From Cumulibacter soli (GTDB lineage: Bacteria > Actinomycetota > Actinomycetes > Mycobacteriales > Antricoccaceae), in contig NZ_SMSG01000005.1 of assembly GCF_004382795.1 (NCBI RefSeq), forward strand, positions 62,001-126,000: a stretch of DNA of 64,000 nt, in the 5' to 3' direction. The notes under the pieces were generated by a model. That model was not told where the DNA came from and searched no databases. It saw only the letters and a list, made by a program, of their open reading frames with translations. Of this stretch, positions 1 to 64,000 are shown piece by piece (the first letter of the stretch is position 1; the number at the start of each line of letters is the position of its first letter). Both the position numbers and the translations under genes were made by a program.

Positions 1-3000
1 AAGACCTGTCAAGCGGAGGATGGATAGGTAGCACGAGACGTCGCCGCCGGACGGATGGATGAGGAAGAGAGGATCACCAGAACCGCTTGAGAGGTGTACG
101 ACGGAATCCTCCGGGACGCGGCCTAGCACCCGTTGATTCACACTTATATCTGACGTCTGTCGCTCATCGCCGCTGCGCAGCAGTTCCGTTAAACGTCGCG
201 GCGTGGGCTCAGTCAGCAGTTGGCTGGGCTGCACCTCAATGTCGGCGTGAGCACGCAGTGCACGCACGAGGAGCAGTGAATCCCCGCCCAGTTCGAAGAA
301 ATCGTCGTCCGGACCGACCACACATCCTAAGAGCGTCGACCATTGGTCACATACTTCGCTGAGGAGTTCGTCTTGCTCGCTCCTGCGAGCTATGGCGCCG
401 AAACCCGACGACCTGCTCGCACCAGTTTCGGTCCATCCTCGCCCCGCAGCCAAGTCGCGGAGAGTGGCCATGGTGTTGGCGATCAGTTCACTGGCGAGGT
501 GCGGTTCGTACATACCCTCGCGCAATGCGATGTCGGCGATGAGTTCACCGCCTAGGGCGAACGCGCGAAACTCGCCGTGAATATGCGGCGTCGACACACG
601 CTGGCTCAACGCTCCCGCATCGGCGAAGCCAAGCGCACCCGAGGATCGCTCCAGGTCGGGATCGTTGTTCATTCCGAGCGTGGATTGAACGACGAAGGGT
701 GCGATAGGCCGTGAGCGCTCGGCGCCCTGGGACAGTTCGCGGCCAACCTCAATGGCGCTCACGCTCAAGTGCGCACCGATATCGGCCAGGGTGGCGCCGA
801 GAGCTTTCGCCTGGTCGCGCAGATCGCCGCTGCCGCGTAGGTCTACGGGCACGAGCGCGGTGGTCGATAACGGTCCGACCAGCTCCAGCACGTCCGGGTG
901 CAGTGCTTCGCGACGCGAATGCAGCGTGGTGAGCAGCATCTGATCTTGGCCGGTGTGCGTGCGCAAGGCGCGCGCTAGTGCGATCATCGTGACGGCGCTG
1001 AGTGTCAGCCCACGAGCGCGAGCCTGGTCGGCTAGGGCACGATGTAGGTGCGCGTCTAGTCGAGCCTCCCGTCGAATCATGGCGGGTGACGGTTTGCGGC
1101 CGGTAGTGGCCAAGCGCGGCGGCGCAGGTCGGTCGGCGAGATACGCGCGCCACCAGTCAAGGTCAGTATCGCGCCGTTCGGTAGCTCGTTGCAGGTAGTG
1201 CGCGACGGCTCCGGCCGCGGGCGGGCGGGGCAATGGATCGCCGGCCAGCAGAGCTGCGAGGTCGCGGTCGATCAGCGCGGTGGACCACCCGTCGATCGCC
1301 AGCAGGCTGAACCTGGTGATCAGGCGCGCCTGATCCTGTCCGTCCAGCACCACCGCGGCGCGTACTGCCGGCTCGAGGTCCAGATGGGGGACTTCGCGCG
1401 CCCAGTCGTCGAGGAGCGCGGCGACTGGGTTGTCATTGGGCGGTCGTTCTTCCGTTGTGTGTTCGGCATCCAGACCGTGTTGATCGATGACGTCAACCCG
1501 GGGCGTGCAGGTGGGATCGTCGACGTCACGAAGAACCTGCGTGCCGTCATCGGCAATCCGCACCCGCAACATTTCGTGCCGACGAACCAACGCGCTCAGC
1601 GCCGTCCGTAATTGTTCGTAGGCGTGCACGGCATCCACGCCCCGCAGCGGAACCACCGTCAGCACGCTTGCGGGGCATGCAGGCACGTCCCATGTGGACT
1701 GCTGCCCCAGCCAGTAGGCGCGCTGCAACGCTGTCAACGGGAATGGGCGGCCCTCGCCTGCGGGTAGCGCAGCTGGTTGAGCCCCACCGGTCCGCGGCTG
1801 TACTTCGCTGCTGCTATTCACAGGTTCCGGCGGTCGCGTGGCCACCGTTTCGTGTGTGTCGAAGGCTGCCGACTCCCCATCCCGCAACGCAGCCACGAGC
1901 TCGGACACTGTTGTTTCGGAGCGAACCGCCGTCAGCGGCAGCGTGTATGACGTACGCTCCGCGAGCATGGCAGCCATGCGCACAGCTAGTAACGAATCCC
2001 CTCCGAGCGCCAGGAAGCTGTCATCGCTGCCGATGCTGGCGGCGTCGACGCCGAGTAAGTCTGCCCATACCTCGCGGACCGCATCAATCACAACCGGGGC
2101 AGTTGCAGAATCGGCGGTCGGGTCAGGGGCTGCCCGGCCCGGCTGACTGTCCTCGGAATCGCACACGCCAATCAGCGAGGTGTCACGCAACCACTCGCCT
2201 TCGGCCAACGCCGCGAGGCCGGCGGCGTACTGGGTGAACATGTCATCGGCGGCCCTCGGGTCGACGGCAGCTTCGTTGACATCCCACTGCAGCACCAGAT
2301 CCCCGCGGTGCTCAAATGCCTGGTGATCAAGCCAGGTCTGCGGGGTTTGGCTGACACCATCAACGATTTCGCCGAGCCATTCAGTGTCGTGGTGGCCACC
2401 GTCATCGGTCGCGTCAAGGCCGATCATGCTGGTGAAAACGACCGGGACGTTACGTTGTTTGCCCGTACGGCGAGCCTCTTCGGCCAGTACCTCCAGGGCG
2501 CTGACCGAGGAGTGAATGAGGTCTGCATGCAGTTGTCTCTGCAGGGCAGACGCGGCGTGCACCAGATCCTGGCTATGACTGGGCTTGCGCTCCAAAAGCA
2601 GCAGCGAGGAGAACTCACCGACGACGTTCTCGACGCCCGGGAGGTCCGGCCGATCGAACACCGTCGTGGTGATCGCGAAATGGGCCTGCCCAGACCAGAT
2701 CTGCAGTATGTCTGCGTATGCAGCGAGGACCAGCGCGGTAGGCGTTATCCGGTGCTCGGCCGCGCACCGCTTGATCACGTCCCAGATCGCGGCATCAATC
2801 GTCGTGCGACGCCGCACGAACCGGGGGCGGCCCATAGCGTTGCTCGCCGTCGCTGACACGTCGATCGACGGTGCCGACGGTAATTCCTCGATCCGCGCAT
2901 TCCAGTATTCCCACGCCTCAGCGCGTTCCGGACCGTGAGCGTCTGCCTCCATGGCAGTAATGCAGTCGGCAAACGTCAGATCAATGTTCGGCAGGTCGAC

Positions 3001-6000
3001 GGCCGGATCTTCATATATTGCGCGCATCTCACGGTCGATCAGCATCCAGCTCGCCGAGTCGCACACGAGTACGTCGACGGCGATCAGCAAGCGGTGGCCG
3101 CCGTCCGGCATCAACACCACGATCGGCTCGACCAGTGGCCACTGACGCGGGTCGGCGACGCGATGTGCGGCCGCGTCACGCAGTCGCTTCAGGTCTTCGG
3201 ATGCTGATGCCGGACTGTGCGCGGTGAGGTCGTGCACCCGTGGGGTTGCCTCTGGTGGCGGATTCAGCGGGTGGTTACGACCGGCCTCGTCGATGACGGT
3301 GCGCAGCATCTCATGGCGGTCCACCACTCGCTGCCAAGCGGCGGTGTACCGGTCGACGTCGATGTCCGGGCACGCGATCTCGAGGAAGAACTGGCACGCC
3401 ACACCGCCGAGGTCGTAGGTATCTTGCCGCCCGAGCAGGTACGCCGTCTGCACGCGGGTCAGGCCAAATGGTGCCGAAGGCGTCGTTCCGCGAAGGCGCG
3501 GCGCACGCGGACCTGACTCGTCGCTCGTCCGATGCTCGACGGCCGGCTCTGTCGCGTCGACTACGTCCAGTGCCGTCGACACGTCGACGACCGGATGAGG
3601 CGCGTCGGCTTCGAGTAACTCGGCGAGCGCAGCGACGGTGGGTGCGCGCAGCAGGTCACGTAGCCGCAGCCGCGCTCCGCACTGCTCGCGAAGTTCGGCA
3701 AGTACGCGGGTGGCCAGCAGCGAATGGCCGCCCTGTGCGAAGAAGTCGTCATCGCGGCTGCGGATCTCCGTGCCGAGCACCGAGCTCCACACGCTGGCCA
3801 CAAGTCGTTCATTCGCTGTGCGAAGGTCGGCCTCTCCGCCAGGCGTCAGTGCGGCTCTGCGCGGTAGCGCGACTGACCGCGGGTCGAGTGCGCTCGGTGA
3901 GATCGCTATCTGCGGAGGACTGTCTGGCAGTTTCAGCACACGCTCCAACGCGTTCAGCGCATCGTCGGCATCCATCGCGTTCTTCATGGTGATTTCGGAG
4001 ATCGCCTCGGCTTCGGCGGCCGTGCCGAACCGCCACCGGTCCCAGTCGAGCGCGAGCCAACCGTCGTCATGGCGGCGTCGGGCCACCTCGTCCAGGTAGC
4101 GACTCGCGGCGACGTACGCCGCCAACCCGAACCCGCCAATCGTCCCGGCCGCTGACGACATCAGCACCACTCGAGGAGGCCGTTGCGCGGGCGGAAGGCG
4201 ATCGATCGCCGACTCCAACGCGTTCACTCCCCGCACCTTGGCCGCGAGGCTCGCCTCCAACGGCTCCTGATCCAGTTCGGACAGCGGTGCGAGTTCGAGC
4301 GAGACCGGCGCATGAATGACCACGTCGAGTCGACCGCGCTCTCTCGTCAGTTGCTCGACAACACGCCCGAACGCCTGGGTGTCGGCAACATCCAGCTGCA
4401 CCAGTTCGAGGTCGACTCCGCGGCGCCGTAACTCGGCGACCGCGTTCCGCTGCTCAATAGACCGCTCGTCGCTACTCTGTTCGAGGGCGCCGACCCGCCG
4501 CGAGGCGAGTACGATGCGGACCCCGAACTCGAGGCCCCAGCGTTCGGCCAGCCGGAGCCCCACCGAACCGAGCCCTCCGGTGATCAGGACGCTTTGGCCG
4601 CGCACGATTGGCTCGGTTGCTGCAGGGCTCGGGCGCCAGGACTGCCACGTTCGCACTGCCCGGCGTCCGTTGCGGAGCGTGATCTCCCACCCGGTGCGCC
4701 CGCCCGCAACGAGGTCGCCGAGTTCGGTCAAAATCGCACCGCGTCGCCAGCTCGAGTCGTCAACTTCCACGATTCGCCACCGCAGTCTCGGCACCTCCTG
4801 GCCGAGCACCCGGATTGCTCCAACCAGCGCTGCGGCTACGGCATCATCGGCTCCGTTGTGCAGGCATATCAGCGAAATCGACTCGTCCTCGGCGATAATT
4901 TCGGCCGCGCTAGCTAATTGACGAGCGAGATCGCCGAGTTCGGTCAACGCATTCGTCAGCCGCTCCGCGTCGCTGCCTCCGCGCGTCGTATCAATCGCTA
5001 CGGCCAGCGCATGCGCGGCACCGGAGGAGGACACCGCATCTGCGCCTCGGTCGACGTACTCCCGAAGCTGCTGCGCCAGCGGTCCTTCTCCGATAACGCT
5101 TACTGGCCCTACCATTTCAGTCGCGGGCGGAAGTTCGCGCCACGTCGGCACCTGCAGCGGCTCAGCTGCACTGGGCTCGCTACTTCCCGGCCCGGCGGCG
5201 GCTACTGATCTCGGTTGCGATTCGACATACATCCGTCGTCGTTGATACGGGTATGTCGGCAGGGTCACGCGACGACGGACCGGGCCCGTGACCGCTGTGA
5301 GATCGACCCCGGCCCCATGCGCCCAGAGTTCGCCGTAGGCGCTCAGCACGTCGACTGCGCTATCGCCGTCCATGTCGTCGCCGAACGGCGCAACCACTGC
5401 AGCGACACGGGTAGTACCCACGCTGCGGGCAGCTGTGGCGACACTCGTTCCCGGCCCGCCTACGACCACGATGACTTCTTGGTCTCCAATTGCCGCCTCG
5501 AGCGCATCGGCGAATCGCACCGTTGCGCGTAAGTGATCGCCCCATCGGTGCGGGTCGTGCCATTCCTGCGTAGTGACCTGCCTGCCCTGCAGGGTCGAAA
5601 ACAGTGGAATATCCAGTGATCGTGGCGTGAGGCGGGCACCGACCTCGTCGATGATGGCGCGCGCCGGTTCGATGAGTCGTGAGTGCGCCGCGACGTCGAT
5701 TCCTACTAAGGCCGTACGCACGTCTGATTGATCCAGATCTGACGCGAGGCGTTCGATGTCACCGATCGCTCCGGCGGCCACACATGCTGTCGGCCCGTTT
5801 ACGGCGGCCAGATCGACTCCGGGATGACGGCGCAGCACCTCGAGCATGGCGGCTTCGTCGAGCGCTACAGCCAACATCCGTCCGGGCGTGGTCTTCGCCA
5901 TTGCCTCGGAACGCGCCACAACCAGCATCGCGGCATCCGGCAGCGACAGGCCTCCGGCGATCACCGCTGCGGCGTACTCGCCGACGCTGTGTCCGATGAC

Positions 6001-7764
6001 CGCGTCGATGCGCACCCCGACATCGAGTAGGCGCAGACCCATCGCCACTTCGGCAGCGAACAAGGTGGGCAAACCGACGGCGGGACTCGGCAGTAGATCG
6101 TCCGAGGTAGCATCGGTCAGTAGTTCGTAGGTGTCGGGACCGCCGGCGACACGGACCTCTGCGGCTACCTCGGCGAGCCGGTCCCGAAGCTCCGGATCAG
6201 CGGTGATTGCACCGCTCATCATTCCGCGGCGCTGCGCGTCGGCACCCGGGAACGCCAGTATGACTCGGTTGTCGCGAGCTACGGCGTCGCTCGTTGCCAG
6301 CACATTGCCGCCGTCGTCGAGTACGGCGAGCGCGCCGTGTGGCATTCGTGCTCGTCCATGAACCGTCGTTGCTGCTATATCTGCGATCTGTGTGCCGCTA
6401 GCTGCCGTTGACCCTGCCACTTTGGTGACTTCGTCGCGCCATGCGAGGGCTGCGCTGCGCGACGCCGCGCTGATAGCGACGAGGTGTCGGGCGTGCGGGT
6501 CAGGCCGCTGAGGGGCCGGCACGTAACGCGGGGGCTCTTCGAGGACGACGTGACAGTTGGCGCCGCCGATTCCGAACGAGCTCACCCCGGCCCGACGCAT
6601 CGGTGAATCCCACTGCTGCAGCCCCGGAGGGAGATAGAACGCGGATCCATCGAGGTCCGGCACCGGATCCGCATGCACAGTGGGAAAAATGACGCCGTCC
6701 CGTACCGCCAGCACCGCCTTGATCAGCCCCGCTACACCTGCTGCGGACGACGTGTGGCCGATATTGCTTTTCGCCGATCCGAGCGCACACCACGGCTGCG
6801 CGGACTGGCCGGCAACCTCGCGCAACGCCGCGATCTCGATCGCATCACCCAACATCGTAGCCGTGCCGTGTCCTTCGATTACGCCAATATCTCTCGGATC
6901 TAGGTCAGCGACGGCGAGCGCCTGCTCGATAGCAGCCACCTGGCCGGCAACGGTGGGCGCGGTGAACCCAACCTTCTGAGCGCCGTCATTGGTGACGGCA
7001 CTGCCGCGGATCACCGCATGAATCGTGTCGCCGTCCCGCACGGCATCATCCAGACGACGCAGCACCACGCAGCCCGCACCGTCGGTGAATACCGTTCCGC
7101 TAGCACCCTTCGAGTACGAGCGGGTGTGTCCATCCTGACTGAATGGACCATCGGGAAGAGCCACATACCCGTCCGGATGCGGAATCTGCAGCGATACGCC
7201 ACCGGCGAGCGCCGTGTCGCACTCGTACCCGAGCAGCGCCTGGACCGCGACATGCACGGCGACTAGGGACGTCGCACAGGTAGCGCCAATCGCGAGTGCG
7301 GGACCGTTCAATCCAAGAATATGAGCGATCCGCAGCGGAAGATAGTCGGCGACATTCCCGGTATGCAGGTTCAGACTGTCGGCCGGATCCGCACCACCAG
7401 TGGCAACGAACCGGCCGGCCAGGTTGTGCACGAGGTACCCGGACAGGCCAGCTCCGGCGTACACCCCCACCACACCGCGCGCTTCGCCGGCGCCGTGCCC
7501 AGCCGCATCCAACGCATCTTTGGCGCACTCAGCGAACACTCGATGCTGCGGATCCATGATCAACGCATCGGCGGCACCGAGCCCCAGCGCTTCGTGGTCT
7601 ACCTCGAGCGCCGAGTGAACGCGTCCGACCACCGGAATAGGGAACGTCGAGGACGCCATACGATGCAATCCTTCGTGCCCTGCGGTCAGCAAGTCCCGGT
7701 AGGCCGCGATATCAGGCGCGCCCGGCAGACGGCACGACATCCCGACGATGGCGATATCGGTCAT
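1..7764 (-). CDS. Hybrid PKS-NRPS metallophore synthase, HMWP1-like (partial, 3' end outside window)
   Basis: The frame is open for 2588 codons from the ATG at 7764 (preceded by AAAGGA) to the window edge, so the C-terminus is missing. Domains read: ketosynthase 1-425 (Cys163 in GATCATSLVA, His299 in EGHGTAT, His337 in KSNIGH); acyltransferase 530-830 (Ser593 in GHSVGEY; the specificity motif VAAHS matches neither HAFH nor YASH); ketoreductase 1055-1270 (TGGLGSVG, Tyr1217); ACP (Ser1348 in GGHSLL); heterocyclisation domain from 1433 (D1564, D1569 and S1572 of DxxxxDxxS); PCP (Ser1924); a second Cy-like domain from 2008 whose first motif Asp is Ser2153; PCP (Ser2496); start of a thioesterase (LFLIHPSGGD, 2566-2575). 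There is no DH, ER or adenylation domain, so residues must be loaded by another protein. The order matches yersiniabactin HMWP1 except that its embedded methyltransferases are absent. A methyltransferase gene lies 13 bp upstream. A thiazoline/oxazoline metallophore is inferred; the exact product is unknown. Confidence 0.9.
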   Translation of the reverse strand, partial: MTDIAIVGMSCRLPGAPDIAAYRDLLTAGHEGLHRMASSTFPIPVVGRVHSALEVDHEALGLGAADALIMDPQHRVFAECAKDALDAAGHGAGEARGVVGVYAGAGLSGYLVHNLAGRFVATGGADPADSLNLHTGNVADYLPLRIAHILGLNGPALAIGATCATSLVAVHVAVQALLGYECDTALAGGVSLQIPHPDGYVALPDGPFSQDGHTRSYSKGASGTVFTDGAGCVVLRRLDDAVRDGDTIHAVIRGSAVTNDGAQKVGFTAPTVAGQVAAIEQALAVADLDPRDIGVIEGHGTATMLGDAIEIAALREVAGQSAQPWCALGSAKSNIGHTSSAAGVAGLIKAVLAVRDGVIFPTVHADPVPDLDGSAFYLPPGLQQWDSPMRRAGVSSFGIGGANCHVVLEEPPRYVPAPQRPDPHARHLVAISAASRSAALAWRDEVTKVAGSTAASGTQIADIAATTVHGRARMPHGALAVLDDGGNVLATSDAVARDNRVILAFPGADAQRRGMMSGAITADPELRDRLAEVAAEVRVAGGPDTYELLTDATSDDLLPSPAVGLPTLFAAEVAMGLRLLDVGVRIDAVIGHSVGEYAAAVIAGGLSLPDAAMLVVARSEAMAKTTPGRMLAVALDEAAMLEVLRRHPGVDLAAVNGPTACVAAGAIGDIERLASDLDQSDVRTALVGIDVAAHSRLIEPARAIIDEVGARLTPRSLDIPLFSTLQGRQVTTQEWHDPHRWGDHLRATVRFADALEAAIGDQEVIVVVGGPGTSVATAARSVGTTRVAAVVAPFGDDMDGDSAVDVLSAYGELWAHGAGVDLTAVTGPVRRRVTLPTYPYQRRRMYVESQPRSVAAAGPGSSEPSAAEPLQVPTWRELPPATEMVGPVSVIGEGPLAQQLREYVDRGADAVSSSGAAHALAVAIDTTRGGSDAERLTNALTELGDLARQLASAAEIIAEDESISLICLHNGADDAVAAALVGAIRVLGQEVPRLRWRIVEVDDSSWRRGAILTELGDLVAGGRTGWEITLRNGRRAVRTWQSWRPSPAATEPIVRGQSVLITGGLGSVGLRLAERWGLEFGVRIVLASRRVGALEQSSDERSIEQRNAVAELRRRGVDLELVQLDVADTQAFGRVVEQLTRERGRLDVVIHAPVSLELAPLSELDQEPLEASLAAKVRGVNALESAIDRLPPAQRPPRVVLMSSAAGTIGGFGLAAYVAASRYLDEVARRRHDDGWLALDWDRWRFGTAAEAEAISEITMKNAMDADDALNALERVLKLPDSPPQIAISPSALDPRSVALPRRAALTPGGEADLRTANERLVASVWSSVLGTEIRSRDDDFFAQGGHSLLATRVLAELREQCGARLRLRDLLRAPTVAALAELLEADAPHPVVDVSTALDVVDATEPAVEHRTSDESGPRAPRLRGTTPSAPFGLTRVQTAYLLGRQDTYDLGGVACQFFLEIACPDIDVDRYTAAWQRVVDRHEMLRTVIDEAGRNHPLNPPPEATPRVHDLTAHSPASASEDLKRLRDAAAHRVADPRQWPLVEPIVVLMPDGGHRLLIAVDVLVCDSASWMLIDREMRAIYEDPAVDLPNIDLTFADCITAMEADAHGPERAEAWEYWNARIEELPSAPSIDVSATASNAMGRPRFVRRRTTIDAAIWDVIKRCAAEHRITPTALVLAAYADILQIWSGQAHFAITTTVFDRPDLPGVENVVGEFSSLLLLERKPSHSQDLVHAASALQRQLHADLIHSSVSALEVLAEEARRTGKQRNVPVVFTSMIGLDATDDGGHHDTEWLGEIVDGVSQTPQTWLDHQAFEHRGDLVLQWDVNEAAVDPRAADDMFTQYAAGLAALAEGEWLRDTSLIGVCDSEDSQPGRAAPDPTADSATAPVVIDAVREVWADLLGVDAASIGSDDSFLALGGDSLLAVRMAAMLAERTSYTLPLTAVRSETTVSELVAALRDGESAAFDTHETVATRPPEPVNSSSEVQPRTGGAQPAALPAGEGRPFPLTALQRAYWLGQQSTWDVPACPASVLTVVPLRGVDAVHAYEQLRTALSALVRRHEMLRVRIADDGTQVLRDVDDPTCTPRVDVIDQHGLDAEHTTEERPPNDNPVAALLDDWAREVPHLDLEPAVRAAVVLDGQDQARLITRFSLLAIDGWSTALIDRDLAALLAGDPLPRPPAAGAVAHYLQRATERRDTDLDWWRAYLADRPAPPRLATTGRKPSPAMIRREARLDAHLHRALADQARARGLTLSAVTMIALARALRTHTGQDQMLLTTLHSRREALHPDVLELVGPLSTTALVPVDLRGSGDLRDQAKALGATLADIGAHLSVSAIEVGRELSQGAERSRPIAPFVVQSTLGMNNDPDLERSSGALGFADAGALSQRVSTPHIHGEFRAFALGGELIADIALREGMYEPHLASELIANTMATLRDLAAGRGWTETGASRSSGFGAIARRSEQDELLSEVCDQWSTLLGCVVGPDDDFFELGGDSLLLVRALRAHADIEVQPSQLLTEPTPRRLTELLRSGDERQTSDISVNQRVLGRVPEDSVVHLSSGSGDPLFLIHPSGGDVSCYLSILRLTGL

Positions 7765-7777
7765 CGGTTGATCCTTT

Positions 7778-8884
7778 TCACGAGTGAACAGATGGGCCGG
7801 CAGCGTCGGGGTTCTCAGCTACCAATACGAACTGGGCCATGCCTTCGAGGGGATGCGACCTTTCCGGAGCGATCTCGACTTCCCGTAGACCGGCGGCGTG
7901 GGCGGCGGTATTCCATTCCTCGCGTCGTAGCAGGATCCGGCCGTCATGTCGCCGTTGATCGCTGGGCCGTTCGTCGGTTCGGCCCGGCGGTGGGGACATC
8001 AGCAGGTACATGGACAACAGCAGCGGGTGGTGTTCGCGGCCGGTTTCAATCATCACCAGGTGTCCCCCCGGACGCAGTAGCCGGCGCAGGTCGCGGAGCG
8101 TCGCGGTGGCGTTCGGCCCGTTGTGCAGTACGTTCGCGGCCACGAGGACGTCGACCGATCCAGGTTCGACTCCCTGTGCCGAGCAGTCCTGCCGTAAGTC
8201 GTAGCGAGTAGCAGCGAATCCCGCCCGAGCACCCCAGCGCTCACGCGCCATCCGCAGGAAATAGTCACCGACATCGCTGAAGTCGTAACGAACCGACGTG
8301 TCGAGTCGCGCGATGATGTGCTGAGTTGTCGCGCCGGTCCCGGCGCCAATTTCCATCACCCGACCCCCCGGGCTCACCAGTCGAGCCACTGCATCAGCAG
8401 CGATCTCGTTGACGAGCCGGCTCGCAGCGTTACCCGCGTAGATCTCCTCGGCGATGCGGGGATCGGCGAACAGTAGGCTCTGCACACTGATTTCGTCACG
8501 CACCAGCTCACCAAGGTGCTCGGCGCAGGCGCGATAAAACTGTCGTAGCGAGGGTCCGCAGCAGTGCTCAACCTCGCGAGTGTCCTCGAAAGCGCGCTCC
8601 ACTTCCCCGGCTTCGGGCGCGCGGACGCCGTACGCGGTGTCACTGTGCGGGTCGAATGCGATCAACCCGGCGCCGGCGAGGACGCGCACCCACCGCTGTA
8701 CGACCGGTCGGTGGCGTTCGGTGATGCGCAATCGCTGCGCAAGATGCGCACTCGTGCATCCAACGCCGGGCGCCAAGCCCGCCTCGGTCGCTAGGAAACG
8801 CGCGAGGGTGAGCTCAGCCCATCGATCGAGCAGATACATCTCGCTTCGTATCGACTCGGCCGTCGGCGGCGCGGCAGCGGGCAT
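7778..8884 (-). CDS. SAM-dependent methyltransferase of the metallophore operon
   Basis: A 368-residue protein. The ATG at 8884 is chosen because GGAGA lies 7 nt upstream; a longer reading from 8962 would run through the operator and into the end of the sensor-kinase gene. The N-terminal third looks like a helical winged-helix or dimerisation region. The catalytic domain follows, with the SAM motif EIGAGTGATT, then YDFSDVG and a motif IV-like segment VLVAANVLH, then LLRPGGHLVMIE. These are features of class I methyltransferases, close to those embedded in PKS/NRPS modules. The stop is 13 bp before the synthase start, so the two are probably co-transcribed. HMWP1 carries methyltransferases in cis, so this protein may supply the same C- or O-methylation in trans; that is inference. 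Confidence 0.85.
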   Translation of the reverse strand: MPAAAPPTAESIRSEMYLLDRWAELTLARFLATEAGLAPGVGCTSAHLAQRLRITERHRPVVQRWVRVLAGAGLIAFDPHSDTAYGVRAPEAGEVERAFEDTREVEHCCGPSLRQFYRACAEHLGELVRDEISVQSLLFADPRIAEEIYAGNAASRLVNEIAADAVARLVSPGGRVMEIGAGTGATTQHIIARLDTSVRYDFSDVGDYFLRMARERWGARAGFAATRYDLRQDCSAQGVEPGSVDVLVAANVLHNGPNATATLRDLRRLLRPGGHLVMIETGREHHPLLLSMYLLMSPPPGRTDERPSDQRRHDGRILLRREEWNTAAHAAGLREVEIAPERSHPLEGMAQFVLVAENPDAAGPSVHS

Positions 8885-8921
8885 GTGGTCTCCGTTCTGT
8901 GACGAACAGAGAATACCAAAG

Positions 8922-8943
8922 TGATTATCGTTCTCATTATCGA
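8922..8943. promoter_or_regulatory. Fur/Zur-type operator upstream of the methyltransferase-synthase operon
   Basis: On the minus strand the site reads GATAATGAGAACGATAATC, very like Fur-family boxes, whose textbook form is GATAATGATAATCATTATC. Its core TGATTATCGTTCTCA agrees at 10 of 15 positions with the Streptomyces Zur consensus TGAAAATGATTTTCA as I recall it. It sits 38 bp upstream of the methyltransferase ATG and overlaps the last codons of the sensor-kinase gene. Metal repression of the operon is likely. Whether the regulator is Zur or Fur cannot be decided from one site. Confidence 0.6.
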
Positions 8944-10322
8944 GATCGAGTTTCGGCTGCACGCGGGATCCTGATGGTGAACGTCGTCGGTTCGCGCAGT
9001 GACGTCACCTCGATCGTCCCGCCGTGAATCGCGATATTCGCCCGCGCCAGGGACAGTCCCAGTCCGCTCCCGTCCCCACGGGTGCGGGCGGTATCCGCTT
9101 TGACGAACCGCTCAAAGATGCTCGAGCGCGCCTCGGCCGGTACACCGGGGCCGTGATCACTGACTCGAATCACGAGGTCGCCATCGATCCGCGCGATGTC
9201 CACCCGGACCGGGGGACTGCCATGCCGATGCGCATTCGCCACGAGATTCGACACCGCGATCTCCAGACGCCGTGGATCGGCGTATGCCCACACCTGGGGT
9301 TCCTCCGACTGCACCTCTACGCTCGCGCCCCAACCTCGGGTTGCGACCACCGAGCCCACTAGTGCGCGCACGTCGAAGTGCTCCGGGACGAAGCGGACCC
9401 GTTGCGCATCATGCCGGGAGATTTCAATCAGATCTTCGACCAGGGACGCGAGTGAGTGCACCTCGGCGCTCAGAATGTCGGCCGCCTCTCGAGCGTCCGG
9501 ACTCATCGCGCCGCGTTCTTCCTCGAGAATCTCCACGACCGGGATCATCGCGGCCAACGGGGTCCGCAATTCGTGCGAGACATCCGAAACGAACTGTTCA
9601 CGACGAGCCAGGGATGCCGTGTGCGCTCGTTGCATCTGATTGAACCCCTCGGCCAGATCGGCCACCTCGGTGATCCGTGCTTCGGGCAACTCGGCATCGA
9701 ATTGGCCCGCCGATGATCGAGACGCGGCGGCATTCAACTGACGCAGCGGCGTGATGAGGCGGCCGCCGAGCCACCAGGCGCCGGCGAACGCGATTGCCAA
9801 CGCCACGACGATCGAGATGCCGGTGACCGTACCGAGGGTGATGATGCCGGACTTGATCCCAGGCAGGGTCCGGTCGACGTACGCGACGACGGTGGCCTGC
9901 TCCCCGGTCGCCGACGTCATGGGCACGGCGACACTCATTGTCACTCGATGACCATGCACCTCAATCTGTACCGGCCCGATCTCCGTTCCCGAAGGCGACG
10001 CGCCCGGTCGGTGGATCTCGGCTCCCGATACGGATCCCTGCACGACCAGGTCGCCATCCAGCACCAGCGTGACATCCGGCTCGACCAGACGCGACAGTTC
10101 AGACTGGGTGAGCGCCGCTGGATTGCTATCCGCGAGATCTTCCATCTCCGACCTGAAGATGTACGACGCGGTGGTCGTGGCGTTCTTCGTCAGCCAGAAG
10201 CTCAATGTCAGATATACCGACAATGCGGTGCCGCCGCTGGTCAATAGCACCACCAGGACGATCGTGCCTGCCAGGCGTGCTCGTAGACCATCGCGCCACC
10301 GACGCGTGCCACTGCTCATCAC
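8937..10322 (-). CDS. Sensor histidine kinase of a two-component system
   Basis: A 461-residue membrane kinase. TM1 is about residues 18-44, an extracytoplasmic sensor region spans 45-155, and TM2 is about 158-185. A HAMP region follows, then the phosphoacceptor His250 in DVSHELRTPL, then an ATPase domain with N box (NLVANAHRHG), DHGPGVP, an F box (FERFVKAD) and GDGSGLGL. It belongs to the OmpR-associated kinases such as MprB. The start codon overlaps the stop of the upstream response regulator by 4 nt, so the two are translationally coupled. The sensed signal is unknown. The gene ends just before the metallophore operon, whose operator overlaps its stop codon; a functional link is possible but unproven. 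Confidence 0.92.
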   Translation of the reverse strand: MMSSGTRRWRDGLRARLAGTIVLVVLLTSGGTALSVYLTLSFWLTKNATTTASYIFRSEMEDLADSNPAALTQSELSRLVEPDVTLVLDGDLVVQGSVSGAEIHRPGASPSGTEIGPVQIEVHGHRVTMSVAVPMTSATGEQATVVAYVDRTLPGIKSGIITLGTVTGISIVVALAIAFAGAWWLGGRLITPLRQLNAAASRSSAGQFDAELPEARITEVADLAEGFNQMQRAHTASLARREQFVSDVSHELRTPLAAMIPVVEILEEERGAMSPDAREAADILSAEVHSLASLVEDLIEISRHDAQRVRFVPEHFDVRALVGSVVATRGWGASVEVQSEEPQVWAYADPRRLEIAVSNLVANAHRHGSPPVRVDIARIDGDLVIRVSDHGPGVPAEARSSIFERFVKADTARTRGDGSGLGLSLARANIAIHGGTIEVTSLREPTTFTIRIPRAAETRSR

Positions 10323-11017
10323 GATTCGGGTCGCCGAGTGGTGGTCAGTCGATAACCGAATCCTCGTACTGTGTGGATGAATTGCGGAATGTTGGGGTCG
10401 TCTTCAATTTTCACGCGCAGCCGGCCCACCGATGCATCGACGAGTCGCGAGTTGCCGAGATAGTCCTGGTTCCACGCGGCAGCCAGCAACTGCTCACGAC
10501 TCAGAACGGCGCCCTCGTGCGCGTTGAGCACCAGCAACAGCCTCATCTCGGTCGGCGTCAACTGCACTTCGGCGCCGCCCTTGAAGACTCGCATCCCCTG
10601 ATCATCGATGACGAGCTCCCTCCTCGCCGCATGATTCGAGACCTCCGCCGGTTCCGACGAGCGCACCCGACGCAGCACGGCCTTGATGCGCGCATCCAGA
10701 ACTCGTGGACTGACCGGCTTCACGACGTAGTCGTCGCCGCCGGCTTCAAGTCCAGCGACCTGGTCGATGTCTTCGGAGCGGGCGGTGAGCATGACGACGG
10801 GGACGTCGCTCACCGCACGGATCCGGCGGCAGAGCGCAAAACCATCCATACCGGGCAGCCCGATATCGAGCACGACTACGTCGGTCGCGAGCACCAGGCC
10901 CTCGAGTTCATCCGTCCCACGATCGAGCACCCGCACCACATAATCCAGACGCTGCAGACCGAGGGAGACCGCCCTGGCAACGTTCTCATCGTCCTCGATG
11001 AGGAGTACAGACGGCAC
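10319..11017 (-). CDS. Response regulator, OmpR/PhoB family
   Basis: A 232-residue regulator starting at a GTG with GGAGG 7 nt upstream; an in-frame ATG further up at 11050 would add 11 non-conserved residues. The receiver domain shows the acidic pair (IEDDE), the phosphoacceptor Asp in VVVLDIGLPG, the switch Thr in MLTAR and the Lys in VVKPV. The C-terminal winged helix has the OmpR pattern, with LTPTEMRLLLVL early, a VDASVGRLRVKIE recognition helix and the RGFGYRL hairpin. It pairs with the kinase downstream through a 4-nt overlap and is divergent from the VanY-like gene. Targets are unknown. Confidence 0.93.
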   Translation of the reverse strand: MPSVLLIEDDENVARAVSLGLQRLDYVVRVLDRGTDELEGLVLATDVVVLDIGLPGMDGFALCRRIRAVSDVPVVMLTARSEDIDQVAGLEAGGDDYVVKPVSPRVLDARIKAVLRRVRSSEPAEVSNHAARRELVIDDQGMRVFKGGAEVQLTPTEMRLLLVLNAHEGAVLSREQLLAAAWNQDYLGNSRLVDASVGRLRVKIEDDPNIPQFIHTVRGFGYRLTTTRRPES

Positions 11018-11153
11018 CTCATCGCCTCCGTTCCTGGCCATCGCTCGCATCTATTACACCTCACTGGCGGACGGACGCCGGTCGTTTGTCGAGAGGCTGT
11101 GACACTACTGTCGATGAGCGCGTACAGAATCGCGCAGATCGCTCGGCATCGTC

Positions 11154-11753
11154 GTGGCCATGACTCAGACACAGGAATCGAGCAAGTTCGGCGTAGGCGC
11201 GCTGACCGTATTGGGGCTTATCCTCGTCGTCCTGTCCATCGCACTGGGCGCCACGCTGATGAAATCCGTCGATGCCGAGCCGCGCAGCACGCATCGCACC
11301 ACGACCAATTCTGTTGAACCGACCGGTGCTGTTCCGGACGGCGAGTACCTCGATATCACGAAAGACGCCGCGCATGCCGCCATTGCCCGCCTCGACCCGC
11401 AACTGAAGGCAGCACTGCAAGGTGCGACGGCGGCGGCGGCGCAGGACGGCGTCACGATCGGCATAACCTCCGGCTGGCGGGCAGAGGCGTATCAAGCACA
11501 ATTAATGGAGGAGGAGATCGACGCGATCGGTGCCGCAGAGGCCAAGAAGCTCGTGGCTGATCCGTCCACCAGCCATCACGTCACCGGACATGCCGTCGAC
11601 ATCGGACCAATGAGCGCAACAGACTGGCTCGCTCAGCGTGGTGTGGAGTTCGGGCTCTGCCAGATCTACGCCAATGAGTCCTGGCACTACGAACTCGCGA
11701 CAACACCTGGCGGCACCTGCCCCCCGATGAAGTCCGATGCCACCGAGTCGTGA
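11154..11753 (+). CDS. Membrane-anchored VanY-like D,D-carboxypeptidase (peptidase M15)
   Basis: About 199 residues. An N-terminal membrane anchor or uncleaved signal (LTVLGLILVVLSIALGA) is followed by a linker and an M15/VanY catalytic domain. The zinc site is visible as STSHHVTGHAVDIG, giving His and Asp ligands, with the C-terminal WHYEL supplying the third His. VanY-type enzymes trim the terminal D-Ala from peptidoglycan stem peptides outside the membrane. The start may be the GTG at 11154 or the ATG at 11160; neither has a convincing ribosome site. It is transcribed away from the two-component system and shares a 136-bp upstream region with it, so control by that system is possible. Confidence 0.85.
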   Translation: MAMTQTQESSKFGVGALTVLGLILVVLSIALGATLMKSVDAEPRSTHRTTTNSVEPTGAVPDGEYLDITKDAAHAAIARLDPQLKAALQGATAAAAQDGVTIGITSGWRAEAYQAQLMEEEIDAIGAAEAKKLVADPSTSHHVTGHAVDIGPMSATDWLAQRGVEFGLCQIYANESWHYELATTPGGTCPPMKSDATES

Positions 11754-11894
11754 GGTCACTCGGCGACGATACGAGCGATGACGAATCCGGAGGGGGCAGG
11801 TGCCCGCGCTGTTGGGAGTCGCCGCTGACATCGGTTCGGTATCAACCGGCCGGGCTCTCTCGCTCCATCAGCCAACCCTGCTTAGGCTGGCATC

Positions 11895-12206
11895 ATGTCT
11901 GATTTGTCGACACCCGACGAGCTCTTCGCGCGACTGGCCGAACACGAGCAACAGGTCGAACGACGCGCCAAGAAGGATCACCATTTCGACAAGTACGCCG
12001 TGCTCGGTATGCATGCCGATGTTCGGCCGTACCTAGATAATTGGTCGGCCTACAACCAGGAACAGCACGTCGCAATCGCAGAGGCCATCAATTACCTCAC
12101 CCAGGCACACGACATGTTCGCCGACGCCGGTCGCGATGGGTACGACGACGACCGCGATATCGTCGCGGCACTACCAGAGACCGTGCGCCGCCTCGGCAAC
12201 GAATAA
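11895..12206 (+). CDS. Conserved hypothetical protein
   Basis: A 103-residue, acidic, probably helical soluble protein with no signal peptide or membrane segment. It is rich in charged residues (LAEHEQQVERRAKKDHHFDKY) and ends in a D-rich stretch with DGYDDDRDIV. I do not recognise the family and assign no function. It lies alone, 141 bp after the VanY-like gene, and ends 14 bp before the convergent yccF-like gene. Its base composition and codon use look like its neighbours, which supports a real gene. Confidence 0.6.
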   Translation: MSDLSTPDELFARLAEHEQQVERRAKKDHHFDKYAVLGMHADVRPYLDNWSAYNQEQHVAIAEAINYLTQAHDMFADAGRDGYDDDRDIVAALPETVRRLGNE

Positions 12207-12220
12207 CGCCTCGGGCGCGC

Positions 12221-12634
12221 TCAACGCTCCATTCCGAAGCCGAGTGCGTCTGGGTTGGCCGCGGAGATCGGCACGATCCGCCGTCCCAGCGGGACGAACG
12301 CCAGCGGGATCATCTTCCAGCAGGCGAGGCCCCAGGGGATACCAACGATCGTGACGCACAGCAGCAGCCCGGCGATCAGGTGACCTATCGCCAGTTCCCA
12401 GCCACAGAGCACGATCCACACCACGTTGCCAACGAGCGATGCCACACCGGCGTCGCTGCGGAAAACCACCGTGCGCCCAAACGGCCAGATCACGAACCGG
12501 GCGAGTCGGAATGATGCAAGACCGAACGGGATGCCGACGATGGTGATGCACGCGAGCAATCCGAGCAAGAAGTATCCGAGCGAAAGCCACCAGCCCGCCA
12601 ACACCAACCACAGAATGTTGCCGATCGAGCGCAT
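12221..12634 (-). CDS. YccF domain membrane protein
   Basis: A 137-residue integral membrane protein made of two related halves. Each half has a hydrophobic segment followed by an ITIVGIPFG- or VTIVGIPWG-type motif and a P-(F/L)-G-R turn, the signature of the YccF (DUF307) family. GAGAGG precedes the ATG. The biochemical role of YccF proteins is not established. It is convergent with the small hypothetical gene, and the next gene upstream on the same strand is a thioesterase 71 bp away. Confidence 0.85.
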   Translation of the reverse strand: MRSIGNILWLVLAGWWLSLGYFLLGLLACITIVGIPFGLASFRLARFVIWPFGRTVVFRSDAGVASLVGNVVWIVLCGWELAIGHLIAGLLLCVTIVGIPWGLACWKMIPLAFVPLGRRIVPISAANPDALGFGMER

Positions 12635-12705
12635 CGGTTACCTCTCGTAGAACGGACCCGGCAACGTCCCGCGGCAATGCCAGGCTGTGCCGAAGTCTGC
12701 CGAGG

Positions 12706-13437
12706 CTACATCAGGTTCTTCGGCGCGTTAAACCAGATGTTCGGTTCGTACTCCCCGTCGTCGCTCATCGGATCCTGTTTCTGTCGGCGTTCAAGCCGTT
12801 CGCGAGCGAACTTCGGGACGATGAACAATGCTTCTGCCTCGGCGGTCGTGCGTCCTTCTGCGTCGAAGATCCGTCCAGTAGCGAACGTCTTCCAGCCCTC
12901 GGTGCGGTCGACCTTGGCCTCGATATTGAGGTCGGCGAACAGCGGCGACGGACGCCGATACGTCACGTTCAAGTAGGCGGTCATCCCGGGCAGACCCACC
13001 AACGCGGGAATCATGCCGAGGATCTGGTCCAGCAGCATGGCGAGCACGCCGCCATGGATGTGCCCCAGCGGACCCTCGTAAGCAGCGCCGAGGTTGAACG
13101 TGCTCCACGCGCGCAGTTCGTCCTTATCGCGCTTCACCTTCAATGGCGGCGCGAACGCATTGCGCCGACCGGAGACCGGGTTCGACGGCGAGCGACGACG
13201 GCCGTCTGCACAAAGCAGCAATCCGACATTGGCAGGGTGCGCGTCGGCCAACAGTTTCGCTGATGCCGCCCGGATCTGAGCAGTCAAATCGTTGACGTCG
13301 TCCGCGCCGATCTTGGTACGCACGGTGGCGTCGATCAGTTCACGGACGGCGTTCGCCAACTCCTCGTACGACAGCTCTTCACGGCGAAGTTCGCTGGTAT
13401 CAATCTCACTTCGGGTCACATCAGTCACGCGGCCCAT
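12706..13437 (-). CDS. PaaI-type acyl-CoA thioesterase (hotdog fold)
   Basis: A 243-residue protein whose C-terminal half is a 4HBT hotdog domain. GHIHGGVLAMLLDQ forms the central helix and its active-site region, followed by TAYLNVTYRRPSPL and a final strand region (GRTTAEAEALFIV). The N-terminal 90 residues are a helical extension common in actinobacterial members. These enzymes hydrolyse acyl-CoA thioesters. A strong GAGGAGG precedes the ATG. It lies 119 bp downstream of an acyl-CoA dehydrogenase on the same strand, so a shared role in acyl-CoA turnover is plausible. The substrate is unknown. Confidence 0.85.
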   Translation of the reverse strand: MGRVTDVTRSEIDTSELRREELSYEELANAVRELIDATVRTKIGADDVNDLTAQIRAASAKLLADAHPANVGLLLCADGRRRSPSNPVSGRRNAFAPPLKVKRDKDELRAWSTFNLGAAYEGPLGHIHGGVLAMLLDQILGMIPALVGLPGMTAYLNVTYRRPSPLFADLNIEAKVDRTEGWKTFATGRIFDAEGRTTAEAEALFIVPKFARERLERRQKQDPMSDDGEYEPNIWFNAPKNLM

Positions 13438-13556
13438 AATCCTCCTCGGAGCGCACGCTCGCGCAACTGGGTATGCCCGTGACCAGGTCGAGGGCGGCGG
13501 CTAGCGCTCGTCCGCACCGACACCGGCCATCAGCAGCGAGCCACAGTCAGCAACTG

Positions 13557-15323
13557 TCAGTCGACCAATGCACCCGATCGCAACTGGTCCCAGTGACGGA
13601 TTTCTGGCGCCTCGTCATCCATCGCAGCAAGCGGGTCTGCTGGCACCAGGTGCGATCGTGCATACAGTTTCGCGACGAGTGCCTTACGTCCCTCATCTCC
13701 GGCCGCGGCCGCGGACCCAGCCTGCTCCAGCAGCAGCGCTGCGGCATACACGTCGACCATGTGCTGCGCGAGGGGGAACAGTCGCGCTTCGGCCACCTCC
13801 GGTTCGAGACCACGCCACCGCTGTAGAGCAGACTCAACCCGCCCTAGCCGATCCGCGACAACCCCGGTCGTTTCATCATCACCGCCGCTGGCGGCGAGGG
13901 CATCTCGTATCCGCTCGAACAGCGGTAGGTGGGCCTCATCGCGCGTGATCGCCCGGCGCACGTCCAAACACAGCACATTATCGGCGCCCTCCCATACGGT
14001 GTTCACCTGGGCATCGCGCAGGATCCGCGCGACTGGCCATTGCTCGATATAGCCGTTACCGCCATGCACCTCGATCGCGTCACTGGCGGCGGTGATGCCA
14101 AGCCGCGCGGCCCGCAATTTGATCAGCGGCACGCCAAGGCGCAGTCGCGGACCGATCATGCCTTCGAAGACGAGCGCTTGAGCGGCCTCGGTCTCGACGA
14201 TGAGTTCGGCCAACTTCCGCTGCATCAACGGCTGACGATCAAGCGGTGCATGGAATGCTTCGCGCGTTTTCGCGTACGAGAGTGCTTCGACCAACGAGCG
14301 ACGGGCGCAGCCCAACCCCATCATGGCCACGCCGATTCGGGAATCGTTCGTCATCTCCATCATCCGGCCCAGGCCACGGCCCTGCCCAGCCCGCTCACCA
14401 CCTGGCTGCTCGTCGAATGGTGCGAGCATGAATGCCTCGGCGTCCACCAGCTCAACCTCGGCGGAGGCCACGGATGCCGTGCCGAGTTTGTCCTTCAGCC
14501 GGCGGATTCGTATCCCGTTTCGACTGCCATCCGCACGTTCACGAAGTACCAGGAACGGCACGATGCCGCGGACGCCGTCATCGGCACCCTCAGGCTTGGC
14601 GAGTACGACGTAGGCACTGCCGTTGACGTTGGAGACGAACCATTTGAGGCCGTTGAGCAGCCAGGTTCCGCCGTCACGACGCGCCGTGGTCTCCAGCGCG
14701 GCGAGGTCCGAGCCGCCCGTGCGTTCAGTCAGGAGTTGCGCCGTCTCGCCGGTAAGTTGGCCTTCTGCCAGCACCTCCTTGACCCGCACCTGAGCGTCAC
14801 CGGGGGCGTACTGTTCGGCGAGCCGTAGCACCATGTCGCCACCGGTCCCCAACGCACAGGTCATGCCGATGTCGGCCTGATTCAACAGGTAGCTGCGAGC
14901 GGCAGTGAGCGGCTCAACATCGGAAATCCCCGCCGTGGCGGCCTTGCCGATGAACTCCGGCGTAGCGAAACTGTGGGTGACAAGTAGCTGACGTGAAGCC
15001 TCGAATGATGCGGGCATCACGACGGAGCTGATGTCATGCCCCCAGCGGTCGTACCGCTCTAGATACGGTCGGTTCCTGTCAGTCTGCTCGGCATACGTAT
15101 TGACCGGGCCCGCCATCAGCGCGCCGATCTCGCTCAGATATCCGCCGGCCCACTCGAGACCCTTCTCGCCGAGGTGGTTTCGCAGGATGAACTGCAACGT
15201 CGGGTCGCTGTCGTACCAGTTCAGGCCGGCCGCACCCTGATATCGCTCCGTTGCGTAGCGGCGGCGTTTCTCGGGTTTGCCGTGCGGTAAGCGGTCAACC
15301 TGCTCGACGATGTAGGAACTCAT
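13557..15323 (-). CDS. Acyl-CoA dehydrogenase family protein, AidB-like
   Basis: A 588-residue flavoprotein, longer than the usual 380-400 residues of short-chain dehydrogenases and closer to the AidB-like group. Landmarks are the N-terminal helical domain, TCALGTGGDMVLR in the FAD-binding strand region, GLKWFVSNVNGSAYVV in the beta domain, and a C-terminal IEVHGGNGYIEQWPVARILRDAQVNTVWEG segment (quoted here in pieces: EVHGGNGY, VNTVWEG). It oxidises acyl-CoA thioesters or acts in an AidB-like role. Its start is only 17 bp from the divergent PaaX-like regulator, which probably controls it. No clear ribosome site is visible. Confidence 0.88.
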   Translation of the reverse strand: MSSYIVEQVDRLPHGKPEKRRRYATERYQGAAGLNWYDSDPTLQFILRNHLGEKGLEWAGGYLSEIGALMAGPVNTYAEQTDRNRPYLERYDRWGHDISSVVMPASFEASRQLLVTHSFATPEFIGKAATAGISDVEPLTAARSYLLNQADIGMTCALGTGGDMVLRLAEQYAPGDAQVRVKEVLAEGQLTGETAQLLTERTGGSDLAALETTARRDGGTWLLNGLKWFVSNVNGSAYVVLAKPEGADDGVRGIVPFLVLRERADGSRNGIRIRRLKDKLGTASVASAEVELVDAEAFMLAPFDEQPGGERAGQGRGLGRMMEMTNDSRIGVAMMGLGCARRSLVEALSYAKTREAFHAPLDRQPLMQRKLAELIVETEAAQALVFEGMIGPRLRLGVPLIKLRAARLGITAASDAIEVHGGNGYIEQWPVARILRDAQVNTVWEGADNVLCLDVRRAITRDEAHLPLFERIRDALAASGGDDETTGVVADRLGRVESALQRWRGLEPEVAEARLFPLAQHMVDVYAAALLLEQAGSAAAAGDEGRKALVAKLYARSHLVPADPLAAMDDEAPEIRHWDQLRSGALVD

Positions 15324-15340
15324 TCCATTACATTACGATC

Positions 15341-16099
15341 ATGGGTCACACGGCGCAAGAACGTAATGGTGAGGATCTGGTTCGCCCGCTCAGCACCCGT
15401 TCGGTACTGCTCAGCGCGTTGTTGGGCGCGCATCCTCCGTCCATGCCCGTGGGCAAACTCGTTCGGCTCGGCACACTTTTCGGCGTCAGCGAGGGCACCG
15501 TCCGGGTGGCGGTGTCACGGATGTACACCGCAGGCGAACTGGCTCGTGACGGGGAGGAGTACCGCCTGACGGAGCGGCTCATCGCGCGTCAGCGGCGCCA
15601 GGACGCGAGCCGATGGCCACAGACACAGCCTTGGACCGATCGCTGGCAGATGCTCGTTGTCACGAGCGCACGCCGTAGCCGCGGTGAACGTGAAGACTTC
15701 CGCACCGCAATGACCGCAAAGCGGTTCGCGGAGTTGCGTGAAGGGTTGTGGTTGCGTCCGGACAACCTGATCGAGAAGGTCCAGACGCCGTACGACGGCT
15801 GTCTGAGTTTCACAGCTCAGCCGAACTCCGACCCCGCCGAACTGGCCGCACGACTGTGGGACCTTCCCACATGGGCCCAAAGAGCAAGAGCGCTACACGA
15901 CGCGATGAATGAGTCCGCGACGATCCCGGAGGCGTTTGCTGTGTCAGCGGCCGTACTGCGGCATCTCCTCGTCGACCCCGTTCTGCCGCACGCTCTGCTT
16001 CCGGCGGATTGGCCCGGGGAGGCGCTACGCGCGCGCTACGCCGACTTCGATTCACGTTTCCGTGCGCGGCTTTCCGGCTACCTTGACGAGTGGAAGTAA
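15341..16099 (+). CDS. PaaX-family transcriptional regulator
   Basis: A 252-residue regulator. LSTRSVLLSALLGAHPP begins the winged helix and VSEGTVRVAVSRMYTAGEL is the recognition helix, both characteristic of PaaX. A central region and a helical C-terminal domain follow. The ATG at 15341 is preferred over an upstream in-frame start at 15251, which lies inside the dehydrogenase gene. Family members repress aromatic-acid catabolism genes and are released by an acyl-CoA effector. Here the divergent acyl-CoA dehydrogenase is the likely target. No Shine-Dalgarno is visible, so the mRNA may be leaderless. Confidence 0.85.
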   Translation: MGHTAQERNGEDLVRPLSTRSVLLSALLGAHPPSMPVGKLVRLGTLFGVSEGTVRVAVSRMYTAGELARDGEEYRLTERLIARQRRQDASRWPQTQPWTDRWQMLVVTSARRSRGEREDFRTAMTAKRFAELREGLWLRPDNLIEKVQTPYDGCLSFTAQPNSDPAELAARLWDLPTWAQRARALHDAMNESATIPEAFAVSAAVLRHLLVDPVLPHALLPADWPGEALRARYADFDSRFRARLSGYLDEWK

Positions 16100-16167
16100 A
16101 CGACATGACCGGTGGCCCACAACTGCGGAACTGCCTGAGCACCCAACGCAGGAAGGAGAGATCCGAC

Positions 16168-16803
16168 GTGACGACCCTCCCCGCCGGTGCCTTACTAAAA
16201 GGCGATGTGCGCCCAGACGCCGACGCGATCGTCGTGTTGCTGCACGGAGCGAGCGTGGGTGAATCCGGATCGACATCGTGGTTTGCGCCCGCTCCCTGGC
16301 GGATGCGCTGGTTTGCGCGAGCGATCCGCGTCCGCTCCAGGCGTCGTATCGCGGTGCTGCGCCTGCGTAATCCCGATCGCGGGTGGGCGATGGTCTTCTC
16401 GCGGGCGCTCAGTGATGCCAAGGAGGCCCTCGATCACATCGAGGACATAGCTCCGAATGCGCACGTGGCGCTAGTCGGCCATTCCAACGGCGGCCGTGTC
16501 GCGTTGAGCCTTTGCTCCGATACCCGTGTTGGGGCAGTGGCGGCGCTAGCACCATGGATTGACGACAGCGATCGGTTCGTTGCACGGCGTGGCCAGCCGG
16601 TGCTGCTCATGCACGGCGCGCGAGATCGGCGCACTGACCCGAACGACACCCAAGAACTCGCGGAGCTCCTGCGTGAACAAGGTTGCGTCGTCGACAGCGA
16701 GACCGTCGCCGGAGAAATCCATTCCATGCTCACCCGACCGCATTACTGGCATCGCCGCGTTGCAGATTTCCTGGTCACACATTTCAGCTCGGCGGCCCGC
16801 TAA
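16168..16803 (+). CDS. Alpha/beta hydrolase
   Basis: A 211-residue protein. The GTG at 16168 is chosen because AGGAAGGAGAG lies just upstream; a longer frame from 16090 would overlap the regulator. The fold shows an oxyanion-hole strand (VVLLHGASVGESG), the nucleophile elbow GHSNGG and a C-terminal catalytic His in EIHSML, with LLMHGARDRRTDP carrying the likely acid. It resembles small esterases or dienelactone-hydrolase-like enzymes. It lies 68 bp after the PaaX-like gene on the same strand. The substrate is not inferable. Confidence 0.8.
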   Translation: MTTLPAGALLKGDVRPDADAIVVLLHGASVGESGSTSWFAPAPWRMRWFARAIRVRSRRRIAVLRLRNPDRGWAMVFSRALSDAKEALDHIEDIAPNAHVALVGHSNGGRVALSLCSDTRVGAVAALAPWIDDSDRFVARRGQPVLLMHGARDRRTDPNDTQELAELLREQGCVVDSETVAGEIHSMLTRPHYWHRRVADFLVTHFSSAAR

Positions 16804-16903
16804 ACGCCTTGCCCGCGCGCATGTCGCAGATGCGGCACCAACGCGCGTTTCTGCGGAAGGGCGTGCATACAACGGCGCTTTCGCCCCAGAACCCCGCATC
16901 AAC

Positions 16904-17737
16904 TCATGCAGCGGGGCGGGCGTAACGACGTACCGTCAGCGGAACGAAGATCACCAGCAACAGCACTGACCAGAGCATCGTCGCGAGTACGGCGTTCTCC
17001 AACGGCCACGCACCATTGGTCGGCGCGGTCGGATTGCCGAACAGTTCGCGCACGGCGGCCGTGAATACGCTGATCGGATTCCAGTCGGCAATCGCACGCA
17101 GCCACGCCGGCATACCCGCCGTGGGGACAAAGACATTCGACAACATCGTCAACGGGAAGACCAACACCGACAATTGCCCAGCGGTCTCCTCCTTGCCGAT
17201 AACGAGCCCGAGGTACAGACCCACCCAAGTGAACGTGTGTTGCACCAGGATCAGCAGTCCGACCGCTGCGAGCGCCTGAACGAAACCATCGTGCACTCGC
17301 CAACCCACCACGAGCCCGCAGATCATCATCAACACGAGGCACAGCGCGCCGTAAAGGGTCGTCGCAGTCGCTTGCCCGAACGGGATTGCCGCCCGAGCGA
17401 TCGGCAATGACCGAAACCGATCCACCGCTCCGCGGCCGGCATCACGCGCCATCGTGACCATCGACGGCACCGGGTTGAACGCCAGGACCACGAACAATCC
17501 CGGCACCAGGAACTCGCGGTACGCCGAGGCGTCCGGCCCACCCGGTAGTGCAATTGCGGAGCCGAATACGTACCCGAAGATGAGCACCATGACGACCGGA
17601 GCGCCCAGGGTCATCGCGATCCCGGCCGGATCATGGCGGAGCTTGGCGAGCACGCGAGCCGCCGCGGCCGCAGCTTCGGTGAACGGACGCGTGGTTGGCG
17701 ACAGGTCAGGCGCCGCGTGTTGTACGTCGGCGGTCAT
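16904..17737 (-). CDS. ABC-2 type exporter permease, DrrB-like
   Basis: A 277-residue membrane protein with about six transmembrane helices in the ABC2_membrane arrangement. An N-terminal cytoplasmic helix is followed by GIAMTLGAPVVMVLIFGYVFG, later helices, and a conserved segment MLSNVFVPTAGMPAWLRAI. Such permeases pair with a DrrA-type ATPase to export drugs, glycolipids or polyketides. The start overlaps the stop of the ATPase gene by 4 nt. A GC-rich imperfect hairpin at about 16892-16916 spans the stop codon and may separate it from the convergent hydrolase. Confidence 0.9.
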   Translation of the reverse strand: MTADVQHAAPDLSPTTRPFTEAAAAAARVLAKLRHDPAGIAMTLGAPVVMVLIFGYVFGSAIALPGGPDASAYREFLVPGLFVVLAFNPVPSMVTMARDAGRGAVDRFRSLPIARAAIPFGQATATTLYGALCLVLMMICGLVVGWRVHDGFVQALAAVGLLILVQHTFTWVGLYLGLVIGKEETAGQLSVLVFPLTMLSNVFVPTAGMPAWLRAIADWNPISVFTAAVRELFGNPTAPTNGAWPLENAVLATMLWSVLLLVIFVPLTVRRYARPAA

Positions 17738-18684
17738 GATGCCTCCTGCATTCGCGGTTTGCCAGTGATACTCAGGAACACCTCATCGAGGCTGGGTTTG
17801 CGTAGTTCCGCGTCGGTAAGCACGACCCCAGCGGCATCGAGATGCCGCACCACCTCCGGGATCGTCACCTCACGGGAGCTGGGTGCGCTGACTCGCTGTG
17901 CACCGGCATTGACCTCGGCGGTCGATCCGGTGAGCTCACCTAACGCTGCCGCGGCGAGCGGCAGTTGTTCTGCCTCTTGAAGGTCGATGTCCACGCGGAC
18001 ACCGATCCGACGCTTCAGTTCTTCCGGTGGGCCGGAAGCCACGCGGCGTCCGCGATCGATGATGACCACCTCGTCGGCCAACTGATCAGCCTCTTCGAGG
18101 TACTGCGTGGTGAGCAGAACGGTCGTACCGGTGGCCACGAGCCTGCGGACCGTGGCCCAGATTTCATTCCGGCTGCGCGGGTCCAGCCCGGTGGTTGGCT
18201 CGTCCAGCAGCAGTACGGCACGCGGTAAGACGAAACTCGCGATGAGGTCCAGTCGGCGGCGCATACCACCGGAGTACGTCGAGACCAGCCGATCGCCCGC
18301 TTCCTCCAACTCATACTCACGAAGCAGTTCATCGGCCCGCTCGCGGGCGCGACGCCGTCCCAGGTGCTGCATCATGCCGAGGATCCGCAGGTTCTCTCGG
18401 CCGGTGAGATCGTCGTCGACCGCGGCGCTTTGACCCGCCAGCCCGATCTGAGCACGGACGGCGCCGGACTCCGTCTGTGCGTCGCGGCCATGCACCCGGA
18501 TCTGTCCCTCGTCGGGAATCGACAGAGTCGCCAGTGCCCGGACGGCGGTGGACTTGCCGGCGCCATTCGGCCCGAGCAAAGCGCATACCTTGCCTGCGGC
18601 AATCTCCAGATCAAGGCCATCGAGCGCGCGATGCGTGCCGAAGGTTTTCACCAGACCCTCGATCGAAACAGCTGAACTCATCAT
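17734..18684 (-). CDS. ABC exporter ATP-binding protein, DrrA-like
   Basis: A 316-residue ATPase with Walker A (GPNGAGKST), the signature YSGGMRRRLDLI, Walker B (AVLLLDEPTTGLDPRSR) and a switch region (TTQYLEEADQLAD). A C-terminal extension of about 85 residues is typical of the daunorubicin-resistance (DrrA) subfamily. AGAAAGGG precedes the ATG. It forms an exporter with the overlapping permease gene. A palindromic site at 18703-18721 upstream may bind a repressor. The cargo is unknown; no biosynthetic genes lie immediately alongside. Confidence 0.93.
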   Translation of the reverse strand: MMSSAVSIEGLVKTFGTHRALDGLDLEIAAGKVCALLGPNGAGKSTAVRALATLSIPDEGQIRVHGRDAQTESGAVRAQIGLAGQSAAVDDDLTGRENLRILGMMQHLGRRRARERADELLREYELEEAGDRLVSTYSGGMRRRLDLIASFVLPRAVLLLDEPTTGLDPRSRNEIWATVRRLVATGTTVLLTTQYLEEADQLADEVVIIDRGRRVASGPPEELKRRIGVRVDIDLQEAEQLPLAAAALGELTGSTAEVNAGAQRVSAPSSREVTIPEVVRHLDAAGVVLTDAELRKPSLDEVFLSITGKPRMQEAS

Positions 18685-18702
18685 GGACCCTTTCTGTGAG
18701 CA

Positions 18703-18721
18703 CTGTACGCAGTACGTTCAG
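18703..18721. promoter_or_regulatory. Candidate operator upstream of the ABC exporter
   Basis: CTGTACGCAGTACGTTCAG is a 19-bp imperfect palindrome in which 7 of 9 base pairs match. It starts 19 bp upstream of the ATPase start codon. The position and size suit a dimeric repressor of the TetR or PadR type. The regulator is not identified; the winged-helix gene next door is one candidate. Confidence 0.4.
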
Positions 18722-18841
18722 ATTACTGCACTCATCTCAAGAAGGGCGCGAATGTGACCGGAAACCACGAGCATCTGGCGCGGCGGGATGCGGCTAGGGA
18801 TCGACTGACGCCGGGCAGAGCAATCTCTCAGCGGCCGACTG

Positions 18842-19192
18842 CTAGTCAGTGAGGCGGTTTCTCGCCGCCGTGTCGAGTTGGTCGCGCCAGGCACCCATGC
18901 GGTCCCAATAGTCGTGCACCGCCTTGCGTCCGTGTTCGGTGAGCACTACCCAGGTCTGCGGTCGTTTCCCTGCGAACTGCTTGGTGACGGCGATGATGCC
19001 GGCGTCCTCGAGGGTGCCCAGATGCGCCGAGAGATTGCCCCGCGAGAGATTCGCAGCACCCGCAAGGAACGTGAAATCGGCGCCGTCACGTACGGACAGC
19101 ACCGTGACCAATGCGAGACGCGCGGGCTCGTGAATGATCTTGTCGAGTCGAGCCAGATCACCGAACGGCTCGACGTCTTCGACGTCGGTCAC
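18842..19192 (-). CDS. Winged-helix transcriptional regulator (ArsR/MarR-like)
   Basis: A 116-residue protein starting at a GTG whose GTGA overlaps the stop of the upstream membrane-protein gene. The helix-turn-helix reads FTFLAGAANLSRGNLSAHLGTLEDAG (in pieces: AANLSRGNLS and LGTLEDAG), followed by the wing (FAGKRPQTWVVLTEHG). This pattern is the small winged-helix DNA-binding family found beside membrane proteins in actinobacteria. A longer frame from 19636 would run through the other gene and is rejected. It is translationally coupled to the membrane protein, and autoregulation through the inverted repeat at 19826-19858 is plausible. Confidence 0.85.
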   Translation of the reverse strand: MTDVEDVEPFGDLARLDKIIHEPARLALVTVLSVRDGADFTFLAGAANLSRGNLSAHLGTLEDAGIIAVTKQFAGKRPQTWVVLTEHGRKAVHDYWDRMGAWRDQLDTAARNRLTD

Positions 19193-19806
19193 CGCTGTGG
19201 CCTCAACGTTCGAGCCAGGACAATGTGTGAGCGAACCGCCACCACGATCCACACCAGACAGACCACGCCGAGCAGCACCTCTGTGTGACTCAACGGATGC
19301 TCGTCCGCGCCGAGCCAGTGACCGAGCGGCAGCATCGCCGTAGTAACGATGAGTACTCCGGCAGGCAGGAGCACAATCCCGAGGCTTGAGCGCACGAGCC
19401 ACCCCAGCACGAGCACCGCGACTCCTACGACGAGACCCTCCAGGCTGACGACCGTGACAGGCACCGTCCCGGCGACGACGACCAGGACGGCCACCACGGC
19501 GACGCCGGCGACCCAGCGGATGGCACCGCCGCGTCCGGACGGCGCGAGTTGACCGTACGTACGCCGGTACCACCGCGTGATCACCGCGCTCATCAACAAC
19601 GCGAGCGCGATCCCGATCCCCGCGCCGAGCGCCCACGCCGCAGATCCCTCGAATCGATCGCCGGCCCAGGCCGAGACAGCAAAGAACGCCGTGATCACTA
19701 CGAGGCCAGGAATAACTGCCAAGCCCTGCAGGGCCTCGAAGTGAGCCGCGACGAACCTCAAATCAGCCACCCGCGCACGAGTTAGCGAATCATCGCGAGT
19801 ATCCAT
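19189..19806 (-). CDS. Multi-pass membrane protein of unknown function
   Basis: A 205-residue protein with about five or six hydrophobic segments, for example VIPGLVVITAFFAVSAWAG, AGIGIALALLMSAVITRWY, AGVAVVAVLVVVAGTVPV, VGVAVLVLGWLV and VLLGVVCLVWIVVAV. No catalytic motif is seen. It is co-transcribed with the downstream winged-helix regulator through a GTGA overlap, an arrangement often seen for two-gene regulator/membrane-protein cassettes. A perfect 14-bp inverted repeat lies 20 bp upstream of the ATG. Its role is not known. Confidence 0.75.
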   Translation of the reverse strand: MDTRDDSLTRARVADLRFVAAHFEALQGLAVIPGLVVITAFFAVSAWAGDRFEGSAAWALGAGIGIALALLMSAVITRWYRRTYGQLAPSGRGGAIRWVAGVAVVAVLVVVAGTVPVTVVSLEGLVVGVAVLVLGWLVRSSLGIVLLPAGVLIVTTAMLPLGHWLGADEHPLSHTEVLLGVVCLVWIVVAVRSHIVLARTLRPQR

Positions 19807-19825
19807 ACCCCGGATGATCCATCAT

Positions 19826-19858
19826 TACAGACATGTTTGCAACACAAACATGTCTGTA
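19826..19858. promoter_or_regulatory. Perfect 14-bp inverted repeat, probable operator
   Basis: TACAGACATGTTTG is followed by the 5-nt spacer CAACA and its exact reverse complement CAAACATGTCTGTA. It starts 20 bp upstream of the membrane-protein ATG (19806). It has no T-tract and moderate AT content, so it is better read as an operator than a terminator. The adjacent winged-helix protein is the most likely ligand. Confidence 0.65.
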
Positions 19859-19984
19859 GTGATGCCTGTGCACCTGTGACTTTGGGTCTGCGAGGCTCGA
19901 ACCCTGAACCATTAAGCCTAGTTCTGCGATCAGCGTACGCAGTAACTGTTGGCGCCTACACTTGTCTGCGCGAAAGGGTGTCGA

Positions 19985-20668
19985 TTGACCGAGAAACCGC
20001 GAAGCATCTGGCTGCGCAGCGAACGCAGCGGGCGAGGCCCCGTACCTGAGTACGGCCGGACACAGATCGCGTCCGCAGCGATCGAGATCGCCGACGAGAG
20101 CGGTCTCGAAGCCGTGTCGACTCGCAAGGTCGCAGCGCGCATCGGTGCGTCGGCGACGTCCCTATACCGATACGTATCCAGTCGCGACGAACTGCTCGAG
20201 CTCATGCTGGACACGAGTTGCGCGACCCTCGACCTCACCGCACCGCTCATCGGCGACTGGCGCCGCGACCTCATCGAACTAGCGGAGCAACTGCGCGGCT
20301 TATATCGCCGTCACCGGTGGTTGCTCGACCTCGCGCAGGGCCAACCCTCATTAACGCCGAACGTCGTACTGCTCATGGAGCGCGCGCTCGCGGCGATGGC
20401 ACCGCTGGATGTCCCCGGCGGCACGAAGCTCGAAGCCTTCGCCATCATGAACGGCATCGTCGCCTCAGTGACCCGCCTGGAGATCAGTAGCGGCCAGTCG
20501 AATCAGGCCTGGCAAAAGGCCCAAGTCGAGTTCCTCGCCAGCGCCGTCTCCGATGGCGAGCACCCGCACCTGTCCGCGGCCTTCGCGTCACCAGCGGTCG
20601 AAGGGGACGCCGACATGCTGCATCGCGTTTTGCCGCGAGTACTCGCCGGCGTCCTCGGCATCGATTAA
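19985..20668 (+). CDS. TetR-family transcriptional regulator
   Basis: About 227 residues. The TTG at 19985 (MTEKPRS...) has AAAGGG upstream; an in-frame ATG at 19949 would add 12 residues. The N-terminal TetR domain reads QIASAAIEIADESGLEAVSTRKVA (in pieces: AIEIADESG, STRKVAARIG, ATSLYRYV), with a classic recognition helix. The C-terminal ligand domain is of the TetR_C_11 type, common in actinobacterial drug or antibiotic responders. It faces away from the membrane-protein operon and stands alone. No target can be named. Confidence 0.88.
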   Translation: MTEKPRSIWLRSERSGRGPVPEYGRTQIASAAIEIADESGLEAVSTRKVAARIGASATSLYRYVSSRDELLELMLDTSCATLDLTAPLIGDWRRDLIELAEQLRGLYRRHRWLLDLAQGQPSLTPNVVLLMERALAAMAPLDVPGGTKLEAFAIMNGIVASVTRLEISSGQSNQAWQKAQVEFLASAVSDGEHPHLSAAFASPAVEGDADMLHRVLPRVLAGVLGID

Positions 20669-20777
20669 CCCAGGCGCGGCGGACGCCGCAGCAGCATCCG
20701 AAGCGAATCCCAGAATCACACGTGGACCGGTAGCGCCGCCCGAATACGCGCCCGACCAGGCGAGTCCACGGCAGGCG

Positions 20778-21416
20778 TCATTCGGACCAGGGGCTATTGA
20801 GGATGATGTCCACGAAGTCCTCGCGGTGGTAGCCCGGCACAAACCGTGCCAGTACGTCGGCGTTGACGTTGCCGAACGTCGTCTCGGGCCGTCGGACATT
20901 ACCGTCGGTAAACGCGGCAAGAATGCGATTCTTGAAGTCAGGACGCGGATGCGCCGCGGTGACCTCATCGCGTTGTGCCTCGCTGAGCTCGCCGTACCAG
21001 ATGCCTAGTACGTCGGTTTCGACGCCCGCCGTCACCAAAGCCACCTCGGGGCTCATGAACTCGGGAACGCCCGGCGTGGTGTGCAGGGCGATCCCTGTCC
21101 ACACCGTCATCGCGCGGTCAGCACCAACGCCACGGGAAGCGAGGAAATCGCGGGCCGCGTTGGCGCCGTCCACCTCGAAACGCAGCGTCGATCCAGCGAA
21201 CGCCTCGGTGAGCCCGAGATCGTGGAACATAGCTCCGGCGTACAGCAATTCGAGGTCCACATCGAGCCCGCGACGCTCCCCGGCCAACGCGCCGAACAGG
21301 AACACCCGGCGCGAGTGATCAAAGAGCAGATCGCTCTCGCGCTCCCTGATGTAGTCGGTGATATCGCGGACAAGGGCGGTATCAGGGATCGCGATCCCCG
21401 CAATGGTCTCGATCAT
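20778..21416 (-). CDS. HD-domain hydrolase-like protein
   Basis: A 212-residue protein starting at an ATG with CAGGAG 6 nt upstream. The metal site of the HD superfamily is visible: HSRRVFLFGAL (first His), AGAMFHDLGLTEAF (the HD pair) and a distal His in WTGIALHTTPG. It resembles the cyanamide-hydratase-like or general HD hydrolases annotated in many soil bacteria. The substrate is unknown. It is divergent from the GlxA-type regulator, 113 bp away, and may be its target. Confidence 0.82.
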   Translation of the reverse strand: MIETIAGIAIPDTALVRDITDYIRERESDLLFDHSRRVFLFGALAGERRGLDVDLELLYAGAMFHDLGLTEAFAGSTLRFEVDGANAARDFLASRGVGADRAMTVWTGIALHTTPGVPEFMSPEVALVTAGVETDVLGIWYGELSEAQRDEVTAAHPRPDFKNRILAAFTDGNVRRPETTFGNVNADVLARFVPGYHREDFVDIILNSPWSE

Positions 21417-21529
21417 GGGTTCTCCTGACGGCACGGCGGTGTCTGACTCAGTCCACAATGACGCTTCCCGTCAATCACCGCGCCTGTCTGTCGTGACATA
21501 TAACCCACCAATCCGGACATACTGGAGCA

Positions 21530-22492
21530 ATGAACGCCCATGAGGTCGTCTTCCTCGTCTTCGACGGAATGACACAGCTCGACGTCGCCGGCCCCGCCGA
21601 GGTCTTTGCCGAGGCACGTCGCCGTGGTGCCCGCTACGAACTTCGCTATGTCTCGCCGGACGGGCGCACCGTAGACACATCGATTGGAACCCGGCTCGAA
21701 CCCGACGGCCCAGCCGCGGACATCGCCCGCGCTGGGACCGTGCTCGTGGTCGGCAGCGATTCGTTGCCCACCCGGCCCATCCCGCCTGAACTCGCCGAAG
21801 CGACTCGCCACCTCGTCGGTGTCGCGGATCGTGTCGCATCGGTGTGCACCGGCGCATTCTTGCTAGCGGCCGTCGGCGCCCTCGACGGCCATCGCGCGAC
21901 GACACACTGGGCGCATGCGGCCCGTCTGGCGACATCGCATCCGCGGATCGAGGTCGATTCGGACGCACTGTTCGTGCACGACGGTCGGGTCCATACCTCA
22001 GCCGGAGTGTCAGCTGGTATCGATCTGGCGCTGTCACTGGTCGAGTCCGACCTCGGCGCTGACCTCGCGCGGGATGTCGCGCAGCAGCTGGTGCTGTTCA
22101 TGCGCCGTCCCGGTGGGCAATCGCAGTTCTCAGCAATGCTCGACATCTCGCATGGGGCACAGGCGAATGTGCGGCTGGTGGTCGACGCGATCATCGAGAG
22201 ACCGGATACGCCATGGACGGTGCAGGACTTAGCGCAGCTTGCCGGTGTGAGCGCACGGCACCTTTCCCGACTCTTCGTGGCTCAGATCGGGATGACGCCC
22301 GTCGCGTTTGTCGAGCAAACCCGGCTGGAGACCGCGAAGAGCCTGCTGCTGCGCGGTGAGTCAGTCACCGCGACGGCGCGCCGATGCGGCTTTGCGAGTC
22401 CGGAAACAATGCGCCGCACGTTCGTGCGAGCTCTCGGGTTGCCGCCGCGTAGTTATCGACAGCGCTTTCAGGTGACCGAAGCGATGAGATGA
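21530..22492 (+). CDS. GlxA-family regulator (DJ-1/PfpI domain plus AraC HTH)
   Basis: A 320-residue two-domain regulator. Residues 1-190 form a class-I glutamine-amidotransferase-like DJ-1/PfpI domain (VVFLVFDGMTQLDVAGP, VASVCTGAFLLAAVGALDG with the elbow Cys, TTHW). Residues 215-315 form an AraC-type double helix-turn-helix (TVQDLAQLAGVSARHLSRLF, TARRCGFASPETMRRTF). Such proteins sense small molecules and activate neighbouring catabolic genes. It starts 113 bp from the divergent HD gene and is followed 49 bp later by the molybdoenzyme on the same strand, so either may be regulated by it. Confidence 0.92.
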   Translation: MNAHEVVFLVFDGMTQLDVAGPAEVFAEARRRGARYELRYVSPDGRTVDTSIGTRLEPDGPAADIARAGTVLVVGSDSLPTRPIPPELAEATRHLVGVADRVASVCTGAFLLAAVGALDGHRATTHWAHAARLATSHPRIEVDSDALFVHDGRVHTSAGVSAGIDLALSLVESDLGADLARDVAQQLVLFMRRPGGQSQFSAMLDISHGAQANVRLVVDAIIERPDTPWTVQDLAQLAGVSARHLSRLFVAQIGMTPVAFVEQTRLETAKSLLLRGESVTATARRCGFASPETMRRTFVRALGLPPRSYRQRFQVTEAMR

Positions 22493-22541
22493 CGAACCAC
22501 GCCCAAATCGGATCAGGTAGTCGCGGGCTTACCATCGGGAG

Positions 22542-24800
22542 ATGGGAAAGTTGCATCTGGCGCACTGGGGAACGTTCGAGGCTGAGGTCGAGAACGGGCG
22601 CATCACCGAGGTGACGCCGTATTCCGGTGATCCCGATCCGCACCGCATCTTCGAGAACGTCGTCGCTATGCAGGATCACCCCACCCGCATCGACCGTCCA
22701 TACGTGCGCCGCGGATGGCTCGAGCACGGCCCCGGGCCAAGCGAGCAACGTGGCCGCGACGAGTTCGTGCCGATGGAATGGGACGAAGCCCTCGATCTCG
22801 TCGCCGGTGAACTCAAGCGGCTGTACGACGGCCCCGGACCCGAGGCGATTTACGGGGGTTCGTACGGCTGGTCCAGCGCCGGTCGCTTCCACCACGCCCA
22901 AACTCAGGTCAAGCGGATGCTCGCGGCCGCTGGCGGGTACGTCGGACACGTGAACAATTACTCGTACGGCGCATCCGGGCCGTTTCTGCCACACGTTCTC
23001 GCGAACGAGTCCCAATGGCAGTCGAAGTCGACCACATGGAAATCGATCGCGGAGAACTCCGAGTTGATCATCGCGATCGGCGGCCTCGCGCGAAAGAACT
23101 CCAGCATCGCCAACGGCGGGGCGATCCGTCACGATCTGCTTGGCTGGCTCGAGCAGGCCCGCGAGCGCGGCGCGACGGTCGTATCACTGTCCCCGCTTCG
23201 TGACGACCTGCCCGTGGAAGGTCGCTGGATCCCGGTGCGCCCCGGTACCGACGGCGCACTACTGCAAGCAGTTGCGCACGAGCTGGTCGAAGCAGGCCTG
23301 TATGACAAGGAGTTCATCGCCAACTACACCGTCGGTTTCGACCTGTTCGAGCAGTCGATCAAGGACACCACGCCCGAGTGGGCGGCGAAACAATGCGGCG
23401 TACCGGCCGAGCAGATCCGCGAACTCGCCCACGAAATGGCGTCCAAACGAACCTTCTTGACGATGTCATGGTCGATGCAGCGCCAGCAGTACGGCGAACA
23501 CACCCTGTGGCTCGGCGTCTGCGTGGCCGCGCTGCTTGGCCAGATCGGCTTGCCCGGCGGAGGCTTCGGCCATGGATACGCATCAACCAACCGTGTCGGA
23601 CATAGTGAAATGCTGCTCGGGCTACCCAAGTTCAGCATGGGACACAACCCGGTCCGCACCTTCATCCCGGTGGCGCGGATCGCCGACATGATGTTGCACC
23701 CGGGCGAAAGTTACAGCTATGACGGCCGAACGCTGACGTACCCCGACATCAAACTCGTCTACTGGGCCGGCGGGAACCCGTTCCATGCGCACCCCGACCT
23801 CAAACGCCTCCACCGCGCATTCGGGAAGATCGATACATTTGTGGTGCAGGAGTCGGCGTGGACAGCCACCGCGCGTCAGGCCGATATCGTATTGCCGGCC
23901 ACCCTCTCCATCGAACGAGATGACATCGGCGCAGCGGTCACCGAGGACCAACTCCTACCGATGCACAAACTCGTCGAACCGTACGGCCAGTCGCGCGACG
24001 ATTTCGACATCTTCGCTGAGATCACGCGCCGCCTCGGTTGCGAGATGTCCTATACCGAGGGACGCAGTACGCAGCAGTGGTTGCAATACATGTACGACAA
24101 GTTTCGCGATAAGTACGCGACCCGCGGGTATGACCTGCCGCCATGGGACGAGTTCTGGTCGGCGGGCCAGCCGATCGACATCCCCAAGGCTGACGTCGAT
24201 CACGTGCAGCACAGCGAGTTCCGCGCCGATCCGGCAGCGAATCCATTACGCACTTCCAGCACCTTGATCCATTTACAGTCTGATGAGATCGATAGTTTTG
24301 GATATGAGGATTGTCCAGGAACGCCCATGTGGCGCGAACCCGACGACTGGGCGAACCGCGCGGATTACCCGCTGACGCTGATCGCGAACCAACCGAAATC
24401 CCGGCTACATAGCCAACTCGATCCCGGGGGTTACTCGGCCGCCTCCAAGGTCGCCGGGCGCGAACCAATCCGTATTCACCCCGCAGACGCCGCCGAGCGC
24501 GGTATCGGCGACGGTGACGTCGTGCAGGTATCGAGCCCAATCGGGTACTGCCTCGCCGGCGCAGTCCTGTCCGAGGACTTGATGCGCGGGGTCGCACAAC
24601 TGTCCACCGGCGCCTGGTACGACCCGGATGACGACGGAAACTGCATGCACGGCAACCCGAACGTACTGACCAAGGACATCCCCGTCTCATCGCTGAGCCG
24701 CGGGAACGTTGGCCAACACGTTCAAGTACAGGTGGCCAAGTACGTCGGCACGCCGCCACCGGTCACGGTCTGGCAGCCACCCCGTATCGCCGCCCGCTGA
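22542..24800 (+). CDS. Molybdopterin S/N-oxide reductase, BisC/TorA-like
   Basis: A 752-residue molybdoenzyme of the DMSO-reductase family. It opens directly with SHWG-like HLAHWGTFEAEV and lacks a cysteine motif for an Fe-S cluster, as in biotin-sulfoxide and TMAO reductases. YSYGASGPFLPHVL covers the region of the Ser molybdenum ligand; other landmarks are GGSYGWSSAGRFHHAQ, the VYWAGGNPFHAHPDL loop and a C-terminal molybdopterin-dinucleotide domain (LTLIANQPKSRLHSQLDPG). No twin-arginine signal is present, so it is probably cytoplasmic like BisC. It reduces an S- or N-oxide; the physiological substrate is unknown. A 19-bp hairpin follows 50 bp downstream. Confidence 0.9.
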   Translation: MGKLHLAHWGTFEAEVENGRITEVTPYSGDPDPHRIFENVVAMQDHPTRIDRPYVRRGWLEHGPGPSEQRGRDEFVPMEWDEALDLVAGELKRLYDGPGPEAIYGGSYGWSSAGRFHHAQTQVKRMLAAAGGYVGHVNNYSYGASGPFLPHVLANESQWQSKSTTWKSIAENSELIIAIGGLARKNSSIANGGAIRHDLLGWLEQARERGATVVSLSPLRDDLPVEGRWIPVRPGTDGALLQAVAHELVEAGLYDKEFIANYTVGFDLFEQSIKDTTPEWAAKQCGVPAEQIRELAHEMASKRTFLTMSWSMQRQQYGEHTLWLGVCVAALLGQIGLPGGGFGHGYASTNRVGHSEMLLGLPKFSMGHNPVRTFIPVARIADMMLHPGESYSYDGRTLTYPDIKLVYWAGGNPFHAHPDLKRLHRAFGKIDTFVVQESAWTATARQADIVLPATLSIERDDIGAAVTEDQLLPMHKLVEPYGQSRDDFDIFAEITRRLGCEMSYTEGRSTQQWLQYMYDKFRDKYATRGYDLPPWDEFWSAGQPIDIPKADVDHVQHSEFRADPAANPLRTSSTLIHLQSDEIDSFGYEDCPGTPMWREPDDWANRADYPLTLIANQPKSRLHSQLDPGGYSAASKVAGREPIRIHPADAAERGIGDGDVVQVSSPIGYCLAGAVLSEDLMRGVAQLSTGAWYDPDDDGNCMHGNPNVLTKDIPVSSLSRGNVGQHVQVQVAKYVGTPPPVTVWQPPRIAAR

Positions 24801-24849
24801 CGCACTACAGGACAGGTGTGCTGGTACCCCCTAATCACTCCGTTAATAG

Positions 24850-24891
24850 CTAGCGCGTTTCTGCCCCGTAGTCGGGGCAGAAACGCGCTAG
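24850..24891. terminator. Perfect 19-bp hairpin between convergent genes
   Basis: CTAGCGCGTTTCTGCCCCG is followed by a TAGT loop and its exact reverse complement. It lies 50 bp after the molybdoenzyme stop and 90 bp before the end of the convergent siderophore-interacting gene, so it probably terminates both. There is no long T-tract. Confidence 0.7.
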
Positions 24892-24980
24892 TTACTGCGC
24901 AAGAAGCGAATTCAGCGAGGGTCCAAAGTCGAGAATCCAAAGTGGTGACGACCTGTGGTGAACGCCGTCGGCACACAGGA

Positions 24981-25790
24981 CTACGCGGGAAGCTTGTAGT
25001 ACCCGCAGAAGGTGACCTGGTTGCGATCGATCCCACGATCGCGCACCAGCAATCGACGTACGCCGGTGGCCAGGCTCGACTCGCCCACGGCGAACGCGTA
25101 CACCCGTTCGCTGACCTGCCGCGCGGCGGCAGCAGCCAACGCCGCCTGTCCGGGAAGCTGCGTGGCGCCCCGGGTGACCCACTCGACGGTGACGTCGCTG
25201 TTGGTCGGCGCGGGCTGCCGGTCGGCGTCGTCCGGTACCTCAATGATTGCGTGTCCGCGCACTCCGGGCTCCAAGCTGCGTAGTACGCCGAGTGCGGCCG
25301 GCATCGCAGTTTCGTCCGCGACGATCAGCACTTCGTCGGCGAGCGCCGCCTTCTCCGGGAGCCACCCGTGACCCTGATCAATGAACGCGATCGGGTCACC
25401 TGGCTTCGCCCGCTTCGACCACGGTCCGGCGATCCCGTCATCGCCGTGTACGACGAAGTCGATGTCGAGTTCGAGGCCGTCACGGCGGAAATCGCGCACC
25501 GTGTAATTGCGAACCTCAGGGCGAGTTTCGTCAGGCAGTGCCAGGTAGGTCTGATAGGTGTCGACATCGAAACGCGAAGGAACGTTGTCGAACCGAACCT
25601 GGTCGGTCACCGGCACTAGTAACCGGAACCACTGGTCAAAACCTCGATAGTCGAACGAGTCGAGGTCGCCTCCGCCGATTGTCACCCGCTGGATGTGCGG
25701 GCTGATCGCCGCCGAGCGCACCACCCGTGCGGTGATCACCCCGGTGTCGGCGTGCATCACGGCGACGTTCGTCATCTCTTCGTCCGGCAT
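24981..25790 (-). CDS. Siderophore-interacting protein (FAD-dependent ferric reductase)
   Basis: A 269-residue protein of the SIP/ViuB family. The N-terminal FAD-binding barrel contains RNYTVRDFR, the RxYTxR flavin motif. The C-terminal SIP domain (EVLIVADETAMPAALGVL, VTFCGYYKLP) binds the nicotinamide cofactor. These enzymes reduce Fe(III)-siderophores in the cytoplasm to release iron. AGGGAG precedes the ATG. A near-consensus DtxR/IdeR box ends 13 bp upstream of the start, so iron repression is expected. It is 16 kb from the synthase locus and may serve another siderophore. Confidence 0.93.
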   Translation of the reverse strand: MPDEEMTNVAVMHADTGVITARVVRSAAISPHIQRVTIGGGDLDSFDYRGFDQWFRLLVPVTDQVRFDNVPSRFDVDTYQTYLALPDETRPEVRNYTVRDFRRDGLELDIDFVVHGDDGIAGPWSKRAKPGDPIAFIDQGHGWLPEKAALADEVLIVADETAMPAALGVLRSLEPGVRGHAIIEVPDDADRQPAPTNSDVTVEWVTRGATQLPGQAALAAAAARQVSERVYAFAVGESSLATGVRRLLVRDRGIDRNQVTFCGYYKLPA

Positions 25791-25802
25791 CTCACTCCCT
25801 CA

Positions 25803-25821
25803 TTAGGTCTGCCTAACCTAA
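25803..25821. promoter_or_regulatory. DtxR/IdeR iron box
   Basis: TTAGGTCTGCCTAACCTAA matches the 19-bp DtxR/IdeR consensus TTAGGTTAGGCTAACCTAA at 16 of 19 positions and keeps both outer half-sites. It lies 13-31 bp upstream of the siderophore-interacting gene, where bound repressor would block transcription. Confidence 0.85.
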
Positions 25822-25853
25822 AAGAATAACGATGCCATACCGCCGAACAAAAT

Positions 25854-25892
25854 GCTGGTGCGGTGGCTTCTTCCCCAAGCCACCGCACCAGC
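25854..25892 (-). terminator. Rho-independent terminator after the yqgE-like gene
   Basis: GCTGGTGCGGTGGCTT pairs perfectly over 16 bp with its complement across a 7-nt loop. Read on the minus strand it is followed by ATTTTGTT. It lies 70 bp past the stop of the YqgE gene and isolates it from the iron-regulated gene downstream. Confidence 0.85.
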
Positions 25893-25961
25893 GGAAACCA
25901 TTAAATCGCACGCGCCACTGGCGCCCAACACCGACACGCCGATCTCCCGGACAACCCTGGG

Positions 25962-26585
25962 TCAATTCCGCAGCGGATTGTCCGGGCAGCTGCGCAGGAA
26001 CGCCGCCGTCCCGTTCTGTCGCGCCAGAACTTCGCGCCACAGGGTCGCGGACGTCGAGGAGACTGCGTCACCCGGAAGACTCGGCACCACCAGCCACGCA
26101 CCGAGGGAAATCTCGTCCTCAAGCTGCCCGGCGTCCCACCCGGCGTATCCCCGAAACAGCCGGACGCCGGACACCTTCGTGAGCATGTCGTCGGGATCGA
26201 CCTCACCCTCGACGCGGTACAGCGCCTGGTGCGGGTACTCCCGCACGACCTCCAGGCCATCGATCTGCAAATACTTGCGGCCCACCGCTAGGCACAGCAC
26301 CAGGTCGGGGTCGCAGGGCCCACCGCGATGTAGTTTGCGCGGGGGCGTGGAGGCTCGCCACCATTTCGGCAGCTGGGTGCGGACGTCGTCCCGCGTCGGT
26401 TCGGAGAGGATCACGCCCTGAAATCCGTCGTCGTACTGACCGACGAGCAGCACCACGGTGCGTTCGAACTGCGGGTCACCGAGGGAGGGCATCGCCACCA
26501 ACAACGCGCCGACCTCAGCATGGCCCAGGGCATCAGCGCCTGCGCCTTCGAGCCAGCCGTCCACGTCTCGTTGCATCTCCTGCAT
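25962..26585 (-). CDS. YqgE/AlgH family protein
   Basis: About 207 residues from the ATG at 26585; a start further up at 26825 would run into the divergent MFS gene. The family pattern is clear: GALLVAMPSLGDPQFERTVVLLVGQ, GFQGVILSEPTR, HRGGPCDPD and LFRGYAGWDAGQLEDEI (the G-Y-A-G-W-x-x-G-Q-L-E core). YqgE proteins are widespread and soluble; their biochemical role is not firmly established. Its gene is divergent from the MFS transporter with 42 bp between starts and has its own terminator. Confidence 0.9.
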   Translation of the reverse strand: MQEMQRDVDGWLEGAGADALGHAEVGALLVAMPSLGDPQFERTVVLLVGQYDDGFQGVILSEPTRDDVRTQLPKWWRASTPPRKLHRGGPCDPDLVLCLAVGRKYLQIDGLEVVREYPHQALYRVEGEVDPDDMLTKVSGVRLFRGYAGWDAGQLEDEISLGAWLVVPSLPGDAVSSTSATLWREVLARQNGTAAFLRSCPDNPLRN

Positions 26586-26627
26586 TCTCTCAACATCCGA
26601 CTCGAACGCACCACGTAGGCTTAGTCG

Positions 26628-27983
26628 GTGACCACGGCACCGGGAGGATCGGCAACTCACCACACGCATCCGTCGCTCGATGCGATCCGTGGGTCGCACG
26701 CGATCAAGGCAATGGTGCGCGGCAGCGGGTTTCGTAAGTTGTACGGGGCGCGCCTCGGATCGCAATGGTCCGATGGCATGTTCCAGGCCAGTCTCGCTGG
26801 ATCGGTACTGTTCAACCCGCAGCATGCGGCTACGGCCGCCGAGATGGCAGCCAGTTTCGCCGTGATGTTGCTGCCGTATTCGATTGTCGGGCCATTCGTC
26901 GGCACGCTGCTAGATCGGTACAGCCGACGACATCTCATGATGTGGGCGCAGGTGCTGCGCGGCGTACTGGGCCTGGTCACCGCGGGCATGGTGTGGATCG
27001 GTTACCAAGGCGTCGGGTTTTATGCGGGCGCGTTGATCGCGCTGTCGCTGAGTCGGTTCTTCTTGTCCGGTTGTTCGGCGGCGCTTCCACACGTGGTCGC
27101 TCGAGCGACGCTGGTTAGCGCCAATGCGTTCACGACCACCAGCGGATCAGTGATCAGCATTATCGGCGGCGGAATGGCGATCGGGCTGCTGTCATTCACG
27201 ACCAAGGGTGACCACGGGTACGCGGTGATCTGTGCGGTTGCGTTCATCGGAAACGTCGTCGCCACGTTCCTGATGAGTCGCTTCAGCCCCGGCGCGATCG
27301 GCCCAGATCACCACACTCGCCAACGGGCTGCGCGGGTCGGTGACGTGGTACGGGAGTTTGGTCAGGGCGCGCGTCATCTGTGGCGCCACCCGGAGGCCGC
27401 GGGCGTCCTGAGCACTATTGCCACGCACCGGTTCATCTTCGGTCTGGTCTCCGTCACGCTGCTGCTGCAGTTCAAGAACCACGTGCCGGCCAGTGGGCTA
27501 TTGCCGGGCGACATCGCCGGGGTCGGCCTCGCATTGAGCCTTGGTGGGGTAGGTGCCTTGCTGGGCGCGTCGATCACGCCGGCGATCACCCGCCTGATCG
27601 GCAAGAACGCGTGGATCGTCGGCGTCTACGCCACGTTCGGCGTACTGGCCGGACTGATCCTGCTGATCGATCACCCGTGGGCGCTACTCGCGTCGTCCTT
27701 CGCTCTCGGATTCACCGGACAGGCAGTCAAGGTGTGCGCGGACACGATCGTGCAGGAAACGATCGACGAGTCGTTCCAAGGCCGTACGTTCGCCGTCTAC
27801 GACACCACGTTCAACATCATGTTCGTGTTCGGGGTGATCTTCGCGTCCTCGACGCTGCCCGAATCGGGTCGCACGCTGTGGTACTTCATCGCGATCGCCG
27901 CGTTGTACGGCGTTCTCGCGCTGCTTTATCGGGTCATCGCCCGTAAGCACGAAGTTGGCCCGCACCAGCGCGGATTGGGCTAG
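26628..27983 (+). CDS. MFS transporter
   Basis: A 451-residue transporter starting at GTG, with about twelve transmembrane segments. The MFS loop motif after TM2 is seen as GTLLDRYSRRHLMM. Other segments include GVLGLVTAGMVWIGYQGVGFYAG and TTSGSVISIIGGGMAIGLLSF. It looks like the MDR or enterobactin-exporter-like branch, without substrate-defining residues. Its TAG stop shares the palindrome CTAG with the stop codon of the convergent cca gene, so the two coding regions overlap by 4 bp. Confidence 0.9.
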   Translation: MTTAPGGSATHHTHPSLDAIRGSHAIKAMVRGSGFRKLYGARLGSQWSDGMFQASLAGSVLFNPQHAATAAEMAASFAVMLLPYSIVGPFVGTLLDRYSRRHLMMWAQVLRGVLGLVTAGMVWIGYQGVGFYAGALIALSLSRFFLSGCSAALPHVVARATLVSANAFTTTSGSVISIIGGGMAIGLLSFTTKGDHGYAVICAVAFIGNVVATFLMSRFSPGAIGPDHHTRQRAARVGDVVREFGQGARHLWRHPEAAGVLSTIATHRFIFGLVSVTLLLQFKNHVPASGLLPGDIAGVGLALSLGGVGALLGASITPAITRLIGKNAWIVGVYATFGVLAGLILLIDHPWALLASSFALGFTGQAVKVCADTIVQETIDESFQGRTFAVYDTTFNIMFVFGVIFASSTLPESGRTLWYFIAIAALYGVLALLYRVIARKHEVGPHQRGLG

Positions 27984-29416
27984 CCCAAACCTTCGCGGGT
28001 GGCCCACGCCTTCAGCTCGGCCACGGCTTCATCGTGCTCGAGTGGACCGCGGTCCAGTCGTAGTTCCTTCAGGAACTTCCACGCCTTACCGACCTGCGGA
28101 CCCGCCGGAATCCCCAGAATCTCCATGATGGCGTTCCCGTCTAGGTCGGGCCGGACCGCGCGCAGGTCCTCCGCTTCGCGAATCTCGGCAATCCGCCGCT
28201 CGAGCGAGTCGTATGCCGCCGCCAGCCGCGCCGCGCGCCGCTTGTTTCGCGTGGTGCAATCCGAGCGCACCAAGATGTGAAGGCGCTCCAGCAAGTCACC
28301 GGCGTCGGTCACGTATCGGCGCACGGCCGAGTCGGTCCAGTTGCCGCTGGAGAAACCGTGAAAGCGCAGATGAAGGAAGGTGAGCTGAGATACGTCCGCG
28401 ACGATCTGTTTGGAGTATCGCAAGGCGCGCAGTCGCTTGCGGACCATCTTCGCGCCGACGACCTCATGATGGTGGAAACTCACGCCGCCACCGGTCTCGT
28501 GCCGCCTCGTCGCCGGCTTCCCGATGTCATGCAACAGGGCAGCGAGGCGCACCGCCAGATCCGGCCCGTCCAGGCCGAGTCGAGGCTCCAAGTCGATCGC
28601 CTGATCCAGCACGGTGAGCGAGTGCGCGTACACGTCCTTGTGCTGGTGGTGCTCGTCGATCTCCATTCGCAACGCGGACAACTCAGGCAGTACGACGTCC
28701 GCGATCCCTAAGTCGACCATCGCTTCCAGGCCGGCGCGCGGCGCCGGGGTCAACAACAGTTTCGACAGTTCGCCCTGCAACCGCTCGGGGGTGATGCGAG
28801 ATAACTCACCGGCCATCTCCCGGGCCGCCGCGGCGGTGCTCGGGTCGGCGGTGAATCCGAGTTGGGCAATGAACCGGACGAGCCGGAAGATCCGCAGCGG
28901 GTCGTCAGCGAACGACTCTGCAGGCGCTGATGGCGTCCGCAGCACCTGCGCTTCGAGATCGCGAGCGCCGCCGTACGGGTCGTGGAAGGTGCCATCGATC
29001 AACGACAGCGCCATCGCGTTCACCGTGAAGTCCCGCCGCGACAGGTCGTCCGTGATCGAGTCGCCGAAGACGACTTCGGGATTGCGTGAGATGCGGTTGT
29101 ACCGGTCCGCGCGGTACGTCGTTATCTCAATCTGGAACCCACGGTGCGTCATCGCTACCGTGCCGTACTCGATACCGGTCGTCCAGACCGCCTCGGCGTA
29201 CCCGTCGATCAACGACAGCACCTGATCGGGGGGCGCGGAGGTCGTCATGTCCAAGTCGGCGGATCGCTGCAGGTCCAGCGTGCCCATCAACGCATCGCGG
29301 ACCGGACCACCTACCAGCGCGAGTTCGTGCCCAGCGTCGGCAAATCGTTGCACCAACGGACCAAGGATCGGGTGCAGTACAGCGGCCAGGTGGACGGCGG
29401 GATCAGGCGTGTTCAT
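27980..29416 (-). CDS. cca: CCA-adding tRNA nucleotidyltransferase
   Basis: A 478-residue enzyme that adds or repairs the 3'-CCA end of tRNAs. The class II nucleotidyltransferase head has LALVGGPVRDALMG, then the catalytic ADLDMTT motif and RRDFTVNAMALSL. The RNA-binding neck follows, then an HD domain with LAALLHDIGKPATR and FHHHEVVGAKM. Length and layout match mycobacterial PcnA (Rv3907c), which likewise lies divergent from the NUDIX gene. It is convergent with and overlaps the MFS gene by 4 bp. Confidence 0.94.
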   Translation of the reverse strand: MNTPDPAVHLAAVLHPILGPLVQRFADAGHELALVGGPVRDALMGTLDLQRSADLDMTTSAPPDQVLSLIDGYAEAVWTTGIEYGTVAMTHRGFQIEITTYRADRYNRISRNPEVVFGDSITDDLSRRDFTVNAMALSLIDGTFHDPYGGARDLEAQVLRTPSAPAESFADDPLRIFRLVRFIAQLGFTADPSTAAAAREMAGELSRITPERLQGELSKLLLTPAPRAGLEAMVDLGIADVVLPELSALRMEIDEHHQHKDVYAHSLTVLDQAIDLEPRLGLDGPDLAVRLAALLHDIGKPATRRHETGGGVSFHHHEVVGAKMVRKRLRALRYSKQIVADVSQLTFLHLRFHGFSSGNWTDSAVRRYVTDAGDLLERLHILVRSDCTTRNKRRAARLAAAYDSLERRIAEIREAEDLRAVRPDLDGNAIMEILGIPAGPQVGKAWKFLKELRLDRGPLEHDEAVAELKAWATREGLG

Positions 29417-29507
29417 CGGCTATGAGATTACGCGCCGCTCACGCCCCGCCACCGAACCGCCGACGCTACCTGTCCCAATTGTGACGCGACTTGGTTAACG
29501 TAGCCTT

Positions 29508-30107
29508 ATGGCCAACATGCTCCCTGAAGAATCGCCGCACCTGGGCGCGGCTTCGGGGACCACGGACGCCGCAAAACCCGAGGTTGGCCGCGACCGACGC
29601 CCTAGCCCGATGGACGTCATCGCGCATCGCCGCGAGACGGCTGCCCCAACCAGCAGCGCCGTCCGACAACGGATGCCGCGGATAGATGAGTTCTCCGCCG
29701 GCGGCCTCGTGGTGAGCACCCGCGGCGCGCATCCCGCCGCCGCGATCATCGGTCGTAACGATCGACGTGGGCGATTGCTGTGGTCGCTGCCCAAGGGTCA
29801 CATTGAAGCTGGCGAGACGGCCCTCGAGGCCGCCGTTCGCGAGGTCGAGGAAGAGACCGGGATCATCGGCGAGGTGGTCGCCCCGCTCGGTAAGATCGAC
29901 TACTGGTTCGTGGCCGATGGACGCCGCGTACACAAGACAGTGACTCACTTCCTGATGACTGCTATCGGCGGTGAGCTCAGCGATGAGGACGCCGAGGTGG
30001 TAGCGGTCGAATGGGTCCCGCTCGACAATCTCGGTCGCCGGTTGGCGTACGCAGACGAGCGGCGCATCGCTACGGACGCGATCAGAATCCTGGCCGAGAC
30101 GGCGTGA
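29508..30107 (+). CDS. NUDIX hydrolase, MutT4-like
   Basis: A 199-residue protein with a variable, probably disordered 60-residue N-terminus and a NUDIX domain. The full NUDIX box GX5EX7REUXEEXGU is visible beginning at [14 protein letters not shown] and continuing [15 protein letters not shown] enzymes hydrolyse nucleoside diphosphates linked to another moiety. The position between cca and the DUF6049-murJ pair matches mutT4 (Rv3908) of M. tuberculosis. The stop overlaps the GTG start of the next gene (GTGA), so it heads an operon that runs through murJ. Confidence 0.92.
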
Positions 30108-32338
30108 GCGTGCGCGCTCGCGGCACCCTTGGGCGGTTCCTGCTCACCCTCCTGGTCGCCCTGCTCGCACTGGGTATGCCGCTCGCCCCCGCGAATGCCG
30201 ATCCCACCGTCGGCCCGGCGCAGGACGAACCACTGCCGGTCACGGTCAACCTGACGAAGATCACCCCGACATTCGCCGACAGCTCGACTCCGGTGCACGT
30301 CGAGGCCGAACTGACCAACACCGGCGATGAGACGATCACCGAGTTGTGGATCAGGCTGCAGCGCGACCAGTGGATCTCTACCCGCGCACAGCTGCAAATC
30401 GTGGACGATCAGCAGCCGCCGTACGCCTGGGCCATGTCAGCGCCGACCTCACTATCGGCGCCACTCGATCCGGGCGACAGCATGTCGGTGACGCTGACGG
30501 TCTCCCGCGACGAACTGGTCATGTACGACGCCGGCGCCTACCCAATCCTGCTGAACGTCTACGGCACCGTCGACGGTTGGGAGAACCACGTCGGGCAGGC
30601 TGCGTTCACCATGCCGCACGCCGACCAGCGACCCGACACTCCGCTCGGTGTGTCCTGGGTGCTTCCGCTCATCGACCAGCCACGCCGGGTCAGCGGTACT
30701 GACGTCTTCACCGACGACACGCTCGCCACGGAGATCAGTAGCGGCGGCCGGTTGGAGAACATCCTGGACGCCGCCGAAGAGTACGGCGAGCAGGCGAAGA
30801 TCAGCCTGGTGGTCGATCCCGCGCTCATCGACGCCCTCGACGCCATGAGCGACGGATATCAGGTTCGCACCGACACGGGAAACATCGACGGCGCCGGTGC
30901 CGAAGCCGCCGCAAGCTTCCTCACGCGTCTCACCGATGTCGCGGACACCTCAGCGATCATCGCCACGCCGTACTCCGACGTCGACGCGGTCGCGCTAGTC
31001 CGCGCCGGCATGCCAGAGGTGCTCAGCGATGCCCGAACCTACGGCGCCGACATCATCACCGACGTCCTGGACACCGACCCGATCACCAACATCGCCTGGC
31101 CGGCCGACGGCATCATGACCGACGACACGTGGCAAACGCTCGTCGCGGACGGTGTGGACACCGCGTTGCTCAGCGGGGCCTCCTACGGTCAAGAGGACTA
31201 CCTCGAATCACCGCTGGGCATCACCGAGAGCGCGAGCACGGTGTTGCCGAACGGTCGTGCGATCGTCGCTGATCCCGGGCTGAGCAGGCTGCTGACAGCC
31301 GCCCCCCAGTACGCCGGTGGCCCCGTACCCGCGGCCCAACGCATCACCGCGGAACTCGCGATGATCTCGCTGCAGATGCCGACCGAGGCGCGCAACGTCG
31401 TGTTGGCTCCGCCTCGCGATTGGGCTCCGTCCGAACAGCTTCTCGACGACCTGTTCACAACCACCACGAATGCCGACTGGCTCACCCCGATGTCACTGCA
31501 GCAGGTGAGCGAGGGGCCGCCAGTTGACCGCGGCCCGCTGCAGTATCCGGCGACGCTGTCCGAACAAGAACTCCCCGGCAACATCCTCGAGTCGTTCGCG
31601 GCCCCTCTGCAACAGGTCGCGGAGTTGGGTTCAGCATTCGATCCCGAGGACACCGACGAGGCATTGTGGCCGACGCGCGCGGCATTGTTCGACGCGGCCA
31701 GCAGCGCTTGGCGCGGCGGTGACGGCAGCGCGGTGAGCAACGGCCTGGATACCGCGAACGATGCCCTCGCTACGCTGCGCGCGCAGATCCACATCGTGAC
31801 GCCCAGTGACGGCACGTACACGCTTACCTCCAGCGATGCACCGCTGGTATTCACTATCGAGAACAACTTGCCCTGGGATGTGCATTACCGCATAGGCATT
31901 GACGAGTCACGCTCCGTCGGCCTCACCGCAGAGGACGTCGGGGTGCAGACCATTCCGGGCGGTACCCGCGCCACCGTGCAGTTGCCGACGAGCGTCGAGC
32001 GTTCCGGCGCGTTCACGGTCGTCGCGCAGATCCGCACGCCGGACGGCGACCCGCTGGGTAATGACGTGCAGATCAACGTCTCGTCCTCGGCGTACGGTAC
32101 GGCCGCTCTGTGGGTCACCGGTATTGCCTTCACCGCCCTGTTGGCGCTGATCGCGCGACGTTGGTGGCGCCGTCATCTGTTCTGGGCCGAGGAGCGCCGC
32201 AAACGAGCCGACGCGCAAGCGCACCAGCTCCGTGAGGACGCCGGCGATCATGGTCAGCACGAGTATCGCTCGGATGATGCGATCGTGCCGCCTGATTTCG
32301 CCGGGTACGACGTACCGCCGCGAGACGAGCACCGATGA
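30104..32338 (+). CDS. DUF6049 family secreted, membrane-anchored protein
   Basis: A 744-residue protein. The GTG at 30104 overlaps the NUDIX stop. A signal peptide is clear ([20 protein letters not shown] then ANA-DPT). A large extracellular region follows, and a single C-terminal helix ([21 protein letters not shown]) is followed by a basic, charged cytoplasmic tail. Actinobacteria carry this family (Rv3909 in M. tuberculosis) directly upstream of murJ. The stop overlaps the murJ start as ATGA. The constant pairing suggests a role in lipid II flipping or cell-wall assembly, but no activity is established. Confidence 0.88.
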
Positions 32339-34782
32339 GCCTGATTCGTTCCGCCGGGCAGGTCGCGGTGGGCACCCTGATGTCGCGCATCACCGGGTTC
32401 GCCCGGACCATCGTGCTCGCTGCGCTGCTCGGGCTCACGCTGACTAACGACGCGTACAACATCGCGAACACCCTGCCCAAGATGGTGTTCGAGTTGCTGC
32501 TCGGCGGCGTTCTGACGTCGGTCGTCGTACCGCTGCTGGTGCGTGCGGAGAAACAGGCGCGAGAGGCCTCGACGGACCCGAACGCGTTCGCGCAGCGGCT
32601 GTTCAGCTTGGCCGCCATCGGACTGATCGGCGCAACGGTCGTCGGCATGCTGATCGCGGGTCTGCTGGTCACGATGATGGGCCTGGGACCGGATCGGCCC
32701 AATCACGACATCGCGACGTTGATGACGATCCTGATGCTGCCGCAGATGATCTTCTTCGGCCTCGGCGCACTCGCCGGCGCAGTGATCAATACTCGCGGCT
32801 CCTTCCTAGCCCCAGCGTGGGCGCCGGTGGCCAACAACATCGTCGTGATCGGAGTCGCGCTCGCGATGATCGCGATGCGCACTGGCGCGGCCGAGTTCAG
32901 CACCACCGAGATCGTGCTGCTCTCGCTCGGAACGACCGCGGGCATTGTGGTGCAGGCCGCCCTGTTGATACCGAGTTGGCGCAAGGTCGGGTTCCGCTGG
33001 AAGTGGCGGACGGACTTCCGCGGCGTCGGGCTCGGCGAGGTCCGCAACCTCATGCTCTGGATGCTCGGGTACGTCGTCGTCGGCCAGATCGGCTACATCG
33101 TCGCGACCAACGTGGCCAACTACGGCGCCCGCAGCCACGAGGGCATGGTCTCCCAGTGGACGTATGCCGACCTGTTGTTTCAACTGCCGTACGGCATTCT
33201 CGGCGTCTCCTTGCTGACCGCGCTGATGCCGAAGTTGTCTCGGGCTGCGCGCGACGACGACATGCCGAAGGTCAAGCGGTACCTTGCCGACAGCACCCGT
33301 CTGACCGCACTGGGCATGCTGCCGATCAGCATGGCCTGCTGGATCCTCGCCGTACCGCTGACCGTGTTGTTCTTCGACGGTGGTCAGTTCGACGGCGAAG
33401 GTGCACGGTACACAGGCCTTATCTTCGCCGCGGCCGCTTTCGGGCTGCTTCCGTACTCGATCACGTTGCTGCAGCTTCGGGTGTTCTTCGCGGTCAAGGA
33501 CGCGCGCACGCCCACGCTGATCATGGTCGGCATCGTCGGACTTCGGATCGTGCTTAGCCTGCTGTGTCTGCTGCTGCCGACGTATTGGATCGCGGTCGGT
33601 CTCGGTGTCGCGTTCAGCCTGTCGTTCGTCGGCGGCGCGATTATTGGCGAGATAGTGCTGCATCGGCGATTTGGACGGCTCGGCACCCGCGCGGTACTGC
33701 TCGACCTCGGCCGCATCGCGGCTGCATCGCTGGTCGGCGTCCTCGTCGCGACGCCTGTGTATCTCGGCATGCAAGCGCTCTTCAGCGGTGCCGACACCTG
33801 GAACATCGAAGGGCTCACCGGCGTACCGCTGCTGACTCTGAACAAACTGACGATCGCGATCGTGCTGATCCTCACGGCCGCGGTCGGTCTCGTCGTCTTC
33901 GTAATAGCGGGCCTCGCGTTCGGCGTGCGGGACCTGCAGCGGTTGTTCCGGCGCTTCCGCGGCGGCGGACCGTCAGGCGATGCCGACGGAGGTGCTGAGG
34001 CGCCCGTCGCAGATCCCGACGCCTGGCTGCTGCAACCGGTACCGTTGACGCCGTCCGTATCGGGCATCCCCGCGACAGTTCCAGTGAACGAGGCCATGGC
34101 AGAGCGCACCCCACCTTCGAATGACGACCGTCCCACCACCGGACGGATCCCCAAGCCGCGCACTGGTTGGCAGTTGCTCGGCGTTACCGCCCTCGGGCTC
34201 GTGATCGCATTGGTCATCGGTTGGTTCGCGGGAGTGTTCGCCGGCAAGATGTTCGGCCCCGAGGACAAGAACGAGAACCAGGCGGCCCCCACCAGTTCGG
34301 CGCCAGCAACGCCGACCGACGAGGAATCCGAGTCCGGACAGCAGATCCAGATCGCCGGCGCGACGCTGTTCGATCCGCCGCCCGGCGATGGTGCCGAGAA
34401 CGTCGACCGCATCGACCTCTCGTACGACGGACAGCCCGGGACCACCTGGCCGACGTTGCAGTATCAGGGCACCGCCGAGTTCGCGAACCTCAAGCCCGGC
34501 GTCGGCATCGTGTACGACCTCGGCAGCGAACAGACCATCTCCAAGATCGACATCGTGACGACGCTGCCGGGCGCCACGGTTGAGATCCGCTCCGGTACAG
34601 GCACCAGCGGAGAAATCGACGACTTCGACATCATTGGTGACCCGGTCACGCTGCAGACGAACACCACGGTCGAAATGCCGGCCGACACCAAGACTCAGTA
34701 CGTTCTCATCTGGATCACCCAACTCGTGCCACAGCAGGGCTACTTCCAGGCTGCGCTCTCCGAAGTGACGATCTTCAACTAG
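32335..34782 (+). CDS. murJ: Lipid II flippase MurJ with C-terminal discoidin-like domain
   Basis: An 815-residue membrane protein. Residues 1-545 form the 14-helix MurJ/MviN core ([28 protein letters not shown] read in pieces; NDAYNIANTLPKMVFELLLGG). MurJ moves lipid II across the membrane for peptidoglycan synthesis. After a cytoplasmic linker an extra helix (LGVTALGLVIALVIGWFAG, about 612-632) leads to an external F5/8-type discoidin-like domain (about 665-815). The mycobacterial homologue Rv3910 has the same ends but also a pseudokinase domain that binds FhaA; the linker here is too short to hold one. It is translationally coupled to the DUF6049 gene and followed by sigM. Confidence 0.93.
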   Translation: MSLIRSAGQVAVGTLMSRITGFARTIVLAALLGLTLTNDAYNIANTLPKMVFELLLGGVLTSVVVPLLVRAEKQAREASTDPNAFAQRLFSLAAIGLIGATVVGMLIAGLLVTMMGLGPDRPNHDIATLMTILMLPQMIFFGLGALAGAVINTRGSFLAPAWAPVANNIVVIGVALAMIAMRTGAAEFSTTEIVLLSLGTTAGIVVQAALLIPSWRKVGFRWKWRTDFRGVGLGEVRNLMLWMLGYVVVGQIGYIVATNVANYGARSHEGMVSQWTYADLLFQLPYGILGVSLLTALMPKLSRAARDDDMPKVKRYLADSTRLTALGMLPISMACWILAVPLTVLFFDGGQFDGEGARYTGLIFAAAAFGLLPYSITLLQLRVFFAVKDARTPTLIMVGIVGLRIVLSLLCLLLPTYWIAVGLGVAFSLSFVGGAIIGEIVLHRRFGRLGTRAVLLDLGRIAAASLVGVLVATPVYLGMQALFSGADTWNIEGLTGVPLLTLNKLTIAIVLILTAAVGLVVFVIAGLAFGVRDLQRLFRRFRGGGPSGDADGGAEAPVADPDAWLLQPVPLTPSVSGIPATVPVNEAMAERTPPSNDDRPTTGRIPKPRTGWQLLGVTALGLVIALVIGWFAGVFAGKMFGPEDKNENQAAPTSSAPATPTDEESESGQQIQIAGATLFDPPPGDGAENVDRIDLSYDGQPGTTWPTLQYQGTAEFANLKPGVGIVYDLGSEQTISKIDIVTTLPGATVEIRSGTGTSGEIDDFDIIGDPVTLQTNTTVEMPADTKTQYVLIWITQLVPQQGYFQAALSEVTIFN

Positions 34783-34847
34783 GCAGAGTGGGACCAAGTC
34801 GCGGGCCAAATACCAGCCCCGAGCCGATAGGTGGCTAGGCTACCGGG

Positions 34848-35420
34848 GTGACCACTTTCTCCGTCGACGACGATCCGCGCTCCGACAAGGAGCTTCTCGC
34901 CGACCACGTGACGGGTGATCCGTATGCGTTTGAGCGGATCGTGCAGCGCCACCGGAACCGGCTGTACGCCGTTGCGTTGCGGACCATGCGCGATCCGGAG
35001 GACGCCGCAGATGCGCTACAGGACGCCCTGATTTCGGCATTCCGCGCCGCCGCATCCTTCCGAGCCGAGGCCCAAGTCACGACCTGGCTACACCGCATCG
35101 TCGTCAACGCGTGTCTGGACCGCATCCGCCGTAAACAGGCGCGGCCAACCGCACCCCTGCCCGAGGAGGGACCGGGTGAGCCCGCGGATCCGCGAGACGC
35201 GGTCAGCGAACGCGATATGTCGATGGTGATTCAAGATGCGCTGATGCGGATTCCCGAAGATCAGCGAGCGGCAATCGTGCTCGTCGACGTGCAGGGTTAC
35301 TCGGTGGCGGATGCCGCCGCCGTCCTCGATATCCCTGAGGGCACGATCAAGAGTCGTTGCGCGCGGGGCCGCGCCAAACTCGCGGGAATTCTGGGCCACC
35401 TCCGGAACCCCGAGGACTGA
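34848..35420 (+). CDS. sigM: ECF RNA polymerase sigma factor, SigM-like
   Basis: A 190-residue ECF sigma factor starting at GTG. Region 2 is seen in DPYAFERIVQRHRNRLYAVA, RTMRDPEDAADALQDALISAF and TWLHRIVVNACLDRIRR. Region 4 reads DQRAAIVLVDVQGYSVADAA then VLDIPEGTIKSRCARGRAKL. The place between murJ and a zinc-finger anti-sigma gene matches sigM (Rv3911). In mycobacteria SigM responds to envelope stress. It lies 144 bp before its presumed anti-sigma factor. Confidence 0.93.
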   Translation: MTTFSVDDDPRSDKELLADHVTGDPYAFERIVQRHRNRLYAVALRTMRDPEDAADALQDALISAFRAAASFRAEAQVTTWLHRIVVNACLDRIRRKQARPTAPLPEEGPGEPADPRDAVSERDMSMVIQDALMRIPEDQRAAIVLVDVQGYSVADAAAVLDIPEGTIKSRCARGRAKLAGILGHLRNPED

Positions 35421-35564
35421 TTCACCGTCGCAGTTCTGTTCGAGCCGTAGTTTTGGGCACCGGCATCTGGCCACTTGACCAAGAACGACGACCGAGCGGA
35501 CCCAGGGGCACCCGGTGTGGCGGCCAAGAACGCAGCACCAAAATTCTTGCAAGAAGGAGATGAC

Positions 35565-36416
35565 ATGACCCATTCCTCACACGTCGATGGCGGCGTGGAC
35601 GGGGCATGCCCAGATCTTGACACGTTGGCGGACCTACACGCCGACATACTCGACGCGACCACGGCACAGTCCGTACGTGCACACGTCGCGACGTGCAGCG
35701 ACTGCCAAGCAGTCCTGAACGCGCTCGATACGACCGTGAGTTCACTGAACTCCATGCCAGAGGTCCAACTGCCGCAAGCAGTCGCCGATCGCATTGATGC
35801 GGCACTCGCTGCGGAGTCCGGCCGCGTTGGACTGCACGATGACCGCTCCGTCGCTGCCTCGCCCCCGGCAGTCACGACCGGTGATCGTCGTCTTAACACC
35901 GAGCCGACAGCGCAAACTAATGTCGCTAGTCTCGATGCGCACCGGCAGAAGCGTGGGCTTTCGCGTGGCCGAATGCTGCTGGCCGCTGCCGCCGCGGCGG
36001 TCGTCGTCGGCGGTGGAGCTTTCGCTCTCGGTCAGGCCGGCGGCGACAACGACACCACGGCCGCCGACGATCAACAGACGAGCGAACCGGCCGACCAGGC
36101 GCCTGACGCCTCAAGTGACGTGCGGACCTTCGCAGAACCAAAGGACGTCCTTGAGGACGGCACGATCGTCAATGATCAGGTCTCCGAAGAGGTCGCAGGC
36201 AAGATGGCCGAGAAGTCCGCGCGCCTGCAATGCTTGAACTTGATCGTTCCCCGTCCGGGCTCGGCACCCGAGGCAGTGCAGGAAGGTACCCACGAGGGTA
36301 AGGACGCCTACGCGTTCATCTTCCCGACCGATGATCCCGATGAGGTTCACATGATCGTGGTCGACGCGAACAATTGCGGTGAGGTTCTCTACGAGGTAGA
36401 CGGGCCGCGCGAGTAG
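35565..36416 (+). CDS. Zinc-finger anti-sigma factor for SigM
   Basis: A 283-residue protein. The ATG at 35565 has AAGGAG 5 nt upstream; the frame extends to 35475 without a ribosome site. The cytoplasmic N-terminus carries the zinc anti-sigma motif HVATCSDC (H-x3-C-x2-C). One membrane helix follows (MLLAAAAAAVVVGGGAFALG, about residues 130-150), then an external domain of about 130 residues. It would hold SigM at the membrane until a signal releases it, as proposed for its positional counterpart Rv3912. A terminator follows about 60 bp later. Confidence 0.9.
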   Translation: MTHSSHVDGGVDGACPDLDTLADLHADILDATTAQSVRAHVATCSDCQAVLNALDTTVSSLNSMPEVQLPQAVADRIDAALAAESGRVGLHDDRSVAASPPAVTTGDRRLNTEPTAQTNVASLDAHRQKRGLSRGRMLLAAAAAAVVVGGGAFALGQAGGDNDTTAADDQQTSEPADQAPDASSDVRTFAEPKDVLEDGTIVNDQVSEEVAGKMAEKSARLQCLNLIVPRPGSAPEAVQEGTHEGKDAYAFIFPTDDPDEVHMIVVDANNCGEVLYEVDGPRE

Positions 36417-36474
36417 CCCAGCCAGTACATGCCCGACGACCTGCGGATTTCCTCGTCGCATGTCGCGTACCACC

Positions 36475-36508
36475 AGAACGCCGCCCGCGCCGATGCGGGC
36501 GGCGTTCT
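36475..36508 (+). terminator. Terminator after the sigM/anti-sigma operon
   Basis: AGAACGCCGCCCGC and its perfect complement form a 14-bp stem around the 6-nt loop GCCGAT. The second arm ends in TTCTTG. It separates the anti-sigma gene from trxB. Confidence 0.8.
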
Positions 36509-36668
36509 TGATCGATGCAACCGTCCGCCGTGAACTTCGGCGCGTTCGCCCAACGTCGCGGAATAGCCCGCTTACGATGAGTGTTGCACCCACAGCGCCG
36601 TACGCCGGTCACCCGACGTCGCTCGCGCCGACACCTGCACATTTACCGCCAGAAATGAGTTCTCCGCG

Positions 36669-37601
36669 TTGAGCACCGACGTCCGTAACGTGATCATCAT
36701 CGGGTCCGGCCCTGCCGGCTACACCGCCGCTATCTATACCGCGCGAGCCAATCTCAAGCCGCTCGTGTTCGAGGGCAGCCAATTCGGCGGGGCGCTGATG
36801 ACGACCACGGAAGTCGAGAACTTCCCCGGGTTCGTTGAGGGCATCGACGGCCCAGCCCTGATGAGCAACCTCCGCGGTCAGGCTGAGCGATTCGGCGCTG
36901 AATTGCGTCCCGACGATGTCACTGAGGTCGACCTGACCGCGACGCCGAAGTCGGTGACCGTCGGTGAGGAGACCTTCTACGCGGACGCCGTCATCATCGC
37001 GACGGGTTCGAAGTACCGCTACCTCGGACTACCGGACGAGGAACGCCTGCTCGGCCGCGGCGTCTCCGCATGCGCGACCTGCGACGGGTTCTTCTTCCGC
37101 GACCAGGACCTCGCGGTGGTCGGCGGCGGCGACAGCGCGATGGAAGAGGCCACTTTCCTCACGCGATTCGCAAAGTCTGTCACCGTCGTACACCGCCGCG
37201 ATGAATTGCGCGCATCGCAAATCATGATCGATCGCGCGAAGGCGAACGACAAGATCCGATGGTCGCTGAACCAACGCGTCGTCGGCGTACAGGGCGAGGA
37301 GAAGGTCTCCGGACTGCAGTTAGAGAACACGCAGACCGGTGAGGCCAGTGAACTGGCCGTCGGTGGGATGTTCGTCGCGATCGGCCACGATCCGCGGAGC
37401 GAACTTTTCCTGGGACAGATCAACCTCGACGAGGCCGGGTACGTTCAGGTCGAAGGACGATCGACCCGCACCAATATCGACGGCGTGTTCGCCTGCGGTG
37501 ACGTTGTCGACCACACCTACCGTCAGGCGATTACTGCTGCCGGCTCCGGATGCTCCGCGGCAATTGATGCCGAGCGCTGGCTGGCAGGGCGCGACCAGTA
37601 G
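36669..37601 (+). CDS. trxB: Thioredoxin reductase
   Basis: A 310-residue flavoenzyme that passes electrons from NADPH to thioredoxin. The FAD motif [16 protein letters not shown], the redox pair in [10 protein letters not shown], the NADPH motif [12 protein letters not shown] and the C-terminal [16 protein letters not shown] are all present. It appears to start at a TTG (36669) with a weak ribosome site; no better start fits the conserved N-terminus. It is followed 44 bp later by trxA, as in Rv3913-Rv3914. Confidence 0.96.
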
Positions 37602-37645
37602 TTACATAGACCTATCTCGATAGATTCTCAGAAAGGGAGCAGCAG

Positions 37646-37972
37646 ATGTCCAAGAACACCGTCACCGTTACCGAGCAGAGCTGGCAGAACGACGTACTCA
37701 ACAGCGACAAGCCCGTCCTCGTCGACTTTTGGGCCGAGTGGTGCGGGCCGTGCAAGATGATCGCCCCGGTTCTCGATGAAATCGCCGGTGAAGTAAAGGA
37801 CAAGCTCACCGTGGCCAAGATCAACATCGACGAGAACCCGCAGATCGCGCAGAACTACCAGATCATGTCGATTCCGACCATGACCGTCTTCCAGGGCGGG
37901 CAGCCGGTCAAGAGCATCGTTGGCGCAAAACCCAAGGCTGCCATCAAGAAGGACCTCGCCGAGTGGATCTAG
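37646..37972 (+). CDS. trxA: Thioredoxin
   Basis: A 108-residue thioredoxin with the active site WAEWCGPCKMIAP and the cis-Pro loop IMSIPTMTVF. It is the cytoplasmic disulfide reductant kept reduced by the TrxB encoded just upstream. GAAAGGGAG precedes the ATG. The length and position match trxC (Rv3914) of M. tuberculosis. A GC-rich terminator follows about 45 bp downstream. Confidence 0.97.
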   Translation: MSKNTVTVTEQSWQNDVLNSDKPVLVDFWAEWCGPCKMIAPVLDEIAGEVKDKLTVAKINIDENPQIAQNYQIMSIPTMTVFQGGQPVKSIVGAKPKAAIKKDLAEWI

Positions 37973-38017
37973 TCCACTGACCTGGGCGATTGAGCACCAC
38001 AACATCTGCATAACGTG

Positions 38018-38050
38018 CGAAGGGCGCCGCCGTCACGACGGCGCCCTTCG
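38018..38050 (+). terminator. Terminator after trxA
   Basis: CGAAGGGCGCCG and CGGCGCCCTTCG form a 12-bp perfect stem around a 9-nt loop. It ends the trxB-trxA unit before cwlM. Confidence 0.75.
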
Positions 38051-38119
38051 ACGTAGTATCCGGGAGTTGCGCGATTTCGCGGCGTGATTGCAGCCGCGAG
38101 CGTATGCGGAAGGGCTGGC

Positions 38120-39250
38120 ATGAGTTTGGGCGAACCTACAGACCGCCGCTCGGGGGATCTTGATGTACGACGTTTACTCGAGGACCTCGAACTAGGTCAA
38201 CCCTTAACATCGGCTAAGAGGGCGATCGACCCACTTAGTGCGCCCCACTTCGCCGCCAAGGCGCCCGACAGAGCTGCGCACCACCTAGCCTTACGACAGT
38301 TTCAGCAGGAGCGCGGACTGGCCGCCACTGGTCGGCTCGATCCCGACACCTATCGCGAGCTGCTCGGCGCGCAGTACCGAATCGGCGACCGGGTACTGCA
38401 GCGCGCGACGCACATGCTGCGCGGGGACGACGTCCGCGATCTTCAGCACCAACTCGCTGAACTCGGCTTCCATCACGGGAACGTCGATGGGATCTTTGGC
38501 CCCACGACAGAGCAGAGCCTCAGCAACTTTCAGGCCGATTACGGCCTGCGGGCCGATGGCGTGTGTGGGCCGATCACTATTCGCGCACTACACAATCTGC
38601 TTCCCAAAGTTACCGGTGGATCGCCCGCGGCGTTGGCCTCGTACGCCTACCGCATGCACACTGGTCCGGGGTTGGCCGGCCGATACATCGTTCTCGACCC
38701 CATTCAATCCAACGATGAGCTCGCTGACAGTTTCATCTCGACCGTGACTGAGTCGGCGCGCGATCAACTCGAGCGACTCGGCGCCAATGCGCTGCTTGCC
38801 CAAGGCGTCGGGGAAGAACTGTCCGCCACCGAGCGCTCCCTGCGAGCGAACCAGGTGGGCGCAGAGATCTACTTGAGTCTTGACGTGGCGAGCCATTCCA
38901 GCCAGCACGCCGAGGGAGTCGCCGCGTACTACTTCGGCTCGCCGAGCGGTGCCTCGCAGGTTGGGCGCGAACTCGCCGGCTTGCTCCAGCGTGAGGTTTC
39001 GGCGCGCACGGACTTCACCGACCTTGGCGAGCATCCTCGGGTTCTCGAAACACTTCGAGCCACCCGAATGCCGTCGATTCATCTCGAGCTCGGATACCTC
39101 TCCAGCCCGTTTGACCGCGCGCGGATGTCAGATCCGCTCGTTATCGAGGCCGTAACCGCCGCGCTTGTCGCCGGCGTCGAACGGTTCTACCTCGCCGCGA
39201 TGGATGAGCACGCCACCGGGACCTGGCAGATTCCACACGCCGCCGACTAG
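38120..39250 (+). CDS. cwlM: CwlM-like protein: peptidoglycan-binding repeats plus degenerate amidase
   Basis: A 376-residue protein starting at the ATG at 38120 with GGAAGGG upstream. It has no signal peptide, so it is probably cytoplasmic. Two peptidoglycan-binding-1 repeats come first (LALRQFQQERGL..GRLD and VRDLQHQLAELGFH..VDGIFGP), then an Amidase_3 fold. The usual zinc ligand loops are altered: DPGHGG is DPIQSN and SIHAN is SLDVA, while the distal Glu (HLELGYLSS) is kept. Mycobacterial CwlM, in the same place after trxC, is a regulator of MurA rather than an amidase; the same role is likely here. The first parS site follows 6 bp after the stop. Confidence 0.88.
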   Translation: MSLGEPTDRRSGDLDVRRLLEDLELGQPLTSAKRAIDPLSAPHFAAKAPDRAAHHLALRQFQQERGLAATGRLDPDTYRELLGAQYRIGDRVLQRATHMLRGDDVRDLQHQLAELGFHHGNVDGIFGPTTEQSLSNFQADYGLRADGVCGPITIRALHNLLPKVTGGSPAALASYAYRMHTGPGLAGRYIVLDPIQSNDELADSFISTVTESARDQLERLGANALLAQGVGEELSATERSLRANQVGAEIYLSLDVASHSSQHAEGVAAYYFGSPSGASQVGRELAGLLQREVSARTDFTDLGEHPRVLETLRATRMPSIHLELGYLSSPFDRARMSDPLVIEAVTAALVAGVERFYLAAMDEHATGTWQIPHAAD

Positions 39251-39256
39251 GTCCTA

Positions 39257-39270
39257 GTTTCACGTGAAAC
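39257..39270. repeat. parS: parS site 1
   Basis: GTTTCACGTGAAAC, the palindromic ParB-binding centromere core, lies 6 bp after the cwlM stop and is the outermost of the seven sites. Confidence 0.95.
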
Positions 39271-39396
39271 GTGGATCTCTGTCAGGACCAAGATCCAGCG
39301 GCGCGTGTGAATCGCACAATCTCTGCGTAGCGCGCTACGACGCTTGAGTTTCCTCGCGAGTTCCCTACGTGAGAGCCGACGTAACGCCGCCACGTT

Positions 39397-39410
39397 GTTT
39401 CACGTGAAAC
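39397..39410. repeat. parS: parS site 2
   Basis: GTTTCACGTGAAAC, extended one base at the left as TGTTTCAC, lies in the cwlM-parB intergenic region. Confidence 0.95.
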
Positions 39411-39432
39411 GGTGATTGCGGGCCCAACACCA

Positions 39433-39464
39433 GCGCCGTCCGTTTCACGTGAAACGGACGGCGC
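39433..39464. repeat. parS: parS site 3 inside a 32-bp perfect palindrome
   Basis: The core GTTTCACGTGAAAC is at 39442-39455. It is flanked on both sides by 9 more paired bases (GCGCCGTCC / GGACGGCGC), giving a perfect 32-bp palindrome 34 bp after the parB stop. It could act as parS and also as the parB transcription terminator. Confidence 0.93.
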
Positions 39465-39498
39465 AATAACCAAGGAACAGCGATGACGAACGTCTGGA

Positions 39499-41232
39499 TC
39501 AGTCGCTCTCGTCGTCGGCACGCTTCGTTGCCAGGGGCGGGGCCATCATCGCGACGATACGTTCCAGATCGTCCACCGAGGCGAACTCAACCACAATCTT
39601 GCCCTTGGTGCGACCGAGTTGAACAGTGGCGCGGGTGTCGAAGTGGTCGGACAACTTCTCGGCGAGCGCACCCAGTGCAGGGGCCACCGGCCTAGTGCGC
39701 CGAGTAGGGCGGCTGGGACGAGCGCCATCGCCGCTATACAGCGCAACGGCTTCCTCTGTCGCTCTGACGGACAATCCTTCAGCGACGATACGCGCGGCGA
39801 GGGTCTCCTGCGCGTCGAGGTCATCGAGTCCGAGCAACGCGCGCGCGTGCGAACCCGAGATAACACCGGCAGCAACGCGGTTCTGGACTCGAGTCGGAAG
39901 CTTCAGCAATCGGAGCGAGTTTGAAATCGCCGGACGGCTGCGCTTGATCCGCTTAGCGAGTTCCTCGTGAGTGACACCGAACTCTTCGATCAACTGTTGG
40001 TAAGCAGCCGCCTCTTCCAGGGGATGCAACTGCACTCGATGGATATTCTCCAACAGCGCGTCGCGCAGCATCTCGTCATCGTCCGTCTGACGGACGATGA
40101 CCGGGATGACATCCACGCCAGCCAACTTCGACGCACGCAGGCGCCGTTCGCCCATGACGAGTTCGTAACCGCTAGCCGTCTCACGTACAACGATAGGCTG
40201 AAGGAGACCGAACTCCTTGATCGACTGCGAGAGCTCCTCGAGCTCATCATCGTCGAATACCTGGCGTGGATTCTTCGGGTTGGCGCGAATATCGGCTGGG
40301 CTCAGTTCCACCAACACCGCAGGTGGCGCCGCCGCGTCCCCGGTCCGGGTCGACGCGCCATCCGGCGCGACCACATTGGCAGTATCGTCCATTCCAGCAG
40401 TCGGCTCGTCCTTCGACTCGGTGTCGCGGTCCGTGGACACTGTGTCCGATATCCGATCGACCGCGTCGGGGCGATCTACATATAGCGATTCGGCCGCGGG
40501 CACCGTTTCACGTGAAACCGCGTGCTCCTGCGCCGCGCCGGCGGTATTTCCGACACCTCCGGCGTCAACGGACGTCTCGTCCGAAGAATCGCCGCCTGAC
40601 GTCGAGGTCTCGCGAGTCGCTTTAGGTGAAGCCGATTGACCATCGGAGGCGCCCAGCGATCCGGAATCCAATTCTGGAGCGGCAGCGACGGAGTCCATCT
40701 TGACTGAGCCTGACTCATCTCTAGTGTCATTGTGATCGGTGGGAGCAGGTGCGGCTGCGGCATCAGCGTTCGCGCTGCTCTCCGATTGTGTTCCAGCCGC
40801 CTTCGTGTCGCCATCAGTGCCGTTAACGATGGCGTCGCCGCTACTAACTCCCTCCTCGTTATCAGCCGCGACCGGATTCGCTGTAGCTATCGATGAGGTA
40901 TCCACATGAATATCCACAGCAGATCCCGACCCGCGGAGGACGTCCGGACTGATCGCCGTACCTGATTCACTGACTGGATTACCGCTCTGAACAGGGGATT
41001 TGTCGGCGTCGGCATCTGCATGCCGCTGATCATCGTTGACGTATCGATCGTCTAGAACCGATCGCGCGGCGGCTTCATCCACAGCCGGTGGATTGTCGAG
41101 CGCGTTCCAAAAGTGTCCCTTTCCCGACGCGCTTCCGGGTAGCGGGCCGGACGGAATGAGCGCTCCGAGGCCACGTCCAAGTCCACCTCGGCGAGCCGGT
41201 GGCTGCGACTTCTTCTTAGACTTATCGCTCAC
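39499..41232 (-). CDS. parB: Chromosome-partitioning protein ParB with long N-terminal insert
   Basis: A 577-residue protein from a GTG (41232) with GGGAG upstream; mycobacterial ParB is about 330-340 residues. The conserved ParA-contact motif [16 protein letters not shown] is near the N-terminus. A low-complexity acidic, Ser/Thr/Ala-rich stretch of about 270 residues follows. Then comes the ParB CTPase/DNA-binding core ([40 protein letters not shown], helix-turn-helix [15 protein letters not shown]) and a C-terminal dimer domain. ParB loads on parS and spreads to organise the origin. A parS site lies inside the low-complexity part and is read as VSRET at 239-243. The gene is 37 bp downstream of parA. 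Confidence 0.95.
40505..40518. repeat. parS: parS site 4, inside parB
   Basis: GTTTCACGTGAAAC within the parB frame, translated as VSRET in the low-complexity linker, where the protein sequence is probably under weak constraint. Confidence 0.95.
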
Positions 41233-41253
41233 TACCGCGCTCCCGATTCCCGC

Positions 41254-41269
41254 TGTTTCACGTGAAACA
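41254..41269. repeat. parS: parS site 5, between parA and parB
   Basis: TGTTTCACGTGAAACA, the full 16-bp consensus, abuts the parA stop and starts 22 bp upstream of the parB GTG. ParB bound here could autoregulate parB. Confidence 0.96.
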
Positions 41270-42751
41270 TCACCGACGTCCGACAAGTTCGCGCGCGGCG
41301 GCCGCATACGCCTCGGCACCACGCGAACCCGGATCGTAACTCATCACCGATAGGCCATAGCTGGGCGCTTCGCTCACCTTGACGCTGCGCGGAATGATCG
41401 TGCGCATCACGACCTCGCCGAAGTGCTCCCGGACATCGTCGACGACTTGTCCGGCAAGCTTCGTACGCGCATCGAACATGGTCAGCAGCATCGTGGAGAC
41501 TTCGAGAGCGGGGTTCAGGTATCCCTTGATCAGATCGACCGTCTCAAGAAGCTGACCGAGGCCCTCCAGCGCGTAGTACTCACACTGCACCGGAATGAGC
41601 ACCTCGCCGGCTGCCGCTAGTGCGTTGACGGTAAGAAGTCCCAGCGATGGTGGGCAATCCACCAGAACGTAGTCGAAGCTGCTTTCGCCGGTGTGCTCAT
41701 CCAGGAACGCCGTAATTGCTTGTTTCAGGCGAAACTCGCGGCCGACCATGACGCCAGCGAGTTCAACCTCGGCACCGGCCAGGTCTGGGGTTGCCGGTAC
41801 GCAGTACAGCAGCTCAGTGGGTACACCTGGGGCCTGAACCGGCTGCACGACCTCACTGAGCGGGGCCTTATCAACAATGACGTTGTATGTGGACGGGGTG
41901 CCTGCCTGATGAGGTATTCCTAGACCAGTACTCGCGTTGCCCTGCGGGTCTAAATCGATCACCAACACCCTGAGGCCGGTCATGGCCATCGCGGCGGCCA
42001 GATTCACTGTCGTCGTGGTTTTCCCGACGCCGCCCTTCTGGTTCGAGACCGTGAGGATTCTGGCCACCTCACGTCGCCCAACGACAGTCGTACGGTCGAT
42101 AGCCTCAGTTTCGGTGGCCACGTCGGTGGCCACGTCGGCCGTCGTTTCACGTGAAACATCGGCGCCGGGCGCGGCGACTGCCTGGGTGTCGGCGACAGAA
42201 ACTTCGTCGACCTTGGTCTCGGGAGACGTCGCTTCGACCTCTACCGAATCGCCACCGCCCGCCCACACGGCGTTCTCCAGGTCATTCGAATGCGAGGCTG
42301 GATCCGCCTCGATCGCCGTCGAGTCGGAACGCTCAGCTCCGACATCAGACTGGCGGTTGCGATCAGGATCGGTGTCAATGCTTGAAGTCTCCGTGCGCGA
42401 GGAGTCCATATCGGCGGGACGAGGCCCTGAGGCTTCGGCCACCGTCGCGATGTCGGTCGCCGGAGAACCAGCACTCGCACGGGCGGCGAAGTCTGCGGCG
42501 CTTTCGGATTCTGACGCAACAGCCGGATCATTCACCTTGGGACCAATAGCGTCACGTGACGTTTCTGGCGTCAAGGTTGGGTCTACAGAGTTGTTCGATG
42601 TGTCGGAGGATTCTGTTGTTTCACGTGAAACAACAAAATCGGCGCCGGACATCCAACCGACACCGGTCGGTTTCCCGGGCGCCATTTCGGCGCGCCGTTT
42701 CCGGGGCCACCCGAGTTTCGACGACATGAAACTCAACAGCTCCTCCAGCAT
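41270..42751 (-). CDS. parA: Chromosome-partitioning ATPase ParA with long N-terminal extension
   Basis: A 493-residue protein; the catalytic part is a normal ParA/Soj ATPase and the first 230 residues are a low-complexity acidic extension. The core has the deviant Walker [11 protein letters not shown] (Lys239, Lys244), [34 protein letters not shown] and a C-terminal [12 protein letters not shown]. ParA drives origin segregation with ParB. The extension includes two VSRET pentapeptides (41-45 and 199-203), which are the translated parS sites 7 and 6. The start may be 42751 or 42727; GGAGGAG lies 12 nt before the latter. The rsmG stop abuts the start. Confidence 0.95.
42144..42157. repeat. parS: parS site 6, inside parA
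   Basis: GTTTCACGTGAAAC (followed by A), in frame in the parA extension as VSRET at residues 199-203. Confidence 0.95.
42617..42632. repeat. parS: parS site 7, inside parA
   Basis: TGTTTCACGTGAAACA, extended to a 20-bp perfect palindrome at 42615-42634, in frame in the parA extension as VSRET at residues 41-45. Confidence 0.96.
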
Positions 42752-43390
42752 CTACGAGGGTTGTGCCAGCAGCACGCGCGCGGTGTGCACACCGTCTCCA
42801 CTGGACAGATCCACCATATCGAGATCACCGACCATACGACGTTGCCGTTTGGTGAGTTCCGCGATCTCGTCTTCAGCACGACGGCCCTTCATGGCCGCCA
42901 GCCAACCACCGCGGCGTACCAACGGCACACACCATTCAATCAATCGCCCCAGTGGAGCCACGGCACGCGAGGTAACGACGTCGTACGCGCCAATCACGGT
43001 CCGCGACTCTGGCTCTCCAGCGCGGGCACGTACGACCCGGACGTTGGACAGCGATAGATCAGCGCAAATCTCACGAAGATAGTCCGTACGACGCTGCAAC
43101 GGATCGACCAAGGTCACGTCCAGATCCGGTCGAGCAATCGCCAGCGGAATCCCGGGCAAACCACCACCGCTGCCGACGTCGCACACCGATGCACCGTTGG
43201 GCAAGACGCGCGGCGACAGTTGCGCCAGAAGCGCGCTGTTGATGAGATGTCGCTCCCAGAGCACCGGAACTTCACGGGGGCCGTTCAGTCCTCGGATTGG
43301 CCCAGACTCACATAAGGACGCATGAAAGCGCTCGGCGAGCGGAAGCCGCTCGCCGAAAATCGCCTGCGCCGCAGGTGGGGTGCCGGGCAC
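42752..43390 (-). CDS. rsmG: 16S rRNA (guanine-527-N7)-methyltransferase
   Basis: A 212-residue SAM-dependent rRNA methyltransferase (GidB). It shows LWERHLINSALLAQ, the SAM motif VCDVGSGGGLPGIPLAI, VTLVDPLQRRTDYL, VTSRAVAPLGRLIEW and a Lys-Gly loop (AAMKGRRAEDEI). It methylates G527 in the 530 loop of 16S rRNA. It starts at a GTG and sits 4 bp after jag and directly before parA in the rpmH-parB cluster. Confidence 0.95.
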   Translation of the reverse strand: MPGTPPAAQAIFGERLPLAERFHASLCESGPIRGLNGPREVPVLWERHLINSALLAQLSPRVLPNGASVCDVGSGGGLPGIPLAIARPDLDVTLVDPLQRRTDYLREICADLSLSNVRVVRARAGEPESRTVIGAYDVVTSRAVAPLGRLIEWCVPLVRRGGWLAAMKGRRAEDEIAELTKRQRRMVGDLDMVDLSSGDGVHTARVLLAQPS

Positions 43391-43394
43391 GAAA

Positions 43395-43901
43395 CTAGTC
43401 TGCTAGTCGGATGACGACTCGTCGATTAGGCTGCTCACCCGCGGATTCACTCACGACGTCCGACTCCGCGCCAACGACATCGTGAACGACTTTGCGTTCG
43501 AACGGATTCATCGCAGGGAGTCGCTTCTCCGTGCCCGCCGCACGCACTTCCTTGATCGCGTCCACGGCAAGTTGGGTGAGACGCTCACGCTCGTGCGCCC
43601 GGTACCCATCGATATCCAGCATCAGCCGGCTACGGGCGCCAGTCTGCGCCGTGACAGCGAGCCGGGTCAATTCCTGGAGCGCGTCCAAAGTCTGGCCACG
43701 CTGACCCACCAAATGCTTCAGATCACCACCATCGACCGCAACGACCGCGCGTGAGCCTTCGACGTCCAGGTCGATGTCACCATCGAGATCGAGGATGTCC
43801 AGCAATCGTTCCAGATAGTCGCCGGCGATATCACCCTCGATCACCAACGGATCGCTCTCGTCGTACGACGCTTCCTCAGTGTCCTGCTGTGTTTCAGTCA
43901 T
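43395..43901 (-). CDS. jag: Jag/KhpB-like RNA-binding protein (KH and R3H domains)
   Basis: A 168-residue protein with an acidic N-terminus, a KH-type segment (VVAVDGGDLKHLVGQRGQTLDAL) and an R3H domain (IDGYRAHERERLTQLA; MNPFERKVVHDVV). It lies between yidC and rsmG as in most Gram-positive bacteria. Jag/KhpB proteins bind RNA and influence cell envelope or division; the exact role here is not known. Confidence 0.93.
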   Translation of the reverse strand: MTETQQDTEEASYDESDPLVIEGDIAGDYLERLLDILDLDGDIDLDVEGSRAVVAVDGGDLKHLVGQRGQTLDALQELTRLAVTAQTGARSRLMLDIDGYRAHERERLTQLAVDAIKEVRAAGTEKRLPAMNPFERKVVHDVVGAESDVVSESAGEQPNRRVVIRLAD

Positions 43902-43943
43902 GATCGTCAGCTTTCGGTGCTTAGTACTACAAAGGAAATCGGG

Positions 43944-45065
43944 TCAGCGCTTCTTGCGCTTCGTCTGCGGCCTTGAACCGGCCGTCGGCTTGGCGCCGGC
44001 GCGTGGTTTCGCTGATCCACCCGGCTTACCTCCCGACCGAGGGGACTTGGTACCGCCAGCAGGTTTCGTGCCCGCGCGGCGGGACGTGTCACCGGCGTCC
44101 GCGGCATCATCAGTGACCGCTTCCACCTCCGACTCGTCCGTCGTGCTCGCGGCAGCCGAACGCGGGCGCTGGGCCGCATCGCGGTTGGGTTTCGCCCCAG
44201 GACGCGGAGTGAGCTTCGTGCGGTCGATCTCGGCCTTGTCCTTGTCCTCCGGACGCGCGCCGGGTGCCGGCATCCGCGACAACACCCAGAACTGCTGTCC
44301 CATGGTCCACAGGTTGTTGAAGAACCAGTACAGCAGCACGCCGAGCGGGAAGAAGGTACCGGAGACCAGCAGCGCGAGCGGTGCTCCGTAGAGCATCAAC
44401 TTCTGCACCATCTGCATCTGCCCTGCCTGCGGAGACTCAGGCATGTTGGCGTTCTGCGCTTTGGTGCGCTTCATGATCTGCTTGGTGGTGATGAACTGCG
44501 TTATCGACATCACCACGATCAGGATGCCGGTGACCACCTTGATGTTGGTCGAGGACGTCGTCGGCACGGCTTGCAGCAGCGTGTCGAGTTTGTCACCGCT
44601 CATCGTGAAGTACGAGGAGATCGGGGCGCCGAAGACCGTCGAGGTGGCGGCGTTGTCTGTTAGCGCATCGTCCCACGAGTAGAGCCCGGGTTTACCTGGC
44701 TCCAGCCGCCGCAGGACGTGCAGCAGAGCGATGAAGACCGGAGCTTGCGCGATCATCGGTAGGCAACCCGCGAGCGGGTTCACACCGCGCTCGCGTTGCA
44801 GTTTCATCATCGCCTCGGACATACCTTGGCGATCCGAGCCGTACTCAGCGCGAAGTTTCGCGATCTCGGGCTGTAGTTCCTGCATCGCCCGCTGGCTCTT
44901 GATCATCTTCACGAAAAGCGGGAAGAGAATGATGCGGACTGTGACCACCAGAAACATGATCGCCAGCACCCAGGACACGCCGCTGTGCGGATCAAACAGC
45001 GAGCCCCACAGCGAGTGCCACAGTTTCAGCACGAAGGCGATCGGGTAGTACAGGAAGTCGAGCAT
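43944..45065 (-). CDS. yidC: Membrane protein insertase YidC
   Basis: A 373-residue insertase of the short Gram-positive YidC/OxaA type, without the large periplasmic domain of enterobacteria. It has five membrane helices (the first about 3-20; VLAIMFLVVTVRIILFPLFVK with the groove Arg; GCLPMIAQAPVFIALLHVL; LLVSGTFFPLGVLLYWFFNNL). A basic, Pro/Ala/Gly-rich cytoplasmic tail of about 100 residues could contact the ribosome. It inserts and folds membrane proteins, alone or with SecYEG. YidD is encoded 4 bp upstream. Confidence 0.95.
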   Translation of the reverse strand: MLDFLYYPIAFVLKLWHSLWGSLFDPHSGVSWVLAIMFLVVTVRIILFPLFVKMIKSQRAMQELQPEIAKLRAEYGSDRQGMSEAMMKLQRERGVNPLAGCLPMIAQAPVFIALLHVLRRLEPGKPGLYSWDDALTDNAATSTVFGAPISSYFTMSGDKLDTLLQAVPTTSSTNIKVVTGILIVVMSITQFITTKQIMKRTKAQNANMPESPQAGQMQMVQKLMLYGAPLALLVSGTFFPLGVLLYWFFNNLWTMGQQFWVLSRMPAPGARPEDKDKAEIDRTKLTPRPGAKPNRDAAQRPRSAAASTTDESEVEAVTDDAADAGDTSRRAGTKPAGGTKSPRSGGKPGGSAKPRAGAKPTAGSRPQTKRKKR

Positions 45066-45069
45066 CAGA

Positions 45070-45342
45070 TCACTCCGTGGTCGCGGTGCTTGAGAAAGTC
45101 TGGGTCGAACGGGTGCGAGGCGCCTTGACCTTGTCTACCCCGCCCGGATGCCACGGTCCGCACTTCAGTAACCGGACTATCGCATAGCCGGAACCTCGCA
45201 CCGCGCCGTGGGTCTGTATGGATTCGACGGCGTACTGGCTGCAGGTCGGATAGAAGCGACAGGCCGGTGGCCGTACCGGAGAGATCCAACGCTGGTACAC
45301 GCGAATGGGCGCGACGAGGAGCCTGCCCGCGAAGGTGCTCAT
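45070..45342 (-). CDS. yidD: Membrane protein insertion efficiency factor YidD
   Basis: A 90-residue protein with the family pattern: LVAPIRVYQRWISPVRPPACRFYPTCSQYAVES is visible in pieces (IRVYQRWISP, CRFYPTCSQYA), then HGAVRGSGYAIVRLLKCGPWHPGG. It is an amphipathic membrane-associated factor that aids YidC-dependent insertion. Its start overlaps the rnpA stop by 4 bp and it is 4 bp from yidC. Confidence 0.95.
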   Translation of the reverse strand: MSTFAGRLLVAPIRVYQRWISPVRPPACRFYPTCSQYAVESIQTHGAVRGSGYAIVRLLKCGPWHPGGVDKVKAPRTRSTQTFSSTATTE

Positions 45343-45686
45343 CGTCTCGCCCGCTCAAATGCCTTGCTCTTCAGAAACGCTCGGGAGCTCGCGCTGAGTT
45401 CCGCAAACGGCGTGTTCGCGGCTGAGGGGAGGGCGCGCACGACCAGCCGGGCGCCGTCCGGTAACTGTGAATACAGTCCGCTGCACACGTGCCGCAAACG
45501 TCGTGTCACGCGATGCCGTACGACCGATCCACCCACTGCTTTGGACACCACGAAGCCGCAGCGGACCTCGTTATCGTCGGCTATTCCGAGATGAAAGACG
45601 AGTGCGCCGTCGGCAAACTTGCGCCCACGCCGCATCGCGACGGCGAAATCGGCGCTGCGGTGAATACGTTGGTCTGCCGAAAGCAC
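45339..45686 (-). CDS. rnpA: Ribonuclease P protein component
   Basis: A 115-residue basic protein that assists the RNase P RNA in removing tRNA 5' leaders. The RNR motif region is seen as GGSVVRHRVTRRLRHV, with the N-terminal IHRSADFAVAMRRGRKFADG. It starts at a GTG 30 bp downstream of rpmH. Gene order rpmH-rnpA-yidD-yidC is universal in this group. Confidence 0.95.
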   Translation of the reverse strand: MLSADQRIHRSADFAVAMRRGRKFADGALVFHLGIADDNEVRCGFVVSKAVGGSVVRHRVTRRLRHVCSGLYSQLPDGARLVVRALPSAANTPFAELSASSRAFLKSKAFERARR

Positions 45687-45716
45687 GCGTGGCCGAGGCC
45701 TGAACCCGTATCGGGG

Positions 45717-45854
45717 TTACGCCGAGATACTGGCGCGGCCCTTACGACGACGGCCCGACAGAATGGCGCGGCCGGCACGAGTGCGCATCCGCAGACGAAA
45801 ACCGTGGGTCTTCGCGCGTCGACGGTTGTTGGGCTGGAACGTCCGCTTGCTCAC
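45717..45854 (-). CDS. rpmH: 50S ribosomal protein bL34
   Basis: A 45-residue, very basic ribosomal protein: [18 protein letters not shown] followed by [20 protein letters not shown] and ending RASISA. It starts at a GTG with AAGGAG 9 nt upstream. It is the first gene transcribed leftwards from the origin. Confidence 0.97.
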
Positions 45855-46311
45855 TGCGGGCTCTCCTTATGACGGTCGGGAATCCACGGGCGTGGACTGC
45901 TCCGGAAGCTGGTGGAAAATCATCTGGCAGCCGACGGCGGACCGCCGACCGATGACCCTGCCCAGACCGTCACTCGCCATTGGGTGCGTACTACGCCGCC
46001 CGGCGGGGAAGATCAGGCAAGTTGTCGCTCTACTGCGACCGTTCTACGGTACGGACCCCTGCGCTCTGGGTCAAACCTGGGCTCTGAAGTGTTGCCAGGA
46101 CCACCCTGTGACATAGAACCGAGGATACTCGCACGCCCACCCCACCGGGGCCCTGCAGCGACACGCCGAAGCAAGTAGATTTTGTCCGCGATCAACTTGT
46201 GGGCACCGGCGACGAGGCACTAATCTAGCCAACACACCTTCCGCGCCGAGCCCGCACTTTTACGGGACACTGCCTGTGGATCGAGTTGGGGATACGTGTA
46301 TCTTCGTCACC

Positions 46312-46320
46312 TGTGGATAA
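46312..46320 (-). other. DnaA box
   Basis: TGTGGATAA, the reverse complement of the consensus TTATCCACA with no mismatch. Confidence 0.9.
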
Positions 46321-46408
46321 GAATGTTAACAACCTAAAAAATAGCCGCTGAACAGGCATTTTTCAGTAGTTGTATCCACAGCTCGAAGTCCGGACATCAA
46401 CCGGCGAG

Positions 46409-46417
46409 TTATCCACA
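46409..46417 (+). other. DnaA box
   Basis: TTATCCACA, a perfect consensus box 25 bp upstream of the dnaA start; it may also serve dnaA autoregulation. Confidence 0.9.
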
Positions 46418-46441
46418 AGCCGGAACGGAAAGGACTGCACA

Positions 46442-47974
46442 GTGAGCGACGAGGGCACTGAACTCGAGGTGGTGTGGTCTACAGCCATCGCGGATATCCC
46501 CTCCGAACAACTCACCGGCCGACATCGCGCGTTGCTGCGCATGACTAAGCCCGTTGGCCTTATGGGCACGACCGCCATCATCGCGGCGCCTGACGCCTTC
46601 ACCCAGAACATGATCGAGACGAAGTTGCGTCCGATTCTCAACGATGTGCTGTCGACGACACTGCGCAAAGAAGTGCAGATTGCCGTGACCATCGACGCAT
46701 CAATCCATGACGTTGCGCCGTCGGACGACTCAGAGGTCACAGAGTCGTCCGAGTCCGCTCGGGAGACTGAGGGCACCGATGTCGTCACTTTCGTGGCGCC
46801 ACCCGAGCCGCGGGACGCCGAAGCCGTCGTCCCCGAGACTTCTGCGGAATCGAATACGAAGACTTCGCTAACCGTTCCGCAGCCGATGGTCATGCCGGGT
46901 ACCACCACCACCGGTCCGATGACCGCGCCGGGACGGCTCAACCCGAAGTACACATTTGAGAACTTTGTCCGCGGACCGTCGAACCGACTTGCGTTCGCCG
47001 CGGCGTCCGCCGTCGCCGAGGCACCCGCGAAGGCCTACAACCCGCTGTTCATCTATGGCGACTCCGGGCTGGGTAAGACACACCTGCTGCACGCGATCGG
47101 TAATTACGCCAATCAGGTCTTCCCGGACATCACCGTGTTGTACGTCAGTTCCGAGGAGTTCACCAACGACTTCATCAATGCGATCGCCAACGCCGGTCGC
47201 GGCGGCGGAGACCAGCGAGAGCAGTTCCGCCGGCGTTATCGCGAGGTCGACATTCTGATGATCGACGACATCCAGTTCCTCGAACGCGCTGAACAGACCC
47301 AGGAAGAGTTCTTCCACACGTTCAACACTCTGCACAACGCAAACAAGCAGATCGTGATCACCTCGGACCGCACCCCCAAGGAGCTCACCACCCTTGAAGA
47401 CCGGCTGCGCAGTCGATTCGCCGGCGGACTTACCCCAGATATCCAGACTCCAGACCTCGAGACGCGCCTGGCAATCTTGCGCAACAAGGCCGCACAAGAA
47501 GGCATGACGGTCGCGCCCGAGGTTCTCGAACTCCTCGCGACCGCAATCCAAACCAACATTCGGGAGCTGGAAGGCGCGCTGATCCGGGTGTCGGCGTTCG
47601 CGAGCCTCACCGGGCAAGGCGTCGACCTGAGCATCGCGCAGCAGGTCATTCAGGATCTGGTGCCCGACAACGAGACACACCACATCAGCGCGACGACCAT
47701 CATGCAGCAGGTTTCGACGTACTACGACGTGTCGATCGACGACCTCTGCGGACGTAGCCGCTCCAAAACGCTCGTCATGCCACGCCAAATCGCGATGTTC
47801 CTGTGCCGCGAACTCACCGACCTGTCATTGCCACGCATCGGTCAGCAGTTCGGCGGTAAGGACCACACCACCGTGATGCATGCGGTGAAGAAGGTCACCA
47901 AGGAAATGAAGGAAAAGCGACACATCTACAACCAGGTCACCGAGCTCACCAACCGCATCAAGTCCGAAGGCTGA
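46442..47974 (+). CDS. dnaA: Chromosomal replication initiator DnaA
   Basis: A 510-residue AAA+ initiator from a GTG with GGAAAGGA upstream; an upstream in-frame ATG at 46370 overlaps a DnaA box and is rejected. Domain I is about 1-90 and domain II is a short acidic linker. Domain III carries Walker A ([15 protein letters not shown]) and Walker B ([11 protein letters not shown]). Domain IV has [19 protein letters not shown], the box-recognition signature. It binds the boxes on either side of the gene and opens the origin. Confidence 0.98.
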
Positions 47975-48365
47975 GCGTGCATCACATCCTCGATTGCCGA
48001 TTGTGCTTATCCTCCGATGTGGATATCGCTGTGGATAACTGGGGATTACCTGCGGATGACGTTGTGGGTCACTGTGCACAAGTTGACTTCGTCCACAAGG
48101 CGAGCGCGTCATCCAAAACTCGGTCCACGATCAATGCACACCGGGTTCTGCTTGATGACCTGCGAAAACGGTACTTTTCCACGAAATCCACAGGCCCTAT
48201 GACTACTACGGATATTTATCAAGGCAATGAATCCGTTCATGTCTGCACAGGCCTTGGTTGTGGAAATCCGAATCACCAAACCCTCGTTCGTTGCACCGAT
48301 TTGCCAGCCGGTAGCGTCACGACTGCACCGGCATACCCGACCACCACCGTTTGCCAGGAGATCCG
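47975..48365. other. oriC: oriC, dnaA-dnaN part
   Basis: A 391-bp gene-free region with a dense DnaA-box cluster: TGTGGATAT (48018-48026), TGTGGATAA (48030-48038, perfect), TGTGCACAA (48073-48081) and TCGTCCACA (48089-48097); the others have one mismatch to TTATCCACA or TTGTCCACA. Weaker matches continue to about 48270. In mycobacteria the functional origin lies in this same intergenic region. The dnaN promoter must also be here. Confidence 0.87.
48030..48038 (-). other. DnaA box
   Basis: TGTGGATAA, a perfect consensus box on the minus strand, 12 bp from the neighbouring one-mismatch box. Confidence 0.88.
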
Positions 48366-49487
48366 ATGAAGTTTCAGGTTGAGCGCCACGCGCTCGCGGA
48401 TGCCGTTGCCTGGGTTGCCCGCGGTCTGCCGCAGCGCCCGCCGATGCCAGTTCTTGCCGGAATCCTGCTGTCGGTGGACGCCGACGCGTTGACCGTCTCG
48501 AGCTTCGACTACGAAGTGTCGACGCAGATGCGCATCGAGGCGGCAGTGGATACCGCTGGCAAGACGTTGGTCTCCGGTCGACTACTCGCGGACATCACCA
48601 AGGCACTGCCCAACAAGCCGGTTGAGTTGACGGTCGACGGGTCACGTGTGCTGCTCAAGTGCGGCACCTCGAAATTCTCATTGCCCAGCCTGCCCGTCGA
48701 TGACTACCCGTCGCTGCCAGCCCTTCCCGGACTTGCGGGTTCGGTTGACGCAGACGAGTTCGCTCGGGTCGTTGGCACCGTGGCGATCGCCGCAGGGCGT
48801 GACGAAACCCTGCCGATGCTCACCGGCGTCCGGATCGAGATCGAAGGCAATACGCTGACGTTCGCCGCGACCGATCGCTATCGCCTCGCCGTCCGCGAAA
48901 TGACCTGGGAGCCCGCCGACCCGCAGGTGTCCACAGCGGTGCTGGTTCCGGCGAAGATGCTCAGTGACACCGCGAAAACACTCGCCGGGGTCGGCCGCGT
49001 CGACATCTCGCTGTCCGACGGTGCGGACGGACTCATCGGATTCTCCGGCGGCGACCGCCACACGACGACGCGGCTACTCGACCCGGACTTCCCGCCGTTC
49101 CGGAAATTGCTGCCCGATGATTCATCGTCAACGGCTGACGTTGCCACGGCATCGCTGGTCGAAGGCGTGCGCCGTGTCGCGCTTGTAGCTGAGCGCGGTA
49201 CGCCCGTGCAATTGGCCTTCGACGACGCAGAGGTCACACTGACCGTCGCCGGCGACGACGACGGGTCGGCGGAGGAATCACTGCCGACCGATCTCAACGG
49301 TGACCCGATCCGAATCGGCTTCAACCCGGCGTACCTGCTCGACGGCCTCGGCGCTGTGGGTGCCGACGCGGTTCGGATGTCGTTCTTGACGTCGACGAAG
49401 CCGGCGGTACTGAGCCCAGTGCCTACCGAGGATGGCCAGCAGGACAGCTACCGGTACTTGATCATGCCCATGCGGTTGCCCGGATAA
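48366..49487 (+). CDS. dnaN: DNA polymerase III beta sliding clamp
   Basis: A 373-residue clamp protein; the ATG at 48366 follows CCAGGAG. It has the MKFQVERHALADAVAWVARGLP start, three clamp domains, GRLLADITKALPNKPVEL, LPSLPVDDYPSLP, LPMLTGVRIEIEG (with DRYRLAVREM) and the C-terminal YLIMPMRLPG. It encircles DNA and tethers the replicative polymerase. It lies in the usual place after dnaA. Confidence 0.98.
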   Translation: MKFQVERHALADAVAWVARGLPQRPPMPVLAGILLSVDADALTVSSFDYEVSTQMRIEAAVDTAGKTLVSGRLLADITKALPNKPVELTVDGSRVLLKCGTSKFSLPSLPVDDYPSLPALPGLAGSVDADEFARVVGTVAIAAGRDETLPMLTGVRIEIEGNTLTFAATDRYRLAVREMTWEPADPQVSTAVLVPAKMLSDTAKTLAGVGRVDISLSDGADGLIGFSGGDRHTTTRLLDPDFPPFRKLLPDDSSSTADVATASLVEGVRRVALVAERGTPVQLAFDDAEVTLTVAGDDDGSAEESLPTDLNGDPIRIGFNPAYLLDGLGAVGADAVRMSFLTSTKPAVLSPVPTEDGQQDSYRYLIMPMRLPG

Positions 49488-49522
49488 CGCAGCCGCAGCA
49501 CCAGTCACGGAAGGACTCGCAC

Positions 49523-50428
49523 ATGCAGCTGGGACTCATCGGGCTCGGAAAAATGGGCGGCAATATGGCCCAGCGACTCGGATCGCGCGGCCACGAGGTC
49601 ATCGGATTCGATGTATCGCCGGACAGCGGGCGAGATGTCTCCTCGCTGGGTGAATTAGTCACCCAGCTGGCGGCCCCGCGGGTGGTGTGGGTGATGGTGC
49701 CTGCTGGGGAACCGACACGGAACACGATCGATGAACTCGCCGAACTGCTCTCCGCCGGAGACCTCGTGGTGGACGGCGGAAACTCGAAGTACACCGACGA
49801 CCAGCAGCACGCCGCGGTATTGGCAGAGAAGGGCATCGGCTTCGTGGACTGTGGCGTGTCCGGCGGCGTGTGGGGTCTGCAAGAAGGCTATGCGCTGATG
49901 TGCGGCGGAGACGCTGAGCACGTCGAGCGGTTGCGCCCGTTGTTTGATTCCCTCAAGCCCGATGGTCCGCATGGTTTCGTGCACGCGGGATCAGTTGGCG
50001 CGGGCCACTTCACGAAGATGGTTCACAACGGCATCGAGTACGGCATGATGCAGGCGTACGCCGAGGGGTACGAGTTACTGCAGGCCGCTGATCTGGTTGA
50101 CAACGTCGATGAGGCGTTCGCATCCTGGCAATCGGGCACCGTGGTCCGTTCCTGGTTGCTGGAACTGCTCGCGCGAGCGACCGAGGACGATCCCGGGTTA
50201 TCGCAGATCCGCGGTTATGCGCAGGATTCAGGCGAGGGGCGCTGGACGGTAGAGGCAGCAATCGATCACGCTGTGCCGCTGCCGGTGATCACCGCCGCGC
50301 TCTTCGCCCGGTTCTCGTCGCGGCAGGAGGAGTCTCCGGCGATGAAGGTGATCGCGGCGCTGCGAAACCAGTTCGGTGGGCACGCCGTAGGCAAGTCTGG
50401 GGATTCGGCCGACGTCCCAGTCAGTTAG
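49523..50428 (+). CDS. gnd: 6-phosphogluconate dehydrogenase, short form
   Basis: A 301-residue enzyme of the short, usually NAD-preferring class, against about 470 residues for the long form. It shows LGLIGLGKMGGNMAQRL, VWVMVPAGEPT, LVVDGGNSKYTDD, VDCGVSGGVWGL and the catalytic GHFTKMVHNGIEYGMMQAYAEG (in pieces: GHFTKMVHNGIEYG). It oxidises 6-phosphogluconate to ribulose-5-phosphate and CO2. GGAAGGA precedes the ATG. Its place between dnaN and recF is common in actinobacteria. Confidence 0.95.
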   Translation: MQLGLIGLGKMGGNMAQRLGSRGHEVIGFDVSPDSGRDVSSLGELVTQLAAPRVVWVMVPAGEPTRNTIDELAELLSAGDLVVDGGNSKYTDDQQHAAVLAEKGIGFVDCGVSGGVWGLQEGYALMCGGDAEHVERLRPLFDSLKPDGPHGFVHAGSVGAGHFTKMVHNGIEYGMMQAYAEGYELLQAADLVDNVDEAFASWQSGTVVRSWLLELLARATEDDPGLSQIRGYAQDSGEGRWTVEAAIDHAVPLPVITAALFARFSSRQEESPAMKVIAALRNQFGGHAVGKSGDSADVPVS

Positions 50429-50587
50429 TCTCAGCCCGATCTCGGAAGTGTGACGGGCGCCGCATTCGGGATTACTGTTGATGGGACGACATCAACTGGC
50501 GCGCCTGGGCCCGGTTGCCGTTACAGCGAGGACCCCGACGTGCCGCTGACAGTTCGCCAGAACTGGCGAGCGGAAAGCGGGGCGGGA

Positions 50588-51073
50588 ATGAACGAACTGC
50601 TTGGCGTGCTGCGCAAGGCGCCGGACGGCACAGCGACCGTGCATTTTGATCGGTACTTTAACGCTGGCGCGGAGGCGTTATGGAACGCCGCGACCCATCC
50701 GGAACGGCTCGGCGAGTGGTTCGCGAGCGTCGAAGGCGACCTGCGCGAGCACGGAACTTTCACCATCACCCTCGAAGGGCGCGATCCTGAGCGGTGCCGG
50801 GTGATCGCCTGCGGTGAGCAGCGGATGTTCTCGTTCGAGTGGGCGATGCCGCAACCCACTCTGGTACGAGTGCATGTCATTCCCGACAACACGGGGTCTC
50901 GACTCGGGTTGACTCACGAGCGGTTGACCAGGGCGGACGGTCCGCGGTGCGCAGCCAGTTGGGACGCCTACTTGCACGTGTTGTCCGATCATCTAGGCGG
51001 CGGATCGTTGCGCAGTTGGTCCGAAGGGGTGGACGCCGTTCGCGTCGCATATCTGCAGCAAATACTCGACTGA
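50588..51073 (+). CDS. SRPBCC (AHSA1-like) domain protein
   Basis: About 161 residues from the ATG at 50588, preceded by GGGGCGGGA. A GTG at 50450 would add 46 poorly conserved residues. The fold is the START/SRPBCC type: an amphipathic first strand, then ALWNAATHPERLGEWFASVEGDL, a middle FTITLEGRDPERCRV and a long C-terminal helix. Such proteins bind small hydrophobic ligands or act as cochaperone-like modules. No function is known; its location between gnd and recF is unusual. Confidence 0.8.
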   Translation: MNELLGVLRKAPDGTATVHFDRYFNAGAEALWNAATHPERLGEWFASVEGDLREHGTFTITLEGRDPERCRVIACGEQRMFSFEWAMPQPTLVRVHVIPDNTGSRLGLTHERLTRADGPRCAASWDAYLHVLSDHLGGGSLRSWSEGVDAVRVAYLQQILD

Positions 51074-51151
51074 CCCGGGTGTGTGAGTCGAGAACCGTCG
51101 TCCTCGTTAGGCTCGTGGCACCCGAGACGAGTTGGCGAGGTGCTTCAGGCG

Positions 51152-52291
51152 ATGCGGATCGATCGTCTCCAGGTGATCGACTTTCGCAACTATGTCGAAG
51201 CCGAGTTGGAGTTCGCGCCCGGTCCTAATCTGCTGGTCGGCGCAAACGGACAAGGTAAGACCAATCTGGTTGAGGCGATCGGTTATCTGGGCACGTTGTC
51301 ATCTCACCGGGTCTCCAGCGACGTCCCGTTGATCCGGCGGACGGCCGAGCGGGCCGTCGTGCGAGCGATGTGTGCGAACGAGGATCGCTCGCTCACCATC
51401 GAGCTGGAGATCACGAATGGGCGGGCCAACCGAGCCCGACTGAATCGATCGCCGGTAAAACGTAACCGAGACCTGATCGGATTAGTGCGCTCGGTCCTGT
51501 TCGCGCCGGAAGATCTTGCGCTCGTGAAAGGCGACCCCGGTGATCGCCGCCGCTTCCTAGACGACCTTTTGATCCTGCGTTATCCGCGGTACGCCGCAGT
51601 GAAGGCCGACTTCGACCGGGTGCTCAAACAGCGAAACGCACTGCTGAAGACCGCGGGGATGGCTCGCCGCGCCGGCCGGGACGGCGATTTGCGCACCCTT
51701 GAGGTCTGGGATGCGCATCTCGTGGAGCATGGCAGCGCCTTGTTGCACGGCCGGCTGGAGCTGATCGATGCGTTGCGGCCGCATTTTGTCGCGGCGTACG
51801 CCGGAGTGTCCGGAGCCGTGGATACGGTCGGGATGCACTACCGGACCTCTGCGGCGGACGAGCCTGAGAATGTGCTGAGCACAGCACCGTCGTACGACGA
51901 GATCGCCTCGATGATGGCCGGGCGACTGGCGCAAGTGCGCGAGCGCGAGATCGATCGCGCACTGACCCTGGTAGGTCCACAGCGCGACGAGTTGGTCCTC
52001 GAACTCGACGAATTTCCGGCCAAGGGGTACGCCAGTCATGGGCAATCGTGGTCGATCGCCCTGGCGCTGCGGCTCGCGGCGTACGAGTTACTGCGAGACG
52101 AAGGCACCGAACCGATCCTGCTGTTGGATGACGTATTCGCGGAGCTGGATTCCAAGCGGCGCGCACATCTGGCCGCGTTGGCACAACGGGCTGAGCAAAC
52201 GGTCATCACCGCCGCGGTACACGATGACATTCCGCGCGAGCTGTCAGCGCGCACCTTCGAGGTGGTCGCCGGCACGGTAGCTGAATCCTGA
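51152..52291 (+). CDS. recF: DNA replication and repair protein RecF
   Basis: A 379-residue ABC/SMC-like ATPase. The ATG at 51152 begins the conserved MRIDRLQVIDFRNY. Walker A is LVGANGQGKTNLVEAIGYL; further marks are FAPEDLALVKGDPGDRRRFLDDLL, VGPQRDELVLEL, SHGQSWSIALALRLA and Walker B ILLLDDVFAELDSKRR. It loads RecA at gapped DNA. The next gene, dciA, starts 148 bp later. Confidence 0.96.
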   Translation: MRIDRLQVIDFRNYVEAELEFAPGPNLLVGANGQGKTNLVEAIGYLGTLSSHRVSSDVPLIRRTAERAVVRAMCANEDRSLTIELEITNGRANRARLNRSPVKRNRDLIGLVRSVLFAPEDLALVKGDPGDRRRFLDDLLILRYPRYAAVKADFDRVLKQRNALLKTAGMARRAGRDGDLRTLEVWDAHLVEHGSALLHGRLELIDALRPHFVAAYAGVSGAVDTVGMHYRTSAADEPENVLSTAPSYDEIASMMAGRLAQVREREIDRALTLVGPQRDELVLELDEFPAKGYASHGQSWSIALALRLAAYELLRDEGTEPILLLDDVFAELDSKRRAHLAALAQRAEQTVITAAVHDDIPRELSARTFEVVAGTVAES

Positions 52292-52439
52292 GGCGCCCGG
52301 CGAGCGGCGATGGCTGTGCCGCCGACTGTGGAACTATCGAACCCTTCGGCGAGGGTGCCGGCAGCGACCGGGCGTCAGGTCACCGGCGGTCGCCAGAATG
52401 CTAGTCCGCACCTGAGCCCAATTGACCTAGGCTTGAGTC

Positions 52440-52964
52440 ATGGCCGACGACGAGCAGATGCGTGATCCCGCCGCGGCGGCGTTTGCGAATCTCGCCGACC
52501 TCGCCGGCAGCACCGTCGATCCGTCCTGGCTGCGCCGTACGACGCAGAAGTCGCACCAGACTGATCAGCCGCGACGCCGTCGTCGGTGGTCGGGAGCTGG
52601 TCCCTCGGTGCGTGATCCGCGACCGGTAGGCACGATTTTCGGGGAGTTGGCACGGACCCAGGGCTGGGCGGGTGACCTGCAACGGGGCCGAGTGCTCTCG
52701 CAATGGTCGTCCATCGTCGGTGATCAGCTGGCGTCGAAAGCCCAGGCCACGTCATTAGTCGACGGCGAACTCGAGGTGCGTACCGAATCGACGGCGTGGG
52801 CGACGCAACTGCGCTCGATGAACCGTGTCCTGTTGACGCGGATCGAGGAGTTGGTCGGTCCCGGAGTCGTACGGCGAATCGTCATCAAAGGCCCGGCGGC
52901 GCCGAGTTGGAAGCACGGGCGGCGTTCAGTGAGGGGCCGCGGACCAAGGGATACATATGGCTGA
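52440..52964 (+). CDS. dciA: DUF721 protein, DciA-type helicase loader
   Basis: A 174-residue protein. After a basic, Arg-rich N-terminal stretch the DUF721 domain reads IFGELARTQGWAGDLQRGRVLSQW then VEVRTESTAWATQLRSM (VDGELEVRTESTAWATQL) and GPGVVRRIVIKG. DciA proteins replace DnaC in loading the DnaB helicase. The position after recF matches Rv0004. Its end overlaps the next start by 8 bp, which couples it to the unknown pair downstream. Confidence 0.9.
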   Translation: MADDEQMRDPAAAAFANLADLAGSTVDPSWLRRTTQKSHQTDQPRRRRRWSGAGPSVRDPRPVGTIFGELARTQGWAGDLQRGRVLSQWSSIVGDQLASKAQATSLVDGELEVRTESTAWATQLRSMNRVLLTRIEELVGPGVVRRIVIKGPAAPSWKHGRRSVRGRGPRDTYG

Positions 52965-53745
52965 TCGCGACTCGTACGGTGACGATAGGTATGGCGACGA
53001 CCGGTACGGCGATGCCTACGGGGATTCGCCGCGCTCCGGCGCCGATGCCAATCCGGGGCGCAAACGATCGTGGCGAGAGCGGATCTTCTCCAATCAAACC
53101 GCCCGGTGGGTTGCCTCGGGTGCGCCGTACCATTCATTGGCCGAAGCCCCGAACGGACTATTGGCCGACGCCGCCAGCGAGTTCGGCTGGCAGTTGACGG
53201 CTTCGGACGAGCAGGCCTCGGCGCTGCTGACCTCGGCGCCATTTCGCGTTGCAGGCTACGTCGCTGGGAATGTGGTGCGCGGCGAGTTCGATCCGTTCGC
53301 CGGTTCCCGTGGAACCGATCTCGGATTGGCGAGCCAATGGCAGTTCGTGGCCTTCGATGCTCTGGATGATTCCCGGCTCGGGCGAACCGTGGGGCATTGC
53401 TTCACCGCAGTACCCACGATGGTCGAGTTGCCGCCGCTGCGCGTGTTGCCGGCGCGATACATGACCGGGCCGTCGCGCGGTATGCAGGTGTTCCCGACTG
53501 TCGACCCGATCTTCGATGCGCGATTCAAACTGCTTGCCGCCAATGGTGACGACGAATTGGCGGCATTCACGATGCTGATGACGGATGAAGTTCGCTCGGT
53601 GTTGAGTGCGGGCGACGATCGCGAAGAGATCTGGACGATCGAAGGGCATGTGGTCGTCAGCACGTCGCGTGCGCACGACGAAGAACTGCTTGCCCGCCAT
53701 CTGGAGATCTGCGGCGCGATGTTACGAGCAATTCGGGGCGCGTGA
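52957..53745 (+). CDS. Uncharacterised protein A of the dciA-gyrB pair
   Basis: A 262-residue soluble protein whose ATG follows AAGGG and overlaps dciA by 8 bp. The first 35 residues are a low-complexity DRYGDDRYGDAYGD-type tract, then a basic KRSWRER. The folded part contains SQWQFVAFDALDDSRLG, VELPPLRVLPARYM, FPTVDPIFDARFKLLAANGDDELAAF (in pieces: VDPIFDARFKL) and EIWTIEGHVVVSTSR. The order of motifs recalls DUF3137-type proteins, but I do not assign it. It looks paralogous to the next gene. No function is known; the operon position suggests a link with replication or gyrase expression. Confidence 0.75.
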   Translation: MADRDSYGDDRYGDDRYGDAYGDSPRSGADANPGRKRSWRERIFSNQTARWVASGAPYHSLAEAPNGLLADAASEFGWQLTASDEQASALLTSAPFRVAGYVAGNVVRGEFDPFAGSRGTDLGLASQWQFVAFDALDDSRLGRTVGHCFTAVPTMVELPPLRVLPARYMTGPSRGMQVFPTVDPIFDARFKLLAANGDDELAAFTMLMTDEVRSVLSAGDDREEIWTIEGHVVVSTSRAHDEELLARHLEICGAMLRAIRGA

Positions 53746-54461
53746 TGGTGTTCGGCGGACCCTCGTTCGGCGGCCCAGGTTTCAGCGTGGGTCGCGGACC
53801 GCGGTACGGACGCCGACGGCGCGGAGCTAATTGGGGCTCGCGGTATGACGTCGACCAAAGCAACGTTCCGCACTATCGGCAGGATCGCCACGCGACGACG
53901 TCGCTGAGTGAGATGGCGCGATCGAACAACTGGCAACTGTTGCAGACGATGCCGGCGTACGACGATGGCAGCGCGCTCGATCTGTCCGGTGGCCCGTTTG
54001 CGCCGGGCAGGTACACGCCGATTCCACCCATCGTGCAGGGGCAAGCCGGGTACTGGGTGTTTTGGGCGGCCACCGTGCGGGCGATGACACGCGGCGCACA
54101 GATGCGGCCGTACGCCTTGACGTTCATGCAACTATCAGGGCTCGTGCCATACGTGCATGTATATCCGGAGTCGTGGCGGGCATCGATCACCTCCGTCACG
54201 CCCGAGGTTCACCTGGAGTCGGGGCTATTCAATGACCGGTTCGCGACGTTTAGTGATGACCCGCAGTCGGTGTACGCGCTGTTGAACCCGAGAGCGATGC
54301 AAATGCTGATCGATTCGCCGCCGATCGACGAGATCTGGACTGCTGGGCAGTTCGTGTGCATTTCGCGGGTTGATCCTCACCATGGCGAGGCACTTGGCGC
54401 CCACCTGACGTTGCTGACCGCGATCGCCGGCGGTATCCCGACCAGTCTGTTCGAGCGGTGA
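53742..54461 (+). CDS. Uncharacterised protein B of the dciA-gyrB pair
   Basis: A 239-residue protein starting at GTG 53742 (or ATG 53745), overlapping gene A by 4 bp. The N-terminal 30 residues are Gly/Arg-rich (FGGPGFSVGRGPRYGRRRRG), like nucleic-acid-binding tails. The body aligns by eye with gene A: YWVFWAATVRAMTRG, LVPYVHVYPESW, HLESGLFNDRFATFSDDP, YALLNPRAMQMLI and EIWTAGQFVCISRVD correspond to the A motifs in the same order. No signal peptide or membrane helix is seen. The function is unknown. Confidence 0.75.
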   Translation: MMVFGGPSFGGPGFSVGRGPRYGRRRRGANWGSRYDVDQSNVPHYRQDRHATTSLSEMARSNNWQLLQTMPAYDDGSALDLSGGPFAPGRYTPIPPIVQGQAGYWVFWAATVRAMTRGAQMRPYALTFMQLSGLVPYVHVYPESWRASITSVTPEVHLESGLFNDRFATFSDDPQSVYALLNPRAMQMLIDSPPIDEIWTAGQFVCISRVDPHHGEALGAHLTLLTAIAGGIPTSLFER

Positions 54462-56698
<2,237 letters not shown>

Positions 56699-56920
56699 GG
56701 CGAATGTGGGAGCGTGAGCGGCCACATGAGCCTCGCAAGCGGTCGTCGAGCAAGCGACACCGTGACGGCGGAGCCCGTGCAGACGTCGCAGGCCGAGATT
56801 GTCCCGGCCACGATCCTCAACCGACGGGCACGTTGCGAGTTGAGAACCTCGCGGCCGCAACTACGTTCCGCACGTCGACAAACTGACTCAAGCAAGAACA
56901 TGACTCCGGAGATATAACTC

Positions 56921-59404
56921 GTGACTACACCAACGTCAGACGGCTCGCGCGTCGATATCGTCGACATTCAGGACGAGATGCAGCGCTCGTTCATCGACTA
57001 TGCGATGTCGGTCATCGTGTCTCGTGCGTTGCCCGACGTCCGCGATGGACTCAAACCGGTGCATCGTCGTGTCATCTATGGCATGTACGACGGTGGTTAT
57101 CGGCCAGATCGCCCATATGTAAAGTGTTCGCGCATCGTCGGTGACGTGATGGGTAACTTCCATCCGCATGGCGACTCGGCGATCTACGACGCGCTCGTAC
57201 GTCTGGCGCAGCCGTGGTCGTTGCGTTCGCCGCTAGTCGACGGGCAGGGCAACTTCGGATCGCGCGGTAATGACCCGGCGGCGGCGATGCGGTACACCGA
57301 GGCACGGATGTCGCGTCTCGCGATGGAAATGGTCGCGGGCATCGACGAGGACACCGTCGACTTCATGCCGAATTACGACGGCAAGGTCAAGGAACCGACG
57401 GTGTTGCCGTCGCGGTTCCCGAATCTGCTGGTCAACGGATCGGCCGGGATCGCTGTGGGTATGGCCACGAACATGCCGACCCACAACTTGCGCGAGGTCA
57501 CCGACGCGATTGTCTGGTACCTACAGCATCCGGACGCCAGCGAGGAAGAACTGCTCGAGGAGGCGATGAAACGCATCCCGGGTCCGGACTTCCCGACGGC
57601 TGCACTCATCGCCGGCCGGCAAGGCATTGAGGACGCGTACCGCACCGGTCGCGGTTCGGTGCGCATGCGCGCGGTGGTGACGGTTGAGGAGGGCAGCAAG
57701 GGCGGCACGGAACTCATCGTGACCGAGTTGCCCTACCAGGTGAACCCGGACAATCTGAACGAATCGATCGCCACCCAGGTGCGCGACGGCAAACTTCAGG
57801 GCATCTCCGACATCAGTGATGAAACTTCCGACCGCATCGGGATGCGGATCGTCATCAAGCTCAAGCGTGACGCGGTCGCAAAGGTCGTGCTGAACAACCT
57901 GTTCAAGCACACTCAACTGCAGACGACCTTCGGCGTGAACATGCTGGCGATCGTCGACGGCGTACCGCGCACGTTGCGCCTGGACCAGTTGATCTCGTAC
58001 TACGTCCAGCACCAGATCGAAGTTATTCAGCGCCGCACGCGGTACCGGTTGATGAAGGCCGAGGAACGCGCCCATATCTTGCGCGGACTGGTGAAGGCCC
58101 TCGACATGCTGGACGAGGTCATCGCGTTGATCCGCCGCAGTCCCACCGTGGATGAGGCGCGTACCGGATTGATGGAGCTGCTCGACGTTGACGAGATCCA
58201 GGCCAACGCGATCCTGGAAATGCAACTTCGGCGCCTGGCCGCGCTCGAGCGGCAGAAGATTATCGACGAGTTGGCCGAGATCGAGAAGATCATCGCCGAG
58301 TTGAAGTCGATTCTGGAGAGCGAAGAGAAGCAGCGCCAGATCATCATCGACGAACTCAGCGAGATCGCAGAGAAGTACGGCGACGACCGACGTACCCAGA
58401 TCGTGGCGTACGACGGCGAGGTATCGATGGAAGACCTCATCGCGAATGAAGAGGTCGTCGTCACCGTCACCCGCACCGGTTACGCCAAGCGCACGAAGAG
58501 TGATTTGTATCGCTCACAGCGACGCGGTGGCAAGGGTGTGCAGGGCGCGTCGCTGCGCCAGGAAGACGTCGTCCAACACTTCTGGGTCGGAAACACGCAC
58601 GACTGGATTCTGTTCTTCACGAACAAGGGACGCGTGTACCGCGCGAAGACCTACGAGCTGCCAGAAGCGACGCGGAACGCGAAGGGTCAGCACGTCGCGA
58701 ACATCCTCGCCTTCCAACCGGACGAGGAGATTGCCCAGGTCATCCGAATCAAGGACTACGACGCGGCGCCGTACTTGGTGCTGGCGACGAAGAACGGCCT
58801 GGTCAAGAAGTCGAAGCTGACAGACTTTGATTCGCCGCGAAGCGGTGGTCTGATCGCGATCAACCTGCGCGACAACGACGAGTTGGTCGGCGCCGCGCTC
58901 ATCAACGCTGACGATCAACTGCTGTTGGTGTCGAAGAAGGCGCAATCGATCTGCTTCACAGCAGACGACGATTCGTTGCGTCCGATGGGGCGCGCGACGT
59001 CCGGTGTGATCGGTATGAGGTTCGGCGAGGAGGACGAACTACTCTCGATGATCGTCGTACGCGATGGGCTGGATGTGCTCGTCGCCACGGAGCATGGATA
59101 CGCAAAACGAACGGGGATCGAACACTATCCGGTGCAAGGTCGTGGGGGGAAGGGCGTTCTGACGGCCGATCCCAAGTCGCGCAAGGGCAACCTTGTCGGG
59201 GCGCTCGCGGTCGATCTGGAGGACGAGCTGTACGCGATCACCTCTAGCGGTGGTGTGATCAGGACTCCAGTAAAGGGTGTTCGGCACAATAACAACCGTG
59301 CGACCATGGGGGTCAAGTTGATGAATTTGCCCGCGGACGTCACTATCGTTGCTATCGCGCGTACGACTGAAGAAGACGCCGACATCGAGGAGCCGAAGAA
59401 GTAG
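56921..59404 (+). CDS. gyrA: DNA gyrase subunit A
   Basis: An 827-residue subunit starting at GTG, 222 bp after gyrB. The breakage-reunion domain has [34 protein letters not shown] and the catalytic Tyr in MRYTEARMS. The C-terminal beta-pinwheel carries the gyrase-specific box QRRGGKG. The quinolone-resistance positions equal to E. coli Ser83 and Asp87 are Ser and Asp, so no target-site resistance is expected; M. tuberculosis has Ala at the first. It cuts and rejoins DNA during supercoiling. Confidence 0.98.
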
Positions 59405-60124
59405 ATGACCAAAGCCAAGGACACCGCCAGCGACGACTGGTTGTCGGCTCCCGTCGGCAACTCCGGTGCGACCGGGTCGGCGGTCGGGTCGGGCGGCGAT
59501 GCGGCGACCGAAATGGCGCCGGCTGCGGCCTCGGCTGGGAACTCAGTTTCGGAGTCGGTGACGAGCACGGGATCGAAGTACAAGTCATCGTTCACCAAGA
59601 ACCTCGCTGGAACTTCCGGATCCCTCTACCCGGGGGCGACAGCTGGCGGCGCGTCCCCCGCGCTCGATGCCGAGCAAGGTCCGGGTCCGGCTACGTCCGT
59701 AGGTTTGGGCTCGGCTCCGTCCGTGACCGCGACCGCAGCACCGAGTTCGAAGAAGTCGCGCCGTGCGGCCGCCGGCCCTCGCCGGGCAAAGTTGCAGATT
59801 CGCCATATCGACCCGTGGTCGACACTGAAGTTGTCGTTGGTATTGGCGGTGGCGTTCTTCTTCGTCTGGATGATCGCCGTCGCGATCCTGTACGGCGTGC
59901 TGTCGACGATGGGCGTATTCGAATCGGTGGACGAGATGTTCGCCGAGCTCGGCGGCGATGCGACGAACATCGTGACGCCAAAGATCGTCTTTGGCGGTGC
60001 GGCTTTGATTGGAGCCATCAATATCGTGCTGTTCACTGCCTTGGCGACGATCGGTGCGTACATCTATAACCTGTGCGCGGACCTCGCCGGCGGCCTGGAA
60101 ATCACCTTGGCCGAGCGACGCTGA
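59405..60124 (+). CDS. DUF3566 membrane protein
   Basis: A 239-residue protein starting directly after the gyrA stop. The first 125 residues are a low-complexity Ala/Ser/Gly-rich cytoplasmic stretch. The DUF3566 domain follows with two helices (LSLVLAVAFFFVWMIAVAILYGV and AALIGAINIVLFTALATIGAYIY) and ends in ADLAGGLEITLAERR. The family sits next to gyrA in almost all actinobacteria (Rv0007 in M. tuberculosis). Its role is unknown. A strong terminator follows 14 bp later. Confidence 0.9.
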   Translation: MTKAKDTASDDWLSAPVGNSGATGSAVGSGGDAATEMAPAAASAGNSVSESVTSTGSKYKSSFTKNLAGTSGSLYPGATAGGASPALDAEQGPGPATSVGLGSAPSVTATAAPSSKKSRRAAAGPRRAKLQIRHIDPWSTLKLSLVLAVAFFFVWMIAVAILYGVLSTMGVFESVDEMFAELGGDATNIVTPKIVFGGAALIGAINIVLFTALATIGAYIYNLCADLAGGLEITLAERR

Positions 60125-60138
60125 TCCGTTCGGTCTTC

Positions 60139-60168
60139 AAAACGCCCCGGAGCGATCCGGGGCGTTTT
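60139..60168 (+). terminator. Rho-independent terminator after the gyrA operon
   Basis: AAAACGCCCCGG and CCGGGGCGTTTT pair perfectly around the 6-nt loop AGCGAT and end in a T run. Confidence 0.9.
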
Positions 60169-60278
60169 GCGTTTCGGCGGTCCTCGGGTAGCCGGGGCGA
60201 TCTATGTCACCCGGACTTTCCCCGGGCGAGCTGCTCTGTGTACGATGGAGCGGTTGTTCCGAGCACAGAGATGCTCGA

Positions 60279-60352
60279 GCGCCTGTAGCTCAGTCGGTTA
60301 GAGCGCATCCCTGATAAGGATGAGGTCGGAAGTTCGATTCTTCCCAGGCGCA
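60279..60352 (+). tRNA. tRNA-Ile (GAT)
   Basis: A 74-nt cloverleaf. The acceptor arms GCGCCTG and CAGGCGC pair fully, the D-arm is AGCTCAGTCGGTTAGAGC, the anticodon GAT is at 60313-60315, and the T-loop is TTCGATT. The discriminator is A and CCA is not encoded. Confidence 0.97.
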
Positions 60353-60381
60353 CGCACAATCCCGCTCGAGAGGGGCACCCG

Positions 60382-60501
60382 ATGGGCAAGTTCATGCTCG
60401 CATTGCTGGCCATCGGTGGGGTGGTCTTCGCCAAGCGGCAGCAGGAAGCGAAGAAGGACGCCAAACTCTGGAGTGAGGCGACCGGCGGCGCAGTAAGTTA
60501 G
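60382..60501 (+). CDS. DLW-39 family small protein
   Basis: A 39-residue protein between the two tRNAs: MGKFMLALLAIGGVVFAKRQ, then QEAKKDAKLWSEATGG and a short end. A single N-terminal hydrophobic helix is followed by a charged tail. The DLW-39 family is defined by this size, this location downstream of gyrA and a D-L-W near the end; here the triplet is K-L-W. GAGAGGGG precedes the ATG. Its function is unknown. Confidence 0.88.
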   Translation: MGKFMLALLAIGGVVFAKRQQEAKKDAKLWSEATGGAVS

Positions 60502-60509
60502 TATCACGC

Positions 60510-60582
60510 GGGGCCATAGCTCAATTGGTAGAGCGCCTGCTTTGCAAGCAGGAGGTCCGGGGTTCGATTCCCCGTGGCTCCA
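60510..60582 (+). tRNA. tRNA-Ala (TGC)
   Basis: A 73-nt cloverleaf with acceptor arms GGGGCCA and TGGCTCC, D-arm AGCTCAATTGGTAGAGC, anticodon TGC at 60543-60545, T-loop TTCGATT and discriminator A. CCA is not encoded. Confidence 0.97.
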
Positions 60583-60597
60583 CAAATATCGCAGGTC

Positions 60598-60630
60598 AGA
60601 GACCCTTTTCGGATGACGAGAAGAGTCTCT
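60598..60630 (+). terminator. Probable terminator after tRNA-Ala
   Basis: AGAGACCCTTTTC and GAGAAGAGTCTCT pair at 11 of 13 positions around a 7-nt loop, 15 bp after the tRNA. Confidence 0.55.
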
Positions 60631-60692
60631 ACTCGTATGTCGGTGCGTTCGGTCCGGGTGGATCTACCGGGACGGTTCGTCGCAGTGCGCCG

Positions 60693-61541
60693 TCACTCAC
60701 TGCGAAAGGCGGACGAGTTCTCCCTCGCGAAATCACGGAAACTGCGCGCCGGACGGCCGAGTAGATCCGGTACTGCTGACGACACAGCCGCGGCTTCACC
60801 TCGGGCGTAGTGCGCGTAGTCCTCGAGCAAGCCTTCGACCTGCCAAGCAGGCAGGATTCCAGTGAGCATCTCGCCGAACTTATGTGGCGGGATGTCCTCG
60901 AAGCGGACCTCGGTACCGGACGCCTCGGACAGGCTTTCGGCTAACTCGAGGTGCGTCAGCGACTCGGGTCCCGTGAGCGTCTGAATACCCAAGGGGGTAT
61001 CCGAGGTCAGGGCCGCGGCGGCTATGTCGCCGATGTCCTGGACGTCGATAAGGCTTACGCGGGCGTTGCCGATCGGCGCGGGCAGGATCCGTGCCGACCG
61101 CACGATGTTCGAGACGGCAAGCATGCCCTGCATGAATAGGTTCGGTCGCAAGGCGGTGATCGCCAGCCCGGACGCGAATGCATGCTGCTCCACGGCGGCG
61201 TGGTAGCGCAGGAAGCGTACTGGGGAATCAATGACGGATCCGAGTTGCGACAGCAATACGAGGTGCCGTACGCCGGCTTCGGCCGCGAGATCAATGAACC
61301 GCTTCTGTTGGTCCTCCGCGTTCTGGGTCGAGGGTGTCACCAGGTATGCGGCACGTACGCCGTCCAGGGCCGTTCGTACACTGGCCGCGTCGTCGAGGTC
61401 GGCTCGTACTGCGAAGTCCTCGGTTGACGGGTGTCTGGACATGGGACGGAACGGTATCCCGCGTGCGGTGAGCGCGGCAGCGGTCGCGCGACCGGTTGCT
61501 CCCGTGGCGCCAGTGAGGAAGATCGTGGGCGTGGTCGTCAT
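60693..61541 (-). CDS. NAD(P)-binding oxidoreductase, NmrA/SDR-like
   Basis: A 282-residue protein starting at an ATG with AGGGAAGAA upstream. The Rossmann motif is IFLTGATGATGRATAAAL, followed by the NmrA-like DLDDAASVRTALDGVRAAYLV, a central VRHLVLLSQLGS and HAAVEQHAFASGLAITALRPNLFMQ (in pieces). It resembles atypical extended SDRs such as the QOR2 or NmrA group that bind NAD(P)H. The start overlaps the upstream TetR stop by 4 bp, so it is the probable target and partner of that regulator. Confidence 0.88.
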   Translation of the reverse strand: MTTTPTIFLTGATGATGRATAAALTARGIPFRPMSRHPSTEDFAVRADLDDAASVRTALDGVRAAYLVTPSTQNAEDQQKRFIDLAAEAGVRHLVLLSQLGSVIDSPVRFLRYHAAVEQHAFASGLAITALRPNLFMQGMLAVSNIVRSARILPAPIGNARVSLIDVQDIGDIAAAALTSDTPLGIQTLTGPESLTHLELAESLSEASGTEVRFEDIPPHKFGEMLTGILPAWQVEGLLEDYAHYARGEAAAVSSAVPDLLGRPARSFRDFARENSSAFRSE

Positions 61542-62104
61542 TTCTTCCCTTTCGCCGCGTCGGGGTGGCGTAGACCGTCGGTGAGAATTCGAGCCCATTC
61601 ATCGTCGATATCCGTGATTGCTGACGTCACGACGAGATGGCAGAGCTGTCCGTAGGCGATGAACCGCTGGACGTCGCCGTCCTCGGCCCCGGAGCGTTCC
61701 TTCACGAAGTGGGTAATGCGCGCGAGCCCATCGCGCAATGCGTCGCCAATGGCCGGGATCGAGGCAACCGACTGCGCGTGCACCTGAATCTGTAGCAGCG
61801 TGCGGTCCGCGATGAGGTCGGCGTACGCGCCGCCCATGGCATGGAGGGTCTCGGCGGGCGTCTCGCGTGTTCCGACCGCGGCGAGTGTGTGCTCGATCCG
61901 CTCGAAGCATTGATTGAGTGCTGCGACAAAGAGCGCTTCCTTGCCGCCGAACAGTTTGAGCACGTAGGCGCTTGATATCCCGGCTTCGCGCGCGATGTCG
62001 CTGATCGTGGTTCCTGCATAACCGCCTCGCGACAGCGCCGTGAGTGCAGCGTCCACGATTACGGGCCGGCGGCCGGCCGCGGTGGAAAGCGAACGTGGTG
62101 TCAT
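61538..62104 (-). CDS. TetR-family regulator controlling the oxidoreductase
   Basis: A 188-residue regulator. The ATG at 62104 is preferred because the in-frame start at 62170 would place the operator inside the gene. The DNA-binding domain reads VDAALTALSRGGYAGTTISDIAREAG then ISSAYVLKLFGGKEALF (in pieces: TTISDIAREAG, SSAYVLKLF). The ligand domain follows, with no recognisable motif. It is translationally coupled to the oxidoreductase. An inverted repeat abuts its start codon, so autoregulation is likely. Confidence 0.88.
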   Translation of the reverse strand: MTPRSLSTAAGRRPVIVDAALTALSRGGYAGTTISDIAREAGISSAYVLKLFGGKEALFVAALNQCFERIEHTLAAVGTRETPAETLHAMGGAYADLIADRTLLQIQVHAQSVASIPAIGDALRDGLARITHFVKERSGAEDGDVQRFIAYGQLCHLVVTSAITDIDDEWARILTDGLRHPDAAKGKK

Positions 62105-62124
62105 GTGAGTGACTGTACACTCAC
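62105..62124. promoter_or_regulatory. Inverted repeat abutting the tetR start codon
   Basis: GTGAGTG and CACTCAC flank the 6-nt centre ACTGTA. The repeat touches the start codon and covers the place of the ribosome site, so bound TetR would block both transcription and initiation. Confidence 0.6.
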
Positions 62125-62191
62125 TCTCGTGCGTGTTGTCAGAGTGCGTGTTGACGAGCTGGCTCGCCAATCAGGAAGAGAGCGTCTCTGT

Positions 62192-63418
62192 CTACGGCAG
62201 CGGCTTATCGAATACCGACTTCAGCAGCGCATCTGCCTCGTTGGCTCGCGCGCGGAGGGCATCCCGTGTCGACGTGAGTTCGGCGATGGCGTGGAGCAGT
62301 TCCGCGGTGGGGACTGGCACCGGGAGATTCCGCGAAAACCTTGGGCCGGCGTCGCCGCTGCTGCCTCTTGCGGCCCGGTCCGATCGGAAGAATGAAATGT
62401 AGAAGTCGCGTTCAGCGCGCTCGAACGGTTCTCGCTCGCGTAGTACGAAGACGCCGCGGCCTGCTGCAACGCCCGCGTGGGCATCGTCTACTTCGATAAC
62501 GCACCAGCCCTGGTCGCTTCGGTGACCTCTAGCCAGGAGGAGGTCGCCGCTCTTGAGCGGGACAACCGCGCGTTCACTCCTGGTGGCGCTGGCGGGATCA
62601 GGGTCCAAGATCTCGAAGGCGACGTCCTCGCTCGTCAACGCTGGATCACAGGAGATGTCGAAGTCGGCGGAATGGGTGAAGCCGGTGCGAGGGCGCGCGA
62701 CCAAGATCTGAAATAGGTCATCGAGTGGGACTGACGTGTCGTGGTTTGCTATGTCAGCGCGGGTCGGTGGGTAATACGTCTCGGCGCGCCAGTCGCGGGT
62801 GAACGAGTCGCGTGCGACGAACCCCCAACTCGTGGTGCCGTTACTGGTCTTGAGCAACTTATCGAAGTCGGATAGGACGGCGCGGTGAACCACCGGCGAG
62901 TGGTCGTACGCCGAAGCATCAGCAGGGATAGCAAAGTAGCGACACGCAACTATTGGACCGTCACTCGATCGCGGCACCAACGACACCATGGCGAGCTCCG
63001 CAGAAGCACCGTGTCCGGGAATGGATGCCGTACCGGTGATCACGGTTTCGGGCACCCATCGTTGCGCCAGTTGAAATAGCCCGTCGGGTCGTGCCCGTCT
63101 CAGGCGCAAGGCTTGCTTGGGCACGATAACGATGAGCTGGACCCTGTCGGCGGCCCAAGTTTGCACCCTACCGAGATCGCGTGCGGACGGAGGCGACGGC
63201 CACCGCGAGGGAGGGCAAACGATGGCAGGCTCGACGGGCTGGCACTCCTCGAGACCTGTCTCGAACGGGATCGCGCGGGCGGTTGGGAAAGATGACGTCG
63301 CCTGGGCGTCGACGCTGTCCGCGGCGGCTACGTAAGCGATGTCTGAATAGTTCTTCGTCGATACAAAAGCATCAATCAGCTTTAGGAACAGCGCGCGATG
63401 GGAGTTGTCATGCCGCAT
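62192..63418 (-). CDS. Orphan protein with restriction-specificity-like C-terminus
   Basis: A 408-residue protein. The C-terminal half resembles the target-recognition part of type I HsdS or N6-methylase-S fusions: VPLKSGDLLLARGHRSDQGW, a REREPFERAERDFYISFFRS segment, FSRNLPVPVPTAELLHAIAEL and a helical tail rich in Arg and Ala (RANEADALLKSVF). The N-terminal half (WVPETVITGTASIPG, VACRYFAIPAD) is not recognised, and the methylase motif NPPY is absent. No hsdM or hsdR is adjacent in the window. It may be a truncated methylase or a regulator built on the same fold. The function is uncertain. Confidence 0.6.
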   Translation of the reverse strand: MRHDNSHRALFLKLIDAFVSTKNYSDIAYVAAADSVDAQATSSFPTARAIPFETGLEECQPVEPAIVCPPSRWPSPPSARDLGRVQTWAADRVQLIVIVPKQALRLRRARPDGLFQLAQRWVPETVITGTASIPGHGASAELAMVSLVPRSSDGPIVACRYFAIPADASAYDHSPVVHRAVLSDFDKLLKTSNGTTSWGFVARDSFTRDWRAETYYPPTRADIANHDTSVPLDDLFQILVARPRTGFTHSADFDISCDPALTSEDVAFEILDPDPASATRSERAVVPLKSGDLLLARGHRSDQGWCVIEVDDAHAGVAAGRGVFVLREREPFERAERDFYISFFRSDRAARGSSGDAGPRFSRNLPVPVPTAELLHAIAELTSTRDALRARANEADALLKSVFDKPLP

Positions 63419-64000
63419 CTCACAAGCCTAGATAGTCGCGCTGGGAGCGTAAACCGCACAAACGACGGCAACGACCGTGGCATTCGCCCGGGTATGGAAG
63501 CACGCTCCCGGATTTCGATGGTGTCGACGTCGATCTGATCTGGATCCCGGGTGGAGGCGACGGCGGTACCGATGCCCGGCGGTGCGCGACGCGTCAAATG
63601 CGCCGCTGCCGGTTGGTGTAGTCCCCGGGTTGGCGTCGATGGGTGAGCCATCTTAGGAAGCCGTCGACGTGCTGATCCACTCCGCACCCCACCGTCGCGG
63701 GCATACTCGAGGACGACCGCGACGACCTCCACGCATTCGTGGAGTTCCCGCGCATTGTCTGTAGCTGCGGGAAATCACCCACGCTGCGCGGGATTGCTTC
63801 CGCGCACCGGGCCCAAGCCGGAACAGGTCAGTGCAATCGCCCCCGCGACATCAAGCCCGACCTGGATGATTGATTCGGTTTGGTGACCATCGGCGTTCGC
63901 GCCGGGTTAGGCGGAGACGACTTGGCCGGGAGGTTCCCGACGAGGGCGATCGCGCGGACGTGCGATCGCGGTGTGGGCGACGCGCCCGTTCGGTAACAAC
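63419..64000. other. Region without a supportable gene at the right edge
   Basis: 582 bp upstream of the orphan specificity-like gene. Short reading frames on both strands have no ribosome site and no recognisable motif; minus-strand fragments near 63594-63782 could be decayed coding sequence but cannot be identified. Two GCGATCGC palindromes lie 8 bp apart at about 63946-63969. The promoter of the neighbouring gene should lie just above 63418. Confidence 0.4.

Follow-up and report, generated by a model that had tools for sequence, protein, structure and literature searches.

The gene P0001 of Cumulibacter soli, which encodes an HMWP1-like PKS-NRPS protein, probably belongs to a zinc-repressed (Zur-controlled) system that would make and take up a thiazoline metallophore (zincophore) of the yersiniabactin/coelibactin kind. 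Directly established for this reading of the sequence are the domain and gene content, its conservation in a family, the residues and tree position of an unusual domain, Cy4, and operator-like sites. The window, i.e., the whole stretch analysed, comprises 64,000 bp (positions 62,001 to 126,000 of contig NZ_SMSG01000005.1, hereafter C5).

P0001 is a single open frame that crosses the left edge of the window and is completed by a further 747 bases (0.75 kb) to 2836 amino acids, with the domain order KS-AT-KR-ACP-Cy3-PCP-Cy4-PCP-TE and the thioesterase at its end (Table 1). Pfam, run on the extended frame, places KS at residues 2-365, AT at 505-769, KR at 1058-1244 and TE at 2565-2811, in addition to three carrier domains and two Condensation-family domains, in agreement with the order KS-AT-KR-ACP-Cy-PCP-Cy-PCP-TE that an earlier note had read from the window. 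That note had found no A domain in the 2588 residues inside the window, and the complete protein likewise has no AMP-binding domain according to Pfam. That the layout recurs in other genomes, together with the length of the open frame and the domain scores, excludes chance. The separate methyltransferase is real, and among solved structures it comes closest to PKS C-methyltransferase domains (CurJ, 7.6e-25; DisA, 3.4e-23). In HMWP1, methyltransferase domains are embedded, whereas Pfam finds none within P0001 and the methyltransferase is a free-standing gene, in trans.

Table 1. Location of the genes, domains and putative operator on C5 or in the window
Feature	Location	Strand	Basis or remark
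HMWP2-like protein	C5:28521-34478		about 27 kb left of P0001
Importer: binding protein, permease, ATPases	C5:56413-61257		directly downstream of P0001
P0001, HMWP1-like PKS-NRPS	window 1..7764; whole gene C5:61254-69764	-	2588 of 2836 residues inside the window
Thioesterase, first ~24 residues	window 1..72	-	Pfam; remainder left of the window
PCP4	window 166..372	-	Pfam; approximate limits
Cy4, non-canonical Cy-like domain	window 385..1731	-	residues, tree, predicted fold
PCP3	window 1885..2085	-	best Pfam carrier stretch, residues 1894-1960
Cy3, canonical heterocyclization domain	window 2194..3477	-	residues and tree; P0001 residues 1430-1857
ACP	window 3613..3813	-	one of three Pfam carrier domains; approximate limits
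KR	window 4033..4593	-	Pfam
AT	window 5458..6252	-	Pfam
KS with C-terminal extension	window 6415..7761	-	Pfam
Free-standing PKS-type C-methyltransferase	window 7778..8884	-	in front of P0001; ATG at 8884, GTG start at 8962 possible (7778-8962)
Putative Zur-like operator	window 8916..8942		before methyltransferase-P0001-importer genes; second-best place in C5:1-126000
Sensor histidine kinase	window 8937..10322	-	neighbour, membership doubtful
Response regulator	window 10319..11050	-	neighbour, membership doubtful

An HMWP2-like partner, which the earlier note had expected together with HMWP1-like logic, is indeed encoded to the left, with the layout carrier-Cy-A-carrier-Cy-carrier. Its A domain, the sole one in the first 223 kb of C5, carries a cysteine code, the pocket positions having been placed by hand on GrsA segments (position 330 is I); no other AMP-binding match exists in C5:1-223,000. 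The salicylate or aryl-loading gene sought on the same side did not appear: there is no chorismate-binding match (salicylate synthase) on C5, no salicylate-forming or aryl-loading gene of the YbtE type near the cluster, and no chelator-forming gene was seen beside it.

Concerning the starter, no solved structure significantly matches the partner's first carrier, and a motif search for this carrier returned nothing in 29/42 cases, a result that was not used. An aryl ligase of the YbtE/EntE type was not recognised in 15 of the 35 genomes tested. The aryl ligase of the genome's own catechol cluster is a possible starter loader, but it is encoded on another contig, with an iron-type box there. The product of a KASIII-like gene groups by sequence with the ChlB3/DpsC/CerJ acyltransferases and not with FabH (closest solved relatives: ChlB3, 5e-30; daunorubicin enzyme, 7.5e-26; CerJ, 5.3e-19; a FabH, 5.6e-8), with carrier-to-carrier acyl transfer as its putative activity. 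Since such a ChlB3-like enzyme is scarce in split-type loci (1/39, against 9/23 fused-type loci, each locus being cut at 10 kb or where its contig stops) and absent within 80 kb of the Amycolatopsis keratiniphila cluster, it is not demonstrable as a general loader.

Compared with yersiniabactin, the partner layout and the KS-AT-KR-ACP-Cy-PCP-TE core are alike, as is the single A domain for both proteins (PMC9547227). The missing A domain does not set P0001 apart from HMWP1, since HMWP1 itself normally has none and its carrier is loaded in trans by the A domain of HMWP2 (PMC9547227). The extra Cy4-PCP4, the lack of an aryl-loading or salicylate gene nearby, the Opp/Nik-type importer and the zinc-type boxes are differences. 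Coelibactin of Streptomyces coelicolor, Zur-controlled and a predicted zincophore, and sorangibactin are likewise products of Cy-based lines (PMC6103462, PMC3430247, PMC10127202), but these are NRPS lines with salicylate genes (in sorangibactin, the salicylate synthase SrbB and the stand-alone A domain SrbK; PMC10127202), whereas here a PKS module is present and the surroundings of the cluster revealed no gene of this kind. Equibactin of Streptococcus equi and a Clostridium kluyveri cluster share an HMWP2-like protein whose single A domain loads all carriers and, as described in PMC3672683, a cluster without salicylate synthesis; equibactin differs in that EqbG lacks a PKS part, a salicylate-AMP ligase (EqbD) is present and iron is served (PMC3672683). 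The zinc-responsive island of Mycobacterium avium ssp. paratuberculosis (sid, mptABC) also combines Zur-controlled NRPS genes with IrtAB-like transporters, but its sidA and sidB carry NRPS/thioester reductase annotations, and the consulted part of the source notes no KS-AT-KR-ACP-Cy line (PMC4298942).

The line of P0001 belongs to an actinobacterial family, of which 62 loci were examined (23 fused-type and 39 split-type, the latter with carrier-Cy4-carrier as a separate protein, as in many relatives); related gene sets occur in many genera and many soil actinobacteria. A scan of genome contigs with P0001 alone found no relative. In Aeromicrobium the two halves of the assembly line are adjacent, and in Amycolatopsis keratiniphila both lie in a single gene row. 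Directly downstream of P0001 lie importer genes (Opp/Nik-type) and no unrelated PKS genes. Of the 54 loci that extend 8 kb or more beyond the PKS gene, 39 have importer genes next to it; the other 15, where none were seen, include all eight Nocardia loci. The histidine kinase and response regulator were considered as metal sensors; their counterparts were seen in 1/54 and 0/54 of these loci, counts that are weak evidence because many loci stop shortly before the methyltransferase gene. No description of the gene set was found in the literature searched, subscription journals lying outside its scope. The suggestion that the pathway may be new holds for a family and not for this locus alone, the same layout being found in other genomes. 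Yersiniabactin is mentioned in Salinispora tropica, citing Udwary et al. (PMC5318452), as is a putative zincophore pathway (PMC3430247), and either one may be a family member.

Concerning the Cy domains, Cy1, Cy2 and Cy3 possess the D....D motif and the dyad aspartate in all rows (38/38, 6/6 and 62/62), the final S of the motif being G in 28/38 rows of Cy1. In Cy4, 40 of 41 rows have S....DGWS in place of D....D..S, and all 41 lack the first motif aspartate; P0001 itself reads SLLAIDGWS, with dyad T to Q, dyad D to E and helper Q to R, exchanges shared by 30/41 rows including its own. The two Cy-PCP pairs of the earlier note therefore stand as a layout, but the second Cy lacks the canonical heterocyclase residues. 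In the tree, Cy3 and Cy4 both fall among the Cy domains, apart from ordinary C domains (split 100/99 from a set of 11, their side of the tree carrying a long-branch warning), Cy4 forming a deep separate clade. The best matches of the predicted Cy4 fold are Cy domains, and yersiniabactin HMWP2 and EpoB are among the closest solved relatives. In one set of loci that was read, only G000 and G096 showed Cy4-like motifs, and a plasmid search with Cy4 gave six records, every one below 31% identity. By tree and predicted fold Cy4 is a member of the Cy superfamily, but its residues lack the Cy signature and are not those of a canonical heterocyclase; it looks like a new domain type.

Concerning regulation, a matrix built from 19 published Zur boxes has its two best places in C5:1-126000 at the promoters of the two assembly-line halves (window 8916-8942 and C5:34474-34500), which score about 20 versus a median of 40 for the published boxes (about half). 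A genome-wide search with a strict Zur pattern, 3 mismatches allowed, gave no hit and missed even these two sites. Among relatives, the matrix scores at 24/25 HMWP2-like promoters (22/25 by a second measure) and at 8/55 methyltransferase, 4/57 PKS and 10/26 TrxR-like promoters. The M. smegmatis consensus (PMC7174638), at a threshold of at least 16/24, is permissive and lies barely above the null for most regions (transport 137/160 vs 97, PKS 46/57 vs 41, methyltransferase 43/55 vs 35.8, TrxR 20/26 vs 20.0); only the HMWP2-like promoters are clear (mean 19.60 vs 16.35), and on C5 other places outscore the two own sites. Matches to a 21-mer at 14/21 numbered 51 in 306 kb of non-family, mostly AT-richer loci versus 64 in 1.2 Mb of family loci, a higher density per base in the former; reversed, Markov and shuffled-palindrome sequences served as controls in their stead. 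A 21-mer match also stands at 1/45 binding-protein genes. The genes are preceded by Zur-like zinc operators and not by iron boxes, binding being putative and Zur and Fur boxes being alike.

With the layout, the partner and these boxes, the metallophore of yersiniabactin or coelibactin type proposed earlier, with zinc as an option, is supported. An iron siderophore of the yersiniabactin type would share the HMWP1/HMWP2 core layout and the affinity of the Cy domains to yersiniabactin HMWP2, and equibactin-like lines do serve iron uptake (PMC3672683); it is nevertheless improbable, as 1.2 Mb of family loci contain no IdeR box at 15/19 and one at 14/19 (four in the reversed control), the best matches in C5:1-72000 all lie below 13/19, Zur-like boxes are present instead, and the genome has iron boxes elsewhere, before a siderophore-reductase gene and the separate catechol cluster. 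The NikA/Opp-like importer brings nickel or cobalt into consideration, its binding protein and permease matching nickel/Opp models with scores below the model cut-offs; given Nur boxes at chance level (1 vs 1 in the reversed control) and the Zur-like boxes, such a ligand is very unlikely. Cy-containing PKS-NRPS lines also make antibiotics and other thiazoline compounds, which would fit the relationship to EpoB and the lack of a chelator-forming gene beside the cluster, but the importer genes beside most loci and the metal-regulator boxes leave a product other than a metallophore scarcely probable.

A closer alternative retains the zinc metallophore pathway and takes Cy4 as an ordinary heterocyclase, the product then having one thiazoline more than yersiniabactin. 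The predicted fold, the grouping with Cy, the dyad T and D kept in two Corynebacterium rows and the D kept in 11/41 rows speak for it; the universal loss of the first motif aspartate, the Q, E and R exchanges and the deep separate clade speak against it, and we regard it as rather doubtful.

On the best reading, P0001 is part of a zinc-repressed pathway for a thiazoline zincophore, split in two distant parts and new as a variant within the yersiniabactin/coelibactin kind. For this pathway we infer zinc as ligand, the product, the starter, the order of the chemistry, loading in trans and the roles of Cy4 and of the transporters as follows. The HMWP2-like protein would begin the chain on its own first carrier, and its cysteine A domain would charge the carriers of that protein and, acting in trans, also PCP3 and PCP4 in P0001. 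Cy1 and Cy2 would form two thiazolines, KS-AT-KR-ACP would insert one reduced two-carbon unit, methylated by the separate methyltransferase, and Cy3 would form a third thiazoline. Cy4 may then perform condensation or chain transfer between PCP3 and PCP4, not acting as a canonical cyclase, before release by TE, and the metal complex would be re-imported by the binding protein, permease and ATPases. A bolder proposal, which we advance only tentatively and consider unlikely, is that these are widespread actinobacterial zincophores without an aryl acid start loaded by YbtE/EntE and that Cy4 is a new C/Cy catalytic class, e.g., one of condensation only or transfer that adds an uncyclized cysteine, whose free thiol might take part in zinc binding and be handled by the conserved TrxR-like CxxC enzyme.

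A detection rule that relies on chelator genes, such as the antiSMASH rule for NRP metallophores (PMC12971057), may miss the cluster because none was seen there, although its tandem-Cy model might still detect it. Cy4, a natural Cy fold with a replaced dyad, can help in studying how Cy domains work, a matter still debated. There are few small molecules that scavenge zinc, coelibactin not having been isolated when PMC3430247 was written, and the present family, spread over many genera, offers a testable zinc switch and a movable gene set.

The 3.94-Mb genome that contains the window encodes, once the stretch to the left is added, an HMWP1-like PKS-NRPS (P0001) of 2836 aa with a C-terminal thioesterase and the domain order KS-AT-KR-ACP-Cy3-PCP3-Cy4-PCP4-TE. 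The order of KS, AT, KR, ACP, two Cy-PCP pairs and TE read in the earlier note is thus recovered, its second Cy domain being Cy4, in which active-site residues are replaced. The absence of an A domain from the 2588 residues in the window, also reported there, extends to the full 2836 aa, in which Pfam detects none, and the proposed methyltransferase in trans is borne out by a free-standing gene in front of P0001, with no methyltransferase domain found by Pfam inside the full protein. Among solved structures, this methyltransferase is closest to PKS C-methyltransferase domains, those of CurJ and DisA. Behind P0001 and on the same strand, four tightly packed genes follow, the last of them encoding a KASIII-like protein closest to ChlB3, to a daunorubicin enzyme (DpsC) and to CerJ. 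ChlB3, DpsC and CerJ are acyltransferases.

Features of the HMWP1/HMWP2-like cluster and of its surroundings (C5, contig NZ_SMSG01000005.1; the window spans C5:62001-126000)
Feature	Position	Strand	Remark
P0001 within the window	window 1-7764	minus	2588-aa frame, open at left edge
Free-standing methyltransferase	window 7778-8884	minus	in front of P0001
Substrate-binding protein	C5:59719-61257	as P0001	behind P0001; lipobox read by eye
Permease	C5:58659-59648	as P0001	behind P0001
Permease fused to two ATPases	C5:56413-58662	as P0001	behind P0001
KASIII-like protein	C5:55407-56528	as P0001	behind P0001
Segment between the two halves	C5:39100-55400		roughly 16 kb
Two fused permease-ATPase genes and thioredoxin-reductase-like (TrxR-like) gene	C5:34497-39025	divergent from P0002	CPFC motif in the latter
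P0002, HMWP2-like partner	C5:28521-34478		1985 aa
Zur-like site, best	C5:34474-34500		score 20.6
Zur-like site, second	window 8916-8942		score 20.1
Molybdopterin oxidoreductase gene	window 22542-24800		
Siderophore-interacting FAD reductase gene	window 24981-25790		IdeR-like box ahead of start
IdeR-like box	window 25803-25821		16 of 19
Chromosome origin region (parB, dnaA, gyrB, gyrA)	window 39499-59404		GC skew changes sign near 46-50 kb
Catechol siderophore cluster	L005 (C1:745001-765000), 4903-14113		entA, entC, entE, entB-like genes, NRPS C-A-PCP-TE, PPTase

Five Condensation-family domains are found in the genome, two in P0001, two in P0002 and one in the catechol cluster on another contig. 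P0002, with its cysteine code, lies to the left, where the earlier note had suggested seeking an HMWP2-like or A-domain gene, and has the HMWP2 layout (carrier-Cy1-A-carrier-Cy2-carrier). Two of its three carriers are called by Pfam, and the first aligns with a Pfam-called carrier of the homologue in Amycolatopsis keratiniphila, the first family member found, which corresponds to locus L101, its domains being 100% identical. The A-domain pocket, mapped by hand onto GrsA segments, reads D L F N M S L I. The cysteine code tabulated in PMC3672683, with DL?N?SL at pocket positions one to seven and I at the last, is shared by all 44 aligned A domains, this one among them. HMWP1 has no A domain of its own and, as described in PMC9547227, its carrier is loaded in trans by HMWP2. 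Between P0002 and the divergent genes only 18 or 30 bp remain, according to the start codon. DsbA-like and CcdA/DsbD-like genes, with a possible tie to thiol chemistry, stand directly behind the HMWP2-like gene at L004:9227-11364.

For the Cy domains, five positions were compared, namely the pair of motif aspartates, the dyad (T and D) and the helper Q. The alignment used has 147 Cy rows, each exceeding 330 aa, and contains the four domains of this genome; dyad numbering and the role of the dyad in cyclodehydration follow the account in PMC9547227. Cy3 exhibits D, D, T, D, Q in 62/62 rows, Cy1 D, D, T, D in 38/38 with I or L as helper, and Cy2 D, D, S, D, Q in 6/6. In Cy4 the first motif aspartate is replaced by S in 40 of 41 rows and by N in one, and DGWS is present in all 41; the dyad T position holds Q (30), H (9) or T (2), the dyad D position E (30) or D (11), and the helper position R (30) or Q (11), the own domain having S, Q, E, R. 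In a midpoint-rooted tree built from 63 selected rows, the Cy domains all split from the 11 included C domains (100/99; the C side carries a long-branch warning), such that the phylogeny asked for earlier sets both P0001 Cy domains apart from ordinary C domains; Cy4 forms a single clade (100/99), which under this rooting falls outside the remaining 36 Cy rows. The structure predicted for Cy4 (mean pLDDT 81.8, pTM 0.84) matches Cy folds first (BmdB, Z 39.0; PchE, 38.3; HMWP2-Cy2, 36.5; EpoB, 35.5), ordinary C domains following at 33.4 and lower. Residue changes, tree and model matches together argue that Cy4 has the fold of a Cy domain but a replaced active site; it would condense or transfer without cyclizing. 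Since two Corynebacterium rows retain the dyad T and D, the non-cyclizing reading is unlikely to hold for every Cy4 member.

Relatives were sought by scanning named genomes with a TE alignment; among the best 80 of 297 confirmed loci, 62 (L074-L133, L135, L138) were accepted as family and 18 were dropped because the layout was missing or too little of it was present. Four further genomes of the same taxonomic family gave weak matches at most, none exceeding 64 bits. The nearest relative among these 80 loci is Aeromicrobium sp. PE09-221, in which methyltransferase, PKS, binding-protein, permease, ATPase, TrxR-like, ABC pair and HMWP2-like genes are all adjacent in this order, with 55-75% identity to the own genes over aligned stretches. 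The segment between the own halves contains acyl-CoA, CoA-transferase, oligopeptide-ABC and MFS genes absent there in Aeromicrobium; because the halves are adjacent in the latter, it is probably an insertion. The fused layout occurs in 23/62 loci, and 39/62 are split, the PKS protein ending in Cy3-TE. Of the split loci, 34 have 8 kb or more of downstream sequence; 20 of these show a separate carrier-Cy4-carrier frame, and in the remaining 14 it could be located past the end of the stretch examined. Because no carrier follows Cy3 in the split-type PKS protein, this domain must presumably use that of the Cy4 protein. Where downstream sequence reaches 8 kb or more (54 loci of either layout), the methyltransferase is found in 51, the binding protein in 39 and the TrxR-like gene in 30. 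Eight Nocardia loci (L095-L100, L102, L103) retain Cy3-PCP-Cy4-PCP-TE; KR has no match in seven of them, and a binding protein is found in none within the fetched stretch. In Salinispora oceanensis (L154), a permease gene of the ABC-3 (ZnuB) type is located some 12 kb past the Cy4 gene, and a saccharopine-dehydrogenase-like gene also lies downstream of the Cy4 gene, within L154:6622-18073.

The chain may start from an aryl acid that is borrowed, from an acyl group that the ChlB3-like enzyme delivers, or from cysteine itself. No chorismate-binding enzyme is found on C5, and within the first 223 kb of this contig P0002 alone gives an AMP-binding match. Using the NCBIfam DHB-AMP ligase model on the best candidates of each of 35 genomes (several of them draft assemblies, covering 35/62 loci), with the dividing line set by ourselves, 20 genomes match at 457 bits or more and 15, including Aeromicrobium, have no match above 235 bits; a YbtE-type ligase therefore appears not to be a general feature of the family. 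A ChlB3-like gene is present in 9/23 fused and 1/39 split loci.

Concerning metal control, a Zur matrix was built from the 19 boxes of Mycobacterium avium ssp. paratuberculosis given in PMC4298942. Its best place in C5:1-126000 falls between the divergently oriented HMWP2-like and ABC genes, and its second-best directly precedes the methyltransferase gene; the highest score at any place apart from these is 12.9, and the control maxima are 18.7 in twenty Markov copies of the contig and 13.1 in reversed sequence. As published boxes reach a median of 40 on this matrix, both sites would be weak ones. Upstream of the relatives' genes, scores of 8 or more are found at the HMWP2-like gene in 24/25 regions (null 0.60), at the TrxR-like gene in 10/26 (0.40), at the methyltransferase gene in 8/55 (0.60), at the PKS gene in 4/57 (0.20) and at transport genes in 0/160 (0.20). 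In the 21-mer count the HMWP2-like gene gives 22/25, against 0.00 in Markov copies and 0.23 in shuffled palindromes, and such sites are present in 36/62 family loci. IdeR/DtxR boxes at 15 or more of 19 positions are absent from the 1.2 Mb of family loci, and at 14 of 19 there is one versus four in the reversed control; as controls, IdeR-like boxes were recovered just before the FAD reductase gene and, at 15 of 19, ahead of the own catechol cluster.

The core of the pathway probably works like that of yersiniabactin. It differs from both yersiniabactin and coelibactin in its free methyltransferase, its importer and Cy4, and in the absence of starter genes near the cluster. With coelibactin, described as Zur-controlled in PMC6103462, it has zinc-type control in common, here in the form of operator-like sites; judged from these candidate operators, metal control would be of the zinc type and not of the iron type.
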